Shown in pieces: positions 1 to 64,000 of a DNA stretch of 64,000 nt. Position 1 is the stretch's first letter, and the number at the start of each line of letters is the position of its first letter. Origin of the DNA: Nakamurella deserti (lineage in GTDB: Bacteria > Actinomycetota > Actinomycetes > Mycobacteriales > Nakamurellaceae). The notes beneath the pieces were generated by a model that worked only from the letters and a program-made list of their open reading frames with translations, was not told the origin of the DNA and did not search any database. The translations under genes and the position numbers were made by a program. The DNA is taken from contig NZ_QCXS01000002.1 in the NCBI RefSeq assembly GCF_003260015.1, positions 992,001 to 1,056,000 on the forward strand, written 5' to 3'.

Positions 1-62
1 GGGTGCTGTTGATGGGTATCGGGTCGGGGCTCAACGCCTCGATCTCCGAGATCGTCTGGTGA
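1..62 (+). CDS. oleA: OleA-type thiolase-fold condensing enzyme, 3' end only
   Basis: Only the last 19 codons are present, ending in TGA at 60-62. The peptide LLMGIGSGLNASISEIVW matches the C-terminal glycine-rich loop typical of KAS III-like thiolases such as OleA, which condenses two acyl-CoAs head to head. The assignment rests mainly on context: the next two genes are a fused OleB-OleC and an OleD, the remaining enzymes of the same pathway. The stop overlaps the GTG start of the next gene by four bases (GTGA), which suggests translational coupling. Most of the gene lies upstream of the window, so the catalytic Cys cannot be checked. Confidence 0.7.
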   Translation, partial: VLLMGIGSGLNASISEIVW

Positions 63-2614
63 CGGGCAGGCCCTTCCGCCCGCGTTCCCGTACCGCTCCG
101 GCCACGCTGCCGCCGGCCGGACTGCCCGGTCTGGACCCGTCGTGGTCGCGGCTCGTCGACGTCGTCGACGCGGACGGCATCACCCGGACGTTCCACGTCC
201 TGGACGCAGGTGACCCGGACGCCCCGGCCGGCACGCTGCTGTGCGTGCACGGCAACCCGACGTGGAGCTACCTGTGGCGCCGTCTCGTCGCCGATCCGCC
301 GCCCGGCTGGCGGGTGGTCGCGATGGACCATCTCGGCATGGGCTGGTCCGAGCGGCTGCCCCACGCCCGGACGCTGGCGCAGCGGGTCGACGACCTGGGC
401 CGCCTCACCGATGCCCTCGGCGTCACCGGGCCGGTGGTCACCGTCGCCCACGACTGGGGCGGCATCCTGTCCCTGGGCTGGGCCGAACGGCACCGTGACC
501 AGCTGCGCGGCGTCGTCCTGACCAACACCGCCGTGCACCAGCCCACGTCGTCGAAGGGGCCGATCCTCATCCGCCTCGCCCACCGGCGGCTGCTGAACGA
601 GCTCACCGTGCACCGGACGCCGCTGTTCGTGCGCACCACCACCGCACTGAGCCGCCCGAAGCTGCCGGCCGACGTCCGCGACGCCTTCTCCCGGCCCTAT
701 CCCGACACGGCCTCCCGGGCCGCGGTGTCGGAGTTCGTCGCCGACATCCCGTTCGCCGCCGGTCACCCGAGCCGGCCCGGCCTCGACCGGATCGCCGACG
801 CCGTCCCCACGTTGGACGTGCCGGCCCTGCTGCTGTGGGGCCCGAAGGATCCCGTGTTCCTCGAGGAGCACCTGCGGGACCTGCGGCGACGGCTGCCGCA
901 GGCCGACGTGCACCGCTACGAGCGGGCCGGCCACCTGCTGCCCGAGGACGCGCCCGGATACCCGGCGGTCGTACACGACTGGCTGTCCCAGCTCGGCTCC
1001 GCGCCGCCGGCGCGCCGGCCGGACCCGGCACTGCCGCCCACCCTGACCCAATTGCACCTGCGGCGCGACGACACCACGCCCGCCGTCGTCGGCACCGCCG
1101 GCGCCGCGATCAGCTGGGCCGACCTCCACCGCCGGGTCGAGGCCATCGCCGCCGGACTCGCCGCCGCCGGCGTCCGGCCGGGCCACCGGGTGGCGTTGCT
1201 GGTGCCGCCGTCCATCGACCTGACGGTGGCGCTGTACGCCGTCTGGCGAGCGGGTGCGGTCATCGTCGTCGCCGACAAGGGACTCGGACTGCGCGGGATG
1301 GGCCGGGCGCTGCGCAGCGCCCAGCTCGACCACGTCGTCGCCGACACCGCCGGACTGCTGGCGGCCGGTCCGATGCGGCTGCCCGGCAGCCGGATCGCCG
1401 TCCGGCCGCCGTCGCCGGTCGTCGCGCGGCTGTCCGGAGCGCGCACCTCGCTGGCCGAACTGGAACGCCGCGGTGCCGGCCTGCCGGCACCGGCGGAACC
1501 AGGTCCGGAAGCCGAGGCAGCGGTGCTGTTCACCTCCGGCGCGACCGGCCCGGCCAAGGGCGTCCGGTACCGGGACGGGCAGGTGCGGGCCCAGCTCGCG
1601 CTGATCCGCAGCACCTACCAGCTCACCCCGGACGACCGCATCGTCGCCGCCTTCGCCCCGTTCGCGCTGTACGGACCGGCGCTGGGCATCCCGAGCGCCG
1701 TGCCGGACACCGACGTCACCCAGCCCGGCACGCTCACCGCCGCCGCCCTGGCCGACGCGGCCGCGCGGATCGCCGGCACCGTCGTGTTCGCCTCACCGGC
1801 CGCGCTGCGCAACGTGCTGGCCACCGCCGGGGACCTCACCGACGCGCAGCGGACCGTGCTGTCCCGGGTCCGGCTCCTGATGAGCGCCGGCGCCCCGGTA
1901 CCGGCCGCGCTGCTGCAGAGCCTGCAGAAGGTGCTGCCCCGGGCCGACATGCACACGCCGTACGGGATGACCGAGGCGCTGCCGCTGACCGACGTCTCCC
2001 TCCCAGAGATCCTCGAGGCCGGCGACGGCGACGGGGTCTGCGTGGGCCGCCCGCTGGCCGGCGTGGAGCTGGCAGTCGTCCCGCCGGACCGGGCCGGGCA
2101 CGCCGACGGCGAGCTCACCGACGCGGTGGGCGCGACCGGTGAGATCTGGGCGCGGGCGCCGCACCTGCGCGACTCCTACGACGCGCTGTGGGTCACCGAC
2201 CGCGCCGCGGCCGCGCACCCCGGCTGGCACCGCACCGGTGACGTCGGGCACCGCGACGCCGCGGGACGGTGGTGGATCGAGGGCCGCACCGCCCACCTGG
2301 TGCTGACCGACCGGGGACCGGTGACCCCGGTCGGTGTCGAGCAACGCGTCCAACGGGCCCTCGGCGACGACACCACCGCGGCCGTCGTCGGGGTCGGTCC
2401 GGCCGGGGTCCAACAGGTCGTCGTGGTGCTGACGGGCACCGGTCCGGTGCTGCCCGACCTCGGCCTCGCCGACGCCGTCCGGGCGGCCGCCGCCCCGGTA
2501 CCGGTCGCCGCGGTGCTGGTGCGGGAGGCGCTGCCGGTGGACATCCGGCACAACTCCAAGATCGACCGGACCGCGCTGGCGGCGTGGGCGACGGACACGC
2601 TGGCCGGCCGGTGA
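59..2614 (+). CDS. oleBC: OleBC fusion: beta-lactone decarboxylase plus beta-lactone synthetase
   Basis: A protein of 851 residues with two complete domains. Residues about 30-310 form an alpha/beta hydrolase of the haloalkane-dehalogenase type: oxyanion motif HGNPTWS (64-70), nucleophile Asp132 in AHDWGG, and His292 in AGHLLPED. This is OleB, which removes CO2 from a beta-lactone to give a cis-olefin. Residues about 320-851 are an AMP-ligase-like OleC with the P-loop-like FTSGATGPAKG near residue 490, a GMTEALP motif, and a basic C-terminal subdomain; OleC converts the 2-alkyl-3-hydroxyacid to the beta-lactone. Such fusions are known in actinobacteria. The start is GTG at 59, overlapping the oleA stop. 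The pathway acts on long acyl chains, so the product may be a membrane-associated hydrocarbon or a beta-lactone. Confidence 0.88.
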   Translation: MTGRPFRPRSRTAPATLPPAGLPGLDPSWSRLVDVVDADGITRTFHVLDAGDPDAPAGTLLCVHGNPTWSYLWRRLVADPPPGWRVVAMDHLGMGWSERLPHARTLAQRVDDLGRLTDALGVTGPVVTVAHDWGGILSLGWAERHRDQLRGVVLTNTAVHQPTSSKGPILIRLAHRRLLNELTVHRTPLFVRTTTALSRPKLPADVRDAFSRPYPDTASRAAVSEFVADIPFAAGHPSRPGLDRIADAVPTLDVPALLLWGPKDPVFLEEHLRDLRRRLPQADVHRYERAGHLLPEDAPGYPAVVHDWLSQLGSAPPARRPDPALPPTLTQLHLRRDDTTPAVVGTAGAAISWADLHRRVEAIAAGLAAAGVRPGHRVALLVPPSIDLTVALYAVWRAGAVIVVADKGLGLRGMGRALRSAQLDHVVADTAGLLAAGPMRLPGSRIAVRPPSPVVARLSGARTSLAELERRGAGLPAPAEPGPEAEAAVLFTSGATGPAKGVRYRDGQVRAQLALIRSTYQLTPDDRIVAAFAPFALYGPALGIPSAVPDTDVTQPGTLTAAALADAAARIAGTVVFASPAALRNVLATAGDLTDAQRTVLSRVRLLMSAGAPVPAALLQSLQKVLPRADMHTPYGMTEALPLTDVSLPEILEAGDGDGVCVGRPLAGVELAVVPPDRAGHADGELTDAVGATGEIWARAPHLRDSYDALWVTDRAAAAHPGWHRTGDVGHRDAAGRWWIEGRTAHLVLTDRGPVTPVGVEQRVQRALGDDTTAAVVGVGPAGVQQVVVVLTGTGPVLPDLGLADAVRAAAAPVPVAAVLVREALPVDIRHNSKIDRTALAAWATDTLAGR

Positions 2615-3585
2615 GGATCCTGTTGACCGGAGCCACCGGCCTGATGGGCCGGCTGACCGCGGAGCGGCTGCTCGCCCGGGGTGACGACGTCACGGTCCTG
2701 CAACGCCGCCCGGCCGGTCTGGACACGCGCGAGATCCTCGGGGACGTCACCGATGCCCACCTGGTCGCCGAGGCCTGCCGGCGGCAGGACGTCGTCCTGC
2801 ACCTGGCCGCCAAGGTCGACGCCTTCGGCGCCTGGCCCGACTTCGAGCGGGTCAACGTCGGCGGTACCGCCGCGATCCTCGCCGGCTGCCGCTCGGCCGG
2901 CGTGCCCCGACTGGTCAACGTCTCCTCGCCGTCGGTGGCCCACGCCGGCGACGACCTGGTCGGTGTGGGGGCCTCACCCGCCGACCCGCACGCCGCCCGC
3001 AGCCACTACTCGCGGTCCAAGGCGATGGCGGAGCGCGCGGCCCTCGCGGCGAACGGTCCCGACCTCGCGGTGCTGTCGATCCGGCCGCACCTGGTGTGGG
3101 GCCCCGGGGACACCCAGCTGATCGCCCGCATCGTCGAGCGTGCCCGATCGGGGCGACTGCCGCTGATCGGCAACGGCGCCGCGCTCATCGACGCCACCTA
3201 CGTCGACAACGCCGCCGACGCGATGGTCGCCGCGGTCGACGCCGTCGGGCGGGTGCACGGTGAGGCCCTGGTCGTCTCCAACGGCGAGCCCCGACCGGTC
3301 GGCGAGGTGCTCCGCCGGATCTGCGCCGCCGCCGGCGTCCCGGGCCCACGTGGACGGGTGCCGGCCCGGCTGGCCACCGCCGCCGGGGCGGTCGTCGAGA
3401 AGCTGTGGAGGATCGACGGGTTCGCGTCCGAGCCGCCGCTGACCCGGTTCCTCGCCGAGCAGCTGAGCACCGCCCACTGGTTCGACCAGCGGCGCACCCG
3501 GGAGGCGCTGAACTGGACGCCCGCGGTCGGGATGGACGAAGGATTCCACCGGCTGGCCGCGTCCTACGCCGCCGCGGACGGGTGA
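2611..3585 (+). CDS. oleD: OleD-type 2-alkyl-3-ketoacid reductase (short-chain dehydrogenase)
   Basis: A 324-residue extended SDR. The N-terminus has the nucleotide-binding GATGLMG, and the catalytic Tyr-Lys pair is in YSRSK near residue 131, preceded by the expected Ser-rich strand (NVSSPSV). OleD reduces the 2-alkyl-3-keto acid made by OleA to the 3-hydroxy acid used by OleC. The start is the GTG at 2611, whose last two bases share the TGA of oleBC (4-base overlap); a longer reading frame upstream of it lies wholly inside oleBC and is ignored. Gene order A-BC-D with coupled overlaps indicates one transcript. By itself it could be read as a 3-beta-hydroxysteroid dehydrogenase/epimerase; the neighbourhood decides for OleD. 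Confidence 0.85.
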   Translation: MRILLTGATGLMGRLTAERLLARGDDVTVLQRRPAGLDTREILGDVTDAHLVAEACRRQDVVLHLAAKVDAFGAWPDFERVNVGGTAAILAGCRSAGVPRLVNVSSPSVAHAGDDLVGVGASPADPHAARSHYSRSKAMAERAALAANGPDLAVLSIRPHLVWGPGDTQLIARIVERARSGRLPLIGNGAALIDATYVDNAADAMVAAVDAVGRVHGEALVVSNGEPRPVGEVLRRICAAAGVPGPRGRVPARLATAAGAVVEKLWRIDGFASEPPLTRFLAEQLSTAHWFDQRRTREALNWTPAVGMDEGFHRLAASYAAADG

Positions 3586-3607
3586 CCGGCGTCATGTCCG
3601 CCCACCG

Positions 3608-3633
3608 GGAATGAACGTCGGGGTGCCGTGGTT
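3608..3633 (+). promoter_or_regulatory. Sigma-R-like promoter (GGAAT-N18-GTT)
   Basis: GGAAT at 3608-3612 and GTT at 3631-3633 are separated by exactly 18 bases, the published consensus of the thiol-stress sigma factor SigR of Streptomyces (SigH in mycobacteria). The first base before it is G, giving the fuller GGGAAT. Transcription would begin near 3640, just ahead of the hairpin-rich stretch at 3646-3730 and about 170 bases before the esterase gene. Match is by sequence only. Confidence 0.45.
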
Positions 3634-3645
3634 GGACCTCTCGAC

Positions 3646-3730
3646 GGACGCCTGGACATGCCCCGGGTACCAACTATTGAAAAGTCGCTGCGAGCGACCA
3701 CGCTGCCGAGAGGCGCACTGGCAGGCGTCC
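3646..3730 (+). ncRNA. Candidate structured RNA (leader or small RNA)
   Basis: A perfect 9-bp closing stem pairs GGACGCCTG (3646-3654) with CAGGCGTCC (3722-3730). Inside it lie GTCGC-TGCGA-GCGAC (3684-3698) and a weaker CTGCC/GGCAG pairing (about 3703-3725, mutually exclusive with part of the outer stem). Between the stems is an unusually A/T-rich run (AACTATTGAAAAG, 3672-3684) in a GC-rich genome. The element starts a few bases after the transcription start expected from the sigma-R-like promoter and is followed by GTCCCTTCTTCG, a pyrimidine-rich tail. No known riboswitch family was recognised. It may be a separate small RNA or the 5' leader of the esterase. Confidence 0.35.
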
Positions 3731-3807
3731 GTCCCTTCTTCGCCGCCGTCGTTCATCCCTGAGCGGAACCCCGCGGCGGTGTCGTGGATCCAGGCACCAT
3801 GGAGTGC

Positions 3808-4470
3808 ATGAGTTCACCCGCAGGCACCGTCCAGGTCGGCCGGATCGGCCGACCCGGCAGCACCGCGCCGACCCTGGTCGTGCTGCACGGCTACGGCGCC
3901 GACGAGCGCGACCTGATGGGCATGCTGCCGGTGCTGGGCATGATGCTGCCCGGCGTCGACGCCCGGGTGCTCGGCATCCGCGGGTTCTACGACGTCACCC
4001 ACCGCGGGCGCCCCGGGCGTTCGTGGTTCCCTGGACCCGTGGCCACCCCGCCACCGGACGACGAGATCGCCGCCGTCGGCGACCGCATCACCGCACTGGT
4101 CACCGAACACACCGACCGCGCCGTGTGGCTCGGCTTCTCGCAGGGCATGTGCGCGGCCATCACGGCGGTCCGCCGGCGCCCCGACGTGTGCAGCGGGTTG
4201 ATCGCCCTCAGCGGCTTCAGCTGGCCGAACCCCCAACCGGGAGACCCGACCATGGCCGCCGAGGTCCGCGCGGGCGGCGGCATCCCGGCGTTTTACGGCC
4301 GCGACCCCGCCGACCCGGCCATCCCCGGCTACGCGAGCGCGTGGGCGCTGGACTACCTGCGCGACCACACCCGGCTCACCGAACGCAGCTATCCCGGGAT
4401 CGGGCACAGCCTGTCGATGCCCGAGATCACCGACATCGTCGGCTTTCTGCGGCCGCTGCTGGCGCGCTGA
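3808..4470 (+). CDS. Alpha/beta hydrolase, phospholipase/carboxylesterase family
   Basis: About 220 residues. Family marks are the early LHGYGADERDLM oxyanion region, the nucleophile elbow GFSQGM, an acid near GRDPADPAIPG and the catalytic His in GIGHSLSMPE. This is the small esterase/lysophospholipase (acyl-protein-thioesterase-like) group; the substrate is unknown. In-frame starts exist at GTG 3784, ATG 3799 and ATG 3808; the family usually begins close to the last, but the ribosome site does not settle it. It may be transcribed from the sigma-R-like promoter at 3608. Its last 44 bases overlap the 3' end of the convergent hydrolase gene. Confidence 0.7.
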   Translation: MSSPAGTVQVGRIGRPGSTAPTLVVLHGYGADERDLMGMLPVLGMMLPGVDARVLGIRGFYDVTHRGRPGRSWFPGPVATPPPDDEIAAVGDRITALVTEHTDRAVWLGFSQGMCAAITAVRRRPDVCSGLIALSGFSWPNPQPGDPTMAAEVRAGGGIPAFYGRDPADPAIPGYASAWALDYLRDHTRLTERSYPGIGHSLSMPEITDIVGFLRPLLAR

Positions 4471-5185
4471 CCCGGCCTACCCGGGGTCGGTCGTCGCAGA
4501 GCGCGTCGAGCAGCGAGAGCAGCCGCGTCACCAGCACGATCGGCTGGGACAGCGCGAGAAGGTGCCCACCGGGCAGGATCTCGACGTCGACGTCGACGCG
4601 CTGGTGCGCCACCCGCTGCTGCAGCTCCGCCGGGAACAGCCGGTCGTCGCGGCCGGCCAGCACCAGGGTGGGCACCGTCGGGTGCGTGCGCGTCGGTTGC
4701 GGGGAGGTGAAGAGCGAGTCCGGAGGCATCCGGCCCTCGCCGGCGGCGAGGACCGCGACCACGTCGTCGGGCAGATCGTGGAAGAAGATCGCCTCCGGGC
4801 CGACGTCGGTGTCGGGGTCGCGTCCGTCGCGCACGGCCGCCGCGTGAGCGGCGTCGCTCTGACCGACCGCGTCCCACCACGCCCCGGCCGTCTCACCCGG
4901 CGCCGGGATCATGGCGTTGAGGTACACCAGCGCGTCGACCGGCATCCGGTCGCACACCGCCGGCGCCAGCTGGCCGCCCATCGACTGGGCGACGAGGACG
5001 ACCGGACGTGGTGCCGACACCGCCGCGGCCACGACGGCGTCCACCTGGTCGGTCAGGGTGACGCCGTCGTGGTTCGGCAGGTCGACCGCGACGACGACGT
5101 GCCCGGCCCCGGTCAGCGGCGGTACGACCCGGTACCAGTAGCCCGGGTCGCCGCCCGCTCCCGGGACCAGCACGAACGACGCCAC
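4427..5185 (-). CDS. Alpha/beta hydrolase (esterase/HNL-like)
   Basis: A 252-residue alpha/beta hydrolase of the short salicylate-binding-protein/hydroxynitrile-lyase-like type. It has FVLVPGAGGDPGYWYRV at the N-terminus, nucleophile Ser in AQSMGGQ near residue 90, an acid in AGRDDRLFP and the His in PGGHLLALSQP. The start is a GTG at 5185, nine bases after the stop of the dienelactone-hydrolase-like gene, so the two are probably co-transcribed. The C-terminal tail of about 28 residues (APAAAAESRRCR) runs past the folded domain into the convergent gene. No substrate can be read from sequence. Confidence 0.7.
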   Translation of the reverse strand: MASFVLVPGAGGDPGYWYRVVPPLTGAGHVVVAVDLPNHDGVTLTDQVDAVVAAAVSAPRPVVLVAQSMGGQLAPAVCDRMPVDALVYLNAMIPAPGETAGAWWDAVGQSDAAHAAAVRDGRDPDTDVGPEAIFFHDLPDDVVAVLAAGEGRMPPDSLFTSPQPTRTHPTVPTLVLAGRDDRLFPAELQQRVAHQRVDVDVEILPGGHLLALSQPIVLVTRLLSLLDALCDDRPRVGRVSAPAAAAESRRCR

Positions 5186-5194
5186 GGTCGGAGC

Positions 5195-5899
5195 TCAGCC
5201 CAGGGACGCGTGCAGGAAGTCGATCGTCCGCTGCCAGGCGACCGCCGCGAGCTCGGGATCGTAGGTGCCCATGTGGTTGTCCGGGTTCATGAACGCATGA
5301 CCGGCCGGGTAGTAGTGGATGTCGGTCGCCACCCCCGCCTCCCGTTGCAGCTGCTCGTCGAGCTTCATGGCGTCCTCGAGCGGATACATCTGGTCGGTCT
5401 GGCCGTAGTGGCCCTGGACCGGTGCGGTCAGCGACCGGTACGAGTCCGGCACGCCCGGACCGACCCCGTAGAACGGCACCGCGGCGCCGATCCGGTCGCC
5501 CTCCTGGGCGGCGAGCATCAGCACGAAACCACCGCCCATGCAGAAGCCGACCGCGCCGACCTTGTCCGAGGTCACCGCCTCGTGACCGAGCAGGAAGTCC
5601 ACGGCGCCGGACAGGTCGCGGGCCGCCTGCTCCACCGGCAGCTGGTTCATCAGCTCGCCGGCCGTGGACGCCTCGTGCGACACCCGGCCGCCGTACAGGT
5701 CCGGTGCCAACGCCACGAATCCCTCGGCGGCGAACCGGTCGACGTAGGCGGCGAGGCTGTCGTCGAGTCCCCACCACTCCTGGATGACGATCAGGCCCGG
5801 CCCGGAACCGCCGGGCGGCAGCGCCAGGTAACCGTGGGCCGTGCGCCCGCCGCTGTCGAAGGTGACGTTCTGTCGGGGCTGCTCGGTGGTGCTGGTCAC
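5195..5899 (-). CDS. Dienelactone hydrolase family protein
   Basis: A 234-residue protein matching carboxymethylenebutenolidase. The nucleophile is Cys in GFCMGG near residue 121, the hallmark of the family, with the catalytic His in AGHAFMNPDN and an Asp in GQTDQMYP. The conserved N-terminal EWWGLDDSL is present. Family members hydrolyse dienelactones in chlorocatechol breakdown, but many homologues are general esterases and no catechol genes are nearby, so the role is open. It sits 49 bases downstream of the light-receptor gene on the same strand and may be part of that transcript. Confidence 0.85.
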   Translation of the reverse strand: MTSTTEQPRQNVTFDSGGRTAHGYLALPPGGSGPGLIVIQEWWGLDDSLAAYVDRFAAEGFVALAPDLYGGRVSHEASTAGELMNQLPVEQAARDLSGAVDFLLGHEAVTSDKVGAVGFCMGGGFVLMLAAQEGDRIGAAVPFYGVGPGVPDSYRSLTAPVQGHYGQTDQMYPLEDAMKLDEQLQREAGVATDIHYYPAGHAFMNPDNHMGTYDPELAAVAWQRTIDFLHASLG

Positions 5900-5948
5900 G
5901 CGTCCTCCTGGGATGGGTACACCCGGCGGGGGTCGGCCGGGGGTCGGG

Positions 5949-7544
5949 TCAATCCTGCGCCGCGGCGGTGGCCGCGCCGACCAACGACGCGGCGTCGGAC
6001 CCGTCCTGCGGGAACCGGGCCCGCCCGATGCGCAGCGCGGAGTCGACGCGCAGGCCGGTGGGGAAGCCGCCGACCGTCTCGGGCCGGCTCATCGTGTCGC
6101 GGATCGCGGCCACCACGGCGTCGGTGTCGCCACCACCCAGCGGCAGCCGCAACAAAAACGACTGGTCGTCCTGCACCGACAGGCACGCGTCCGCCGGCAG
6201 GGTGGCGCGCAGCCGCTCGACGGCGGACCGCTGCACGGTGCGCGCGCCCGCGGCGTCGACGTCCCCGGTGATCACGCACAGCAGGTCGAAGCAGCGACCA
6301 CGGCTGGTCAGCACGGCGGCCTCGAGGTCGGCGGCGCCGGCCACCGCGTTCGGCAGGTCGGTGCCGGCGTCCCGGTAGGCGAGGCTGCGCAGCTGCTCCT
6401 CGCGCTCCACCCGTTCGCTGACGTCGCTCTGGTAGCCGATGTAGTGGGTGATCCGGCCGGCGTCGTCGCGCACCGCGGAGAGGTGCACCTCGTTCCAGAA
6501 CGCGGTGCCGTCCTTGCGGTAGTTGCGCAGCACACTGCGGACGTCACGACCGGTGTCCAGCGCCTGCCGCATCTCCTTCACGGCGCGCTGGTCGGAGTCC
6601 GGGCCCTGCAGGAAGCGGCAGTTGCGGCCGAGGATCTCGTCCGAGGAGTAACCGGTCAGCGTCGCGAAGGCGTCGTTGACGTAGACCAGCGGCTGCTCCG
6701 GGTCCAGCCAGTCGGCGATGGTGATGCTGACCGCGGCCACCGAGACCGCACGGACCATGGTCCGGGGCAGGTCGGCGCCGGAGATGCGGCGCCCGGCCGG
6801 CGTGGTCCCACCGGTCCGCGGTGTCGCGGTCGCCGGCCGGGGTGTCGCCACCGGCGCCGGCAGCGGCGGACGTGCCGTGCCGCCGGACTTCTTCAACCCG
6901 GCCAGGATCGCGGTGAGCCGTTCACGGGGCCGCGTCCCCGACAACTCGGGGTCGACGAGCCGCTCGACGAGGGTGGCGGCGACGTCGCGCAGCTTGATGT
7001 TGTTGTGCGAGGAGTGCCACCGCAGCAGGTCGAACGCCTGGGCCTCGGTGAGGTCGAAGATGACCATCATCATGCCCTTGGCCTGCTCGATCAGGTCCCG
7101 GGTCGCCGCGGCGTCGATGACCGCCCGAGTGGTCTCCTGTTCGCGGTGCCGCCGCAGACCCGCCGTCAGGTCGACGACGAATCCGCTGACCACCGACACG
7201 CCACCCGCGGCCCCGGCCGCGTAGCCGACGGCGAGCACGGTCCTGACCTTCCGCCGGGTGTCGACCAGCCGCAGCCACTCGCAGAAGGTGGCCCCGGTCT
7301 GCAGGGACCCGGCCACCGCCGCGTCCCAGCGCGGGCGGTCCTCGGGGTGCACGTGGCTCGACATCAGATCGAGTGTGGGCACCACCTCGCCCGGACCGAA
7401 GCCGTAGATGCCGTAGGTGCGATCGGTCCAGACCGTCCGGCGGGTGCGGACGTCGTGGGAGAACCGGCCGAACGGCGGCCCCGGCGGGGGACTGTGCGTC
7501 GCCGCGGCCTCGACGCCGGGCACCGTGCTCTTCGTGTCGGTCAC
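5949..7544 (-). CDS. PAS-ANTAR-LOV blue-light receptor with C-terminal degenerate GGDEF
   Basis: About 531 residues from the GTG at 7544 (an upstream ATG at 7595 would add 17). In order: a PAS domain (about 25-130), an ANTAR RNA-binding domain (about 135-198, with IEQAKGMMMV and DVAATLVERLVD), a Pro-rich linker (225-255), a LOV domain (about 260-378) with the canonical GRNCRFLQG whose Cys309 would form the flavin adduct, and about 150 more residues. The last part begins like a GGDEF domain (YRDAGTDLPN) and ends like one (RIGRARFPQDGSDAASLVGAA) but lacks the GG[DE]EF signature, so it should be inactive. PAS-ANTAR-LOV proteins (PAL) bind a small RNA hairpin in a light-dependent way in Nakamurella. 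The target RNA here is unknown. The chosen start has AGG eight bases upstream. Confidence 0.9.
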   Translation of the reverse strand: MTDTKSTVPGVEAAATHSPPPGPPFGRFSHDVRTRRTVWTDRTYGIYGFGPGEVVPTLDLMSSHVHPEDRPRWDAAVAGSLQTGATFCEWLRLVDTRRKVRTVLAVGYAAGAAGGVSVVSGFVVDLTAGLRRHREQETTRAVIDAAATRDLIEQAKGMMMVIFDLTEAQAFDLLRWHSSHNNIKLRDVAATLVERLVDPELSGTRPRERLTAILAGLKKSGGTARPPLPAPVATPRPATATPRTGGTTPAGRRISGADLPRTMVRAVSVAAVSITIADWLDPEQPLVYVNDAFATLTGYSSDEILGRNCRFLQGPDSDQRAVKEMRQALDTGRDVRSVLRNYRKDGTAFWNEVHLSAVRDDAGRITHYIGYQSDVSERVEREEQLRSLAYRDAGTDLPNAVAGAADLEAAVLTSRGRCFDLLCVITGDVDAAGARTVQRSAVERLRATLPADACLSVQDDQSFLLRLPLGGGDTDAVVAAIRDTMSRPETVGGFPTGLRVDSALRIGRARFPQDGSDAASLVGAATAAAQD

Positions 7545-7634
7545 CCGACGAACCTCATCCGTACTCCTGCTGCCGCACCTGCTGCCCTGGCCCATCGTCT
7601 TGAGCGGTTTCGATCGTATCCGCCGCGGGCGCGG

Positions 7635-8153
7635 TCAGGACCGGACCGCGACCGCCCGCAGGGCCTTGCCCAGGTGGACCGAGTTGGGCTCCGCCGCGTA
7701 GTGGCCGAAGGCGGGCACCGGGACGTAGCCGCCGGCGCCGTAGAGGCCGATGGCCTCCGGCTGCATCAGGCCCGTCTCCAGGACGAGCCAGCCGGCACCG
7801 GCCGCGGCGGCGGTCGCCTCGAGGTGGGCCAGCACGGCCCGGGCGTAGCCGCGACCCCGCCGGTCCGGCACGACGTACATCCGCTTGAGTTCGGCCACCG
7901 GCGCGGGCGGCCCGGGGACGGGTGGCGCCTCGGCGCCGAGCATCCGCCAACCCCCCATCGCCGCCGCGACGCCGTCGGGGGCGAACAACACGAAGAACCG
8001 GCCGAGCGGCGGGCTGAACTCCCCGTGATCCACCGGGGTCTCGTCGGGACCGCCGTAGCGGACGACGTACTCCTGCTGGACCTCGGCGATCAGCCGTTGG
8101 GCGTCGGCGTGGTGGTAGGGGACGGGGCGGATGTCGAACGTCGGCACCCGCAC
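7635..8153 (-). CDS. GNAT family N-acetyltransferase
   Basis: A 172-residue single-domain GNAT. The acetyl-CoA pyrophosphate-binding motif A is clear as VPDRRGRGYARAVL near residues 97-110, preceded by the beta4 strand ELKRMYV and followed by the motif B helix region ETGLMQPEAIGLYGAGGY. The substrate cannot be inferred. It is transcribed away from the thioredoxin gene, with an 80-base divergent gap containing a sigma-R-like promoter directed toward thioredoxin; 90 bases separate it from the light-receptor gene downstream on the same strand. Confidence 0.8.
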   Translation of the reverse strand: MRVPTFDIRPVPYHHADAQRLIAEVQQEYVVRYGGPDETPVDHGEFSPPLGRFFVLFAPDGVAAAMGGWRMLGAEAPPVPGPPAPVAELKRMYVVPDRRGRGYARAVLAHLEATAAAAGAGWLVLETGLMQPEAIGLYGAGGYVPVPAFGHYAAEPNSVHLGKALRAVAVRS

Positions 8154-8175
8154 ATTGTCCCTGCCGCCGGCGCCG

Positions 8176-8201
8176 GGAATACCGCTCCGGATGCGGCCGT
8201 T
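8176..8201 (+). promoter_or_regulatory. Sigma-R-like promoter of thioredoxin gene
   Basis: GGAAT (8176-8180), 18 bases, then GTT (8199-8201): an exact match to the SigR consensus, 33 bases before the thioredoxin ATG. Thioredoxin genes are classic SigR targets in actinobacteria. A perfect inverted repeat, CGGATGC-N7-GCATCCG (8188-8208), overlaps the -10 end and the start of transcription and could be an operator. Confidence 0.6.
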
Positions 8202-8233
8202 GCATCCGTGAGCCCCACGAGAGGACGTTCTTC

Positions 8234-8617
8234 ATGGCCACCACTGAACTGACCGGCGACATCTTCGAGAGCACCGTGACCGGCAACGGCATCGTGCTCG
8301 TCGACTTCTGGGCGTCCTGGTGCGGCCCGTGCCGCGCCTTCGCGCCGACCTACGACGCGGCGTCGGAGAAGCACCCCGACATTGTCTTCGGCAAGGTCGA
8401 CACCGAGGCCGAGCAGGGTCTCGCCGCCGCCGCCAACATCCGCTCGATCCCGACGCTGATGGCGTTCCGGGACGGCATCCTGGTGTTCTCGCAGCCCGGG
8501 GCGCTCCCGGCGAAGGGCCTCGAGCAGGTCATCGAGGGCGTCCGCGGGCTGGACATGGACGACGTCCGTGCGCAGGTCGCCAAGGCCCACGAGGCCCAGG
8601 CCGGCGCCCAGGTCTGA
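8234..8617 (+). CDS. trxA: Thioredoxin
   Basis: A 127-residue thioredoxin with the active site WCGPC (Cys30, Cys33), the FWASWCGPC context, and the cis-Pro loop IRSIPTL near residue 76. It reduces protein disulfides and works with thioredoxin reductase (not in this window). It is slightly longer than the usual 105-110 residues, with a C-terminal Ala/Gln-rich tail (KAHEAQAGAQ). A GAGAGGA ribosome site lies about eight bases before the ATG. The upstream sigma-R-like promoter predicts induction by thiol oxidation. Transcription appears to end at the strong hairpins at 8631-8719. Confidence 0.93.
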   Translation: MATTELTGDIFESTVTGNGIVLVDFWASWCGPCRAFAPTYDAASEKHPDIVFGKVDTEAEQGLAAAANIRSIPTLMAFRDGILVFSQPGALPAKGLEQVIEGVRGLDMDDVRAQVAKAHEAQAGAQV

Positions 8618-8630
8618 TCGACCGCCCACC

Positions 8631-8671
8631 GCACGAAGGCTCCACCCGGACACCGGGTGGAGCCTTCGTGC
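8631..8671. terminator. Perfect 19-bp stem hairpin between trxA and lon
   Basis: Arms 8631-8649 and 8653-8671 are fully complementary with a 3-base loop (ACA). It lies 14 bases after the thioredoxin stop, in a convergent gap, so it can stop transcription from both sides. There is no U-tract, as is common in actinobacteria. Confidence 0.85.
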
Positions 8672-8684
8672 ATGTCGGGGCCGG

Positions 8685-8719
8685 GTGTCCCGGGACCGCT
8701 CGGAGCGGTCCCGGGACAC
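8685..8719. terminator. Second hairpin, next to the lon stop codon
   Basis: GTGTCCCGGGACCGCT (8685-8700) pairs with its complement at 8704-8719 around a 3-base loop. It sits two bases from the end of lon and, with the 8631-8671 hairpin, forms a tandem bidirectional terminator. Confidence 0.75.
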
Positions 8720-8721
8720 GG

Positions 8722-11094
8722 TCAGGCAGCCGCCCGCGCCGCGGCCGGGTCGGCCGCCTCCAGGGCGTGATCGAGGATCTCCCGGATGTCGCCGACCGGC
8801 CGGACGTCGAGCAGGGCGAGGATCTCCGCCGGCACGTCGTCCAGGTCGGGCTCGTTGCGCAGTGGGATGAACACCGTCCGCACCCCGGCCCGCTGGGCGG
8901 CCAGCAGCTTCTGCTTGACGCCGCCGATGGGGAGCACCCGCCCGCTGAGCGTCACCTCACCGGTCATCGCCACGTCCGAACGCACCGGGCGGCCGGTGGC
9001 CATCGAGGTGAGCGCCGTGATCATCGTGACCCCGGCGGACGGGCCGTCCTTGGGCACCGCACCGGCCGGTACGTGCAGATGCACGCCCCGCCGCAGCACC
9101 GCGGGGTCGATGCCGAGGTCGGCGGCGTGGGACCGGACGTAGGACAACGCGATGCGCGCCGACTCCTTCATCACGTCACCGAGCTGCCCGGTCAGCGTCA
9201 GCTCGCCGGTGCCGCCCTCGGTCGGGATCGAGCCGGCCTCGATGAACAGCACGTCACCGCCGAGTCCGGTGACGGCCAGGCCGGTGGCCACGCCCGGGGT
9301 GGAGGTGCGCTCGGCGGTCTCCGGGGTGAACCGGGGACGGCCGACCAGCCCGCGCAGATCCGCGGCGTCCACCGTGAGCGCACCGGTCCCGTCGTCCAGC
9401 CGGGTCGCCGCCTTGCGCAGCACCTTGGCCAGCAGCCGCTCGAGCTGCCGAACCCCGGCCTCGTGGGTGTGGGAGGTGACGAGCTCCCGCAGGGCGGCGT
9501 CGGTGACCGTCACCTCCGCGGGGTCGATCGCCGCCCGCTCCAGCTGCCGGGGCAGCAGGTGCGTGCGGGCGATGGCCACCTTGTCGTCCTCGGTGTAGCC
9601 GTCCAGCTGGATGAGCTCCATCCGGTCCAGCAGCGGGCCGGGGATGGTGTCGAGCACGTTGGCGGTGGCCAGGAAGACCACGTCGGACAGGTCCAGGTCG
9701 ACGTCGAGGTAGTGGTCGCGGAACGTGTGGTTCTGCGCCGGGTCGAGCACCTCCAACAATGCGGACGACGGATCACCCCGGTACCCGTGCCCATCAGACC
9801 CGACCTTGTCGATCTCGTCCAGCAGGACGACCGGGTTCATCGAGCCCGCCTCGGCGATGGCCCGCACGATCCGGCCGGGCAGCGCGCCGACGTAGGTGCG
9901 CCGGTGCCCGCGGATCTCGGCCTCGTCGCGGACGCCACCGAGGGCGACCCGGACGAACGTGCGGCCCAGGGCGGTGGCCACACTCTCGCCGAGCGAGGTC
10001 TTGCCGACCCCGGGCGGGCCGACGAGGGCCAGGACCGCGCCCGAGCCGCGGCCGCCGACGACCTGCAGCCCGCGGCGGTTGCGCCGCTCGCGGACCGCCA
10101 GGTACTCCACGATGCGGTCCTTGACGTCGGTGAGGCCGTGGTGGTCGGCATCGAGAACCGCTCGCGCGGCGGCGATGTCGTGGTTGTCCTCGGTGCGGAC
10201 CGACCAGGGCAGGTCGAGCACGGTGTCCAGCCAGGTGCGCAGCCAACCGGCCTCGGGAGACTGGTCGCCGGCGCGTTCCAGCTTCCCGACCTCGCGCAGG
10301 GCGGCCGTCCGGACGGACTCCGGCAGGTCGGCCGCTTGCACCCGGGCGCGGTAGTCGCCCTCCTCGCCCGCGGTGCCGTCGAGATCACCCAGCTCCTTGC
10401 GGATGGCCGCCAGTTGGGACTTGAGCAGGAATTCGCGCTGGCTCTTCTCCATGCCCTCGCGGACGTCGTCGCGGATCTTCTCGCTCACCTCGATCTCGGC
10501 GAGGTGCGCCCGGGTCCAGGCAGTCACGCGCTCCAGACGCGTGGTGAGATCGGTGGTCTCCAGCAGTTCCCGCTTCTGTTCGTCGGTCAGGTACGACGCC
10601 CAACCGGCGGCGTCGGCCAGTGCGGACGGGTCGGTCATGCGTTCGACGGTGTTGATGACCTGCCAGGCGTCGCGGTGCTGCAGGACGCCGATGACCAGCG
10701 CCTTGTACTCGACGGCGAGTTCGCGGTCGTGGTCGGTCGGGGTGGCGTCCGGCTGCGGCTGCGCCTCGACCCACAGGGCCGCACCCGGGCCGCTGACGCC
10801 GGTGCCGATCCGTGCGCGCACACCGGCACGCACGACCGCGGCCGAGGCGCCCGACGGGGTGCGACCGACCTTCTCCACGGTGGCGATCACCCCGTGGCTG
10901 GCGTAGCGGTCGGCCAGCCGCGGCACGATCAGCAGGGTGCCCTCGACGGACTCCTGGCCGTCGGGGGTGCGGACGGAGCGGGCGGCGTCGATCGCCGCGC
11001 GGGCGGCGTCGTCGAGTTCGAGGGGGACGACCATGCCCGGCAGCAGGACGGTGTCGGACAGGCTCAGGACGGGAAGTTCACGGGACGGTGACAT
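8722..11094 (-). CDS. lon: ATP-dependent protease Lon (LonA)
   Basis: A 790-residue LonA-type AAA+ protease in the cytoplasm. Domains: N-terminal LON substrate domain (about 1-190), helical linker, AAA+ ATPase with Walker A GPPGVGKT (about 357) and Walker B VVLLDEIDK (about 420), and the Ser-Lys protease with catalytic Ser in PKDGPSAGV (about 683) and Lys in GGVKQK (about 726). The ATG at 11094 is preferred over an upstream in-frame one at 11127 because GAGGAG lies four bases before it. A HAIR-type inverted repeat 18 bases upstream predicts control by the heat-shock repressor HspR, as reported for lon in Streptomyces. Confidence 0.95.
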   Translation of the reverse strand: MSPSRELPVLSLSDTVLLPGMVVPLELDDAARAAIDAARSVRTPDGQESVEGTLLIVPRLADRYASHGVIATVEKVGRTPSGASAAVVRAGVRARIGTGVSGPGAALWVEAQPQPDATPTDHDRELAVEYKALVIGVLQHRDAWQVINTVERMTDPSALADAAGWASYLTDEQKRELLETTDLTTRLERVTAWTRAHLAEIEVSEKIRDDVREGMEKSQREFLLKSQLAAIRKELGDLDGTAGEEGDYRARVQAADLPESVRTAALREVGKLERAGDQSPEAGWLRTWLDTVLDLPWSVRTEDNHDIAAARAVLDADHHGLTDVKDRIVEYLAVRERRNRRGLQVVGGRGSGAVLALVGPPGVGKTSLGESVATALGRTFVRVALGGVRDEAEIRGHRRTYVGALPGRIVRAIAEAGSMNPVVLLDEIDKVGSDGHGYRGDPSSALLEVLDPAQNHTFRDHYLDVDLDLSDVVFLATANVLDTIPGPLLDRMELIQLDGYTEDDKVAIARTHLLPRQLERAAIDPAEVTVTDAALRELVTSHTHEAGVRQLERLLAKVLRKAATRLDDGTGALTVDAADLRGLVGRPRFTPETAERTSTPGVATGLAVTGLGGDVLFIEAGSIPTEGGTGELTLTGQLGDVMKESARIALSYVRSHAADLGIDPAVLRRGVHLHVPAGAVPKDGPSAGVTMITALTSMATGRPVRSDVAMTGEVTLSGRVLPIGGVKQKLLAAQRAGVRTVFIPLRNEPDLDDVPAEILALLDVRPVGDIREILDHALEAADPAAARAAA

Positions 11095-11111
11095 CAGGCT
11101 CCTCAGGACTG

Positions 11112-11132
11112 GTTGAGTCTGATCCACTCAAG
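11112..11132 (-). promoter_or_regulatory. HAIR operator (HspR-binding type) upstream of lon
   Basis: GTTGAGT-CTGATCC-ACTCAAG matches the HspR inverted repeat CTTGAGT-N7-ACTCAAG with one change, in the outermost base of one arm. It lies 18-38 bases before the lon ATG, where it would overlap the promoter or early leader. HspR itself is not in the window. Confidence 0.75.
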
Positions 11133-11316
11133 TCTCGGCGGACCGGTGTTGTTCCCGTCGGATGCCGGCCTTCGCCGTCGGCGAACGCCGGCCGCTGCCC
11201 GGGGCCCCGGGCGGGTACCGGAGTCCCCAGGATGCCGGGGCGGCCTGGCGCCCACACCGGCCCGGTGTCGTTCCGGCACCGGCCCGCACCGACCGACTCG
11301 ACGACACGGGGTACGC

Positions 11317-13551
11317 ATGCGACGACGTCCGATCGCCCGGTCCGCGGTGCTGGTCACCGCGCTGGTCGTGAGCCTGGCGCAGGGGCCGGGCCCGTCGTCG
11401 GCGGCCCCGGCGCCGCGGGTCGCCGCGGCGGCGGCGGCACAGCCGGTCGCGCAGGCGGTCGCCCAGGCCGAGGCGAACGCCGCCGCCAACGGGGTGTCCA
11501 CGGCGATCAGCGTGGTCGACCGGGCCACCGGGGCGGTGCTGGCCGAGACCGGCAACGCCGGGTCGCAGGTCGCCTCGGAGTCGATCGTGAAACTGATGAT
11601 CGCCGCCTACCACCTGGTGGCCAACGGCGGTTGGGCGTCCACGCCCGCCGCCCTGCAGGACCGGCTGAGCTACATGCTGCGGGTGTCGGACGACTCGACC
11701 GCGACGAACCTCTTCCGCGGGGACATCGTGCCGAGCGTCGCGGCGCGGTACGGGATGGGCTCGACGACCAACGCCACCGACCGCGTCGGTCACTGGGGAG
11801 CCGTCCGGATCACCGCCCACGACATGACGACCTTCCTCTGGCGGGCGTCGCAGGACCCCGCGGTCGGTCCGTGGCTGCTGCCGGTGATGGCCCAGAGCGC
11901 CCCCCGCGGCTCGGACGGATTCGACCAGGCGTTCGGACTGAACGCGCTGTCCGGTGACCACGGTTCCAAGCAGGGCTGGGGTGGCGACAGTTTCTTCACC
12001 CGCTTTCCCTACGCCGTCCACTCGGTCGGCTACACCGACCGGTACTTCGTCGCCATCCTGCAGACGGCACCCACCTACCCGGACCCGATGCGGGCGACGG
12101 CGACCACCGCCGCGCAGCTCATCCAGGCGTCGACGGCGGTGCCGCCGGTGCGCGACGGCGACTTCGTCGTCAACGGCGACGACGGCACGCTGTACCGGGT
12201 GGCCGGCGGCGCACCGGTGTACGTCTCCGAGTTCGCCGCCGTCCCGGGATCGGCGGCGTACCGGGTGCTCTCCGGGACGGAGTTCGCCGCGCTGGCCCAG
12301 GTGCCGCGCGACGGCACGCTGCTGGAAGCGGGCGGGCAGGTCTTCATCGTGGCGGGCGGTGCGCCGCTGTACGTCTCGGACTACGGCCGGGTGGGCGGGT
12401 ACCGGCCCGGCACGGTGGTGGACCCGGCCGCGGTGCGGCGCGCCGGGGAGGGCGGCCGGTGGAGCCACCTCACCGCGGTGCCGGCCGATGGGACCCTGCT
12501 GCAGAACGGATCCGAGATCTTCGTCGTGGCCGGCGGTGCCCCCCTGTACGTCAGCGACTACGCACCGATCGGCGGATACCGCCCCGCCGTCCCGGTGGAC
12601 CCGGCCGCGCTCAACGCCGCCGGTCAGCCCGCCCCGTGGGACCACCTGCGCTTCTACCCGTCCGACGGCACGTTGCTGCAGGCCGGGCCCGACGGTTCCC
12701 CGGTGTACCTGGTGGCCGGCGGCGCTCCGACCTACGTCACCTCCTACGACGCGATCGGCGGCCCGCGGCCCGCGACCCGGGTGGATCCGGCGGCCCTGGC
12801 CAACGGAGGCCAGGGCGGGCGCTGGGCGCACCTGCGGTTCACCCCGCCGGACGGCACGTTGCTGCAGGCCGGCCCCGACGGGTCGGCGGTCTACCTGGTG
12901 GCCGGCGGCGCTCCGACCTACCTGAGCAGCTACGACGCGATCGGCGGACCGCGGCCGGCCGCCCGGGTCGACCCGGTGCAGATCGCCTACGCGGGCACCG
13001 GCGGGTGGTTCGGTCACCTGTCGTTCCGGCCGGCCGACGGCACCCTGGTGCAGGCCGGGGGCGACATCCACGTCGTGGCCGGAGGCGCTCCGGTCTACCT
13101 GTCCGACTACGCGGCCATCGGCGGCTACCGGCCGGCCTCGGTGATCGATCCCGCCGCCGTGCGCACGGCCGGCGGCCCGGCGGAGTGGAGCCATCTCACC
13201 GACGTGCCGTCCGACGGCACCCTGCTGCAGGCCGGATCCGACGTGTTCGTCGCCGCCGGCGGCGCACCGGTGTACCTGGCCGATTTCGCCGACATCGGCG
13301 GCTACCGCCCCCCGGTGCGCATCGACCCGGCCGCGGTGGCGGCTGCGGGCACCGACGACCGGTACCGGCACGTCCGCCAGGTCCCCGCGGACGGCACCGC
13401 GCTGCTCGGCAGCCCGGGCGGGCGGCGTTACGTCGTCACGGACGGCACTCCACGCCCCGCCGAGGCGGGCCCCGGGGTGACGGTCAGCCAGGCGGCGGTC
13501 GACCGGGCCGGCGAGCCCGGCGTGTGGTCGCACCTGCGGGCCACCGCCTGA
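11317..13551 (+). CDS. Secreted beta-lactamase-fold protein with eight tandem surface repeats
   Basis: A 744-residue protein with an N-terminal signal peptide (basic start, hydrophobic core, Ala-rich end near residue 32). Residues about 45-270 resemble a class A beta-lactamase/penicillin-recognising fold: SIVK at 89-92 as the SxxK, SDDS as the SxN-like element, and SKQGWG as a KTG-like element. Residues 280-744 hold eight repeats of about 53-62 residues with the core DGTLLQAG...VVAGGAPVYLSDYAAIGGYRP...VDPAAV..AG..WSHL; the first and last are divergent. Such DGTL/VAGGAP repeats occur in exported actinobacterial proteins and may bind the wall. Whether the enzyme domain is active is uncertain because the third motif is atypical. 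It is transcribed divergently from lon. Confidence 0.7.
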   Translation: MRRRPIARSAVLVTALVVSLAQGPGPSSAAPAPRVAAAAAAQPVAQAVAQAEANAAANGVSTAISVVDRATGAVLAETGNAGSQVASESIVKLMIAAYHLVANGGWASTPAALQDRLSYMLRVSDDSTATNLFRGDIVPSVAARYGMGSTTNATDRVGHWGAVRITAHDMTTFLWRASQDPAVGPWLLPVMAQSAPRGSDGFDQAFGLNALSGDHGSKQGWGGDSFFTRFPYAVHSVGYTDRYFVAILQTAPTYPDPMRATATTAAQLIQASTAVPPVRDGDFVVNGDDGTLYRVAGGAPVYVSEFAAVPGSAAYRVLSGTEFAALAQVPRDGTLLEAGGQVFIVAGGAPLYVSDYGRVGGYRPGTVVDPAAVRRAGEGGRWSHLTAVPADGTLLQNGSEIFVVAGGAPLYVSDYAPIGGYRPAVPVDPAALNAAGQPAPWDHLRFYPSDGTLLQAGPDGSPVYLVAGGAPTYVTSYDAIGGPRPATRVDPAALANGGQGGRWAHLRFTPPDGTLLQAGPDGSAVYLVAGGAPTYLSSYDAIGGPRPAARVDPVQIAYAGTGGWFGHLSFRPADGTLVQAGGDIHVVAGGAPVYLSDYAAIGGYRPASVIDPAAVRTAGGPAEWSHLTDVPSDGTLLQAGSDVFVAAGGAPVYLADFADIGGYRPPVRIDPAAVAAAGTDDRYRHVRQVPADGTALLGSPGGRRYVVTDGTPRPAEAGPGVTVSQAAVDRAGEPGVWSHLRATA

Positions 13552-13634
13552 TCCGTCCGGCCGCCCGGCCCCCGTCATCGACCACGGTCGCCGACGCGCG
13601 GTTCCGGAGACGGTGGCGGTGGGGGTGCGCCGAC

Positions 13635-13666
13635 GGCACCGGCGTCGCCGTCGACGCGCCGGTGCC
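13635..13666. terminator. Hairpin in the convergent gap 13552-13844
   Basis: GGCACCGGCG (13635-13644) pairs with CGCCGGTGCC (13657-13666) around a 12-base loop. It lies between the convergent repeat-protein and oxidoreductase genes. The rest of this 293-base gap shows no gene. Confidence 0.45.
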
Positions 13667-13844
13667 GGCCGGCCCCGCGGTCGAGGGGAACGGACAGTGG
13701 CAGTCCGTGATCCGGCACCGGGCGTCGCACCGGGCCGGTCGCGGTGCGGTGCGGGCTCCGGTCGTCCGCCCCCGACCCGTCGTCAGGACCGCCACCGGGG
13801 GAGGTGCGGCACGTTCGTCGACGGGGCGCCGAGCGCGGGAGGCG

Positions 13845-14867
13845 TCAGGGCAGGACGAGGAGCCGCCCGTCCACCGGACCGTCCTCGATGCGGCGGTGCG
13901 CCTCCGCCGCCGCGGCCAAGGGGTAGCGGCCGGCGATCCGGGTGGTCAGACTGCCCTCGACGACCATCCGGTTGATGAGTTGCGCACCCGCGGCGAGCTG
14001 CGCCGAGGTCGCCCGGCTGAGCACGAAGCCCTGCACGGTGATGTCCCGGGTGTACAGCGGCGCCCAGCTCATCTCCGGTGACGCCACCCGGGCCGCGGTC
14101 ACCAGCACCCGGCCGCCGGTCGCCGTCGCCGCCGCGGCCACCCGGAAGTCGTTGCCGCCGGCGGTGTCCCACCAGACCTGGACACCCCCCGGGGCGGCCC
14201 CGGAGACCTGTGCGGCCAGGTCGGGGGCGCGGTCGTCCACCACCGCGTCGGCGCCCGCCGCGCGGCAGCGCGGTGCGTTCGCCGGCCGGCAGCCGGCCAC
14301 CACCCGCACACCGGCCCGCCGGGCCAGCTGGATCGCCGCGGTGCCGACGTTGCCCGCCGCACCCCCGACGTACACCGTCCACTCCTTGCGCACTGCCGCG
14401 TGCACGAACCAGGCGAGGTAGGCGGTGATCGCCGGATGCGCCACCGCGACCAGGGTCTCGCGGTCGGCTCCGGCAGGGACGGCGTAGAGGCGGTCCTCGG
14501 CCACCACGGCCAGGTCGGTGAACGATCCCTGCCGGCCCTGGTGCCCGAGGCTGTTCGCCCACACGGCGTCACCCGGCCGGAACGAGCGCACCGCGGACCC
14601 GGTAGCGACGACGGTGCCGACCAGATCGCGACCCAGGATGAACGGGAACGGGATCGGGGTGTCGTACCGGCCGCTGCGCACATAGCCGTCGACCGGGTTG
14701 ACCGTCGCCGCCTCGACCGCCACCAGCACCTCGTCCGGTCCGAGCCCGGGGACCGGGAGGGCGGTGAGGCGGATCGTGTCGGCCGGGCCGACGCGGTCGA
14801 CGACCGCGGCGCGGCGGGACACCGGGGTCGGGGACGGAACCGGGGCCGGGGTCCGGAGCGGGGGCAT
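13845..14867 (-). CDS. NADPH:quinone reductase-like MDR-family oxidoreductase
   Basis: A 340-residue medium-chain dehydrogenase/reductase of the zinc-free quinone oxidoreductase group. It has the GroES-like N-terminal domain (ILGRDLVGTVVATG) and the Rossmann motif VYVGGAAGNVGTAAIQLARRAG. Structural-zinc Cys residues typical of alcohol dehydrogenases are absent. It probably reduces quinones or enones with NADPH in the cytoplasm; the substrate is unknown. The ATG at 14867 gives a Pro-rich N-terminal extension of about 15 residues; a GTG at 14822 would remove it and is an alternative start. It stands alone, divergent from the secreted propeller protein. Confidence 0.8.
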   Translation of the reverse strand: MPPLRTPAPVPSPTPVSRRAAVVDRVGPADTIRLTALPVPGLGPDEVLVAVEAATVNPVDGYVRSGRYDTPIPFPFILGRDLVGTVVATGSAVRSFRPGDAVWANSLGHQGRQGSFTDLAVVAEDRLYAVPAGADRETLVAVAHPAITAYLAWFVHAAVRKEWTVYVGGAAGNVGTAAIQLARRAGVRVVAGCRPANAPRCRAAGADAVVDDRAPDLAAQVSGAAPGGVQVWWDTAGGNDFRVAAAATATGGRVLVTAARVASPEMSWAPLYTRDITVQGFVLSRATSAQLAAGAQLINRMVVEGSLTTRIAGRYPLAAAAEAHRRIEDGPVDGRLLVLP

Positions 14868-15155
14868 CGCGACATCGTGTCACCGCGCCGCCGCGACCGG
14901 CAGGGACCCAGGTCGGTTGCCGGGCCGCACGCACCGATGCCGGCCCGCGCCGTCGTTCTCCTGCGGACCTCGCGACAGCCGTGGGATGATCCGTCGGCGC
15001 GAAGTGCCGCGTCCGCCGCGGCCGGTGCGGTCGGCTCGGTCCCGGGCGGACCGCCGTCAGGTGCCGGGTGGACGGCGGTGGCGGGGGCGGAACAGCCCCC
15101 CGCCGCGATGTTCCGTCCGCCGGCGTCGCCGCCGCCGAACCCCTGGGATGTGCTG

Positions 15156-17615
15156 ATGACCTCGTTCGACACCGCTGTGCAGCCGGGGGCGCGCCCCCAC
15201 GCCGGGCGCGCACGCCGCCGCCGGACCGCCGCGACGGCGGCTCTGCTGGTCGCGCTGGCGTCGGTGGGGATCGGGCGGGCCGCCCCGGCGGTGGCCGACA
15301 CCCGACCCGCGCCCGGGGTGCCCGCGACGGTCAGCGCCGACGTGCTGCCCACGGTGCAGATCAACGGCATCGTCCGGGGACAGGTCGTCGTCGGGAACAC
15401 CGTCTACGCCACCGGCGATTTCAGCGCGGCCCGGCCGGCGGGGTCGCCACTGGGCGTCGACGAGGTGCCCCGCGGCAACCTGCTGGCCTACGACATCACC
15501 ACCGGGGCGCTGTCCACCACGTTCGTCCACACGCTCAGCGGGGGCGGCGGCTCCGCGGTCGCGGCCTCCCCGGACGGCACCCGGCTCTACGTCGGCGGCA
15601 GCTTCAGCCAGGTGGACGGGGTCGACCGGCTGCGCATCGCCGCCTTCGACCTCACCCAGCCCGGCGCGCCGCTGGTGCCCACGTTCACCAACGGCGTCGA
15701 CCGCCCCGTCGCCGACATCGTGGCGACCAACGACACCGTGTTCGCGGGCGGGAGCTTCACCGGGCGGCTGCGGTCGTGGGACCGGTCCGGCGCCGTCCGG
15801 CAGGGGTGGTCGGCCACCGCCGACGGCAACGTGTTCGCCCTGGTGCTGACCCCCGACGGCAGCAAGCTGGTCGTCGGCGGCGGTTTCACCACGCTCAACG
15901 GACGTCCCGCCGCGAGCGTCGGGGCCGTCAGCGTGAGCACCGGAGCCACGATTACCCCGTGGGCGTCGGCCTCGTCGGACCTGTCCGTCTGGCCCATCCG
16001 CAACGTCGCGCCCGACGGCGCCGTGACCAGCCTCAGCACCGACGGCACCAATCTCTACATCAGCGGCTACAACTTCGGGGATCGTTCCCAGCCCCGGCTC
16101 GAGGGTACCGCGGCCCTGTCACCCACGGACGGCACCATCCGCTGGATCGGCGACTGCCACGGCGACACCTACGACGCGTTCCCGATGAACGGTGTCCTGT
16201 ACTCGGTCTCGCACGCCCACGACTGCGCCAACATCGGCGGCTTCCCGGAGTCGCCGTCCCGGCGGGCACTCGCCCAGACCACCACCGTCGGCGGGGTCAA
16301 CACGCATTCCGACGTCGGCGGCTACTACGACTTCGCGGGCTGGCCGCGTCCGAACCTGCTGCACTGGTACCCCACGCTCAACGTCGGGACCGCGTCCGGC
16401 GTCGGCCAGGCGGCGTGGTCGGTGACCGGCAACAGCGACTACATCGTGCTGGGCGGCGAGTTCACCATCGTCGACGGCGTCGCGCAGCAGGGCCTGGTCC
16501 GCTACGCGATCGCGTCGGTCGCGCCCGACCTGGCGGGCCCGACGCTGGCCAACTGGCAGTTCCCCGGCACCGCCACCGTGGCCGACGCCACCGGGCGTTC
16601 GGCCGTGTCGTTCGCCGGGACCTGGGACCCGGACAACACGGCGCTGACCTACTCGGTGTTCCGCGGGACCGGCTCCACCACCCCGGTGTGGACCTACGGC
16701 CCGGTGAAGTCGAACTTCTGGACCGTGCCGACGCTGTCGTTCGTCGACCGCAACCTCATCCCCGGCGCGGTGCACCGGTACCGCATCGTCGCCACCGACC
16801 CGTTCGGCAACTCCGTCACCGCCTACACCGGCATCGACCAGGACACCACCGCGGCGACGTATCTGGGCTCCTGGAACACCATCTCCCGAGGAATCGGCGA
16901 CATCTACGACGACGTCCGGTACACCACCACGGTGGGGGACTCGGCGGTGTTCAAGGTGACCGGGACCAACGTCAGTGTGATCGGCAACAAGGCGCCCGAC
17001 CAGGGTCTGGTGTCCATCTCGGTGGACGGCGGTGCACCGGTGACGGTGAACACCGCGGTGCCGGCGGGTGTGCAGGTGCGCGCGACGCTGTGGGCCACCA
17101 CCGGGTTGAGCAACACCCTGCACACGGTCCGGGTCACCAACCTGCAGCCGCGCTCGATGGTCATCGACGGTGTGTACGTGTTCAACCGCAGCATGGACGT
17201 GACCGTCGACGGTCAGCCCCGGGTGGCCGGCAGTGCGCTGCCGATCAACGACACCTCTCCCGCCATCACCTGGAGCGGCCAGTGGTTCGTCGACACCACC
17301 CGCGCCCCGGCCGAACTCACCATCGGTCGCGACATCCACTACACGCCGGTCGACGGCGCCACGGCGACGTTCTCCTTCGTCGGATCCGGTGTGGACGTCC
17401 TGGGTCTGTCCGGCGTGGGGCTCGGCACCGCCGAGGTCATCGTCGACGGCGTCTCCCGCGGCGTGTTCAGCCAGTCCGGCTCGGGCGCGAACATCGCCTC
17501 AACCCTGGTCTCGCTGCGCGACCTCACGATGGGCGCGCACACCGTGGTGGTGAAGAAGCTGAGCGGGAACTACCTCGTCATCGACGGTTTCGCCGCGTTC
17601 GCCGGCGCCGCCTGA
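15156..17615 (+). CDS. Secreted propeller-like protein with two C-terminal jelly-roll modules
   Basis: A protein of about 819 residues exported by a long signal peptide (RARRRRTAATAALLVALASVG). Residues about 60-460 contain repeated blades with the pattern DGTRLYVGGSFSQVDG, GTTVFAGGSFTG, DGSKLVVGGGFTTLNG and YIVLGGEFTIVDG, typical of delta-60/propeller-like surface proteins. A short Fn3-like stretch follows (about 480-560: GTWDPDNTALTYSVFRG). The last 250 residues are two similar modules of about 110 residues, each ending in a MVIDGVYVF / LVIDGFAAF strand, which look like carbohydrate-binding or galactose-binding-like jelly rolls. It is probably an adhesin or glycan-binding protein; no catalytic residues were recognised. 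Start chosen at the ATG directly before the signal peptide. Confidence 0.65.
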   Translation: MTSFDTAVQPGARPHAGRARRRRTAATAALLVALASVGIGRAAPAVADTRPAPGVPATVSADVLPTVQINGIVRGQVVVGNTVYATGDFSAARPAGSPLGVDEVPRGNLLAYDITTGALSTTFVHTLSGGGGSAVAASPDGTRLYVGGSFSQVDGVDRLRIAAFDLTQPGAPLVPTFTNGVDRPVADIVATNDTVFAGGSFTGRLRSWDRSGAVRQGWSATADGNVFALVLTPDGSKLVVGGGFTTLNGRPAASVGAVSVSTGATITPWASASSDLSVWPIRNVAPDGAVTSLSTDGTNLYISGYNFGDRSQPRLEGTAALSPTDGTIRWIGDCHGDTYDAFPMNGVLYSVSHAHDCANIGGFPESPSRRALAQTTTVGGVNTHSDVGGYYDFAGWPRPNLLHWYPTLNVGTASGVGQAAWSVTGNSDYIVLGGEFTIVDGVAQQGLVRYAIASVAPDLAGPTLANWQFPGTATVADATGRSAVSFAGTWDPDNTALTYSVFRGTGSTTPVWTYGPVKSNFWTVPTLSFVDRNLIPGAVHRYRIVATDPFGNSVTAYTGIDQDTTAATYLGSWNTISRGIGDIYDDVRYTTTVGDSAVFKVTGTNVSVIGNKAPDQGLVSISVDGGAPVTVNTAVPAGVQVRATLWATTGLSNTLHTVRVTNLQPRSMVIDGVYVFNRSMDVTVDGQPRVAGSALPINDTSPAITWSGQWFVDTTRAPAELTIGRDIHYTPVDGATATFSFVGSGVDVLGLSGVGLGTAEVIVDGVSRGVFSQSGSGANIASTLVSLRDLTMGAHTVVVKKLSGNYLVIDGFAAFAGAA

Positions 17616-17617
17616 CG

Positions 17618-17681
17618 GGTCGGCCGCACCCCGGGCCCGCTGCCCCCTGGCAGGCGGGTATCCCGGGGGGCCGCGCCGACC
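17618..17681. terminator. Large nested hairpin between convergent genes
   Basis: GGTCGGC (from 17618) pairs with GCCGACC (17675-17681), and inside it CCCGC-TGCC / GGCA-G-GCGGG forms a second stem with a 4-base loop. It starts three bases after the stop of the propeller protein and faces the 3' end of dasR. Confidence 0.7.
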
Positions 17682-17745
17682 ACCCTCCCGCGGGGTGTCG
17701 CCCCCGGTGGTGGCGGGGAGGTCGGCCGGGTCCGGCCCGTGGTGC

Positions 17746-18540
17746 TCAGCCCGGGGTGGAGGTGGCCGTGCCCGCGGACGCGCGGTCCGGCCGACTGCGG
17801 GCGACGAAGCGGAAGCGGTCGCCACGGAACACCGACTCGGTCCACTCCACGACGCGGCCGGCGTCGTCCCAACCGGTGCGGTGCACGAGCAGCAGGGGCA
17901 GCCCGGGGTCGACCTCCAGCCGGGCGGCCTGCACCGGGTCGGCCAGCGTGGTCTCGACGAGGTCCTCCACGGCGGCCAGGTCGATGCCGTAGGCCTCGCG
18001 CAGCGTGCGGTAGAGCGATCCCCGCAGGGCGAGCTCGGCCGCCAGGTCGGGCAGCGGTCCGGGCAGGTGGGCGACCTCGTGGGCGATGGGTTCGTCGGCC
18101 ACGGTCCGGATGCGTTCGACGCGGTGCACCGCCGCACCCGGGGCCACTCCGAGGTGCGTCGCCAGCGCCGTGTCGGCCGGGCGGACGTCGATCGAGAGCA
18201 CGACGCTGCCGGGCCGGCGGCCCTCGTCGGACGTGTCCTGCGAGAACGAGGTCAACTGACGGACCTGCATCAGCCGCGGCTGGGCGATGAACGTGCCGCG
18301 CCCCTGCGTGCGCTCGAGCCGGCCGTCGATGACCAGCTCGGTGAGCGCCTGCCGCACCGTGGTCCGCGACGTCGAGAAGCGTTCCGCCAGTTCACGTTCG
18401 GTGGGGACGGCCGTGCCCGGGCCGAGGCCCGCGATCAGGGAGAGGATCTCGTTCTTCACCCGGAAGTACTTGGGCAGCCGCACGCCCGGCGGAGGACTCC
18501 CGGCTCGGACGCCCACGGCATCGGGATCGGGTCTGGTCAA
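17746..18540 (-). CDS. dasR: GntR/HutC-family regulator, DasR-like
   Basis: A 264-residue regulator: an N-terminal winged HTH (LPKYFRVKNEILSLIAGL, VPTERELAERFSTSRTTVRQ, QGRGTF; about 22-90) and a C-terminal UTRA effector domain (about 105-250). DasR represses GlcNAc uptake and catabolism genes and is released by glucosamine-6-phosphate. The identity is supported by dre-type operators upstream of its own start (18576-18591) and upstream of the nearby PTS-nagB-nagA operon. The frame opens with TTG at 18540, preceded by GGAGG; an in-frame GTG at 18516 is the alternative. Confidence 0.87.
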   Translation of the reverse strand: MTRPDPDAVGVRAGSPPPGVRLPKYFRVKNEILSLIAGLGPGTAVPTERELAERFSTSRTTVRQALTELVIDGRLERTQGRGTFIAQPRLMQVRQLTSFSQDTSDEGRRPGSVVLSIDVRPADTALATHLGVAPGAAVHRVERIRTVADEPIAHEVAHLPGPLPDLAAELALRGSLYRTLREAYGIDLAAVEDLVETTLADPVQAARLEVDPGLPLLLVHRTGWDDAGRVVEWTESVFRGDRFRFVARSRPDRASAGTATSTPG

Positions 18541-18575
18541 CGTGGCAGCCCTCCGTCAGCCGGCGGTCGACCGGT

Positions 18576-18591
18576 ATTGGTCTGGACCATT
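18576..18591. promoter_or_regulatory. dre-type operator upstream of dasR
   Basis: ATTGGTCTGGACCATT, an inverted repeat with one arm mismatch, matches the DasR-responsive element (core TGGTCTAGACCA). It lies 36-51 bases before the dasR start and predicts autoregulation. Bases 18541-18690 otherwise hold no gene. Confidence 0.75.
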
Positions 18592-18690
18592 ACACCGTGC
18601 CGCCGGGGTGCGGCGGAGGACCGCACACCCGGTGTGAGGGAGACCACACCGACCGAGCGCGAGCGCGCCGTCCCGGGGCCACCGGTGTCG

Positions 18691-19434
18691 TCACGCGCGG
18701 ACCGCGGTGACCACCAGGTTCTCCCGGTAGCTGCCGGCGTCGCGGTCGAACTCGCCGCCACAGGTGACCAGCCGCAGCACGTCGTCCAGGGTGGCGCCGA
18801 AGACGGCGAAGGTCGGGAAGACGTCCTTCGGGTACCGGTCCACCGCGGTCACCCGGTAGGACGCGGTGCCGCCGTCGGCGAGTCCGACGTCGACCCGGTC
18901 ACCCGGCGCGAGCTCGGTGAGGCGGTGGAAGACAGCCGGTCCGGTCGTCGAGTCCACGTGCCCCATCAGCACCGTCGGACCCACCGCGCCCGGGCGTCCG
19001 CCCGGGGCGAACCAGCCGGCCGCGTCGTAGTCCGCCGGCACCTCCGCGGCGCCGTCGTCGTCCACGCCCAACTCGATGAGCGGCTCGTCGAGGCCCAGGA
19101 CCGGCACGGCGACCCGTACCGGAGCCGGCGGCGCCGTCACCGGGGCGGGGGCGTCGGTCGGGACGACCGGCTCGCCGGTGCCGGCCGTTCCGGTCGCGGC
19201 GGCCGCGGGAGTGGGGTCGGGCCCCACCGCCGACGGCGCAGCGGCGGTGGGCGGTGACGGCGACGCGAGGACCGCCGGGGGCGACGTCACCGGATCCGGC
19301 GCGGCCGGCCCGCCCGACGGCGGTCCGGAGCACGCCGACACGAGCACCCACAGCGCCGGCGCCGCCCACCATCGCCGACGGTGCGTGAGCCGGGACCGCC
19401 GGCGGTGGCCGGCGGTCCCGGGCCCATGGGGCAC
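18691..19434 (-). CDS. Class F-type sortase, predicted lipoprotein
   Basis: About 247 residues starting at the GTG at 19434, five bases after the upstream surface-protein gene ends. An N-terminal hydrophobic segment ends in LVSAC, a lipobox-like site, followed by a Pro/Ala/Thr-rich spacer (about 40-100) and the sortase domain. Catalytic residues are visible: His in LMGHVDSTTGPAVFHRL, Cys in LVTCGG and Arg in SYRENLVV. Sortases cut a sorting signal and join the protein to the wall or another acceptor. The adjacent CHRD protein is the obvious candidate substrate. Confidence 0.8.
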   Translation of the reverse strand: MPHGPGTAGHRRRSRLTHRRRWWAAPALWVLVSACSGPPSGGPAAPDPVTSPPAVLASPSPPTAAAPSAVGPDPTPAAAATGTAGTGEPVVPTDAPAPVTAPPAPVRVAVPVLGLDEPLIELGVDDDGAAEVPADYDAAGWFAPGGRPGAVGPTVLMGHVDSTTGPAVFHRLTELAPGDRVDVGLADGGTASYRVTAVDRYPKDVFPTFAVFGATLDDVLRLVTCGGEFDRDAGSYRENLVVTAVRA

Positions 19435-19439
19435 CGCGG

Positions 19440-20135
19440 TCAGCGGGTGGCCGCGCGCCGTGCGACCCAGGCGAAGCCGCCCAGGGCGAGCACGGCGGCG
19501 CCCACCGGGATCAGCGGGGAAGTCGCCCGGTCGGCGGTCCCGCCGCCGCCGGTCGCCACGCCGCCGAGGGGCACCACCGTGAGCTGACCCCGGACCGCGC
19601 CGGCCGGGTTGGCCGCGGTGTGGGTGTCGGTGAAGAACGCCGACGGGTCCGCCTCGATCTGCGCCAGCGTGAAGTTCGTGCCGGTGTCGGCGCCGTCCGA
19701 ACCGGTGATGCCGGTGGTGAACGGACCCTCCAGGCAACCGGCGCTGCGGAAGCTGCCGTCGGACTGCGGGGTCGGGTCGGGGAAGGCGATCCGGGGCGGC
19801 CCGGCCTGGCCGGCGGCGGCCTGGTGGATGTGCGTGGCGGTACGGGCCGGACTCTGGAAAGGCTCCGAGATGCCCGTGACAGTGATGTCGTAGCAGATGA
19901 TCTCGTCGTCGCTGTTGATCCGGTAGTCGAACCTGCCGGTGGCCCCGGCGGTGCCGGGCGTCGGCACCCCGTCGGCGTTGACGACCATGCCCGGCGTGGC
20001 CATCGCGGTGTACGCGGACGTGAACGACGACGGCTCGGCGACGGCTTCGTCCGCGGCGGCCGACCCCACGGGGGACGCCGCCAGCAGACCGAACGTGGCC
20101 ACGGACAGAACGGACAGGGCGGTACGGGAACGCAT
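19440..20135 (-). CDS. Secreted CHRD-domain protein with C-terminal anchor
   Basis: A 231-residue exported protein. It has a signal peptide (MRSRTALSVLSVATFGLLAA), a CHRD domain (about 35-180, with the typical ATHIHQAAAGQAGPP and VRGQL motifs) and a C-terminal segment with a sorting-like GGVATGGGG, a hydrophobic stretch (PLIPVGAAVLALGGFAWVA) and a basic tail (RRAATR). This is the layout of a sortase substrate, and a sortase follows five bases downstream. GAGGAG is seven bases before the ATG. CHRD domains are of unknown function in bacteria. Confidence 0.8.
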   Translation of the reverse strand: MRSRTALSVLSVATFGLLAASPVGSAAADEAVAEPSSFTSAYTAMATPGMVVNADGVPTPGTAGATGRFDYRINSDDEIICYDITVTGISEPFQSPARTATHIHQAAAGQAGPPRIAFPDPTPQSDGSFRSAGCLEGPFTTGITGSDGADTGTNFTLAQIEADPSAFFTDTHTAANPAGAVRGQLTVVPLGGVATGGGGTADRATSPLIPVGAAVLALGGFAWVARRAATR

Positions 20136-20182
20136 CAGCGGATCTCCTCGCTCGGGCGGATGTCGGGAGTGGATACGAACCC

Positions 20183-20300
20183 GCCCGGGCCGGTGTTCAC
20201 CGCGGATGCGGCCTCGTCCGGGCCGGTGTCGACGACGGATGAGGACCCACCCGGGGCCGGCGTCCACCGCGGATCCGGGTCCGCCCGGGGCCGGGGACGT
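20183..20300. repeat. Degenerate 33-34-bp direct repeats between CHRD and PTS genes
   Basis: The core CCGG(T/C)GT followed by (A/G)(C/A)CG(C/A)CGGAT recurs at 20190, 20223 and 20257, with a partial copy at 20291. This lies in the 383-base divergent gap 20136-20518, which otherwise holds two dre operators and no gene. Function unknown. Confidence 0.5.
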
Positions 20301-20383
20301 GGTCCGGCGCGTCCGATCCCCCCGTCCGCACCGCACGCGCGATGTGTGACCGAGACCACATCCGACGCGACCTTGACCGGCTG

Positions 20384-20399
20384 ATTGGTCTATGCCAAT
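20384..20399. promoter_or_regulatory. dre-type operator 1 of the PTS operon
   Basis: ATTGGTCTATGCCAAT keeps the ATTGGTC left arm; the right arm has two mismatches. It is centred 30 bases from operator 2, close to three helical turns, so two DasR dimers could bind the same face of the DNA. Confidence 0.65.
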
Positions 20400-20413
20400 G
20401 TTTCGTGAATCAC

Positions 20414-20429
20414 ATTGGTCCAGACCAAT
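20414..20429. promoter_or_regulatory. dre-type operator 2 of the PTS operon
   Basis: ATTGGTCCAGACCAAT has perfect 7-bp arms around a 2-base centre and is the best dre match in the window. It lies about 90 bases before the PTS start codon. Confidence 0.8.
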
Positions 20430-20518
20430 CTCGCCCCGGGAGCGAACGCCCGGACCCCTGTCCAGCACCGTCCGCCGCCCGTCGGCGTCGGTCCGTCCAC
20501 CGCGGAGGAAACCCGTCC

Positions 20519-22678
20519 ATGAGCACCGCCACCACCAGCGCGGCCGCAGCGCCGCCCCGGAAGAGGTCCGGGTTGCGCATCCCCGGTTTCGCGCAGCTGC
20601 AGCGGCTCGGCAAGAGCCTGATGCTGCCGATCGCGCTGCTCCCCGCTGCGGGCATCCTGCTGCGGCTCGGCCAGCCCGATCTGCTGGGTGGCATGTCCAC
20701 CCCGGTCATCGGCCCGTTCTTCGACGCCATGAGCGCTGCCGGCGGGGCCATCTTCTCGCACCTGCCGCTGCTGTTCGCCGTCGGCGTGGCGATCGGGTTC
20801 GCCAAGAAGGCGGACGGTTCGACCGCGCTGGCCGCGGTCGCGGGCTACCTGGTCATCGAAGCCGTCTTCACCACCATGTCGCCGGTGGTGCTCGACGGTG
20901 ACGAGGTCATCAACTTCAGCGTCTTCGCCGGCATCCTGGTCGGCCTCATCACCGCCGTGCTCTTCGACCGCTTCCACAACATCCAGCTGCCGTCCTACCT
21001 CGGCTTCTTCGGCGGGCGACGTTTCGTGCCGATCGTGGTGTCGGTCAGCACCCTGCTCCTCGGCTTCGCGCTCAGCTACCTGTACCCGCTGTTCGACGCC
21101 GGTCTGACGTCCGTCGGCCAGTTCATCGGCGGCTCCGGGGCGTTCGGGGCGTTCGCCTACGGCTTCGCCAACCGGATGCTCATCCCGCTCGGTCTGCACC
21201 ACATCCTCAACACCTACGTCTGGTTCCTCTACGGCGACTACACCCCGCCGGGTGGGGGCGCGGCCGTCACCGGGGAGCTGACCCGTTTCGCCGCGGGTGA
21301 CGTCACCGCCGGCCTCCTGACCAGCGGCTTCTATCCCATCCTGATGTTCGGTCTGCCCGCCGCGGCGTTGGCGATGATCCACGTCGCGCACAAGAAGCAG
21401 CGCAAGGTCGCGCTGGGCATCCTGTCCGCCGCGGGCCTCACCGCCTTCCTCACCGGTGTCACCGAGCCGCTCGAGTTCTCGTTCATGTTCGTGGCCTTCC
21501 CGCTGTACGTGGTGCACGCGGTGCTGACCGGTCTGTCGCTGGCCATCGCCTACCTGCTCGACATCCATCTCGGCTTCTCGTTCTCCGCGGGCCTCATCGA
21601 CCTGCTGCTCTACGGCACCGCGCCCGCCGCGAAGAACATCCCGTTGCTGATCGGCATGGGCGTGGTCTTCTTCGCCGTCTACTACCTGCTGTTCCGGTTC
21701 GCGATCACGCGCTGGAACATGCGCACCCCGGGTCGCCAGCCGGAGGCGGAGTTCGAGGCCGAGCAGGCCGCCAACCTGACCGATGCCACCGCGTCCGAGG
21801 GTGGCGCCGCCGGCGGTACGGCCGTGGACAGCCAGGCCGAGCGTCTCATCGCCGCGTTCGGCGGCCGGGAGAACCTGGTCAACGTCGACGCCTGCATGAC
21901 CCGGCTCCGGATGGAGGTCGCCGACCCGGCGAAGGTCGACCGCAGCCGGCTGAAGGCCCTCGGAGCCGCCGGCGTCATCGACGTCGGCTCCAACGTCCAG
22001 GCCGTGTTCGGCACCCAGGCCGACACGCTGAAGAACCAGATCAAGGACGCGTTGGCCGCGACCCCGGTGCTCGTCGGCGCCGGGACCACCGGTGCCGCGT
22101 CCGTGCCGGCCGTCCCCACCACCGCGAGCACTCACACCGCGAGCACCGACACCGCGAGCACCGACACCGCGAGCACCGGCAGTGCGAGCACCGGCAGTGC
22201 GGGCTCCCCGGCGGGCACCGGTACCACCGTGGTCCGCTCGCCGCTGCCCGGCCGCACCGTCGCGCTCACCGACGTCCCCGACCAGGTCTTCGCCCAGGGT
22301 CTCGTCGGCTTCGGGATGGCCGTCCAGCCCCCCATGGAAGTCGTCGAGGCGGTCGCGCCGGTGAGCGGTCGCATCCACACCCTGCTGCCGCACGCCTACG
22401 TCGTCATGACCGACGACAACGTCGGTGTGCTCGTGCATCTCGGACTCAACACGGTGCAGCTCCAGGGCGAGGGCTTCACCGCCCACGTGGCCGCGGGCGA
22501 CCGGGTCGAGGTCGGCCAGCCGGTGATGCGCTACGACGTCCCGGCCGTCGCCGCGACCGGGCGGCCGACCGTCGTCCCGGTGGTGGTGATGGAGAAGCCG
22601 GTGACGGCGGTCGCCGTCGAGGCCGCCGTCGCCGCCACCGCGGCGACCGGCGACCGGTTGTTCACCGTCACCCACTGA
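20519..22678 (+). CDS. nagE: GlcNAc/glucose-family PTS permease EIICBA fusion
   Basis: A 719-residue fused phosphotransferase permease. Residues about 17-400 form the EIIC channel (many hydrophobic helices; GVTEPLEFSFMF), residues about 440-515 EIIB with the phospho-Cys459 in VDACMTRLR, and residues about 570-719 EIIA with phospho-His640 in GVLVHLGLNTV. A Thr/Ser/Ala linker encoded by 15-bp repeats joins B and A. It imports and phosphorylates N-acetylglucosamine, judging by the nagB-nagA genes that follow and the dre operators before it. In Streptomyces the three parts are separate proteins; the fusion resembles NagE of enterobacteria. GGAGGA precedes the ATG at a normal distance. Confidence 0.9.
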   Translation: MSTATTSAAAAPPRKRSGLRIPGFAQLQRLGKSLMLPIALLPAAGILLRLGQPDLLGGMSTPVIGPFFDAMSAAGGAIFSHLPLLFAVGVAIGFAKKADGSTALAAVAGYLVIEAVFTTMSPVVLDGDEVINFSVFAGILVGLITAVLFDRFHNIQLPSYLGFFGGRRFVPIVVSVSTLLLGFALSYLYPLFDAGLTSVGQFIGGSGAFGAFAYGFANRMLIPLGLHHILNTYVWFLYGDYTPPGGGAAVTGELTRFAAGDVTAGLLTSGFYPILMFGLPAAALAMIHVAHKKQRKVALGILSAAGLTAFLTGVTEPLEFSFMFVAFPLYVVHAVLTGLSLAIAYLLDIHLGFSFSAGLIDLLLYGTAPAAKNIPLLIGMGVVFFAVYYLLFRFAITRWNMRTPGRQPEAEFEAEQAANLTDATASEGGAAGGTAVDSQAERLIAAFGGRENLVNVDACMTRLRMEVADPAKVDRSRLKALGAAGVIDVGSNVQAVFGTQADTLKNQIKDALAATPVLVGAGTTGAASVPAVPTTASTHTASTDTASTDTASTGSASTGSAGSPAGTGTTVVRSPLPGRTVALTDVPDQVFAQGLVGFGMAVQPPMEVVEAVAPVSGRIHTLLPHAYVVMTDDNVGVLVHLGLNTVQLQGEGFTAHVAAGDRVEVGQPVMRYDVPAVAATGRPTVVPVVVMEKPVTAVAVEAAVAATAATGDRLFTVTH
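22121..22204 (+). repeat. 15-bp in-frame repeats coding the EIIB-EIIA linker
   Basis: Units start at 22121, 22136, 22151, 22166, 22181 and 22196, coding TASTH/TASTD/TASTG and then SAS TG-type pentapeptides. The period is a multiple of three, so gain or loss of copies would only change linker length. Confidence 0.85.
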
Positions 22679-22757
22679 CCTCCTGGGCCGGGACGGCTCG
22701 GCTCGACCCGCCGTCCCGGCCACCTCCGTGTCCACACCCTTCGAGGAGCACACCACC

Positions 22758-23543
22758 ATGGAAATCGTCATCCTGGACGACGCCCGCGACATCGGCCGCC
22801 TCGGTGCCGACGCCGTCGGCGCCCTCCTGCGCCGCAGACCCGATGCGGTGCTGGGCCTGGCCACCGGTTCGTCGCCACTGGCCGTGTACGACGAGCTCGC
22901 GGCGCGGTGCGCGGCCGGCGAGGTGTCCTTCGCCCGGGCCCGCGGGTTCACCCTCGACGAGTACGTCGGGCTCGCCGCCGACCACCCCGAGAGCTACCGC
23001 AACGTCATCGACACCGCGTTCGTGTCCCGGGTCGACTTCGCGCCGGGGACGGTGCAGGGCCCCGACGGGCTGGCCGCCGACATCCCCGCCGCCTGTGCGG
23101 CCTACGAGGCCGACATCGCCGCCGCGGGGGGCATCGACCTGCAGATCCTGGGCATCGGCACCGACGGTCACATCGGGTTCAACGAGCCCGGATCGTCCCT
23201 GGCCTCGCGGACCCGGATCAAGACCCTGACCCGGCAGACGCGGCTGGACAACGCCCGCTTCTTCGACGGCGACCTGGACGCGGTGCCCACGCACTGTCTG
23301 ACCCAGGGTCTGGGCACCATCATGTCCGCGCGGCACGCCGTGCTCATCGCCACCGGCGCCGGCAAGGCCGAGGCGGTCCACCAGATGGTGGAGGGTCCGG
23401 TCAGCGCGATGTGGCCGGGCACCGTCCTGCAGCACCACCCGCACGTCACCGTCCTGCTCGACCGGGCGGCCGCCGGCCGGCTGCAGCTGGCCGAGTACTA
23501 CCGCGAGACCTACCGGTCCAAGCCGCGCTGGCAGGGTCTGTGA
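22758..23543 (+). CDS. nagB: Glucosamine-6-phosphate deaminase
   Basis: A 261-residue protein. It has ATGSSP (phosphate-binding loop), TLDEYVG with the catalytic Asp, and GIGTDGHIGFNEPGSS with the catalytic His. It converts glucosamine-6-phosphate to fructose-6-phosphate and ammonia, feeding GlcNAc carbon into glycolysis. The ATG at 22758 is chosen because GAGGAG lies about ten bases upstream; a GTG ten codons earlier has no such site. It lies 79 bases after the PTS gene and overlaps nagA by four bases (GTGA). Confidence 0.96.
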   Translation: MEIVILDDARDIGRLGADAVGALLRRRPDAVLGLATGSSPLAVYDELAARCAAGEVSFARARGFTLDEYVGLAADHPESYRNVIDTAFVSRVDFAPGTVQGPDGLAADIPAACAAYEADIAAAGGIDLQILGIGTDGHIGFNEPGSSLASRTRIKTLTRQTRLDNARFFDGDLDAVPTHCLTQGLGTIMSARHAVLIATGAGKAEAVHQMVEGPVSAMWPGTVLQHHPHVTVLLDRAAAGRLQLAEYYRETYRSKPRWQGL

Positions 23544-24679
23544 CCGTGTTGATCACCGCGGCCACGGTCGTCACCGGCACCGGGTTGTCGCGGCCCGGCT
23601 GGCTCGAGGCCGCGGACGGTCGGGTGATCGCGGTGGGGGCGGGGGCACCACCCCGCCCCGCCGACCTCGACCTCGGGTCGGTGACGGTGGTCCCGGGCTT
23701 CGTGGACATGCACGTCCACGGCGGTGGGGGCGGTGCCTTCCCCGAGGCCACCGCGGCGGCGTCACGTGCCGCCGTCGAGCTGCACCGGCGGCACGGGACG
23801 ACCTCGATGGTCGCCTCCCTGGTGACCGCGGCGCCGGACACGCTGCTGCGGCAGGTGGCGGTGCTCGCCGACCAGGTCGGCGACGGTGACCTCGTCGGGC
23901 TGCACCTGGAGGGTCCCTGGCTGTCGCCGCGCCGGTGCGGCGCGCACGAGGTGGGTGCGCTGCGCGATCCGGACGCCGCTGAGTTGGACCGGGTCCTCGC
24001 GGCCGGCCGCGGGACGATCCGGATGGTGACCCTCGCCCCCGAGCGCCGCGGCGGCACCGCGGCGATCCGGCGGCTGGTCGACGCGGGGGTGGTGGCGGCC
24101 GTCGGGCACACCGACGCCAGCTACGACCAGGTGCGCGACGCGATCGCGGCCGGCGCCACTGTCGGCACCCACCTGTTCAACGCGATGCGCCCGGTGCACC
24201 ACCGCGAACCCGGTCCGGTGCTGGCGCTGCTGGAGGATCCGCGGGTCACCGTCGAGCTGATCAACGACGGGGTGCACCTGCACCCGGCGCTGTACCGCGA
24301 GGTCACCCGCGCGGCCGGCGCGGACCGGACCGCGCTCGTCACCGACGCGATGGCCGCTGCCGGGATGTCGGACGGGGACTACGTTCTCGGGCCGTTGCCG
24401 GTCACCGTGACCGACGGGGTGGCCCGGGTCGTCGGGACCGACACCATCGCCGGCAGCACCGCCACCATGGACGGGGTCTTCCGGGGAGCGGTGACCCACT
24501 GCGGACGGCCCCTGGACGAGGCGTTGCTGCTCGCGGTCCGCCAGACCTCGACCACGCCGGCGCGGGCGCTGGGCCTCTCCGGTGCCGGGCTGGCCGTCGG
24601 CGGTCCGGCCGATCTCGTGGTGCTGGACGACGGGCTCGCGGTCACCGGCGTCTTCCGGCGGGGCGTCCGGGTGCGCTGA
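23540..24679 (+). CDS. nagA: N-acetylglucosamine-6-phosphate deacetylase
   Basis: A 379-residue amidohydrolase with the metal-binding DMHVHGGGG (HxH), Glu in HLEGPWL, His in VGHTDASYDQ, HLFNAMRP, and the catalytic Asp in VTDAMAAAG. It removes the acetyl group from GlcNAc-6-phosphate, the step before NagB. The GTG at 23540 overlaps the nagB stop (GTGA); earlier in-frame codons lie within nagB. With the PTS gene it forms a complete GlcNAc uptake operon under two dre operators. The array of 29-bp repeats begins eight bases after its stop. Confidence 0.95.
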   Translation: MTVLITAATVVTGTGLSRPGWLEAADGRVIAVGAGAPPRPADLDLGSVTVVPGFVDMHVHGGGGGAFPEATAAASRAAVELHRRHGTTSMVASLVTAAPDTLLRQVAVLADQVGDGDLVGLHLEGPWLSPRRCGAHEVGALRDPDAAELDRVLAAGRGTIRMVTLAPERRGGTAAIRRLVDAGVVAAVGHTDASYDQVRDAIAAGATVGTHLFNAMRPVHHREPGPVLALLEDPRVTVELINDGVHLHPALYREVTRAAGADRTALVTDAMAAAGMSDGDYVLGPLPVTVTDGVARVVGTDTIAGSTATMDGVFRGAVTHCGRPLDEALLLAVRQTSTTPARALGLSGAGLAVGGPADLVVLDDGLAVTGVFRRGVRVR

Positions 24680-24687
24680 CCACCGGG

Positions 24688-24847
24688 GCGGTGATCACGA
24701 CCCCGCGATCACCGGCGCGGTGGTCACGACCCCGCGATCACCGGCGCGGTGGTCACGACCCCACGGTCACCGGCGCGATGGTCACGACCCCACGGTCACC
24801 GGCGCGGTGGTCGCGACCCCGCGATGACCGGCCCGGTGGTCACGACC
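24688..24847. repeat. 29-bp tandem repeat array, five full copies plus a partial
   Basis: Units start at 24688, 24717, 24746, 24775, 24804 and (partial) 24833. Each reads close to GCGGTGGTCACGACCCCGCG followed by ATCACCGGC and contains GGTGATC...GATCACC or GGTGGTC..GGTCACC arms, so each copy can fold into a hairpin. It fills the gap between the convergent nagA and the serine-hydrolase lipoprotein gene and touches the latter's stop codon. A terminator role is plausible. Confidence 0.85.
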
Positions 24848-26102
24848 CGGTGAGCGCCAGGCACACCGCCCGCTCCTCGGCGTCCCGCAGCGCCCCCAGC
24901 ACCTGCAGCTCCTCGGGGCTCCCGTCGGCGTTGCGGGCCAGCGTCATCGACACGGTCGCCGACCGGCTCCCGTCGGGGGACGCCGCGGCGAACTGGGTGT
25001 ACCCGGGGATGTTCCCGGTGTGGCCGTAGACGGTTCCACACGTGGTCGTGTACCGGAACAGGGCCAGGCTCGCGGCGTTGGCGCCCGGCCCGGGTGGGCC
25101 GGACTCCCCGCCGGGGATGAACAGGTCGGTCTGCATGGCCTGCGTCGGAGCGCCGAACAGCAGACCCCCGACGTACCCGCGGATGAAGGTGTTGAGGTCC
25201 GCCGGGGTCGAGACGATGCCGCCGGAGGCCCAGGCCCAGCCGGCCGCCGCCAGCCCGGTGACGTCGACGGGCTCGTCGGGCGGGTCGAGGTCGTAGCCGT
25301 GCAGCACCGGGTCCGGCATCTCCACCCCGACCGGCAGCGAGGTCCCGCTCAGGCCGAGCGGGTCCAGGACCTGTTCCTGCAGCGCTTCGGCGTAGGTCTT
25401 CCCGGTGGCGGCCTGGATCATCAGACCCACCGCGATGTTGTCGGAGTTGTCGTAGGCGTACCGGCTGCCGGACGGAAAGGCCAGCGGCTCGTCCGCGACG
25501 AAGGTCAGCAGCTGTTCCGGGGGCAGCGGGGTCTCCAGCGACGCTCCGACGGCGGCGCCGAACTCCGGGTCCCGGGTGAAGTCCGGCAGTCCGCTGGTGT
25601 GGCTCAGCAGTTGGCGCAGCGTCACCCCGGCCCACGCCGCCGGCAGGTCGGGCAGGCGCCGGCCGATGGTGTCGTCCAGTGACAGCACTCCACGGTCGAC
25701 GAGCGCGAGGGCGGTGGCACCGCTGAACGCCTTCGCCGCGGAAGCGACCCGCATGTGCTGGTCGGCGGTCGGCGCGGCCCCGGTGTCGAGGTCGGCCACC
25801 CCCGCCGTGTGCACGGTCCGCCGGTCACCGATCTGCACCACGGCGATCGCGCCGGGCGGGCCGCCGGGCATCGCGACCAGCTCCGCGAGCGCCCGGTCGA
25901 GTGCTGCCGCCGGGTCGGCGCTCCCGGTCCCGGCCGGGGGTGGGCCACCGCTGGTCCCGGTGGCGGACGGCTGGTCGGTGACGCCGGACGTCGTGCCGCC
26001 TGACGCCTCGTCGGCGGGCCGCTCGGCCGTGCAGCCGGCGAGCGTGAGTGCGAGTGCGGCGGCGGTCGCCGTCAGCACGGTGGAGCGGCGTCGTGAGCGC
26101 AC
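24840..26102 (-). CDS. Serine hydrolase lipoprotein, class C beta-lactamase/DD-peptidase-like
   Basis: A 420-residue lipoprotein: signal peptide with lipobox LTLAGC (Cys near residue 24), a Ser/Thr/Gly/Pro-rich spacer to about residue 70, then a beta-lactamase (S12) domain. The SxxK is SAAK in RVASAAKAFSG, the YxN is YDN in SRYAYDNSDN, and the third motif is HTG in YGHTGNIPG, all characteristic of DD-carboxypeptidase/esterase-type class C relatives. It acts outside the membrane, probably on peptidoglycan stems or esters. It is followed 49 bases upstream on the same strand by another DD-peptidase gene, and neighbours the GlcNAc operon, which fits a role in wall turnover. Confidence 0.85.
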   Translation of the reverse strand: MRSRRRSTVLTATAAALALTLAGCTAERPADEASGGTTSGVTDQPSATGTSGGPPPAGTGSADPAAALDRALAELVAMPGGPPGAIAVVQIGDRRTVHTAGVADLDTGAAPTADQHMRVASAAKAFSGATALALVDRGVLSLDDTIGRRLPDLPAAWAGVTLRQLLSHTSGLPDFTRDPEFGAAVGASLETPLPPEQLLTFVADEPLAFPSGSRYAYDNSDNIAVGLMIQAATGKTYAEALQEQVLDPLGLSGTSLPVGVEMPDPVLHGYDLDPPDEPVDVTGLAAAGWAWASGGIVSTPADLNTFIRGYVGGLLFGAPTQAMQTDLFIPGGESGPPGPGANAASLALFRYTTTCGTVYGHTGNIPGYTQFAAASPDGSRSATVSMTLARNADGSPEELQVLGALRDAEERAVCLALTGS

Positions 26103-26151
26103 GGTGCCACCTCTCGGGTTCCGGCGGGTCGTAGCGCCGCCGTGGGTCGGT

Positions 26152-27837
26152 TCAGTAGGCCTGCTGGATGGCGGCGACGACCCGGCCGACGTCGTCGTTG
26201 GCCGCGAACACCCCCTGGATGTCGGCGAAGACGCTGTCGGTGGCGATCACCGCGAAGGCGAACCGCCGCCCGCCGGCGGTGTCGATATAGCCGCCGAGGG
26301 CCTTGCTGGGCAACAGGAACCGCTGGTTGAACAGGTCCTCGGCACCCAGGGTGCCGGTCTTGCCGACGACCTTGCCCCTGGCCGGACTGTCCTTCTGGAC
26401 CAGGGCCAGTGACCCGTCGACGCCCAGCGCCGGCATGGCGGACCGCCAGGCGGCCGCGTCGGGCCGGGACGCCATGATCGTCTGCAGCTCCACCTGGTTG
26501 TCGGCGGTGATCAGGTTGCCCGGCAACCCGGACCCGTCGATGAGGACGGCGCCCTTCGGGTCGAGGCCGGCCGCCGACCAGATCCCGGCCGCGCGCGCCA
26601 GCCCGTCCGAGCACGTGGTGCTGCCGGCGGCGACGGCCAGCCGGCAGACGAAGGTCTCCGCGCCGAGGTTGTAGCTGATCTTGAGGACGTAACGGGCCTC
26701 CTGCTCGAAGGTGAGCGAGGTCAGCTCGGCCACCGGGGCCAGCGCCGTGACCGCGGCCACCGGCGGCAGGTCCCCGCCGGGGTTGGGTGCCAGCGGATCG
26801 GTGGTCACGGCCACCCCGGCACGCTGCAGCGCCTCGATGAAGGCGGTGCGGGCGAACCGGGCGGGATCGGCGAACGCGTGGATATTCACCACCGGTGGGC
26901 TGTCCGCGGCGATCGTGCCGGTCAGGACGACGGTCCGCTCGTCGGGCGAGGACACCGTGATGGCCGTGCTGCCGCCCGCGGCGACCGTCCGCACCCTGCT
27001 CTCGACCGCCCACGGCGACACCCGCGGCCGCAGCTCGCTGGCGGCGACCTCACCGACGGCGGCCGGTGTCGTCGTGAGGTCGAGGACGTTCTGGTTCACC
27101 ACGATCGGGCTCACCGGGCCGTTCTCGAGGGCGTGCGGCTCCCAGAGCCGGTCGTCGACGATGACGTCGCCCGACACGGTCTCGACGCCGGCCGCCCGGA
27201 CCTGCGCGGCGAGGTCGTCCAAACCGGTGAGCGGATCCTCCGGCGTCAGCGTCGCCCCCGGGATGCCGTTGGCGTCGTTGTGGTCGAGATCGGTGAAGTC
27301 GACGGTGCCGTCGGGCCGGGTGCGCCCGCCCAGCGTCAGGTCGCCCATGCCGACCAGGATCAGGTCCCCGTCCAGGGTGCCGTCGACGATCTCGCCGGTG
27401 CGTTTCACCGGGGTGACGACGGTGGAGCCGGGGCCGAACTCCTGCCAGGCCGCACCGGTGCTGTAGGTCTTCACGACCGAACCGGGCTGGAACAGGGTGT
27501 GGGCATTGAGGTCGATGACCTGCTCGCCGGTGTTCAGGTCGCGCACGGACAACGCCCACTGCCCGGATGCGTAGGGCGGGGTGGCCATCACCGCCGCCGC
27601 CGCGTCGGGCAGTCCGGCCACCGTCGGCGCAGTGACGGGTCCGTCGGCGGGCGGCGTCGCCGTCCCCTCGGCGCGCGTCGGCCCGGCACCGGTCGCCGTG
27701 ACGGTGGCCGAGGCGCCGGCGTCGCTCGTGGCGGTCCGGTCCGGACCGGGGTCGGCGGTGCAGGCGGTGCAGGCGGCGACCGCCAGCAGCAGGACGGTTA
27801 CCAGCACACACCGGCGCGGGGGACGGACAGCGGCCAT
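26152..27837 (-). CDS. dacB: D-alanyl-D-alanine carboxypeptidase/endopeptidase, PBP4-like (S13)
   Basis: A protein of about 561 residues from the ATG at 27837. The N-terminus has a signal with a lipobox-like AVAAC, then an acidic/Thr-rich spacer. S13 motifs: SVVK (SxxK) in FQPGSVVKTYS, SYN (SxN) in KISYNLGAET, and KTGT in VVGKTGTLGAED. Family members trim D-Ala from or cut cross-links in peptidoglycan. The upstream neighbour reads divergently (beta-galactosidase gene). Cysteine residues in the CTACTAD stretch near the cleavage site leave the exact acylation Cys uncertain. Confidence 0.88.
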   Translation of the reverse strand: MAAVRPPRRCVLVTVLLLAVAACTACTADPGPDRTATSDAGASATVTATGAGPTRAEGTATPPADGPVTAPTVAGLPDAAAAVMATPPYASGQWALSVRDLNTGEQVIDLNAHTLFQPGSVVKTYSTGAAWQEFGPGSTVVTPVKRTGEIVDGTLDGDLILVGMGDLTLGGRTRPDGTVDFTDLDHNDANGIPGATLTPEDPLTGLDDLAAQVRAAGVETVSGDVIVDDRLWEPHALENGPVSPIVVNQNVLDLTTTPAAVGEVAASELRPRVSPWAVESRVRTVAAGGSTAITVSSPDERTVVLTGTIAADSPPVVNIHAFADPARFARTAFIEALQRAGVAVTTDPLAPNPGGDLPPVAAVTALAPVAELTSLTFEQEARYVLKISYNLGAETFVCRLAVAAGSTTCSDGLARAAGIWSAAGLDPKGAVLIDGSGLPGNLITADNQVELQTIMASRPDAAAWRSAMPALGVDGSLALVQKDSPARGKVVGKTGTLGAEDLFNQRFLLPSKALGGYIDTAGGRRFAFAVIATDSVFADIQGVFAANDDVGRVVAAIQQAY

Positions 27838-28011
27838 CGTGGGGTCACTCCTGTCGACGTGCGCCGGTGGCGCATCGCACCAGTACCGGCACGACCCTGC
27901 TCCGCGGGCCGTTGGCACGGCAATGGACCTGGGTCCTCACCCCCGGACCCGGTCCGCGGCGCGGCCGACGCGGCCCGACGTCACCGTGGTGGCCGGCGCC
28001 GGAGCGCTCGG

Positions 28012-30951
<2,940 letters not shown>

Positions 30952-30978
30952 CGGGCCGCCGTCCCCCCCGGACCGCAC

Positions 30979-31017
30979 CGACCGCCCCGCCGATCATCCT
31001 GACCGGCGGGGCGGTCG
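30979..31017 (+). terminator. Hairpin terminator after lacZ
   Basis: CGACCGCCCCGCCG (30979-30992) pairs perfectly with 31004-31017 around an 11-base loop, 27 bases after the beta-galactosidase stop. Confidence 0.75.
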
Positions 31018-31073
31018 TCGTCCGGCACCGCACGCCCGTCCGCAGACCCGACGGCAGCAACACTGATGCGGAC

Positions 31074-31094
31074 CCGCAGTAACTGCGGTACGCT
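31074..31094 (+). promoter_or_regulatory. Palindrome and -10 element before the small HTH-like gene
   Basis: CCGCAG-TAA-CTGCGG (31074-31088) is a perfect 6-bp inverted repeat abutting TACGCT (31089-31094), which ends six bases before the ATG at 31101. The mRNA is probably leaderless, and the palindrome is placed where a repressor would block it. Autoregulation by the encoded protein is a guess. Confidence 0.45.
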
Positions 31095-31100
31095 GCCACT

Positions 31101-31484
31101 ATGACGACCGATGACCCCCTCGACGCTTCCCTGACGGGCGCTCGTGACGCGCTCGCCGCCGTCGACCCGGCGCAGCCTGCCGCGGCACTGCCGTTGCTGC
31201 GCCGGGCCGCCGAGCTGGTCAGTCAGGCGATCGACGAGACCCTGGCGCGCACGGTGCTCGCCGACAACGTCTCGATCCGGGCGGCCGCCCAGCTCGCCGG
31301 TCTGAGCGAGAACGCGGTGGGGCCGCGACTGGCCCGGACCGCGGCGCTGGCCGCCTACGGGGACGCCACCGGCCGGGTCTCCGCGAAGGGTGTGGAACGT
31401 GCCCGCTACGACGTCGAACGAGGGGAGTACGCGCCGGTACCGCCGCCGGCGCCGATGCGATTCCGCGCCCGCCGCAACGACTGA
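31101..31484 (+). CDS. Small HTH-like protein of unknown function
   Basis: A 127-residue protein not recognised as a named family. Residues about 58-80 (IRAAAQLAGLSENAVGPRLAR) read as a helix-turn-helix; the N-terminal 55 residues are predicted helical (LLRRAAELVSQAIDETLARTV), and the tail is Pro/Arg-rich (PPPAPMRFRARR). A small DNA-binding protein is likely. It precedes the vWA gene by 22 bases on the same strand, so the two are probably one operon. The transcript appears leaderless. Whether it controls the vWA gene cannot be told. Confidence 0.6.
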   Translation: MTTDDPLDASLTGARDALAAVDPAQPAAALPLLRRAAELVSQAIDETLARTVLADNVSIRAAAQLAGLSENAVGPRLARTAALAAYGDATGRVSAKGVERARYDVERGEYAPVPPPAPMRFRARRND

Positions 31485-31506
31485 CCCTTCCCGGAGAGGC
31501 ACCGCC

Positions 31507-32205
31507 ATGACCGATCCCCACTTCACCCACATCGCCTTCCTGCTCGACCGCTCGGGTTCCATGCAGTCGACCCGCAGCGACACCGTCGGCGGCTTCGAGG
31601 CCTTCATCGCCGAGCAGCGTGAGCAGCCCGGCCGCTGCACGGTGTCGCTGGCGCAGTTCGACAACGACTACGAGGAGGTCTATCTCGACGTCCCGGTGGC
31701 CGACGTGCCACCGCTGGACCTGGTGCCGCGGGGGAGCACCGCCCTGGTCGACGCGATCGGCCGGCTGGTCAACGGCACCGGTGCGCGGCTCGCGGCCCTG
31801 CCCGAGGACGAACGGCCCGGCACGGTCATCGTCGGCATCATGACCGACGGCCTGGAGAACGCGTCGCGGGAGTTCACGCGTCCGCAGATCAGGGCCATGA
31901 TCACCGAGCAGACGCACGGGTACGGCTGGCAGTTCATGTACATGGGGGCCAACCAGGACGCGGTCGAGGTCGGCACCTCGCTCGGGGTCGATCCGGGACT
32001 GGCGGTCACCTACGCGGCCGGTGCCGTCGATCAGGCGCTGCGGACCTACGGTCGCAAGGCCGCGGGGCTGCGGTCCGCGGCGGCCGCCGGGATGGCCCCG
32101 CAGGAGGCGCGGGCCCTGCACGCCTGGACCGCTCAGGAGCGGGCCGCGGTGGTCGACGGCGGTGCGGTGCCGCCGCGGCCGACGCGCCGCCGTCGCGCCG
32201 ACTGA
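31507..32205 (+). CDS. von Willebrand factor A-domain protein
   Basis: A 232-residue cytoplasmic protein made mostly of one vWA domain. The metal-ion-dependent adhesion site is complete: DRSGSM (about 14-19), Thr in PRGSTAL, and Asp in IMTDGLEN. The C-terminus is a helical, Ala-rich region ending in RPTRRRRAD. The nearest likeness is to stand-alone bacterial vWA proteins seen in stress or chaperone contexts, including TerY-like ones, but this gene is 10 kb from the ter locus. GGAGAGG precedes the ATG. Its stop codon lies in a 20-bp exact tandem duplication (32191-32230), the start of a repeat-rich gap. Confidence 0.8.
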   Translation: MTDPHFTHIAFLLDRSGSMQSTRSDTVGGFEAFIAEQREQPGRCTVSLAQFDNDYEEVYLDVPVADVPPLDLVPRGSTALVDAIGRLVNGTGARLAALPEDERPGTVIVGIMTDGLENASREFTRPQIRAMITEQTHGYGWQFMYMGANQDAVEVGTSLGVDPGLAVTYAAGAVDQALRTYGRKAAGLRSAAAAGMAPQEARALHAWTAQERAAVVDGGAVPPRPTRRRRAD

Positions 32206-32700
32206 GCCGCCGTCGCGCCGACTGAGCCGCCGGGACCCGCTACCGGCCCGGTGCGGTCCGGCCCGGGGCTCCCGCCCCGCGCCGCCGTTGCGCCGACCGA
32301 GCCGGGGGCGGCTGCGCTGCCGACCGAGCCGGGGGCGGCTGCGCTGCCGCCCTGGTGCGGTCGAACTCGGGGCTCTCGCCCCGCGCCGCCGTTGCGCCGA
32401 CCGAGCCGGAGGCGGCTGCGCTGCCGCCCTGGTGCGGTCGAACTCGGGGCTCCCGCCACGCGCCGCCGTTGCGCCGACCGAGCCGGGGGCGGCTGCGCTG
32501 CCGCCCTGGTGCGGTCGGACCCGGGCCTCTCGCCATGCGCCGCCGCTGCGCCGACCGGGCCGGGGGCGGCTGCGCTGCCGCCCTGGTGCGGTCGGACCCG
32601 GGCCTCTCGCCATGCGCGGCCGCTGCGCCGACCGGGCCGGGGGCGGCTGCGCTGCCGCCCTGGTGCGGTCGGACCCAGGGGTTTCGCCGCCGCATCCCGG
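32191..32700. repeat. Repeat-rich gap: 20-bp duplication and 77-bp tandem array
   Basis: CGTCGCGCCGACTGAGCCGC is duplicated at 32191-32210 and 32211-32230, duplicating the vWA stop codon. A second array has units beginning GGTGCGGTC at 32250, 32354, 32431, 32508, 32585 and 32662 (partial): the spacing is exactly 77 bp except for the first, which carries an internal 27-bp duplication (32293-32319 copied at 32320-32346). The period is not a multiple of three and no ribosome sites or starts fit, so it is taken as noncoding. The gap 32206-32758 holds nothing else but the promoter of the next gene. Confidence 0.9.
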
Positions 32701-32746
32701 CCGTGGCACGGCCGATCTCACCGCGCCTGCGCGCGACCGGTCGTCG

Positions 32747-32752
32747 TAGGGT
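32747..32752 (+). promoter_or_regulatory. -10 element of a probable leaderless promoter
   Basis: TAGGGT ends six bases before the ATG at 32759 of the hydrolase gene. No -35 match was recognised. Confidence 0.45.
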
Positions 32753-32758
32753 CGCGGG

Positions 32759-33616
32759 ATGGCGGAGCGGATGCTGACGTCCGGTGCGGTCTCGCTGTGC
32801 GTGCAGACCTTCGGATCCGCGGCGGACCCCGCGGTGCTGCTGATCGCCGGTGGCGCGCAGTCGATGGTCTGGTGGGAGGACGCGTTCTGCCGCCGGCTCG
32901 CCGCCGGTGGGCGTCTCGTGGTGCGCTACGACCACCGGGACACCGGCCGGTCCACCGCGTCGCCCCCCGGCCGGCCGGACTACACGGCGTCGGATCTGGC
33001 CGGCGACCCCCTGCGCATCCTCGACGCGCTCGGGGTCGATGCGGCGCACGTCGTGGGTCTGTCGCTCGGCGGCGGGTTGGCACAGGCGCTGGCGGCAGGG
33101 TCGCCGGGTCGGTTGCGGACGCTCACCCTGGTCGCCACCAGCCCTGCGGGACCCTACGACGGGGTGGCACTGCCCGGACCGACCACACCGTTGGTGCGGT
33201 GGTTGTCGGACCCGCCGCCGGCACCGGACTGGAGCGACCGCGCCGCGGTGCTGGCGTACCGCGTCGACGCCGAGCGGCCCTACGCCGGGGCCCTGGGGTT
33301 CGACGAGGCCCGGGTGCGACGCCTGGCCGTGGCGGAGATCGACCGGACCACCGACATGGCGGCCGCGATGGGCAACCACGTCCTGGCCGCGGGTGACGCC
33401 TGGCCGGACGGCAGGGCGATGGAGGACATCCGGTGTCCCACGCTGGTGCTGCACGGCACCGCGGACCCACTGTTCCCGCTCGCCCACGGTCGCGCCCTCG
33501 CCCGGTCGATCCCGGGCGCCCGGCTGCTCGCCCTGGACGGGGTCGGGCACCAGCAGCCACCTCCCCAGCGGTGGGACGTCGTCGTCCCGGCGCTGCTCGC
33601 CCACACGGACCGGTGA
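32759..33616 (+). CDS. Alpha/beta hydrolase
   Basis: A 285-residue alpha/beta hydrolase. The nucleophile elbow is GLSLGG near residue 102, the oxyanion region AGGAQSMVWWED, an acid in HGTADPLFP and the catalytic His in GVGHQQPP. The YDHRDTGRS motif (about 59-67) is typical of the group that includes aclacinomycin methylesterase-like (RdmC) enzymes and many uncharacterised hydrolases. No biosynthetic cluster is nearby, so the substrate is unknown. The start is placed at the ATG just after TAGGGT-N6, which suggests a leaderless mRNA. Confidence 0.75.
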   Translation: MAERMLTSGAVSLCVQTFGSAADPAVLLIAGGAQSMVWWEDAFCRRLAAGGRLVVRYDHRDTGRSTASPPGRPDYTASDLAGDPLRILDALGVDAAHVVGLSLGGGLAQALAAGSPGRLRTLTLVATSPAGPYDGVALPGPTTPLVRWLSDPPPAPDWSDRAAVLAYRVDAERPYAGALGFDEARVRRLAVAEIDRTTDMAAAMGNHVLAAGDAWPDGRAMEDIRCPTLVLHGTADPLFPLAHGRALARSIPGARLLALDGVGHQQPPPQRWDVVVPALLAHTDR

Positions 33617-33738
33617 CCGGACGCCGGACGGGACGGCGGTACGGCGGATCCCTTCCGGACGTCGGTGCGCCGGCGTCCGCGCGGTGTGTCACTGACCCGA
33701 ATGGACCTGCACCGCCCCGATGAGGCAGGGTGGTGGGC

Positions 33739-34947
33739 ATGGGAAGGCACCCTCTCGGCGGGGACCGGTCGGTCCGTCTGGTCTCCGGCCACGCGGTCTG
33801 GGAGGTGCTCGGCCCCGCCGTCGCCGGACGCACGGACGTGGTCGCGGCGGTCCCGTCCGTCGGTGCGGACGCCGACCGGCTGTTGCCGCTGGGCCGCGGC
33901 TGCACCCTCGTGGTGAACGCCTCTCCCGAAGCACTGCAGCGGGGGACCACCGATCCCGGCGTGCTGGTGCGTTGGCAGCGGGCCGGGGTGCAGATCCATT
34001 CGCTCGCCACCCTCAACGCGACGCTGGTCCTCGCCTCCGGTACCGACCCGTTCCTCGCCACGGGCTCGGCCGACGCCGCCCCGCGGTCGGCGCCACGGAT
34101 GTTCGAGGCGGCCCTGATCACCGATCTGCCGGAGGTGCTCGAGGATGCGCGGCAGGCGTTCGCCGCGCTGCTCGCTCTCGCCGGTGACCCGCTGACGGGG
34201 GCCCAGCTGCTGGAACTGGAGAACCGGTACGCCACGGAGCCCGCGCCGCGACCCAGGGCCGCCACGGTGGTACCGAGCGAGACCCGCGCCCCCGTGACCC
34301 GGGACGTGCGACCCGCCGCCGAACGCCCGTCCGTGGAGCGGGCCGCGGGTGCCGCCGGCGGCGCCGCGGGAACGCCGGCCGACGCGGGGTCCGGTCAGTC
34401 GCCGGAGGTCGAGCTCGACGCCCAGCCGGTCGAGCTGCCGTGGCCGCGGCCGCGGACGGTGTACCTCCTGGGCTGGACGGGCCCGGCGCCGGTGTCGGAG
34501 CGGGCCCGGGAGCGCCTCGCCGAGTGGGAGAGCGACCTGGGGCTCCGCGCCAGCCCCGGCGGTGTGCCGACCGTGGAGGGCCGGTTCGCGCTGTTCCCGG
34601 TCTGCATCACCGAGAACCTGGGCAGCGACCGACCTTTCGGCCTCCCGGTGCCCACGGGTGCGCACGTCGTGCTGGTCACCACGCCTGCGAAATCCGCGCC
34701 CCGCCCGTCCGCCCAGGTCGAGTCGCCGGCCCGGGTGATGGGCAGCTGGGTCGACGAGGCCGCCTACCCGCGGCAGAAGTACTACTTCCTGGTCGGTCGG
34801 CACCACGCGCCTCGGCGCACCCTGCGGGACGTGAACGCCGCCCTGCAGCCGCTCGGCGCGAAAGCCAGCTTCCTGCAGGCGTACATGACCTCCGACAAGG
34901 TGCAGGCCATGCTCGATCTGTGGCCCGGCGCCGAGTACGACGCCTGA
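33739..34947 (+). CDS. Phospholipase D-like fold protein lacking HKD residues, with C-terminal unknown domain
   Basis: About 402 residues. The first 165 follow the layout of a PLD-like phosphodiesterase (LLPLGRGCTLVVNASPEAL, then AGVQIHSLATLNATLVLASG, then EAALITDLPEVL), but the HxK of the active site is replaced by NxT in LNATLVLA, so it should not be catalytic. A low-complexity Pro/Ala/Arg linker (about 170-235) leads to a C-terminal domain (about 240-402) that I do not recognise, with YPRQKYYFLVGRHH and a conserved-looking Trp/Tyr-rich end. The start could also be GTG at 33730. It stands alone before a 327-base noncoding gap. Function unknown. Confidence 0.55.
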   Translation: MGRHPLGGDRSVRLVSGHAVWEVLGPAVAGRTDVVAAVPSVGADADRLLPLGRGCTLVVNASPEALQRGTTDPGVLVRWQRAGVQIHSLATLNATLVLASGTDPFLATGSADAAPRSAPRMFEAALITDLPEVLEDARQAFAALLALAGDPLTGAQLLELENRYATEPAPRPRAATVVPSETRAPVTRDVRPAAERPSVERAAGAAGGAAGTPADAGSGQSPEVELDAQPVELPWPRPRTVYLLGWTGPAPVSERARERLAEWESDLGLRASPGGVPTVEGRFALFPVCITENLGSDRPFGLPVPTGAHVVLVTTPAKSAPRPSAQVESPARVMGSWVDEAAYPRQKYYFLVGRHHAPRRTLRDVNAALQPLGAKASFLQAYMTSDKVQAMLDLWPGAEYDA

Positions 34948-35274
34948 CCCATCGGCGTCGGGGACCGCGCCGCCGGCGCGGGCGTTCGGTGCCGGTGTTC
35001 CCCCATGGCTGGGGCATCGGCGGCCACCGGGCCGACCCGGGATGGCGTCCCGCACGTTGCGGCATCCGGGCTCACGCCGTCGAGCCACCCCGTGGCCGCG
35101 ACGGTGGGAGACGGGTACCGTGGCCGCGCCTCGCAATGGCCCGGACGGTGGGAGTCGGGTGCCGCGATCGCGCCACGCGGTGGCCGCAACGAGGAGCCGG
35201 ATAGGCAGTCGACCCACGCAGCGGCCCAGACTTCACAGGTAGCGCAGGTGACCCGATCGGTGCGGGTCGAGATG
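34948..35274. other. Noncoding gap before tRNA-Leu
   Basis: No gene was recognised. Two imperfect copies of a GACGGTGGGAG(A/T)CGGGT(A/G)CCG block occur near 35100-35122 and 35148-35164, each close to GTGGCCGC or TGGCCCG, which looks like decayed repeat sequence. Confidence 0.4.
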
Positions 35275-35357
35275 TGTCCGAGGGGGGACTTGAACCCCCA
35301 CGCCCTTGCGGGCACTAGCACCTCAAGCTAGCGCGTCTGCCATTCCGCCACCCGGAC
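35275..35357 (-). tRNA. tRNA-Leu(GAG)
   Basis: An 83-base class II tRNA read from 35357 to 35275. The acceptor arms are GTCCGGG and CTCGGAC (one G-T pair) with discriminator A. The anticodon arm is CTAGC-TTGAGGT-GCTAG with anticodon GAG, and the long variable arm TGCCCGCAAGGGCG and T arm GGGGG-TTCAAGT-CCCCC are present. The 3' CCA is not encoded. It reads codons CTC and CTT. Confidence 0.96.
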
Positions 35358-35495
35358 AGGGTGTGCCCCGCACCGAAGTGCAGCGACTCGACCACGATAG
35401 TCGGTCGGGTGCGGAGATCCCAAATGCAGCTCCCGCGAACACCGTGACCTGCACCGCGAGTGATCCGGATGCTTGCGGGTGGTAGGAACGACGCC

Positions 35496-36824
35496 ATGAC
35501 CGAAGCACGTGAAGTCAGCCCCTCACCCGCCGAGGACGAGGTCGTCCAGCTCTGCAGCGAGCTGATCCAGATCGACTCCGTCAACACCGGCGAGCTCGAC
35601 ACCATCGGGGACGGCGAGACCCGCGCCGCCCGCTACATCCAGCAGAAGCTGGAGGAGGTCGGGTACGAGACCTGGTTCCACGAGTCGGTTCCGGGCCGGG
35701 GCAGCGTCGGCTGCCGGCTCGCCGGCGCGGACCCCTCCCGCGGTGCGCTGCTCATCCACGGGCACGTCGACGTCGTTCCGGCCAACCCCGCCGAGTGGAC
35801 GGTCGACCCGTTCTCCGGCGCCGTCCAGGACGGCTACGTCTGGGGACGCGGCGCGGTCGACATGAAGGACATGGTGGCGATGACCCTGGCCGTCGCCCGG
35901 TACTTCAAGACGGCCGGGATCGTCCCGGCCCGCGACCTCATCTTCGCCTTCATGGCCGACGAGGAGGCGGGCGGCTACTACGGCGCCCGCTGGCTCGTCG
36001 AGCACCACCCGGAGCACTTCGAGGGCGCCACCGAAGCCATCAGCGAGGTCGGTGGGTTCTCCATCACCGTCGACGACACCCGGCGCGCCTACCTGGTCGC
36101 CGCGGCCGAGAAGGGCGTCGCCTGGGCCACTCTCAAGGCGACCGGCACCGCCGGCCACGGGTCGATGATCAACCACGACAACGCCGTGACCCGGATCGCC
36201 GGGGCCGTCGCGCGGCTGGGGGCCCACGAGTTCCCGCTGACGCGCACGAAGACCGTGGACGCCTTCCTCGCCGCCGTCACCGAGCTGACCGGTATGGAGT
36301 TCCCGGCGGAGGACCTCGAGGGATCGATCGCCAAGATCGGCCCGGTGTCGCGCATCCTGCTGTCGACGCTGCGCAACACGGCCAACCCGACGATGCTCAC
36401 GGCCGGCTACAAGGCCAATGTCATCCCGTCGGAGGCGTCCGCGGCGGTGGACTGCCGCATCCTGCCCGGCAGCGAGGACACCTTCCGCGAGCAGGTCGCC
36501 GAGATCGTCGGCGAGGGCGTCACCATCGACTGGGTCTGGCAGCCCCCGTTGGAGGTGCCCTTCGAAGGCGACCTCGTCGACGACATGAAGGCCGCGCTGG
36601 CCGCCGAGGACGAGGACGGCACCGCCATCCCGTACATGCTGTCGGGCGGTACCGACAACAAGGTCTTCGCCGAGCTCGGCATCCGGGGCTACGGGTTCTC
36701 GCCCCTGCGGCTGCCCGCGGATCTGGACTTCTCCGGCCTGTTCCACGGTGTCGACGAGCGGGTCCCGGTGGACGCACTCACGTTCGGTGTGCGGGTGCTG
36801 GAGCGGCTGCTGCGCACCTGCTGA
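35496..36824 (+). CDS. M20 family metallopeptidase (ArgE/DapE/CPG2-like)
   Basis: A 442-residue dizinc peptidase. Metal-binding and catalytic residues are in LLIHGHVDVVP (His, Asp), GAVDMKDM (bridging Asp), ADEEAGG (catalytic Glu plus metal Glu) and the late LFHGVDERV (His). The Rossmann-like dimerisation insert includes GTAGHGSM. M20 enzymes of this length in actinobacteria act as dipeptidases or deacylases; DapE is less likely because a DUF5703 gene a little downstream is the usual neighbour of this M20 subgroup. The ATG at 35496 is preferred over an upstream in-frame codon at 35460. Confidence 0.87.
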   Translation: MTEAREVSPSPAEDEVVQLCSELIQIDSVNTGELDTIGDGETRAARYIQQKLEEVGYETWFHESVPGRGSVGCRLAGADPSRGALLIHGHVDVVPANPAEWTVDPFSGAVQDGYVWGRGAVDMKDMVAMTLAVARYFKTAGIVPARDLIFAFMADEEAGGYYGARWLVEHHPEHFEGATEAISEVGGFSITVDDTRRAYLVAAAEKGVAWATLKATGTAGHGSMINHDNAVTRIAGAVARLGAHEFPLTRTKTVDAFLAAVTELTGMEFPAEDLEGSIAKIGPVSRILLSTLRNTANPTMLTAGYKANVIPSEASAAVDCRILPGSEDTFREQVAEIVGEGVTIDWVWQPPLEVPFEGDLVDDMKAALAAEDEDGTAIPYMLSGGTDNKVFAELGIRGYGFSPLRLPADLDFSGLFHGVDERVPVDALTFGVRVLERLLRTC

Positions 36825-36828
36825 GCGG

Positions 36829-36852
36829 CGTCGGCGCTTCGGGGTGCCGACG
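36829..36852. terminator. Hairpin between convergent M20 and azlD genes
   Basis: CGTCGGC (36829-36835) pairs with GCCGACG (36846-36852) around a 10-base loop, five bases after the peptidase stop. Confidence 0.5.
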
Positions 36853-36906
36853 TGGCCGATGGGCGCCGTCACCGTTCCGTCCGGCCGGCGGGGGCTCCGT
36901 GGACGC

Positions 36907-37212
36907 CTACCGCGCGACCCAGCGCACCGCGGCGGTCGACGCCGCCGCGAGGCCGACCACCACCAGGAACGGCCACCGCCGCCACACGGCGACGCCGGCG
37001 ACCGCCAGTCCGACCAGCCGGGCGTCGAACACCACCCGCTGGCCGGCGGCGAAGGTCTGCACCCCGATCAGCGCGGCGAGCAACGCGACCGGCATGACCG
37101 TCGAGATCCGCTGCAGCCGCGGCTTCTCCAGCCACGACGCGGGCAGCGACAGGCCGGCGAGCTTGAGCAGGTAGCAACCCGCGCACCCCAGCAGGACCCC
37201 GAGCCAGATCAC
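36907..37212 (-). CDS. azlD: AzlD family branched-chain amino acid transport subunit
   Basis: A 101-residue protein with three to four predicted membrane helices (VIWLGVLLGCAGCYLLKLAG; MPVALLAALIGVQTFA; RLVGLAVAGVAVW; FLVVVGLAAASTAAV). Small AzlD proteins pair with AzlC to export branched-chain amino acids or their analogues. The start is the GTG at 37212, overlapping the azlC stop by four bases (GTGA), which fixes the operon and the start; longer upstream frames lie inside azlC. Confidence 0.87.
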   Translation of the reverse strand: MIWLGVLLGCAGCYLLKLAGLSLPASWLEKPRLQRISTVMPVALLAALIGVQTFAAGQRVVFDARLVGLAVAGVAVWRRWPFLVVVGLAAASTAAVRWVAR

Positions 37213-37898
37213 CGGCGCACCGGGCGGTAGGCCGCCGCCACCGCGACCAGCGCCGCCACCAGCACGGGCACCCCGGGCGGCACCAGCGGCACGGCGACGA
37301 CCGCGACGAGCGCGGCCACGACGGCCACCGCCCACGGCTCCCGTCCCCGCAGCCGCGGGCCCAACAGCGCCAGGAACGCCGCGGCCGCGGCGGCGTCCAG
37401 ACCGAGCACGCTGGGATCCTGCAGGGCCTTCGCGCCGAGGGCGCCGACGGCGGTTCCCAGGTTCCACAGCCCGAGGACCGACAGCCCGGTGGCGTAGAAG
37501 GCGTAGCGGGCGGTCCGGCGGTCATCCGGGCCGATGGCCATCGCGGTGGACTCGTCGATGACCAGCTGCGCGGCGGCGAAACGACGCCGGCCGCGGGTCT
37601 GCAGCAGCGGTGCCAGCCGGAGCCCGTACAGCGCGTTGCGTGACCCCAGCATCACGGCCGTCGCGGCTCCGGCGAGGGGGCTGCCGCCGCCGGCGATCAC
37701 CCCGACCAGGGCGAACTGGGAGCCGCCGGTGAACATCAGCAGGCTCAGCGCCATCGTCTGCAGGAACGACAGGCCGGCGGCGGTGGAGATGGCGCCGAAG
37801 GAGATCCCGTACGCCCCGGTGGCCGCGCCGATGCCGAGCGCGTCGCGCAGGACCGCCCGCCGGGACGCGGGCCAGGGTGTGTCGTCGGAGATGCTCAC
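37209..37898 (-). CDS. azlC: AzlC family branched-chain amino acid exporter
   Basis: A 229-residue membrane protein with the AzlC signature region GISFGAISTAAGLSFLQTMALSLLMFTGGSQFA and about six to eight helices. AzlCD exports branched-chain amino acids, and azaleucine in Bacillus. The start codon is GTG at 37898. It is first of the two-gene azlCD operon. No adjacent Lrp/AsnC-type regulator, a frequent partner, is seen in the window. Confidence 0.9.
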   Translation of the reverse strand: MSISDDTPWPASRRAVLRDALGIGAATGAYGISFGAISTAAGLSFLQTMALSLLMFTGGSQFALVGVIAGGGSPLAGAATAVMLGSRNALYGLRLAPLLQTRGRRRFAAAQLVIDESTAMAIGPDDRRTARYAFYATGLSVLGLWNLGTAVGALGAKALQDPSVLGLDAAAAAAFLALLGPRLRGREPWAVAVVAALVAVVAVPLVPPGVPVLVAALVAVAAAYRPVRR

Positions 37899-38275
37899 GA
37901 CGCGTCAGGCTACTGACCCGCACCCGACGGCACCCGACGGCATCCGGCGGTCGGCGCCGCCCTCGTCCACCGCACCCGGCGTCGGTGACAGGTGGTGGTC
38001 GGCAACGGCAGTCGGTAGCGCCGTCGGGTCGCCGGACCGGGGCCGGCCCACCGGCGGTCAGCGCCACCACCGGCGTCCGTCCGGGCCCGGCGGCCCGGGA
38101 ACCCGGTCGGGCGGCGTTCGTCCAGCATCGAGGTCGACTGTCGAGGTCCACCGTCGGGGTTGGCCGGCGGCGGGTCACCGTCGGCATCCACCGCCGCCGT
38201 TCACCGTCGGCGTCCGCCACCGAGGCCCGCCACCGGCGTCCACCGGCGTCCACCGGCGAGGGCGGGGATGCCGTC
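37899..38275. other. Noncoding low-complexity gap
   Basis: This 377-base gap lies upstream of azlC and downstream of the DUF5703 gene. It is rich in short repeats of CACCGTCGG, CCCGACGGCA and CCACCGGCGT (for example tandem copies at 37921-37940 and 38236-38258). No gene or convincing hairpin was seen. Confidence 0.5.
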
Positions 38276-38545
38276 TCAGACGATCAGGCCGGGCAGCATG
38301 TGCCGGGACCGCTTGCGGCGCAACCACACCTTGCGCGACCCGTCGGTGAACTTCAGCGTGCGGGCCAACTCCCAGCCGGAGAACTCGGCGCGGACGGCGA
38401 GCATGGTCGCCGCCGCTCCACGCGACAGGTGCGGATCGATCCGCAGCGGCTGGTACTCGTACTCCTCGTCGTCGGTGATCCCGGCGACGCCGGCGGCCGC
38501 CGCCGTCCAGCGGGGTGACCCGTCCTGCTCGTGGCTGTCGTTCAA
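38276..38545 (-). CDS. DUF5703 family small protein
   Basis: An 89-residue protein with the family core EYEYQPLRIDPHLSRGAA, then GWELARTLKFTDGSRKVWLRRK. DUF5703 proteins are conserved in actinobacteria and commonly lie beside an M20 peptidase gene, as here (with azlCD between). Function unknown. The frame begins with TTG at 38545, preceded by GGGAG at seven bases. Confidence 0.8.
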   Translation of the reverse strand: MNDSHEQDGSPRWTAAAAGVAGITDDEEYEYQPLRIDPHLSRGAAATMLAVRAEFSGWELARTLKFTDGSRKVWLRRKRSRHMLPGLIV

Positions 38546-38594
38546 TGGTGCTCCCGTACCTGTGCCGTCCCTGCGTCCATACCTACCACCACGC

Positions 38595-39479
38595 TCACGC
38601 GGTCCGTGTCTCCTGTCCCGGTGGCACCATCGCCCAGCGGATGGTCGCGGTCGCGACCTTGCCCATCGGTTCGGCGACCGCCCAGTCCAGCAGCGGGACC
38701 CGCGGGAGCCGCAGCTCGCGGCGGGCCCAGCCCGGCATCGAGGACACCGCGGCGGCGGCCAGCATCCCGTACCCAGGGCGGGCCGGCAGCGGCAGCGGCG
38801 GGTTCAGCAGCAGGAACTTCGCCGCGTCCCAGGCGATCGGCGACCCGCCGAGCTCCGGGCGGTAGACCTGCAGCGCCTTCTGCAGCTCGGCGTGGGTCTG
38901 CGGCGGGTCGACGACGCCGAGCTTGGCGGCCACCAGCCCGGTCTGGGCGACGTACTCGTCGCAGAAGTCCCGGCTCGCCGGCTGTGCCCCGTACCGCTCG
39001 TACGCGGTGAGGAAGCTGTCGATCTCGGCGAGGTGCACCCAGCGCAGCAGGTGCGGGTCACTGGCGGCGTAGGGCCGGCCGTCGAAGGTCTTGCCGCGGA
39101 CCCGCTCGTGGATGCCGCGGATCTTGCCGATCAGCTCCTCGGCCCGGTCGACGGGACCGTAGGTCGTCATGGCGATGAAGGTCGACGTGCGCTGCAGCCG
39201 GCCCCACGGATCGCTGCGGTAGCCGGAGTGCCCGGCCACCCCGGCCATCGCGGACGGGTGCAGCATCTGCATGAGCAGCGAGCGGAGGCCGCCGACGAAC
39301 ATCGAGGCGTCCTGGTGCAGGACGTGGATGGCCGTGCCGGGGGCGAACCACCGCTCACCCGGATCGGTCCAGATCCGCCGGCCCACCTCGGCGGCGTCGT
39401 CGCCGGCCACCCGCTCGCGCAGCGCTTCGCTGATCGCCCGTCGCACCAGCGGCACCGGGAACACACTCGAGAGCGTCAT
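38595..39479 (-). CDS. MpaB/LcpA-type oxygenase family protein (DUF2236)
   Basis: A 294-residue helical protein of the ER-bound oxygenase mpaB/latex-clearing protein group. Diagnostic segments are MQMLHPSAMAGVAGHSGY, then DPWGRLQRTSTFIAMTTYG and RWVHLAEIDSFLTAYERYG, which carry the conserved His and Arg residues that hold b-type haem in LcpA. The reaction is unknown for most members. The ATG at 39479 is directly preceded by GGAGGT, closer than ideal; no better in-frame start was found. Confidence 0.75.
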   Translation of the reverse strand: MTLSSVFPVPLVRRAISEALRERVAGDDAAEVGRRIWTDPGERWFAPGTAIHVLHQDASMFVGGLRSLLMQMLHPSAMAGVAGHSGYRSDPWGRLQRTSTFIAMTTYGPVDRAEELIGKIRGIHERVRGKTFDGRPYAASDPHLLRWVHLAEIDSFLTAYERYGAQPASRDFCDEYVAQTGLVAAKLGVVDPPQTHAELQKALQVYRPELGGSPIAWDAAKFLLLNPPLPLPARPGYGMLAAAAVSSMPGWARRELRLPRVPLLDWAVAEPMGKVATATIRWAMVPPGQETRTA

Positions 39480-39604
39480 ACCTCCAGGATGCCCGAAAGT
39501 GCCATGGGGCCTCCGGACGGCGCCCGGCGTCGCGGCGTCCGCTCCCGGCGGCCCGGGAGACGTGGCGAACGGGGACCGTCGCCACCGCGGCGACCCGGCC
39601 GGGG

Positions 39605-41530
39605 TCAGGTCGCCGTGGCGGACCCGGGCGCGGCCGTGAGCAGGCTGCGCAGCCGGGTGCGCCGCGGTTGCTGCCCGATCTGCTCGACCGCGCGGGCCAG
39701 CGCCGGACCGGCCGAGTGCACCACCGACAGGTGCAGGCGCGCCCGGGTCAACGCCGTGTAGACCAACGGCCGGGACAGCATCGAGCCCGCCTCCGGCGGC
39801 ATCACCGCCACGACCGCCTCCCACTCCGAACCCTGGGCGCGGTGCACCGTGATGGCCCAACCGTGCAACAGGTCGTTGAGCGCCTTGCCGCTGATGTCGG
39901 ACCGGCCGCCGGTGAACTCCACCGTCAGCGAGTTGTCGGCGGCCCGGGTGACGGTGCCGACCTCGCCGTTGGCGTAGCCCACCGGGGTGGCCTCGGTGTG
40001 GTTCGCGGTCGCAACCACCCGGTCGCCGACGTCGAAGCCGCGGACCGATCCGCGGCCGGGGTTGAGCGCGGCCTTGAGCGCCCGGTTCAGCGACTGGGTG
40101 CCGGCGTCACCGCGGTGCACCGGGGTGACGACCTGGAGCTGGTCGGCGGTGGTGCCGAACGCGCGCGGGATGGACTGCGTGACGAGCTGCACGACACGGT
40201 GTGCCGCCTCACCGGACCCCCGTGCGGGCACCACGACCACCTCCCGGGTGGGATCGTCGACCCGGGGGAGTTCACCGGCCCGGACGGCGGTGGCCAGCCG
40301 GGCGATACTGCCGCCGGCGCTCTGCCGGTACAGCGTCTCGAGTTCGACGACCGGCAGCGTGCCTGCGTCGATCAGGTCGCCGAGCACCCGGCCCGGCCCG
40401 ATCGACGGAAGTTGTGCCGGGTCGCCGACGACGACCAGGTGGGTGCCGTCAGGGAGCGCCGACATCAGGGCGGCCGCCAGCTCGACGTCCAGCATCGAGG
40501 CCTCGTCGATCACCACGAGCTTCGCGTCGACGGGGTTCTCGGCGTTGTACTCGAAGCGGTCGCCGTCGCCGACGGGTCCGCCGCGGGCGCCGAGCAACCG
40601 GTGGATGGTCATCGCTTCCGCGCCGGTCAGCTCCTCGAGCCGCTTGGCCGCGCGGCCGGTCGGCGCGGCCAGCGCGATGCTGATCTTCGCCGCCCGGCAC
40701 ATCTCGACGATGGCGGCGACGGTACGGGACTTGCCCGTCCCGGGCCCGCCGGTGAGCACGCTGACACCGTGCTCGGCGGCGTGGGCGACCGCGCTGCGCT
40801 GCACCCTGTCGAGCACCGCCCCGGCCTTGCCGATGTCCTTGACCAACGGGACCGCGGCACGTTCCAGGCGCAGGACGGCGTCGGCGACCTCGGTCTCGGC
40901 GGTGGCCAGTACGGTCGTGGCGATCCAGTCCGGCGTTCCGCTGACGGGGTCCGCGACCCGCACCACGTCGCCGCCGGCGACCGCGGACGCCACCGCGGTG
41001 GTCACCGCGTCGGCGTCCATCCCGAACGGCCGTAGCCCGCCCGCGAGATCATCGGTCGCGGCGGCGGTGTGGCCGTCCCGGGCGAAGCGGTTCAGGGTCC
41101 ACGCGACGAGCGCGCGGCCGCGGCGCGGATCGTCGCGGCGGACGCCCGGTTCGATCGCCCGGGCCAGCCGGTCCGCCTGGCCGACGACCGCGTCCGGGAG
41201 GACGAGCAGCCGCCACGGGTCGCTGCGCAGGGCGGTGGCCGCGTTGTCGCCCAGCGCGTCGATCAGCCGCGACACCCAGCGGACCGGGATCTCCTCGGGC
41301 ACCAGCAGTTCCGCCAGCGCGTAGGCCTGCCCGGCGCCGATCCAGGCGGTGAACAGCCGAGCGGCGCGGGTGTCGGTGACCCGGGGCAGCGTCCGGAGCC
41401 GGGCCTGCGTGACGTCGCGGGCGCTGCGGATACCGGCGTCCGGGAACGCCTGCCACAGCGCCTTTCCCGCGCCCGGCCAGAGACCCGCCGCGCAGAACTC
41501 GGCGAAGACGGGGTCGGAGAGCTCAGTCAC
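39605..41530 (-). CDS. RecD-like superfamily 1 DNA helicase
   Basis: About 641 residues. The N-terminal region (about 60-130) has helix-hairpin-helix-like RLIDALGDNAATALRSDPWRLL as in RecD2. The helicase core has Walker A GGPGTGKSRT, motif II VVIDEASMLD, GDPAQLPSIGPG, and the C-terminal AITVHRAQGSEW and YTALTRAR motifs: a 5'-3' SF1B helicase. It lacks RecB/RecC neighbours, so it may act alone as RecD2 does, although it is shorter than typical RecD2. The start is uncertain: GTG 41530 (overlap of eight bases with the aldo/keto reductase) is used; ATG 41554 is possible. Confidence 0.85.
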   Translation of the reverse strand: MTELSDPVFAEFCAAGLWPGAGKALWQAFPDAGIRSARDVTQARLRTLPRVTDTRAARLFTAWIGAGQAYALAELLVPEEIPVRWVSRLIDALGDNAATALRSDPWRLLVLPDAVVGQADRLARAIEPGVRRDDPRRGRALVAWTLNRFARDGHTAAATDDLAGGLRPFGMDADAVTTAVASAVAGGDVVRVADPVSGTPDWIATTVLATAETEVADAVLRLERAAVPLVKDIGKAGAVLDRVQRSAVAHAAEHGVSVLTGGPGTGKSRTVAAIVEMCRAAKISIALAAPTGRAAKRLEELTGAEAMTIHRLLGARGGPVGDGDRFEYNAENPVDAKLVVIDEASMLDVELAAALMSALPDGTHLVVVGDPAQLPSIGPGRVLGDLIDAGTLPVVELETLYRQSAGGSIARLATAVRAGELPRVDDPTREVVVVPARGSGEAAHRVVQLVTQSIPRAFGTTADQLQVVTPVHRGDAGTQSLNRALKAALNPGRGSVRGFDVGDRVVATANHTEATPVGYANGEVGTVTRAADNSLTVEFTGGRSDISGKALNDLLHGWAITVHRAQGSEWEAVVAVMPPEAGSMLSRPLVYTALTRARLHLSVVHSAGPALARAVEQIGQQPRRTRLRSLLTAAPGSATAT

Positions 41531-42455
41531 CGGTGCGGTCGGCCGAGCTGACATCGTCGAGCGCGGCGGTGATCTCGGGCGGCAGCGTGATGTTCTCCGA
41601 CGCGAGACAGCCCAGCAGCTGGGCGCTGTCGCGGGCCCCGATGACGGCGGACGCCACGCCCGGACGATCCCGGGCCCAGGCTGCGGCCACCGCCAACGGG
41701 GACGTGCCCAGCCCGTCGGCGGCGGTCGCCACGGCCTCGACGATCCGGGCGGCCGCCTCGGTCCGGTGCCGTCCCACGTACCGGGCGAAATGCGGCGAGG
41801 CACCGCGGGAATCGGCCGGTGTGCCGTGGCGGTACTTGCCGGTGAGGACGCCCCGACCCAGCGGTGCCCACCCCAGCACGCCGACGCCGTGGGCCGCGGC
41901 GGCGGGCAGCACGGTGGCCTCCGGTTCGCGGTCCACCAGCGAGTACTCGACCTCGATCGAGGTCAGCGGCACGCCGTGGTGGGTCAGTTCGGTGGCGACG
42001 GTGGCCAGCTGCCAACCCTGCAGACCCGACACCCCGACGTAGTGCGCCCGGCCGGAGGTCACGGCCCGGGCGAGGGCGGCGCAGGTCTCCCGCCACGGCA
42101 CGGTGGCGTCCCAGGCGTGCACCTGCCAGAGGTCGAGGTGATCGGTCCGCAGCCGGCGGAGGGTGGCGTCCAGGGCGCGGCTCAGGGCACCGCGGCCACC
42201 GCCGGCGCCGACGGTGGTGGAGGCGATCCGGATCTGTTCACGGGTGACCACGTCGGGCACCAGGGTGCCCAGGATGGTCTCGGCGTCGCCGTCGCCGTAG
42301 ATGTTCGAGGTGTCGACGAGGGTGCCGCCGGCGGCGACGAACGCCTCCAGCTGGCCGGCCGCCTCGTCGGCGTCGGTGTCGCGGCCCCAGGTCATCGTGC
42401 CGAGCCCGAGTCGGGACACCTTCAGACCACTTGCTCCGACCGGGCGCATCTCCAT
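41523..42455 (-). CDS. Aldo/keto reductase family protein lacking the catalytic lysine
   Basis: A 310-residue TIM-barrel protein with family features LGLGTMTWG, VDTSNIYGDGDAE (Asp and Tyr of the tetrad), LWQVHAWD (His) and a C-terminal NADPH-binding segment (VIGARDSAQL). The beta-strand that normally reads ATK reads RIASTTVG, so the tetrad Lys appears to be replaced by Thr. It may be inactive or work differently. It overlaps the start of the RecD-like gene, suggesting co-transcription, though no functional link is evident. Confidence 0.8.
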   Translation of the reverse strand: MEMRPVGASGLKVSRLGLGTMTWGRDTDADEAAGQLEAFVAAGGTLVDTSNIYGDGDAETILGTLVPDVVTREQIRIASTTVGAGGGRGALSRALDATLRRLRTDHLDLWQVHAWDATVPWRETCAALARAVTSGRAHYVGVSGLQGWQLATVATELTHHGVPLTSIEVEYSLVDREPEATVLPAAAAHGVGVLGWAPLGRGVLTGKYRHGTPADSRGASPHFARYVGRHRTEAAARIVEAVATAADGLGTSPLAVAAAWARDRPGVASAVIGARDSAQLLGCLASENITLPPEITAALDDVSSADRTGD

Positions 42456-42547
42456 CCCAGCAACCTACGTCGGCGGCGGGGGAGAAACCGAACCCGGCGC
42501 CGCGGCGGGTTGCCGCGGCGCCGGGCCGGTCGAACGGATGCCGCGAC

Positions 42548-43123
42548 TCAGATGTTGACGCCAAAGTCGCGGGCGATGCCGGCCAGCCCGGAGGCGTAGC
42601 CCTGGCCGATGGCCCGGAACTTCCACTCGGCTCCGTTGCGGTACAGCTCACCGAACACCATCGCGGTCTCGGTGGACGCGTCCTCGGACAGGTCGTAGCG
42701 GGCGAGCTCGGTGCCGTTGGAGGCGTCGACGACGCGGATGAACGCGTTGCGGACCTGGCCGAAGCTCTGGCCACGGGAGTCCGCGTCGTAGATCGACACC
42801 GGGAAGGTGATCGACGAGACCTCCTGCGGGACAGCGGGGAGGTTGACCTTGATGACCTCGTCGTCGCCCTCGCCCTCACCGGTGAGGTTGTCGCCGGTGT
42901 GCTCGATGGAGCCGTCCGGCGAGCGGAGGTTGTTGAAGAAGACGAAGTACTGGTCGTTGACGATCTTCTTGTCGTTGTTGAGCCCCAGCGCGCTGGCGTC
43001 GAGATCGAAATCGACGCCGGTGGTGGAACGGACGTCCCACCCCAGGCCGACGTTGACCGCGGTGAGGTTCGGCGCCTGCTTGGTCAGCGAGACGTTCCCG
43101 CCCTTGGTCAGACTTACGCTCAT
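42548..43123 (-). CDS. terD: TerD family calcium-binding stress protein (copy 1)
   Basis: A 191-residue TerD domain protein. It starts MSVSLTKGGNVSLTKQAP and has the Ca2+-binding acidic clusters DFDLDAS and GEGEGDDEV and the conserved YDADSRGQSFGQVRNAFIRV. TerD/TerE proteins are cytosolic or membrane-associated and part of the tellurite/phage/colicin and general stress response. By hand count it is about 85 percent identical to copy 2 at 44742-45317, which is inverted relative to it. It is separated by 225 bases from the upstream coiled-coil gene on the same strand. Confidence 0.93.
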   Translation of the reverse strand: MSVSLTKGGNVSLTKQAPNLTAVNVGLGWDVRSTTGVDFDLDASALGLNNDKKIVNDQYFVFFNNLRSPDGSIEHTGDNLTGEGEGDDEVIKVNLPAVPQEVSSITFPVSIYDADSRGQSFGQVRNAFIRVVDASNGTELARYDLSEDASTETAMVFGELYRNGAEWKFRAIGQGYASGLAGIARDFGVNI

Positions 43124-43348
43124 TGCTGTCTCCTCCTCGGGATGTGCGGATCAGGGGTACCGCAGCGGTTCCCGGACGTACCGGAAGCCCGACGCAGTCA
43201 CCCTAGGGTCAGCGTGCCGGGGCCGCAGGAAGTTCCCCGGGTCCGGGTCACGATGCGTCCTCGCGGAGACGGCGTGCCGCCCGCGGCGGTGGTCGGGGTC
43301 GTGCCGCCGCCACCCGCCGGTCGATCCCGCCCGGGTCGTCCGTCGCGG

Positions 43349-44587
43349 TCAGCGGCCCTGCTCGACCTCGCCGCGCACCCGTTCGACCACCGTGCGCACG
43401 AACGCGGTGACCGACGCGAGCTCGCCGAGGTAGGCCCAGAAGTTCGGATGGGCGCCGGTGAGCCGTTCGCGGGCGACGTCGACACGGCGGGACTGGGCGT
43501 CCAGCACCGAGCCCCACTGGGCGACCTTGTCCCGGTCGACGACCAGCCGCTGCGCGTCGCGGATGCGGAACCGGGTCTCCCGTTCCACCGTCGACGGGTC
43601 GTCGCGCACCGCCCGCAGCTGCGCCAGCCGGTCGGTCAGGGCGTCACAGGCGTCGGCGGCGGCGGTGAGGTGCTCGCGGGCGGTGGCCGACAGGTCCATT
43701 GCGTCCTCCGGCCGGCCCTCACGGACGGCCACACCCGCGGCCTCCCACTGCGCACGCCCGGCGCCGAGTTCACGGACGGCGAGGTCGACGTTGCCGATCA
43801 GGTCAGCGGAGTTCGGTTCGCTGAACTCCCGCAGCAGCGCCGACCGCACCGGGGGCAGCCGGTCCAGCCGGCTCTGCACGGTGTCGATCCGGGTCCGCAC
43901 GCTGGTCAACGTGGTCGTCGCCCGGTCACCGGCGGTGCGGGCCGCGGCCAGGGCCGTGTCGATCTCGGCCGCCGCGCCGTGCACCCGGGTCGCCGCCGCC
44001 CGGACGCGCTGCGCCGACGCGGCCGCGAGTGCCGCATCCAGGTCGGCGATCGCGGCGGTCAGCTCCGAACCCGCTTGCCGCACCGAGCGGAAGCCGGCGA
44101 ACGCGCCCGCGGCGTCCAGGGTCCGCCGTGCCGTCGCGGCGGCGGACGCGGCCTCCTCGGCGATCCGGGGCGTCGCGGCGACGGCCGACCGGGCCTGGTC
44201 GAGTTCGCCGCGGTGCCGCTGGTGGAAGCGGTCGACCGCGGTGGCGGCGTCGGCCAGCCGGGTGTGCACCTGCTGATAGGCGGTGGTGGCCCCGAACAGG
44301 TCGACCGGAGCGCCGCCCGCGGGCACGGTGGTGCGGTCCAGGTCGTACCGCTCGCTGACCGACACGTACTCCGCGGTGGCGGTGAAGCACTGCTGCTCCA
44401 CCCGCTCCCATTCCCGGGCCAGGGGCGAGCGCGGATCGAGCTCGACCACGGCCCGGATGGCCGCGTCGACGAAACGCTGCCGGGTGTCCAGATCGAGGAA
44501 GGCGGCGACGGCGCCGTCCCGCGCCGCAGTCGCGGCCGCTGTCTCCTGCGGGCTCCTGCGGACTCGCCCGAACCATCGACCCGCCAT
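43349..44587 (-). CDS. Coiled-coil protein of the ter locus, function unknown
   Basis: A 412-residue, Ala/Arg/Glu-rich, almost wholly helical protein with long coiled-coil stretches (for example LTTLTSVRTRIDTVQSRLDRL near 240-260) and no signal peptide or membrane helix. It begins MAGRWFGRVRRSPQE. It sits between two inverted terD copies; similar long coiled-coil proteins accompany ter genes in other actinobacteria, where they may scaffold Ter proteins at the membrane. I do not assign it to TelA because no TelA motif was recognised. TACTGT eight bases before the ATG suggests a nearly leaderless transcript. Confidence 0.65.
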   Translation of the reverse strand: MAGRWFGRVRRSPQETAAATAARDGAVAAFLDLDTRQRFVDAAIRAVVELDPRSPLAREWERVEQQCFTATAEYVSVSERYDLDRTTVPAGGAPVDLFGATTAYQQVHTRLADAATAVDRFHQRHRGELDQARSAVAATPRIAEEAASAAATARRTLDAAGAFAGFRSVRQAGSELTAAIADLDAALAAASAQRVRAAATRVHGAAAEIDTALAAARTAGDRATTTLTSVRTRIDTVQSRLDRLPPVRSALLREFSEPNSADLIGNVDLAVRELGAGRAQWEAAGVAVREGRPEDAMDLSATAREHLTAAADACDALTDRLAQLRAVRDDPSTVERETRFRIRDAQRLVVDRDKVAQWGSVLDAQSRRVDVARERLTGAHPNFWAYLGELASVTAFVRTVVERVRGEVEQGR

Positions 44588-44741
44588 CGAGCGTCACAGT
44601 ACCCAGCGCCGTCGCCGGCCATCGACGGTCACGACGCCCGCGAGGAACCATCGTCGGCTCGCGGCCGTTCCGGTCAACAGCAGTTAAAGTTCTCCACCGG
44701 CGCCCCGTCCGGTGGAGCCGACGGCATCAGGAGGAACATCC

Positions 44742-45317
44742 ATGGGCGTCAGCTTGACCAAGGGCGGCAACGTCTCGCTCACGAAGCAGGCCCCGCAGTT
44801 GACCGCGGTCAACGTCGGGCTCGGCTGGGACGTGCGCACCACCACCGGCGTCGACTTCGACCTGGACGCCAGCGCACTGGCGCTGGACGCCGGCGGCAAG
44901 ATCGTGTCCGACCAGCACTTCGTGTACTTCAACAACCTGCGCTCGCCCGACGGCGCCATCGAGCACGTCGGTGACAACCTCACCGGCCAGGGCGAGGGCG
45001 ACGACGAGGTCATCAAGGTCGACCTCGCCGCGGTCCCGGCGAACGTCGCCTCCATCGTCTTCCCGGTGTCGGTCTACGACGCGGACTCCCGCGGGCAGAG
45101 CTTCGGGCAGGTCCGCAACGCGTTCATCCGGGTCGTGGACCAGGCGACCAGCACCGAGCTGGCCCGCTACGACCTCACCGAGGACGCCTCCACCGAGACC
45201 GCCATGGTGTTCGGCGAGCTGTACCGCAACGGTGCGGAGTGGAAGTTCCGCGCCACCGGCCAGGGTTACGCCTCCGGCCTCGCGGGCATCGCCCGCGACT
45301 TCGGCGTCAACCTGTAG
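44742..45317 (+). CDS. terD: TerD family calcium-binding stress protein (copy 2)
   Basis: A 191-residue TerD protein starting MGVSLTKGGNVSLTKQAP with the same acidic Ca2+-binding clusters as copy 1. Most differences fall in residues 47-60 and 95-110. AGGAGG is well placed before the ATG, and TAAAGT (44695-44700) is a candidate -10 element. It is divergent from the coiled-coil gene across a 154-base gap, and a strong terminator follows, so it is probably a single-gene transcript. Confidence 0.94.
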   Translation: MGVSLTKGGNVSLTKQAPQLTAVNVGLGWDVRTTTGVDFDLDASALALDAGGKIVSDQHFVYFNNLRSPDGAIEHVGDNLTGQGEGDDEVIKVDLAAVPANVASIVFPVSVYDADSRGQSFGQVRNAFIRVVDQATSTELARYDLTEDASTETAMVFGELYRNGAEWKFRATGQGYASGLAGIARDFGVNL

Positions 45318-45335
45318 CACCGCAGCATCCGGGTG

Positions 45336-45379
45336 TTCTCCGTCCCACCCCGGCTCCCGGGCCCCGGCGGGACGGAGAA
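45336..45379 (+). terminator. Terminator after terD copy 2
   Basis: TTCTCCGTCCC (45336-45346) pairs perfectly with GGGACGGAGAA (45369-45379); the 22-base interior is GC-rich and self-complementary. Confidence 0.8.
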
Positions 45380-45436
45380 TGGCCTTCCCGGCCTCTCCGG
45401 CCGGGCCCCGTCGTATTCCGAAAGGCGTTACCCACC

Positions 45437-46570
45437 GTGTTGAAGATCTTCGGCTGGTCCTACGGGGTCACGGTCGTGTCGTTGGTGATCGCCGTGCTCT
45501 ACGGCGGCTGGACGGCCCTGTTCCTCTGCGTCATCCTCGGCATCCTCGAGGTGTCGCTGTCGTTCGACAACGCGGTGGTGAACGCGACGATCCTGCAGCG
45601 GATGAGTGACTTCTGGCAGAAGATCTTCCTCACCGTCGGCATCGTCATCGCGGTGTTCGGCATGCGGTTGGTCTTCCCGCTGCTGATCGTCGGGATCACC
45701 GCCGACCTGGGCCCGATCGAGGCGATCCAACTGGCCATGGAGCAGCGGCCGGCCGAGGACCCGACCAGCTACGCGGCGCTGCTCACCGCGGCGCATCCGC
45801 AGATCGCGGCCTTCGGCGGCATGTTCCTGCTGATGCTGTTCCTCGACTACATCTTCGAGGACCGCGACATCAAGTGGCTGACCTGGCTGGAGCGCCCGTT
45901 GGCGCGCATCGGCAAGCTCGACCAGCTGTCGGTCATCGTCGCCGTCGTCGCCCTGGTGCTGTCGGCGGAGTTCCTCGCCGAGGATCCGGGCATCGTGCTG
46001 CTGTCCGGCATGCTGGGCCTGATCACCTATCTCGCCGTCAACGGGCTCGGAGAGCTGTTCCACGTGCCGGAGGAGGTCGAACCGGACGACGAAACGGGTG
46101 ACTCGCCGGTCGCGGACCCCGCCGGCGCCGCCGCCAAGCCGGCCCGCGGCCAGAACAAGATCGTCAAGGCCACCGGCAAGGCGGCGTTCTTCCTGTTCCT
46201 GTACCTGGAGGTGCTGGACGCGTCGTTCTCCTTCGACGGCGTCATCGGCGCCTTCGCGATCACCTCGGACCCGATCATCATCGCGCTCGGCCTGGGGCTG
46301 ATCGGCGCCATGTACGTCCGGTCGCTGACGATCTTCTTCGTTCGCAAGGGCACGCTGCAGGACTACGTCTACCTCGAGCACGGCGCCCACTGGGCGATCG
46401 GTGCGCTGGCGGCGATCCTGATGATCTCCATCGGTGTGCACATCAACGAGATCGTCACCGGCCTGCTGGGCGTCGCGTTCATCGGCGCCGCCTTCATCTC
46501 CAGCCTCCGGCGCAACAAGCGGATCGCCCGCGAGGACACCGAGACCCCGCTGCAGACCGCCGCGCACTGA
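45437..46570 (+). CDS. TerC/DUF475 family integral membrane protein
   Basis: A 377-residue membrane protein with about eight hydrophobic helices. Two acidic intramembrane motifs are visible, EVSLSFDNAVVNA near 40 and LEVLDASFSFDGVIGAF near 260, the duplicated signature of TerC-like metal-ion transporters; this is the DUF475 branch. An acidic cytosolic loop (PEEVEPDDETGDS) lies between the halves. TerC proteins work with TerD proteins in metal homeostasis and stress signalling at the membrane. The start is GTG at 45437. It is followed by the Pro-rich TerD-domain gene. Confidence 0.88.
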   Translation: MLKIFGWSYGVTVVSLVIAVLYGGWTALFLCVILGILEVSLSFDNAVVNATILQRMSDFWQKIFLTVGIVIAVFGMRLVFPLLIVGITADLGPIEAIQLAMEQRPAEDPTSYAALLTAAHPQIAAFGGMFLLMLFLDYIFEDRDIKWLTWLERPLARIGKLDQLSVIVAVVALVLSAEFLAEDPGIVLLSGMLGLITYLAVNGLGELFHVPEEVEPDDETGDSPVADPAGAAAKPARGQNKIVKATGKAAFFLFLYLEVLDASFSFDGVIGAFAITSDPIIIALGLGLIGAMYVRSLTIFFVRKGTLQDYVYLEHGAHWAIGALAAILMISIGVHINEIVTGLLGVAFIGAAFISSLRRNKRIAREDTETPLQTAAH

Positions 46571-46636
46571 CCCGGCGCCAGCCGGCGCCTCGCCGCGGGT
46601 CCGGCCACGGGTCCGCCCGGACAGAAGGGCCCCACC

Positions 46637-47527
46637 ATGGCCATCGACTACACCCGGCCGCCGAAGCGGCCGGCGACCCCGGAGTCGGCCGCGCCCACCG
46701 CGCCGCCGGCCCCGGCGGCACCGGCCGCACCCGGCGCCGGCGGGCGGATCGACTTCAGCCGGCCGGGCCGGCAGTCGAGCCCCCCGCCCGCCCCGGCCAC
46801 CACCACCGCACCGCCCACGCCGGCGGCACCGCCCACTTCGGCGACACCGCCCACCCCGTTGGCACCGCCCACTCCGGCGGCACCGGCGACGCCCCCCGCC
46901 CCGACGGCACCACCGATCTCGCTGAGCAAGATCACCCTGACCAAGTCGGCACCCACGATTAGCCTGACCAAGCGCGGCCAGAGCCAGGGCGTGATGCGGG
47001 TCAACCTGAACTGGACGTCGAAGGCGCCCGGCAAGGGGTTCCTGGCCAAGCTCGCCGGCAGTGACCAGATCGATCTGGACTTGGGTTGTCTCTACGAGCT
47101 CAGCGACGGCCAGAAGGGCGGGGTGCAGGCGCTGGGCAAGCAGTTCGGCAACCTGCAGCGGGCGCCGTACATCCTGCTCGACGGCGATGACCGCAGTGGC
47201 GCCTCGGCCGGCGGGGAGAACCTGCTGATCAACCTGGAACGGCCGGACCGCTTCAAGCGCATCCTCATCTTCGCGATGATCTACCAGGGAGCCACCAAGT
47301 GGGGCGAGGCCAACGGCGTCGTCACGCTGTACCCGACCGCCGGACCCGAGGTCGAGGTGCGGTTGGACGGCGACGCCCCCGGGGCCCGGGTCTGCGGAAT
47401 CGCGCTGCTGGAGAACCGGGGCGGCGAGCTGGTCGTCAGCCGCGAGGTCCGTTACGTCACCGGCAGTCAGCGCACGCTGGACGAGGCCTACGGGTGGGGT
47501 CTGAACTGGGCGCCCGGCAGCAAGTAA
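46637..47527 (+). CDS. TerD-domain protein with Pro/Ala/Thr-rich N-terminal extension
   Basis: A 296-residue protein. Residues 1-95 are low complexity, with repeated PPTPAA/PPTSAT units coded by near-18-bp DNA repeats (about 46809-46895); two RP-rich patches (DYTRPPKRP, DFSRPGRQS) resemble each other. Residues about 98-296 form a TerD-like domain (ISLTKRGQSQGVMRVNLNW, IDLDLGCLYEL, LDGDDRSG, LDEAYGWGLNW). The disordered arm may bind partners. It follows the DUF475 gene by 66 bases and is probably co-transcribed with it; a bidirectional terminator follows. Confidence 0.85.
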   Translation: MAIDYTRPPKRPATPESAAPTAPPAPAAPAAPGAGGRIDFSRPGRQSSPPPAPATTTAPPTPAAPPTSATPPTPLAPPTPAAPATPPAPTAPPISLSKITLTKSAPTISLTKRGQSQGVMRVNLNWTSKAPGKGFLAKLAGSDQIDLDLGCLYELSDGQKGGVQALGKQFGNLQRAPYILLDGDDRSGASAGGENLLINLERPDRFKRILIFAMIYQGATKWGEANGVVTLYPTAGPEVEVRLDGDAPGARVCGIALLENRGGELVVSREVRYVTGSQRTLDEAYGWGLNWAPGSK

Positions 47528-47552
47528 CGCGCCGGTCGGATCCTCCCACGAC

Positions 47553-47592
47553 GACGGGACCCGCCCCGGCGATGGCCGGAGCGGGTCCCGTC
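47553..47592. terminator. Bidirectional hairpin between TerD-like and TerB genes
   Basis: GACGGGACCCGC (47553-47564) pairs with GCGGGTCCCGTC (47581-47592), continued inward by CCGG/CCGG pairing, in a 76-base convergent gap. Confidence 0.8.
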
Positions 47593-47603
47593 GGACCGGT
47601 GGC

Positions 47604-48059
47604 TCAGAGGTCGAACTCGGACGGGGCGATCCCGACGGCGAAGCAGGCGTCCTTGACGGCAGCGCGTTCGTGGGCGTCGAAGTTGCCGTCCGCACCGCCG
47701 ATGATGATGCCGATCTGGATCACCGCGCGGGCCTGGTCCGGCTTGGACTTGAGCTTGGCGACCGTGGCGATCGCCTCGACCTTGCCGAAGTCGAAGTCCT
47801 TGGCCAGCTTGTCGCAGTACCAGTCGAACTTGTCGCGCAGCTCCGACGGCGGGAAGATCGACAGGATGTCGTTGCTGGTGATGAGCGCGGCGGTCTTGCG
47901 GCGCTCCTCCGGGTCGATGGTCCCGTCGGCGGCGGCGATCAGTGCGCACATGGCCATGGTGCCGTTCGCGAATTCCTTGTTCTTGAACTGACCGGTCTTG
48001 GTCTTCAGCTGTGAACTCATATCGGCGGTCTTCGACTTGAGCTGGTCCCAGAATGCCAT
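47604..48059 (-). CDS. terB: TerB family tellurite resistance protein
   Basis: A 151-residue helical protein with the TerB core: ALIAAADGTIDPEERRK, then the repeat-related IIIGGADGNFDAHERAAVKDAC, both with acidic metal-binding-like clusters. TerB links TerC/TerD complexes in the Ter stress response. AGGAGA lies about eight bases before the ATG. It is convergent with the Pro-rich TerD gene and divergent from the lyase-PRTase operon, with about 300 bases (48060-48358) upstream holding shared regulatory sequence but no recognised gene. Confidence 0.92.
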   Translation of the reverse strand: MAFWDQLKSKTADMSSQLKTKTGQFKNKEFANGTMAMCALIAAADGTIDPEERRKTAALITSNDILSIFPPSELRDKFDWYCDKLAKDFDFGKVEAIATVAKLKSKPDQARAVIQIGIIIGGADGNFDAHERAAVKDACFAVGIAPSEFDL

Positions 48060-48358
48060 CGACGATTCTCCTGATCTTCGTCCACCGTTCACCGTGAACG
48101 GGGAGGCCGGGATGCTCCCGGACTCCAGACTTCCCAACGAACGGGAATGCATGCGAGTTCCCCGCGCACCCCGGCGGTGACGCCCGGGGAGTGTATGTCC
48201 ACCCGTCGCGTCAAGCAGGATGACACCACCGGCTCCACCCGTCTGGGATGATCGGGGAAAAGCCGGACCACCCCTTCGGTCCGTCCGGACCCGCCATTCC
48301 CCGCGGCCCGTCCGTCGTCGCCGGTTCCCGGCCGAGCAGAGAGTACGAGCGATTCACC

Positions 48359-49513
48359 GTGCGCCATTTCGACCAGTTGCCCCCGGACGTCCGGGCGCAG
48401 CTCTTCGCCCGAGAACCCGAGGAGTTCGGTCTCGACACCGACATCCCCCTGCTGTCACGGGCTCTCGGAGCCACGCTGTACGTGCCGGGCACGCGTCCGG
48501 ATCTGTCCGCGGCGGTGCGCAAGGCGATCGCCGGCGGCGTGCGGTCGATGGTGATCGACCTGGAGGACGCGGTCGAGGACGGCCGTGTCGGGGATGCCCT
48601 GCGGCAGGCCCGGGAGAGCCTGGCCGAACTGTCGTCCACCGGTGTCGACGCGTTGATCTTCGTCCGGGTCCGATCCGCCGATCACATCGTCGACATCACC
48701 TCTTCGGGTACCGCAGCGGAATTGTCCGCGTTGGCCGGCTTCGTCCTGCCGAAATTCTCGCCCGGAACGGGTGGCAAACACCTCGAAGCGGTACGCGAGA
48801 GTGGCCGTCTGCTGGGTCGGCGCATTCTCGGGATGCCCGTCATCGAGACGCCCGAGGTCATCTTCCGCGAAAGCCGGATCGAGAGCCTCACGCAGATCAG
48901 GGCAATTCTCCGGGAGTACCGCGAGGAGGTTCTCGCGGTCCGTTTCGGTGCCACGGATCTGTGCGGGCTGTACGGCATCCGGCGTGACCGGGATCTGAGC
49001 ATCTACGACGTCCGGGTGGTGGCCGACCTGATCTCGGACGCCGTCAACCAGCTGGGACGGGAAGGTGCGGAGAACTTCACCATCTCCGGCCCGGTGTGGG
49101 AGTACTTCTCCAACCACGAGCGGATGTTCCGCCCGCAGCTGCGGGCGACACCGTTCGTCGAGTCCGACGAGACGCAGCTGCGGCATCGGCTCATCACCAA
49201 GGACTTCGACGATCTGATCCGGGAGGTCGTCCTGGACCGGGCGAACGGGCTGCACGGCAAGACGGTGATCCATCCGTCGCACGCCGCTCCCGTGCACGCC
49301 CTGTCGGTGGTGAGCTCGGAGGAGTTCAGCGACGCGAGCGACATCCTGGCCAGCGGCACCGGCGTCCGCGCCTCGGAGTACCGGGACAAGATGAACGAGG
49401 CGCGTCCGCACCGGTTCTGGGCCGAGCAGATCATGCTGCGGGCGCGGGCTTTCGGCGTCGCCGGCCCGGACACCAACTTCGTCGACTTCCTCGCCGCGTT
49501 GGTGCGGACGTGA
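48359..49513 (+). CDS. HpcH/CitE-like C-C bond lyase of the Ter biosynthetic operon
   Basis: A TIM-barrel protein of about 384 residues related to HpcH/HpaI aldolases and citrate lyase beta chains: LGATLYVPGTRPDL, VIDLEDAVEDG (acidic metal-binding), LPKFSP, MPVIETPEVI and GKTVIHPSH. It is the first gene of a four-gene operon with 4-base overlaps, the set described from comparative genomics as Ter-associated and predicted to make a nucleoside-like metabolite; the reaction has not been shown. The GTG at 48359 (VRHFDQLPP) is preferred as a usual N-terminus for the family; an ATG at 48248 would add 37 residues. Confidence 0.85.
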   Translation: MRHFDQLPPDVRAQLFAREPEEFGLDTDIPLLSRALGATLYVPGTRPDLSAAVRKAIAGGVRSMVIDLEDAVEDGRVGDALRQARESLAELSSTGVDALIFVRVRSADHIVDITSSGTAAELSALAGFVLPKFSPGTGGKHLEAVRESGRLLGRRILGMPVIETPEVIFRESRIESLTQIRAILREYREEVLAVRFGATDLCGLYGIRRDRDLSIYDVRVVADLISDAVNQLGREGAENFTISGPVWEYFSNHERMFRPQLRATPFVESDETQLRHRLITKDFDDLIREVVLDRANGLHGKTVIHPSHAAPVHALSVVSSEEFSDASDILASGTGVRASEYRDKMNEARPHRFWAEQIMLRARAFGVAGPDTNFVDFLAALVRT

Positions 49514-50886
49514 CGGCGGCTCCGCCGCGGACCGACGGCTGGGTCGGGGACCGCTTCGGGGTGCGGCTGCACACCGGAGGTTCCGTGGTCGGCTGGGAGC
49601 TCCCCGAGCTGGTGGGGCTCGCACTGCGGCGCAATCCGCGACGCGCGCACCTGCTGGTCTCGACCGTGCTGGGCAAGCACGTCCCCGTCGAACCGGGGCT
49701 CGTCCGCGGCGCCGGGCGGCTGCTCGGCCTGCTGGTCGCCGCCTCGCTGGGCGAGCTTCCGGCGGACCGGGTGCGGACCGCGGCGGAGGCGCTGCGAAGG
49801 GGGGACCACGACCCGGTCGACGCGCTCGTCGCGGGTCACCGGCCGGCCACCGGCACCGCGGTGTTCGGCTTCGCCGAGACCGCCACCGGCCTCGGGCACT
49901 GCGTCGCCGAGGCGCTGCACGCCCGCAGCTACCTGCACTCGACCCGGCGGGAGGTCGCCGGGGTGCCGGTCGCACTGCGCTTCGAGGAAGGCCACTCCCA
50001 CGCCACCGCCCACCTCGTGCAGCCGCAGCCGGCCGGGTTGCTGGGCGGCGGGGGGCCTGACGAGGTGCTGGTCCTCGTCGACGACGAGCTGTCCACCGGA
50101 ACCACGGCCATCGGGGCGATCCGCGCCCTGCACGCGGTGGCGCCGCGGCGGCGGTACGTCGTCGCGGCGCTGATCGATCTGCGCAGTCCCGCCGACGCCG
50201 CCACCCTGGACGCGTTCGCCGACGATCTCGGCGTGGCCATCACGGTGGTGGCGCTGACCTCGGGCGGCGTCCACCTGCCCGCCGGCCTGGCCGGCGCGGC
50301 GGCCGCGCACGTCGCCGCGCACCCGGCCGCGCCGTCCGCGGCGGCTCCGGTGCCGCCGGTCACCCGGGTCGTGCTGCCGTGGCCCGCCGCGCTGCCCGAG
50401 GGCGGACGGCACGGGGCGCTCGGCGCCGAGGCGGCGGCCTTCGACGCGGCGGTCAGCGCCGCCGCCGAGGTCCTCGACGCCGCGGTACCGGCCGGTCGGG
50501 TCCTGGTCGTCGGCACGGAGGAGCTGATGTACCTGCCGCTGCGGCTGGCCACGGCACTGGTCACCCCTCTCCGGACGGTGCGCTTCCAGACCACCACCCG
50601 CTCACCCGTGCACCCGGTCGACGACCCCGGATACCCGGTGCGGCGGGCCTTCCGTTTCGTCAGCCCCGAACCGGACCCGGACGGCGTGCCGCGCTACCTC
50701 TACAACGCCACCTGGGACGACGGCACCGATCCGGACGCCGTCGTCGTGGTGGTCGACGCCGCGACCGACACCGCCGCACTGTCCGCGCCGGACGGCCTGT
50801 TCGCCGCCCTGGCGGTCCTGGGGGTGCCGCTGGTGCTGGCGGTCGTGCCCGGTGCCGACCCGTCGATCCTCGGAGACCGCCCGTGA
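49510..50886 (+). CDS. Ter-type phosphoribosyltransferase with TRSP domain
   Basis: A 458-residue protein. The PRPP-binding signature is VLVLVDDELSTGTTA near residue 190, within an orotate-PRTase-like domain. The C-terminal half contains the name-giving TRSP motif in TTTRSPVHPVDD followed by RYLYN, as in the TRSP domain found fused to Ter-associated PRTases. It is predicted to attach ribose-5-phosphate to an unknown base in a nucleoside-like product. GTG at 49510 overlaps the lyase stop (GTGA), and its own stop overlaps the StiP gene in the same way. Confidence 0.87.
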   Translation: MTAAPPRTDGWVGDRFGVRLHTGGSVVGWELPELVGLALRRNPRRAHLLVSTVLGKHVPVEPGLVRGAGRLLGLLVAASLGELPADRVRTAAEALRRGDHDPVDALVAGHRPATGTAVFGFAETATGLGHCVAEALHARSYLHSTRREVAGVPVALRFEEGHSHATAHLVQPQPAGLLGGGGPDEVLVLVDDELSTGTTAIGAIRALHAVAPRRRYVVAALIDLRSPADAATLDAFADDLGVAITVVALTSGGVHLPAGLAGAAAAHVAAHPAAPSAAAPVPPVTRVVLPWPAALPEGGRHGALGAEAAAFDAAVSAAAEVLDAAVPAGRVLVVGTEELMYLPLRLATALVTPLRTVRFQTTTRSPVHPVDDPGYPVRRAFRFVSPEPDPDGVPRYLYNATWDDGTDPDAVVVVVDAATDTAALSAPDGLFAALAVLGVPLVLAVVPGADPSILGDRP

Positions 50887-52025
50887 CCCGCCTGGTCCGT
50901 CCGCTGCCGCCGCCGCTGACCGGTCCGGCGTTCGGCTCCTACCGGCCCGACGAGGTGTCCTGGCTGCTCAAGGACCTGTCGGCGGTGGGTCTGGAGGCCG
51001 ACACCGCGTCCCGGGAACGGCGCATCCAGTCCGGGCAGGCGCACTACGCCGAATCGCTGCCCATCGAGTTCCAACCCGACGACGCCTACCAGCGGTTGTT
51101 CGCCACCGTGCTGGCCGACAGCGCGTCGCGGCTCGCGACCGCGGTCGGGCTGGTCACCGACCTCGTCCTCGCCGAGCGTGGCGACGACGTCACGCTGGTC
51201 TCGCTGGCCCGGGCCGGCACCCCGGTCGGCATCCTGATGAAGCGCTGGGCCGCGCACCGCCACGGTCTTGACCTGCCGCACTACGCGGTGAGCATCGTCC
51301 GGGGGCGCGGCATCGACGAGGTCGCGCTGGCCTACCTCGCCCACCACCACGACCCGGCGCGCGTTGTCTTCGTCGACGGCTGGACCGGCAAGGGCGCGAT
51401 CGCCCGGGAGCTGCACGCGGCGATCACCGGGCTCGCCGCCGCGGGCGGGCCGGTGTTCGACCCGGCCCTGGCGGTACTGGCCGATCCGGGCTCGTGCGTG
51501 TCGCACTACGGCACCCGCGACGACTTCCTCATCGCGTCGGCCTGCCTCAACTCCACCGTGTCCGGCCTGGTCTCGCGGACCGTCCTCAACGACACCCACA
51601 TCGGCCCGGACGACTTCCACGGGGCTAAGTTCTACGCCGAGCTCGCCGCCGGTGACCGTTCGAACCAGCTGCTCGACGCGGTCACGGCGCGGTTCGCCGA
51701 GGTGACGGCCGCCGTCGACGCCGAGCTGCCGGCCCTGCAGGCGGCCGACCGGACGCCGACCTGGGCGGGATGGACGGCGGTGGAGGAGATCCGGCGCCGC
51801 TACGGCGTCTCGTCGGTGAACTTCGTCAAGCCCGGTGTGGGGGAGACCACCCGGGTGCTGCTGCGGCGCACCCCCGACCGGGTGCTGGTGCGCGACCTGA
51901 ACAATCCCGACCACGCCCACATCCGGCTGCTCGCCGGGCAGCGGGGTGTCCCGGTCGAGGTCGTGCCCGACCTGGCCTACGCCTGCGTCGGGCTCATCGA
52001 GCAGGTCACGGCGGACGCCCAGTGA
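50883..52025 (+). CDS. StiP-family protein with C-terminal Pelota-like RNA-binding domain
   Basis: A 380-residue protein. The N-terminal part has a PRTase-related fold (VTLVSLARAGTPVGILMKRW; VVFVDGWTGKGAIARE) and ADPGSCVSHYGTRDDFLIASACLNSTVSGL, features of proteins annotated as cysteine protease StiP but classed as Ter-operon PRTases in comparative work. The last 60 residues (DRVLVRDLNNPDHAHIRLLAG, then VEVVPDLAYACVGLIE) resemble a Pelota/L7Ae-like RNA-binding domain. Protease activity is not supported by anything I can see. It overlaps both neighbours by four bases. Confidence 0.83.
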   Translation: MTRLVRPLPPPLTGPAFGSYRPDEVSWLLKDLSAVGLEADTASRERRIQSGQAHYAESLPIEFQPDDAYQRLFATVLADSASRLATAVGLVTDLVLAERGDDVTLVSLARAGTPVGILMKRWAAHRHGLDLPHYAVSIVRGRGIDEVALAYLAHHHDPARVVFVDGWTGKGAIARELHAAITGLAAAGGPVFDPALAVLADPGSCVSHYGTRDDFLIASACLNSTVSGLVSRTVLNDTHIGPDDFHGAKFYAELAAGDRSNQLLDAVTARFAEVTAAVDAELPALQAADRTPTWAGWTAVEEIRRRYGVSSVNFVKPGVGETTRVLLRRTPDRVLVRDLNNPDHAHIRLLAGQRGVPVEVVPDLAYACVGLIEQVTADAQ

Positions 52026-52876
52026 GCGGCACCCTGATCGCGACCGACCTCGACCAGACGATGATCTACTCGCCGGGCGCGCTGCGGCTGCCCGGCCCGG
52101 ACCTGGACGCCCCGACGTTCGTCTCGGTGGAGGTGCTCGACGGGAAGCCGTCGGCGTTCATGACCGCCACGGCCCATCGCGGGTTCGAGCAACTGTCGGC
52201 GGAGCACACCCTCGTGCCCTGCACCACCCGCACGGTGGAGCAGTTCCTGCGGATCCGGCTGCCGCTGGCGGCGACCGGCCGCCCGCGGTACGCCGTGGCC
52301 AGCAACGGCGGCACCCTGCTGGTCGACGGCCGGCCGGACGTCGACTGGCGGCGGGGCCTGGACCAGCGGCTGCGGGAGACGGCCAGCCCGCTGGCCGAGG
52401 TCACCGCGGCGCTGCAGGAACGCGCCACCGGTGACTGGGTGCTCAAACGGCGCTCCGCCGACGACCTGTTCACCTACCTCGTCGTCGACCTCGCGGCGGT
52501 CCCGGACGGCTTCCTGGCCGAGTGGGGCCAGTGGTGCGCCGACCACGGCTGGCTGCTGTCCGTACAGGGGCGCAAGGTGTACTCGACACCGATCGGACTC
52601 CGGAAGTCCGCGGCCATCGCCGAGGTGGCGGCCCGGGTCGGCACCACGCGGATGCTGGCCGCCGGCGACGGACTGCTGGACGCGGAGATGCTCAAGCTGG
52701 CCGACGCCGCGATCCGGCCCTGCCACGGCGAACTCGAGGGCCTGGGCTGGACGCGGCCGCACGTCAGCGTCACCGAACAGGCCGGGGTGCTGGGCGGCGA
52801 GGAGATCGTCCGCTGGTTCGCCGACCAGGCCGTGACCGCGGACGCCGCGCCGGTAGTGGCGAGCGGCTCGCGCTGA
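52022..52876 (+). CDS. HAD-superfamily hydrolase of the Ter biosynthetic operon
   Basis: A 284-residue HAD phosphatase with motif I ATDLDQTMIYS (nucleophile Asp plus general acid Asp), motif II in CTTRT, a C2-type cap in the middle, and motif IV in LAAGDGLLDAEML. It resembles sucrose-phosphate-phosphatase-like HADs of Ter operons and would dephosphorylate a pathway intermediate. GTG at 52022 overlaps the previous stop. It is the last gene; an ATP-grasp enzyme often found in such operons is not present in the adjacent sequence. Confidence 0.85.
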   Translation: MSGTLIATDLDQTMIYSPGALRLPGPDLDAPTFVSVEVLDGKPSAFMTATAHRGFEQLSAEHTLVPCTTRTVEQFLRIRLPLAATGRPRYAVASNGGTLLVDGRPDVDWRRGLDQRLRETASPLAEVTAALQERATGDWVLKRRSADDLFTYLVVDLAAVPDGFLAEWGQWCADHGWLLSVQGRKVYSTPIGLRKSAAIAEVAARVGTTRMLAAGDGLLDAEMLKLADAAIRPCHGELEGLGWTRPHVSVTEQAGVLGGEEIVRWFADQAVTADAAPVVASGSR

Positions 52877-53044
52877 CTCTCCCGCCCCCGGCCCCGCCGG
52901 GCCGGACGGCCATGCCGCGGGCGTCGCACCGGTGCCGGCCGCCCACCGGATGCTGTCGCGCCCACGCCGCGGGCACCGCGGTGCCGGCTGCGGTGGGCCG
53001 GTCGCCGGGGGCTGCGGGCCGGATCAGGGGGGATCGATCCGGGG

Positions 53045-54064
53045 TCAGCGCTCCCGGGTCGTCCAAGCGAGCAGCTTCTCCAACGGCCACGTGTTGACGA
53101 TCCGCTCCTCGGGGACTCCGCATTCCACCGCGCGGGCGGCGCCGTAGGTCTGGAAGTCCAGCTGCCCCGGGGCGTGCGCGTCGGTGTCGATGCTGAACAG
53201 GCAGCCGGCGGCGACAGCCTGCTTCAGCAGGGCCCGCGGCGGGTCGAGGCGCTCCGGGCGGCTGTTGATCTCCACCGCCACCCCGCGCTCGGCGCAGGCG
53301 GCGAAGACCTTCTTCGCGTCGAACGAGCTCGGCGGCCGGGTACCGCGACCGCCGGTGACCAGTCGGCCGGTGCAGTGGCCGAGGACGTCGATGTAGGGGT
53401 TCCCGATGCCGGTGAGCATCCGCTCCGTCATCGTCGCCGAGTCCGCCCGCAGCTTCGAGTGCACCGACCCGACCACGATGTCCACCCGGCCGAGCAGCTC
53501 GTCGGTCTGGTCCAGGGTGCCGTCCTCGTTGATGTCGCACTCGATGCCGGACAGCAGCCGGAAACCGTCACCCAGCTGCCGGTTCATCGCCGCCACCAGC
53601 GTCAACTGCTTCTCCAGCCGTTTGGCCGTCAGCCCGTGGGCGACGGTCAGCCGGGGGGAGTGGTCGGTCAGGGCGAGGTAGTCATGGCCGAGTTCCAGGC
53701 CGGTGACCGCCATCTCCTCGATGGGGCTGCCGCCGTCACTCCAGTCGCTGTGCGAGTGCAGGTCGCCGCGCAGCCGGGTCCGCAGGTCCGCACCGGCGGG
53801 ATCCAACGGGCCGGCGGCCGCCTCGAGGTCGGCCAGGTAGGCCGGGACGACACCACCCGCCGCCTCCTCGACCACCGCGGCCGTCTTCGGGCCGACGCCG
53901 GGCAACTCGGTCAGCGAGTGCTCGCGGATCCGGGTGGCCAGCTCGTCGGCGGGCAGCGTGGCGATGGCCAGCGCGGCGGTCCGGAACGCCTTCACCCGGT
54001 ACGTGGGCGCCAGCGAGCGTTCGAGCAGGAACGCGATGCGGCGCAGCGCGGCGAGACCGTCCAT
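53045..54064 (-). CDS. PHP-domain phosphoesterase with N-terminal helix-hairpin-helix
   Basis: A 339-residue protein. The N-terminal 100 residues resemble the PolX 8-kDa/HhH region (ATRIREHSLTELPGVGPKTAAVVEEA). Residues about 100-330 are a PHP domain with metal ligands in GDLHSHSDWSDGG, LALTDHS, GIECDIN, GSVHSK, LGHCTGR and DTDAHAPGQ. It lacks the polymerase palm of PolX. PHP proteins hydrolyse phosphoesters, often in DNA repair or nucleotide metabolism; the exact substrate is unknown. It converges on the HAD gene with a 168-base gap. Confidence 0.85.
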   Translation of the reverse strand: MDGLAALRRIAFLLERSLAPTYRVKAFRTAALAIATLPADELATRIREHSLTELPGVGPKTAAVVEEAAGGVVPAYLADLEAAAGPLDPAGADLRTRLRGDLHSHSDWSDGGSPIEEMAVTGLELGHDYLALTDHSPRLTVAHGLTAKRLEKQLTLVAAMNRQLGDGFRLLSGIECDINEDGTLDQTDELLGRVDIVVGSVHSKLRADSATMTERMLTGIGNPYIDVLGHCTGRLVTGGRGTRPPSSFDAKKVFAACAERGVAVEINSRPERLDPPRALLKQAVAAGCLFSIDTDAHAPGQLDFQTYGAARAVECGVPEERIVNTWPLEKLLAWTTRER

Positions 54065-54180
54065 CCGGCCACCCTAGAGCCGGCCGGTCCCCGGCCCCGC
54101 ACCCGGTGAGAGCTGCGTCACCCGCGTCGGTACGGTGGTCGGACCGGCGCCCGAGGACGGGGACCGGTCAGGGAGGCGAC

Positions 54181-55224
54181 ATGAGGCTGGGCGTCAGCCT
54201 GGGCTACTTCAGCAACGGCGACCAGATCCGGGAGGCCGTCGCCCTGGCCCGCGGCGCCGAGGACCTCGGATTCGACTGCGCCTGGGTGGCGGAGGCCTAC
54301 GGCAGCGACGCGCCGACCGTGCTGGCCGCGATCGCCAGTCACACCACCGGGATCGACATCGGTTCCGCGGTGATGCAGATCCCGGCGCGCACCCCGGCGA
54401 TGACCGCGATGACCGCCGCCACCCTGGACGGCATGAGCGACGGCCGCTTCCGGCTGGGTCTCGGGGTGTCGGGCCCGCAGGTCAGCGAGGGCTGGCACGG
54501 CGTCCGCTACGCCGATCCCGTGGGCCGCACCGAGGAGTACGTCGCCATCGTCCGGCAGGCCATCGCCCGCCGGCGGGTGCAGTTCGCCGGTGACCACTTC
54601 ACGCTGCCGCTGCCGGACGGGCCCGGCAAGACGCTGATGCTGGGGATGAGCCCGCACCGGCGGTCGCTGCCGGTCTACCTGGCCGCGGTGGGACCGAAGA
54701 ACCTCGCCCTGACGGGCCGGATCGCCGACGGCTGGCACGCCATCTTCTTCGACCCGGCCGGCGGCGCCGCGCAGGTCGCGGTGGTACGGGACGCGGCGAC
54801 CGCCGCCGGGCGGGACCCGGCCGCCGTCGACATCGCGGCGACCGTGGCCGCCGCGGTCGGTCCCGACCCGGCCACCGCCGCGGACGCGGTGCGCCCCAAC
54901 GCCGCGCTCTACATCGGCGGGATGGGGTCGCCGACGACGAACTTCTACCACGGCATCGCCAGTGCCATGGGTTACCGGGAGGCGGCGGACGAGGTCCAGC
55001 AGCTGTTCCTGTCCCGTCGCTACGACGAGGCGGCCGCGGCCGTTCCGCTCGAGTTCCTCACCCGTACGAGTCTTCTCGGCACCGCGGACGACATGGCGAC
55101 TGCGCTGATCAGGCTCCGGGACGCAGGGATCACATCCGTGAACGTCGCTCCTTACGCCCGATCGACGCACGACCGCCTTACGATCCTCAAGGCTGTCGCG
55201 CACGCGCGGGAGCTGATCCGCTAG
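54181..55224 (+). CDS. LLM-class F420-dependent oxidoreductase
   Basis: A 347-residue luciferase-like TIM barrel with the usual LGYFSNGDQIREAVALAR start, then EDLGFDCAWVAEAYGSDAP, IGSAVMQIPARTP, RFRLGLGVSGPQVSEGWHG and LAAVGPKNL. Enzymes of this type use F420 or flavin to oxidise or reduce diverse substrates; the subgroup resembles coenzyme F420-dependent N5,N10-methylene-tetrahydromethanopterin reductase-like proteins of actinobacteria. GGGAGG precedes the ATG. It is followed by uppP 108 bases later. Confidence 0.85.
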   Translation: MRLGVSLGYFSNGDQIREAVALARGAEDLGFDCAWVAEAYGSDAPTVLAAIASHTTGIDIGSAVMQIPARTPAMTAMTAATLDGMSDGRFRLGLGVSGPQVSEGWHGVRYADPVGRTEEYVAIVRQAIARRRVQFAGDHFTLPLPDGPGKTLMLGMSPHRRSLPVYLAAVGPKNLALTGRIADGWHAIFFDPAGGAAQVAVVRDAATAAGRDPAAVDIAATVAAAVGPDPATAADAVRPNAALYIGGMGSPTTNFYHGIASAMGYREAADEVQQLFLSRRYDEAAAAVPLEFLTRTSLLGTADDMATALIRLRDAGITSVNVAPYARSTHDRLTILKAVAHARELIR

Positions 55225-55332
55225 GCACACCCCGGCATCCCGACGTCGGACCGTGCCCCCGACGAACGTAGGTCGCTCCTTGCCGAACCGCCCCGCCGAC
55301 GTGCCGCGCGCACCCGAGACCCCCGCCGCCGC

Positions 55333-56163
55333 ATGAACGTCTGGCAGTCCATCGTCCTGGGCATCGTCGAGGGCCTGACCGAGTTCCTGCCGGTCTCCTC
55401 GACGGGTCACATCACCATCGCATCCGACCTCCTCGGCCTCGACATCGCCGACCCGGCGGTCACCGCGTACACCGCCGTCATCCAGGTCGGTGCCATCGCC
55501 GCCGTGCTGATCTACTTCTGGTCCGACATCAGCCGGTTGTTCCTGGCCTGGGTCCGCGGACTCGTCCGCGCCGACCGGCGCACGGATCCGGACTACCGGA
55601 TGGCCTGGCTGGTCATCATCGGCTCGCTGCCGATCGTGGTCGTCGGGTTCGCCGGGAAGGAACTGATCAAGGGTCCGCTGCGGTCGCTGTGGGTCGTCGC
55701 GGTCGCGCTAATCGTCTGGGGTGCGGTGATGCTCTACGCCGAGAAGGTGGCCACCCAGAAGCGGCCCGAGTCCGACCTCGGCCTCAAGGACGTGCTGTTG
55801 ATCGGCTTCGCCCAGAGCCTCGCCCTGATCCCCGGGGTCTCCCGTTCGGGGGCCACCATCTCGGTCGGCCTGATGCGCGGCCTCGACCGGGTTGCCGCCA
55901 CCCGGTTGGCCTTCTTCCTCGGCATCCCGGCGCTGCTCGGTGCCGGCGCCTACGAGCTGCCGTCCGCGCTCGGTGAGGGCGTCGGGGCGCTGCCCACCAT
56001 CGTCGGCACCGTGGTCAGCTTCGTCGTCGCCTACGCCAGCGTCGCCTGGCTGATGAAGTTCGTCTCCGGCAACAAGATCACCGTCTTCGTCTGGTACCGC
56101 TGGGTGCTCGGTGCGGCGCTCATCGTCGCGCTGTCCGCCGGCTGGATCGAGGCCGTCCAGTGA
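55333..56163 (+). CDS. uppP: Undecaprenyl-diphosphatase (BacA/UppP)
   Basis: A 276-residue membrane protein with both signature regions: EGLTEFLPVSSTGH (about 13-26) and PGVSRSGATIS (about 173-183), and about eight helices. It dephosphorylates undecaprenyl pyrophosphate so that the carrier lipid can be reused in cell-wall synthesis; loss raises bacitracin sensitivity. Its stop overlaps the GTG of the histidine phosphatase gene by four bases. Confidence 0.96.
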   Translation: MNVWQSIVLGIVEGLTEFLPVSSTGHITIASDLLGLDIADPAVTAYTAVIQVGAIAAVLIYFWSDISRLFLAWVRGLVRADRRTDPDYRMAWLVIIGSLPIVVVGFAGKELIKGPLRSLWVVAVALIVWGAVMLYAEKVATQKRPESDLGLKDVLLIGFAQSLALIPGVSRSGATISVGLMRGLDRVAATRLAFFLGIPALLGAGAYELPSALGEGVGALPTIVGTVVSFVVAYASVAWLMKFVSGNKITVFVWYRWVLGAALIVALSAGWIEAVQ

Positions 56164-56933
56164 CCGCCCCCGAGAGCGCCGCGGCTGCCGCCCCGGCCGC
56201 CACCACCACCGAGCCGGCCACCGCCGCCGCCCCGCCGCCCCGCCAGGACGGCCGCACGGTGATCCTGTTGCGTCACGCCCGCTCCACCGCCAACGTGGCC
56301 GGCGTGCTCGCCGGACGCAGCACCGGCGTCGTGCTCGACGAGAAGGGTGCCGGCCAGGCGGCCGACCTCGCGCAGCGGATGGCCGGCGTCCACGTGACGC
56401 AGATCGTCTCGTCCCCGCTCACCCGTTGCCAGCAGACGCTGGCTCCGGTCGCCGCCGCCCTCGGACTGCCGGTCGAGATCGACGAGCGGTTCTCCGAGGT
56501 CGACTACGGCACCTGGACCGGCCGCCCGTTGAAGGACCTGGCCGGTGAGGACCTGTGGCGCATCGTGCAGGCGCGGCCGAGTGCCGCGGTGTTCCCGGAG
56601 GGGGAGGGCCTCGCCGAGGTGTCCGCCCGCGCGGTCGCCGCCGTCGCCGAGCTGGTCGCCGCGGGTGGCGGGCCGGTGCTGGTGTGTTCGCACGGGGACG
56701 TCATCAAGGCGATCCTGGCCGACGCGCTGGGTATGCACCTGGACAGCTTCCAGCGGATCAACGTCAACCCGGCGTCGCTGTCGGTGGTGCGGTACTCGTC
56801 GATGCGGCCGATGGTCGACCGCATCAACGACACCGCCGACCTGAGCGCGTTGCTGCCGCCGCCGGCGACGGACCACCCCGTCACGGCCGCCGTCCCCGCC
56901 GGTGACGCGGTCGTCGGCGGCTCCACCGGATGA
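56160..56933 (+). CDS. Histidine phosphatase family protein (MSMEG_4193-like)
   Basis: A 257-residue protein. After an Ala/Pro/Thr-rich stretch of about 30 residues, the phosphatase domain begins with LLRHARSTAN (RHx motif with the phospho-His) and includes IVSSPLTRCQQT, the Glu in FSEVDYG, and the second His in VCSHGDVIKA. It belongs to the subgroup that occurs next to DUF3090, SCO1664-like and mshC genes in actinobacteria. Substrate unknown. GTG start overlapping the uppP stop (GTGA). Confidence 0.88.
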   Translation: MTAPESAAAAAPAATTTEPATAAAPPPRQDGRTVILLRHARSTANVAGVLAGRSTGVVLDEKGAGQAADLAQRMAGVHVTQIVSSPLTRCQQTLAPVAAALGLPVEIDERFSEVDYGTWTGRPLKDLAGEDLWRIVQARPSAAVFPEGEGLAEVSARAVAAVAELVAAGGGPVLVCSHGDVIKAILADALGMHLDSFQRINVNPASLSVVRYSSMRPMVDRINDTADLSALLPPPATDHPVTAAVPAGDAVVGGSTG

Positions 56934-56978
56934 CGGATTCCCGGGCCCGGCCCGGGCGCGCATAGGATCGGGGACGAC

Positions 56979-57533
56979 ATGGATCGCCAGGTACACATCT
57001 TCCGCTCACCCGACCGCTTCCTCGTCGGGACGGTCGGCCGTCCCGGGGAACGGGAGTTCTACCTGCAGGCGGTCGACGGCAAACGCGTCGTCTCGGTCGC
57101 CTGCGAGAAGCAGCAGGTCGCGGTCTTGGCCGACAAGCTCGGATCGCTGATCGGCGAGGTCGTCCGGCGCTTCGGCGAGAAGGAACCGACCATCGACCCG
57201 ACCGAACCGTCGCTGGAGACCCCGGTGGACCCGGAGTTCCGGGTCGGCACCATGGGCCTGGCCTGGGACGGGGACGGGTCGCGCATCGTCGTCGAGCTGC
57301 TGGCCATCACCGAGGCCGAGGTCAACGAGGACACCGTCCTGGACGACAGCGCCGACGGGCCCGACGCCCTTCGGGTGTTCCTGTCGCTGGACGAGGCGAT
57401 GAGCTTCGCCGCGCAGGCCGGTCGCGTCGTGTCGTCGGGGCGCCCGCCGTGCCCGCTCTGCGCCAACCCACTCGATCCCGAGGGCCACATCTGCCCGCGG
57501 CTGAACGGCTACCACCGCGGTGACCTCGGCTGA
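56979..57533 (+). CDS. DUF3090 family protein
   Basis: A 184-residue protein beginning MDRQVHIFRSPDRFLVGT with the family's C-terminal zinc-ribbon-like CPLCANPLDPEGHICPR. Function unknown, but it is a constant neighbour of the histidine phosphatase and the SCO1664-like kinase-fold protein ahead of mshC. TAGGAT at 56963-56968 is a likely -10 element with a very short leader. The last 14 bases overlap the next gene. Confidence 0.9.
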   Translation: MDRQVHIFRSPDRFLVGTVGRPGEREFYLQAVDGKRVVSVACEKQQVAVLADKLGSLIGEVVRRFGEKEPTIDPTEPSLETPVDPEFRVGTMGLAWDGDGSRIVVELLAITEAEVNEDTVLDDSADGPDALRVFLSLDEAMSFAAQAGRVVSSGRPPCPLCANPLDPEGHICPRLNGYHRGDLG

Positions 57534-58380
57534 CGCCGGGGGCGCAGAGCCGCCCGCGGACGACGCCGACACCGGTGTGGTCGCGGCCGATCTCGCTCCC
57601 GACGACCTCGCCGAACTGCTGGTGAACGGCGACCTCGAGATCGCCGGCCGGCTCTCCGACGCCTCCAACGTCACCCTGCTGGCCGAGGTCAGCTGGAACG
57701 GGCTCAAGGCCGACTGCGTCTACAAGCCCATCCGCGGCGAGCGGCCGCTGTGGGACTTCCCGGACGGCAGCCTGGCCGGCCGGGAGGTCGCCGCGGCGCT
57801 GGTCGCGCACGCCGCCGGCTGGGAGTGCGTGCCGCCGACCTTCCTGCGCGACGGGCCGGTCGGGACCGGCATGGTGCAGCTCTGGATCGACGACGCCGAC
57901 TCCGAGACCATGGTCGACCTGTTCCCGCGGAAGAAGCTGCCGAAGGGCTGGCTGCCGGTGCTGCGGGCCACCGACGCGACCGGCTCCCCGGCGGTGCTGG
58001 CGCACGCCGACGACCCCCGGTTGCAGCTGCTGGCCACCTTCGACCTCGTGGTCAACAACGCCGACCGCAAGGGACCGCACGTGCTCCCGGTGGTCGGCGG
58101 CCCCGTCTACGGCGTCGACCACGGGCTGACGCTGCACACCGAGAACAAGCTGCGCACCGTGCTGTGGGGCTGGGCCGGTGAGCCGCTGCCGGAGCAGGGC
58201 GTCGAGGGCCTGCACCGGCTGCGGGCCGCCGTGGCCGGTGACCTGGGGGAGTTGCTCGCCGAGCTGCTCACCCTCACCGAGATCGCCGCGCTGCAGCGGC
58301 GCGTCGACCGGCTGCTGGACCGCCCGGAGTTCGACCGGCCCCCGGAACACCGCACCCCGATCCCCTGGCCGCCGCTGTGA
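57520..58380 (+). CDS. SCO1664 family protein (PI3/4-kinase-like fold)
   Basis: A 286-residue protein of the actinobacterial family found between DUF3090 and mshC. Kinase-like features include ADCVYKPIRGERPLWDFP (ATP-binding Lys), LLATFDLVVNNADRKGPHVL (catalytic Asp-Asn-like segment) and VYGVDHGLTLH (metal-binding Asp). The substrate is unknown. GTG at 57520 lies within the DUF3090 C-terminus (overlap 14 bases), so translation is coupled. Confidence 0.85.
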   Translation: MTSADAGGAEPPADDADTGVVAADLAPDDLAELLVNGDLEIAGRLSDASNVTLLAEVSWNGLKADCVYKPIRGERPLWDFPDGSLAGREVAAALVAHAAGWECVPPTFLRDGPVGTGMVQLWIDDADSETMVDLFPRKKLPKGWLPVLRATDATGSPAVLAHADDPRLQLLATFDLVVNNADRKGPHVLPVVGGPVYGVDHGLTLHTENKLRTVLWGWAGEPLPEQGVEGLHRLRAAVAGDLGELLAELLTLTEIAALQRRVDRLLDRPEFDRPPEHRTPIPWPPL

Positions 58381-58390
58381 GGACCCGCTG

Positions 58391-59146
58391 ATGCCGACCC
58401 CCCACTCGCTGGGCGCCACCGTCTTCGGCGCCGGTCGCTACCTGGTCCGCACCGCCGGCTCGATGGCCGCCGACGTGGCCAGTGCCGCCGTCCGAACCGG
58501 CGAGGTCGTCGGCGGACTCGTCAGCGGCACCGCGGCCACCCCGGGGACCGTCCGGCTGACCGTGCTGATCCTGTCCGACGAGCACGGCGTGCCGTTGCTG
58601 CACCCCGCCCAGCTGGAGCCGGCGCTGGCCCGTGCCGACGCCGTGCTCACCGACGGCGCCGGCGTCCGCGTGCGGCACGTCGGCACCCACGTCATCACCG
58701 AACCCGCGCCCACGACGGCGCTGAACCCGCGCGCCAACAAGCTGCTGCTGCTGGACGAGGCGCTGGGCCGGACGGACTTCTACCACCGGCAGCTGAAGTA
58801 CGTCGAGGACACCGGCAGCGTCACCGACGTCGTCGGCCGCCCCATCACCGCCATCGTGGTCCGCGACATCGCCGGCCGCACCACCGGCTGCTCGCTGGGC
58901 ATCTCGGCCGACTGGGTCGTCGTGCAGGCCGGCCTCTTCGACACCGAGCGGCCACACGAGTACGACGAGACGGTGCTGGTGCACGAACTCGGGCACGCGC
59001 TGAACCTGCCGCACCACCCGTCGTCGGACAACCTCATGTACTACTCGTCCAGTCCGCCGGAGCATGTCCGCGGGACCGGGCTCAACGCCGTGCAGCGGGC
59101 CGTGATCAACGCCAACCGCCATGTGGTGCCCGGAGTTCGTCGCTGA
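58391..59146 (+). CDS. Metzincin-like zinc protease homologue in the mshC cluster
   Basis: A 251-residue protein of unrecognised family. A zinc-binding HELGHALNLPHH stretch near residues 199-210 follows HExxHxxNxxH, with Asn where metzincins have Gly, and NLMYYSS a little later could be the Met-turn. The first 45 residues are Ala/Gly-rich and partly hydrophobic but no clear signal peptide is seen. The domain before the zinc site (about 55-195) includes CSLGISADWVVVQAGLF. It is ten bases after the SCO1664-like gene and just before mshC, a place where no peptidase is normally expected. Confidence 0.6.
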   Translation: MPTPHSLGATVFGAGRYLVRTAGSMAADVASAAVRTGEVVGGLVSGTAATPGTVRLTVLILSDEHGVPLLHPAQLEPALARADAVLTDGAGVRVRHVGTHVITEPAPTTALNPRANKLLLLDEALGRTDFYHRQLKYVEDTGSVTDVVGRPITAIVVRDIAGRTTGCSLGISADWVVVQAGLFDTERPHEYDETVLVHELGHALNLPHHPSSDNLMYYSSSPPEHVRGTGLNAVQRAVINANRHVVPGVRR

Positions 59147-59160
59147 GCGCCGGACTTCGT

Positions 59161-59166
59161 TAGGGT
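59161..59166 (+). promoter_or_regulatory. -10 element of a probable leaderless mshC promoter
   Basis: TAGGGT ends six bases before the GTG at 59173, so mshC may have its own leaderless transcript besides read-through from upstream. Confidence 0.45.
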
Positions 59167-59172
59167 CGTGAG

Positions 59173-60405
59173 GTGCAGTCATGGCCAGCTCCGAAGCTCC
59201 CGGTGGTTCCCGGCGTTCCCGTCCCGCTCCGGCTGTACGACTCGGCCACCCGGACGGTGAAGCCCACCGAACCGGAGGACGTGGCCACCCTCTACGTCTG
59301 CGGGATCACCCCGTACGACGCCACCCACCTCGGTCACGCCGCCACCTACCTGGCGTTCGACCTGGTGCAGCGGGTGTGGCGGGACAACCGCTTCGACGTG
59401 CACTACGTGCAGAACGCCACCGACATCGACGACCCGCTGCTGGAGCGGGCGGAGCGTGACGGCGTCGACTGGCAGGAGCTCGCCGCCTCGCAGATCCAGC
59501 TGTTCCGTGAGGACATGGAGGCACTGCGGGTGCTGCCGCCGCGGGACTACATCGGCGCCGTCGAGGCGATGCCGGAGATCATCCGGGCGGTGAAGCAGCT
59601 GATGGAGTCGGGCGCTGCCTACCGCATCGACGTCCCCGACGCCGACGGCGAACTCCACGCCGACGTGTACTACGACGTCCGCAGCACCGACGCGTTCGGC
59701 TACGAGTCCGGCTACGACCGCGGCACCATGCTGCGGCTGTTCGCCGAGCGCGGCGGCGACCCCGACCGCCCCGGCAAGCGCGACGCGCTCGACGCCCTGC
59801 TGTGGCGGATGGAACGGCCGGGTGAGCCCGCGTGGGACTCGCCGATGGGCCCGGGACGCCCCGGCTGGCACATCGAGTGCGCGGCGATCGCCGGCAACCG
59901 GCTCGGTTACACCATCGACCTGCAGGGTGGCGGCAGCGACCTCATCTACCCGCACCACGAGTGTTCGGCCGCGCACGCCGAGGCGCTGTCCGGCCGCCCA
60001 CCGTTCGCCCGGCACTACACGCACGCCGGGATGATCGGGCTCGACGGCGAGAAGATGAGCAAGTCGCGCGGCAACCTGGTGTTCGTGTCGCAGCTGCGAC
60101 GCGAGGGCGTCGACCCGATGGCCATCCGGTTGGCGCTGCTGTCCCGGCACTACCGGGAGGACCGCTTCTGGACCGCGGCGACCCTGGACGAGGCCGTCGA
60201 ACGGCTCGCCCGCTGGCGTGCCGCCGCCCAGCGTTTCGGTTTCGACACCACCGAGGTGGTGGCCAAGCTGCGCAGCGCCCTCGGCAACGACCTGGACACC
60301 GTCAAGGCGATCAAGGTCGTCGACCAGTGGGCGCAGAACTCCTCGCTCGGTGGCGCGCAGGTCGCCGCCGCGGTGGACGCGCTGCTCGGCATCCGCCTGG
60401 TCTGA
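59173..60405 (+). CDS. mshC: L-cysteine:1D-myo-inositol 2-amino-2-deoxy-alpha-D-glucopyranoside ligase
   Basis: A 410-residue class I synthetase-like enzyme related to CysRS. It has the zinc-binding CGITPYD, the HIGH-equivalent [27 protein letters not shown], and KMSKSRGN. It joins cysteine to GlcN-inositol in mycothiol synthesis. The lack of a tRNA-binding C-terminal extension, the length and the gene neighbourhood separate it from CysRS. The start is GTG at 59173 (MQSWPAP). A 44-bp repeat array begins three bases after the stop. Confidence 0.96.
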
Positions 60406-60407
60406 GC

Positions 60408-60638
60408 AGGATCCTCCCGAAGTCGGGGAGGGAAGTTCCCGCTGGGCGGAAGGAATCCTCCCGAAGTCGGGGAGGGAAGTTCCCGCTGGGCGGAAGGAAT
60501 CCTCCCGGAGTCGGGGAGGGAAGTTCCCGCTGGGCGGGAGGAATCCTCCCGAAGTCGGGGAGGGAAGTTCCCGCTGGGCGGAAGGAATCCTCCCGGAGTC
60601 GGGGAGGGAAGTTCCCGCTGGGCGGGAGGAATCCTCCC
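60408..60638. repeat. 44-bp tandem repeat array, five copies plus a partial
   Basis: Units start at 60408 (one base shorter), 60451, 60495, 60539 and 60583, with a partial at 60627. Each has AGGAATCCTCCCGAAGTCGG then GGAGGGAAGTTCCCGCTGGG, containing a CCTCCC/GGGGAGG hairpin and a GGGAA/TTCCC palindrome. Units alternate at two positions (GAAGTC/GGAGTC and GGCGGA/GGCGGG). It lies in the convergent gap between mshC and the PAC2 gene. No spacers separate the units, so it is not CRISPR. Confidence 0.92.
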
Positions 60639-60683
60639 CGATCCCGGACGTCCCCGCTCAGCTCTCAGCGCAACGCCGCGGCG

Positions 60684-61544
60684 TCAGCGGCCGTCCCGTT
60701 TGTCGCCCTTGGGGGAGTTCCGGCGGCGCAGGTAGCGCTCGAACTCCTCGGCGAGCATCTCGCCGCTGGCCGGGGTGAGCGGCTCGGTCTCGGAGTCGCG
60801 CTCCTCGAGCCGGGCGATGTACTCGGCGATCTCGTCGTCGTCGGCGGCGATCTGGGTGACCTCGGCCTCCCACTCCTCCGACTGCTCCGGGTAGTTGCCG
60901 AGGTCGACCTCGATGTCGAGGAACTCCTCGACCCGGTGCAGCAGCGCGAGCGTCGCCTTGGGCGACGGGGCCTGCGAGACGTAGTGCGGCACCGACGCCC
61001 AGAACGACACCGCGGGGATGCCGGCCTGCAGGCAGGCGTCCTGGAACACCCCGGTGATGCCGGTCGGACCCTCGTAGGTGGACCGGGCCAGGCCGTAGCG
61101 CTCGGCGGTCGCCGCGTCCACCGCCGAGCCGCTGACCTGCACCGGACGGGTGTGCGGCACGTCGGCCAACAGCGCGCCGAGGCTCACCAGACTGCTCACC
61201 TGCAGCGCCTGGGCGATCTCGATGAGCTCGCGGCAGAACGCCTTCCAGCGGAAATTGGGCTCGATGCCGTGCACCAGCACGATGTCGCGGGCGGCCGCGG
61301 GCATCCGGCAGAAGGTCAGGCGGGTGGTCGGCCATTCGATGCGGCGGGTCACGCCGTCGACCATCTTGGTCTCCGGTCGCGACACCTGGAAGTCGTAGAA
61401 GCTCTCGGGGTCGACCTCGGTCAGCTCCTCGGCGTCCCAGGTGAGCGCGAGGTGCTCGACCGCCGACGTCGCCGCATCACCTGCGTCGTTCCAGCCTTCG
61501 AACGCGGCGATCATCACCGGATCGCGGAGTGCAGGTAGTTCCAT
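60684..61544 (-). CDS. PAC2 family protein
   Basis: A 286-residue protein of the proteasome assembly chaperone 2 (PAC2/DUF75) family in actinobacteria: AAFEGWNDAGDAAT near the N-terminus, LVHGIEPNFRWKAFC, SLGALLADVPHTRPV and SFWASVPHYVSQAPSPKATLALL are all typical. The acidic C-terminus (LEERDSETEPL) follows. A link to proteasome assembly is inferred from archaeal/eukaryotic relatives only. The ATG at 61544 (MELPALRDPV) is preferred to the GTG one codon before. It is divergent from metH with an 86-base gap. Confidence 0.88.
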   Translation of the reverse strand: MELPALRDPVMIAAFEGWNDAGDAATSAVEHLALTWDAEELTEVDPESFYDFQVSRPETKMVDGVTRRIEWPTTRLTFCRMPAAARDIVLVHGIEPNFRWKAFCRELIEIAQALQVSSLVSLGALLADVPHTRPVQVSGSAVDAATAERYGLARSTYEGPTGITGVFQDACLQAGIPAVSFWASVPHYVSQAPSPKATLALLHRVEEFLDIEVDLGNYPEQSEEWEAEVTQIAADDDEIAEYIARLEERDSETEPLTPASGEMLAEEFERYLRRRNSPKGDKRDGR

Positions 61545-61618
61545 CACCTCGACAGCCTACGACGCGCGCCCGCGGGAGCCGGCGCTCCGCGACGGCCGAC
61601 CCCCCGCACGGACGCCCG

Positions 61619-61624
61619 TAAACT
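61619..61624 (+). promoter_or_regulatory. -10 element of a probable leaderless metH promoter
   Basis: TAAACT ends six bases before the GTG at 61631. No ribosome-binding site is seen, and no cobalamin riboswitch fits in the short divergent gap. Confidence 0.45.
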
Positions 61625-61630
61625 CACCTG

Positions 61631-64000
61631 GTGCCTTCTTCGCCGCGTCATCCGCTGTTGTCTGCGCTCTCCACCCAGGTGATCGTCGCGGACGGGGCGA
61701 TGGGCACCATGCTGCAGGCCTACGACCCCACACTCGACGACTACGCGGGTCTGGACGGCTGCAACGAGATCCTCTGCGTCACCCGGCCGGACATCGTCCG
61801 CGCGGTGCACCGGGAGTACCTCGAGGTCGGCGTGGACGCCATCGAGACCAACACGTTCGGCACCAACCTGGCCAACTTCGCCGAGTACGACATCGTCGAC
61901 CGGATCCAGGAGCTGGCCCACGCGGCGGCGTCGCTGGCCCGCGCCGAGGCCGACGCGTTCGCCACCCCGGACCGCCCGCGCTGGGTGCTCGGCTCGGTCG
62001 GCCCCGGAACCAAGCTGCCCACCCTGGGGCACGCCCCGTACGCCGCGCTGCGCGACGCCTACCGGCAGCAGGTCACCGGGATGCTCGACGGCGGCATCGA
62101 CGCCGTGGTCGTGGAGACCTGCCAGGACCTGCTGCAGGCCAAGTCGGCCATCATCGGCGCTCAGCGCGCGATGGCCGATCGCGGCCAGCAGGTGCCGATC
62201 ATCTGCCACGTCACGGTGGAGACCACCGGCACCATGCTGCTGGGCAGCGAGATCGGCGCGGCGCTGACCGCGTTGGAGCCGCTCGGCATCGACCTGATCG
62301 GCCTCAACTGCGCCACCGGCCCGGCCGAGATGAGCGAGCACCTGCGCTACCTGTCGCGGCACGCGCAGACGCCGGTGTCGGTGATGCCGAACGCCGGGTT
62401 GCCGCAACTCGGCCCGAAGGGCGCGGTCTACCCGCTCGGACCCGAGGAGCTGGCCCAGGCGCTCACCGGGTTCGTCACCGAGTTCGGCCTCGGTCTGGTC
62501 GGCGGCTGCTGCGGCACCACTCCCGAGCACATGCGTCAGGTCGTGGACGCGGTGCGGTCGGCGCAGCCGGCCACGCGCCGCCCCCGCTCCGAGCCGGGAC
62601 TGTCCTCGCTCTACCAGGCGGTGCCGTTCGAGCAGGACGCCTCCGTGCTGATGATCGGTGAGCGCACCAACGCCAACGGGTCCAAGGCCTTCCGGGAGGC
62701 CATGCTGGCCGAGCAGTGGGACCGCTGTGTGGAGATCGCCCGGTCGCAGACCCGGGACGGTGCGCACCTGCTCGACCTGTGCATCGACTACGTCGGCCGG
62801 GACGGAGTGGCCGACATGCGCGAGCTCGCCGGCCGTTTCGCGACCGCCTCCACGCTGCCGATCATGCTGGACTCCACCGAGCCGGCGGTGCTGCAGGCCG
62901 GTCTGGAGCACCTCGGCGGCCGGTCCATCGTCAACTCGGTCAACTTCGAGGACGGCGACGGCCCGACCTCGCGCTACGCCAGGACGATGGAGCTGGTCCG
63001 CGAACACGGCGCCGCCGTGGTCGCGCTGACCATCGACGAGGAGGGTCAGGCGCGGACCAGGGACACCAAGCTGGCCATCGCCGAGCGGCTCATCACCAAG
63101 ATCACCACGGAGTACGGGCTGCCCGAGAGCTCCATCGTGATGGACTGCCTCACCTTCCCGATCGCGACCGGCCAGGAGGAGACCCGCCGCGACGCGATCG
63201 AGACCATCGAGGCTATCCGGGAACTCAAGCGGCGGCACCCGGACGTGCTGACCACCCTGGGCCTGTCGAACGTGTCGTTCGGGCTGAACCCGGCGGCGCG
63301 GCAGGTGCTCAACTCGGTCTTCCTGGCCGAATGCGTGGACGCCGGGTTGGATTCGGCGATCGTGCACGCCTCCAAGATCCTGCCGATGGCCCGAATCCCG
63401 GAGGAGCAGCGCACCGTCGCGCTGGACATGGTCTACGACCGCCGGCGGGAGGGCTACGACCCGCTCGAGAAGCTGCTCAACATGTTCGACGGGGTGACCG
63501 CCGCCGCCGGCAAGGAGACCCGCGCCGCCGAACTCGCCGCGATGCCGCTGGACCTGCGGCTCAAGCAGCGCATCATCGACGGCGACAAGAACGGTCTCGA
63601 GGCCGATCTGGACGAAGCGCTGACCACGCGGCCCGCGCTGGAGATCATCAACGACACCCTGCTGGACGGCATGAAGACCGTCGGTGAGCTGTTCGGCTCG
63701 GGTGCGATGCAGCTGCCGTTCGTGCTGCAGTCCGCCGAGGTGATGAAGAAGTCGGTGGCCCACCTCGAGCCGCACATGGCCAAGGCGGACTCCGAGGGGA
63801 AGGGCACGATCGTGCTCGCCACCGTGAAGGGCGACGTCCACGACATCGGCAAGAACCTCGTCGACATCATCCTGAGCAACAACGGCTACTCGGTCGTGAA
63901 CATCGGCATCAAGCAACCGATCTCGGCCATCCTGGCCGCGGCCGAGGAGCACGGTGCCGACGCCATCGGGATGAGCGGGCTGCTGGTCAAGTCGACGGTG
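61631..64000 (+). CDS. metH: Cobalamin-dependent methionine synthase, 5' part
   Basis: An open frame of 790 codons running off the window end. In order: homocysteine methyltransferase domain (about 1-330) with VADGAMGTMLQA and zinc ligands VETCQD... and GGCCGTTPEH; pterin-binding domain (about 345-610) with IGERTNANGSKAF, LDSTEP and LSNVSFGLN; and the cobalamin-binding domain, whose cap (about 640-720) is followed by the B12 ligand motif GDVHDIGKNLV. The activation domain lies beyond the window. It transfers the methyl group of 5-methyl-tetrahydrofolate to homocysteine. GTG 61631 is the first start after the -10 element; cobalamin dependence is clear from the His in DVHDIG. Confidence 0.96.
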   Translation, partial: MPSSPRHPLLSALSTQVIVADGAMGTMLQAYDPTLDDYAGLDGCNEILCVTRPDIVRAVHREYLEVGVDAIETNTFGTNLANFAEYDIVDRIQELAHAAASLARAEADAFATPDRPRWVLGSVGPGTKLPTLGHAPYAALRDAYRQQVTGMLDGGIDAVVVETCQDLLQAKSAIIGAQRAMADRGQQVPIICHVTVETTGTMLLGSEIGAALTALEPLGIDLIGLNCATGPAEMSEHLRYLSRHAQTPVSVMPNAGLPQLGPKGAVYPLGPEELAQALTGFVTEFGLGLVGGCCGTTPEHMRQVVDAVRSAQPATRRPRSEPGLSSLYQAVPFEQDASVLMIGERTNANGSKAFREAMLAEQWDRCVEIARSQTRDGAHLLDLCIDYVGRDGVADMRELAGRFATASTLPIMLDSTEPAVLQAGLEHLGGRSIVNSVNFEDGDGPTSRYARTMELVREHGAAVVALTIDEEGQARTRDTKLAIAERLITKITTEYGLPESSIVMDCLTFPIATGQEETRRDAIETIEAIRELKRRHPDVLTTLGLSNVSFGLNPAARQVLNSVFLAECVDAGLDSAIVHASKILPMARIPEEQRTVALDMVYDRRREGYDPLEKLLNMFDGVTAAAGKETRAAELAAMPLDLRLKQRIIDGDKNGLEADLDEALTTRPALEIINDTLLDGMKTVGELFGSGAMQLPFVLQSAEVMKKSVAHLEPHMAKADSEGKGTIVLATVKGDVHDIGKNLVDIILSNNGYSVVNIGIKQPISAILAAAEEHGADAIGMSGLLVKSTV

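Follow-up and report, generated by a model that had tools for sequence, protein, structure and literature searches.

The best-matching described photoreceptor, NmPAL of Nakamurella multipartita (PDB entry 6hmj), is a homodimer whose Jα helices are believed to pass the effect of light on to the ANTAR domain by noncovalent contacts (available portion of PMC12797116). Its LOV module blocks ANTAR in the dark, and light raises the affinity for RNA at least 100-fold, as given in the accessible text of PMC9614035. The excerpts available of PMC9098866 and PMC10966536 describe its arrangement, in which the sensor follows the effector, as unusual or unique; the accessible part of the latter also states that full light control requires an unmodified C terminus and that the natural RNA is unknown. 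The LOV-activated diguanylate cyclases (LadC) fall into linker classes of 21 or 35 residues, counted from the LOV Asp to the Leu of DxLT, and the short-linker members AoLadC and DpLadC combine LOV, a 21-residue linker to DxLT, and a GGDEF fold (PMC10396304, excerpted text). FimX has a degenerate GGDEF domain that is reported to sense GTP, depends on the motif GDSIF to respond to GTP, and carries an EAL domain (PMC8846402, available part). A literature search, thin in subscription papers, returned none that describes a PAL carrying such a GGDEF domain at its end.

A PAL gene is found at 5949..7544 on the minus strand of the window, by which we mean the whole 64,000-nucleotide stretch of Nakamurella deserti DNA that was analyzed. 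It encodes 531 aa, with a GTG start at 7544 and the stop at 5949-5951, and has an alternative ATG at 7595. Inspection by eye of 7545-7595, between the two possible starts, reveals a tiny frame (ATG AGG TTC GTC GGG TGA), with a stop that shares bases with the GTG, and a GAGG 5′ of the GTG that could act as a ribosome site. The best PDB match of the protein (window PAL) is 6hmj (E = 1.8e-77, residues 19-390), with which it shares the order PAS, ANTAR, LOV in one chain, the LOV cysteine, the ANTAR motif, and the genus. The core is 42% identical to that of NmPAL and 42 to 49% identical to the cores of all four other PALs found here.

The N-terminal PAS domain (7155..7490, minus strand) covers residues ~19-130, with approximate bounds taken from alignment with 6hmj and the four other PALs, and the NCBIfam FixL model matches residues 26-146. 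The ANTAR RNA-binding domain follows (6966..7112, minus strand; residues 145-193; Pfam PF03861, E = 4.8e-17), and a 75-aa query from this part matches 6hmj at E = 1.5e-14. The LOV domain (6408..6713, minus strand; residues 278-379) is recognized by Pfam PAS_9 and PAS_3 (PAS_9 at 280-377, E = 1.6e-21). By homology, the adduct-forming cysteine would be C309 in GRNCRFLQG (6618..6620, minus strand). GRNCRFLQ and N290, C309, Q313, N341, N351, and Q372, which we take to be the flavin-binding residues of LOV, are invariant in all five PALs, and the parts that relay light in NmPAL are conserved in window PAL in the same five-PAL alignment. Membership in the PAL class and an intact LOV cysteine, both proposed in an initial annotation made from the sequence, are borne out by these residues, by the Pfam matches to ANTAR and LOV, by the match to 6hmj, and by a single clade with NmPAL (below). 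By analogy with NmPAL, the product would be a PAL-type protein that binds RNA under the control of blue light, its photochemistry and RNA binding being assigned by homology.

The two proteins differ at the C terminus. The NmPAL frame (365 aa) stops 17 residues into the LOV-GGDEF linker, leaving LOV at the very C terminus, whereas window PAL continues for ~140 residues after LOV as a degenerate GGDEF domain (5952..6371, minus strand; residues 392-531). Its linker, counted from the Asp in the LOV motif D(I/V)(T/S) through to the place where DxLT has its Leu, spans residues 374-394 (6363..6425, minus strand). Third-position G+C, at 0.94 for the core and 0.96 for the tail, is what coding sequence would show, and it stays at 0.94-0.96 across the tails and cores of the three PALs that carry a tail (window PAL, L009, and L002), in all of which the reading frame and codon pattern of the tail are intact. 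This codon pattern indicates tails that are still coding, which falls short of proof that they matter.

The identification of this tail as a GGDEF domain without its signature, absent from NmPAL, proved correct, with mixed results from the individual profile searches. A direct Pfam scan beyond about residue 390 gave no family at E ≤ 10, HMMER filters dropping most weak matches, whereas a profile of 14 GGDEF sequences scored the tail at 13.7 bits in hmmsearch (270 of 300 shuffled tails also scored, at best 4.7 bits), and hhalign of the tail as a single sequence against GGDEF gave 88% (E = 3.1e-6). The tail of L009 matches the window tail at E = 6e-9 in a single comparison and Pfam GGDEF at E = 1.6e-8. 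The L002 tail did not match the window tail directly (E = 0.76), and Pfam GGDEF matches its first half alone, weakly (E = 0.041). With the domain start through DxxTxLPN removed, 9.8 bits remained for the window tail and 7.8 bits for the L002 tail, a score as high being reached in each case by 1 of 500 shuffles. A single-sequence AlphaFold2 model of the window tail, which is free of alignment bias, was moderately confident (pLDDT 63.6), and its best PDB matches were diguanylate cyclases (TM ~0.4-0.5 to the top matches). The predicted fold, a check set beforehand, is that of GGDEF and not an unrelated one. Profile matches and model, with which the 21-residue linker known from short-linker LOV cyclases agrees, together confirm the tail as a degenerate GGDEF domain by descent and, as predicted, by fold.

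The former active site has been largely lost. In alignment with intact GGDEF domains, the signature of the window tail reads DDQSF (6156..6170, minus strand; residues 459-463) in place of GGDEF, the FKxxNDxxGH stretch is missing in window PAL and L009, with traces kept in L002, and no RxxD I-site was seen 5′ of the signature position in the window tail. Among 33 positions invariant in 14 intact GGDEF domains, window PAL keeps 12, L009 13, and L002 14; three stand-alone Nakamurella LOV-GGDEF proteins keep 18-19. Decay is not graded among the PAL tails: the front half of the L002 tail is better kept than the window tail (21.6 versus 13.7 bits with the GGDEF profile), and the end of the L002 domain is gone. 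The window tail lacks the combination of GG(D/E)EF and guanine- and metal-site residues found in active diguanylate cyclases. In GGDEF enzymes, loss of such residues rules out cyclase activity. Because the signature, the FKxxNDxxGH stretch, and the I-site are lost, we regard cyclase activity as excluded and canonical binding of GTP or c-di-GMP as unlikely, so that neither catalysis nor canonical nucleotide sensing is a likely function of the tail as its residues now read.

These losses also bear on the proposal in the initial annotation that the tail could sense a nucleotide. A working sensor, binding GTP or another nucleotide and passing a second signal to LOV-ANTAR, would resemble FimX, whose GGDEF domain likewise has no cyclase signature; the fold of the window tail is predicted as kept, degenerate GGDEF domains can sense GTP, and GGDEF domains abound in the window genome (G000), where 29 matches were counted. 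However, FimX keeps GDSIF, a milder change than DDQSF, and the window tail, with DD in place of GG and with the few invariant positions counted above, does not retain a pocket of the FimX type, part of which is missing. The L009 tail, with 13 of 33 positions, lacks the same stretch. With the guanine-site stretch, the GG loop, and the RxxD I-site gone, we consider a FimX-like sensor very unlikely, a noncanonical ligand remaining conceivable.

A profile built from the five PALs was searched in 397 genomes of the order, with five candidates scored per genome. The five PAL proteins scored 595-645 bits and occur in 4 of the 17 Nakamurella genomes; the next best match reached 213.5 bits and covered the LOV part. 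PALs are likely absent elsewhere in this order sample, at five candidates per genome. Searches of class and phylum samples (394 and 396 genomes, overlapping each other and the order sample), again with five candidates scored per genome, gave matches at E ≤ 1e-70 in G000 alone. For the best 80 of 584 relatives, which come from named genomes, none of them Nakamurella, an open frame holding C(R/K)FLQ is present at 74 of the 80 loci, and an ANTAR-like QA(K/R)G was seen in none of those frames; with Nakamurella outside this set, the result carries no information on the distribution of PALs. G000 itself carries two PALs, window PAL and L002 (1426-2880), whose 485 aa end in a GGDEF tail that is cut short, and locus L011 in G002, a genome of the same genus, looks like the NmPAL gene itself. 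No neighbor common to the five PAL genes was seen by eye in the output of a crude gene caller. The tail is not universal among PALs, which was the second check set beforehand: three of the five carry it, and NmPAL and L010 do not. No clear GGDEF remnant was seen by eye 3′ of the NmPAL stop, in the three forward frames after L011 and L010; an alignment of window PAL with G002 crosses two stop codons, reaches residue 398 of window PAL, and is too short beyond the core to reveal one.

The LOV-to-DxLT linker is exactly 21 residues long in all three tailed PALs. Window PAL shares this length with the short-linker LadC proteins and differs from them in having PAS-ANTAR before LOV and in its lost GGDEF site, so that by sequence it is not an active cyclase. 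L010 continues for 21 residues past the same LOV Asp and has no DxLT. When LOV-GGDEF-like rows were measured by pattern, 35 of 43 distinct rows read 21; L025, L027, and L030 read 31, the pattern having caught an earlier DIT, and are 21 by eye, while L105, L114, and L122 read 35, L085 reads 26, and L120 reads 64. The eight readings other than 21 are in part pattern errors and in part true long linkers, and 21 residues is the commonest linker length, not the sole one. A tree of GGDEF domains unites the PAL tails with the LOV-GGDEF domains of Nakamurella (95/95), with long PAL branches whose joins may be false. The 21-residue register, together with this grouping, suggests that LOV and tail were inherited together.

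Near relatives of the window PAL's LOV and tail are the stand-alone Nakamurella LOV-GGDEF proteins (L012, L016, and L043) and two from Geodermatophilaceae (L046 and L047). They have no PAS-ANTAR, and their GGDEF domains are far better kept (80-87 bits for L012, L016, and L043 versus 13.7 bits for window PAL); L046 and L047 have, by eye, an EAL-like part in front of LOV-GGDEF. L012, L016, and L043 carry the changed signatures DADNF, DADTF, and DAETF in GGDEF domains that are otherwise well kept, and may be light receptors whose GGDEF domain has changed its function. Two further proteins of the genus were noted. L017 (G014:C1:2266524-2267159) is a 212-aa LOV-ANTAR protein with LOV first and ANTAR second (E = 2.7e-15), which is the PAL order reversed, and it is a second, separate joining of LOV to the RNA-binding ANTAR in Nakamurella. 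A full-length match to it is present in G014 alone among the 17 Nakamurella genomes, and as a query in G000 it found no further LOV protein at E ≤ 1e-25. L020 (G002:C1:2304730-2305377) is a PAS-ANTAR protein with a C-terminal extension that is STAS-like by eye.

The direction of change was examined in trees of both protein parts. In the LOV tree (34 rows; L034, lacking the motif used for cutting, was dropped), the five PALs form one clade with support of 98/94, from which window PAL, L009, and L002 branch in turn, followed by NmPAL with L010 (92/86, 100/99, and 100/91). In the PAS-ANTAR tree (9 rows with a separate outgroup; L018 dropped on the same ground), the PALs again form one clade (94/96), window PAL branches first and L009 next (95/92), and L002, NmPAL, and L010 fall together (99/97), with no resolved order among them. 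Topology tests on both parts reject a grouping of the three tailed PALs as one clade, which a single late gain would call for (p-AU of 0.02 for LOV and 0.003 for PAS-ANTAR). Window PAL and L009 as sisters are not rejected (p-AU of 0.256 and 0.053, respectively), and the FKxxNDxxGH stretch missing in both fits sisters better than a ladder, so we are unsure of the first step, in which window PAL would branch before L009.

Under either topology, a tailed ancestor with one loss requires fewer events than late gain and is favored. The alternative, in which a PAS-ANTAR-LOV receptor acquired the tail at a later stage and with it a further means of regulation, draws on the fact that NmPAL, the one PAL studied in the literature consulted, works without a tail and on the general frequency of C-terminal domain gain. 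However, it has to contend with the rejected clade of tailed PALs and with a tail that sits at the LOV-GGDEF register of 21 residues and groups with Nakamurella LOV-GGDEF domains (with the warning about long branches), and we regard it as unlikely. Because both protein parts reject that clade, the tailed state seems to be the ancestral one and the tail-less state derived, the sample of five PALs leaving some room in principle for several independent gains. A C-terminal LOV domain is accordingly judged, from these trees, a derived feature of NmPAL and not one that defines PALs. The initial annotation's view of an extra domain that adds a second input runs against this polarity and is not supported.

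The simplest account of these data would be a joint entry of LOV and GGDEF into PAL. We therefore favor, at a probability of roughly 0.7, a reading in which PAL arose when PAS-ANTAR was joined in front of a short-linker LOV-diguanylate cyclase, whose effector died and was later lost in some lineages, leaving a dead cap in window PAL. A PAS-ANTAR unit would have been fused 5′ of the cyclase, and LOV would then have come to control ANTAR on its N-terminal side. The old C-terminal GGDEF effector would have lost its active site and product-inhibition site and, in window PAL, part of its nucleotide pocket as well. In L002 the end of the domain is cut short, and the line leading to NmPAL and L010 would have lost the domain altogether, with the LOV-GGDEF linker left as the end of NmPAL.

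As reported for NmPAL, LOV would hold ANTAR in the dark, and a Cys309-flavin adduct formed in the light would free ANTAR for an RNA hairpin. The core of Nm60, a hairpin bound by NmPAL, gave 12 matches in six Nakamurella genomes (0 in G000 and 4 in G002) versus 9 for a reversed-pattern control and so gives no information on the RNA target, and an Rfam scan of window positions 1-20000 gave no match. Window PAL is likely a homodimer in which Jα, instead of ending, would continue into the stretch that leads to the dead GGDEF domain. That domain would most likely persist as a folded structure that caps the coiled coil of the LOV Jα helices, without nucleotide binding, and by fixing the dimer and the coiled-coil register it may set the balance between dark and light states.

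Another possibility is that the tail is a decaying relic without effect on light control. The L002 tail is shortened, NmPAL and L010 have none, and the tails diverge faster than the rest (window PAL and L009 are 49% identical in the core and 32% in the tail). Shortening or loss in relatives argues that the tail may be dispensable. Nevertheless, all three tails keep an intact frame and codon pattern despite the lost active site, and single-sequence prediction still yields a GGDEF fold. Light control by NmPAL is, moreover, reportedly sensitive to C-terminal changes (available text of PMC10966536), and a domain of 140 residues would hardly be neutral. We hold a relic without effect to be possible, yet doubtful, and prefer the reading of a dead but folded cap.

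More broadly, and here we put the chances at about even, PALs may descend from LOV-diguanylate cyclases in which the output of LOV switched from its C-terminal to its N-terminal side, with the dead lever still tuning the light switch. NmPAL would then be a truncated derivative, and its "inverted" layout would come from that history. NmPAL serves as a light switch for RNA, and window PAL and its two relatives offer a history for a layout in which the sensor stands behind the effector. PALs with a whole C-terminal domain run against the stated rule that the NmPAL C terminus be unmodified, and together the PALs form a natural series of full tail, shortened tail, and no tail.
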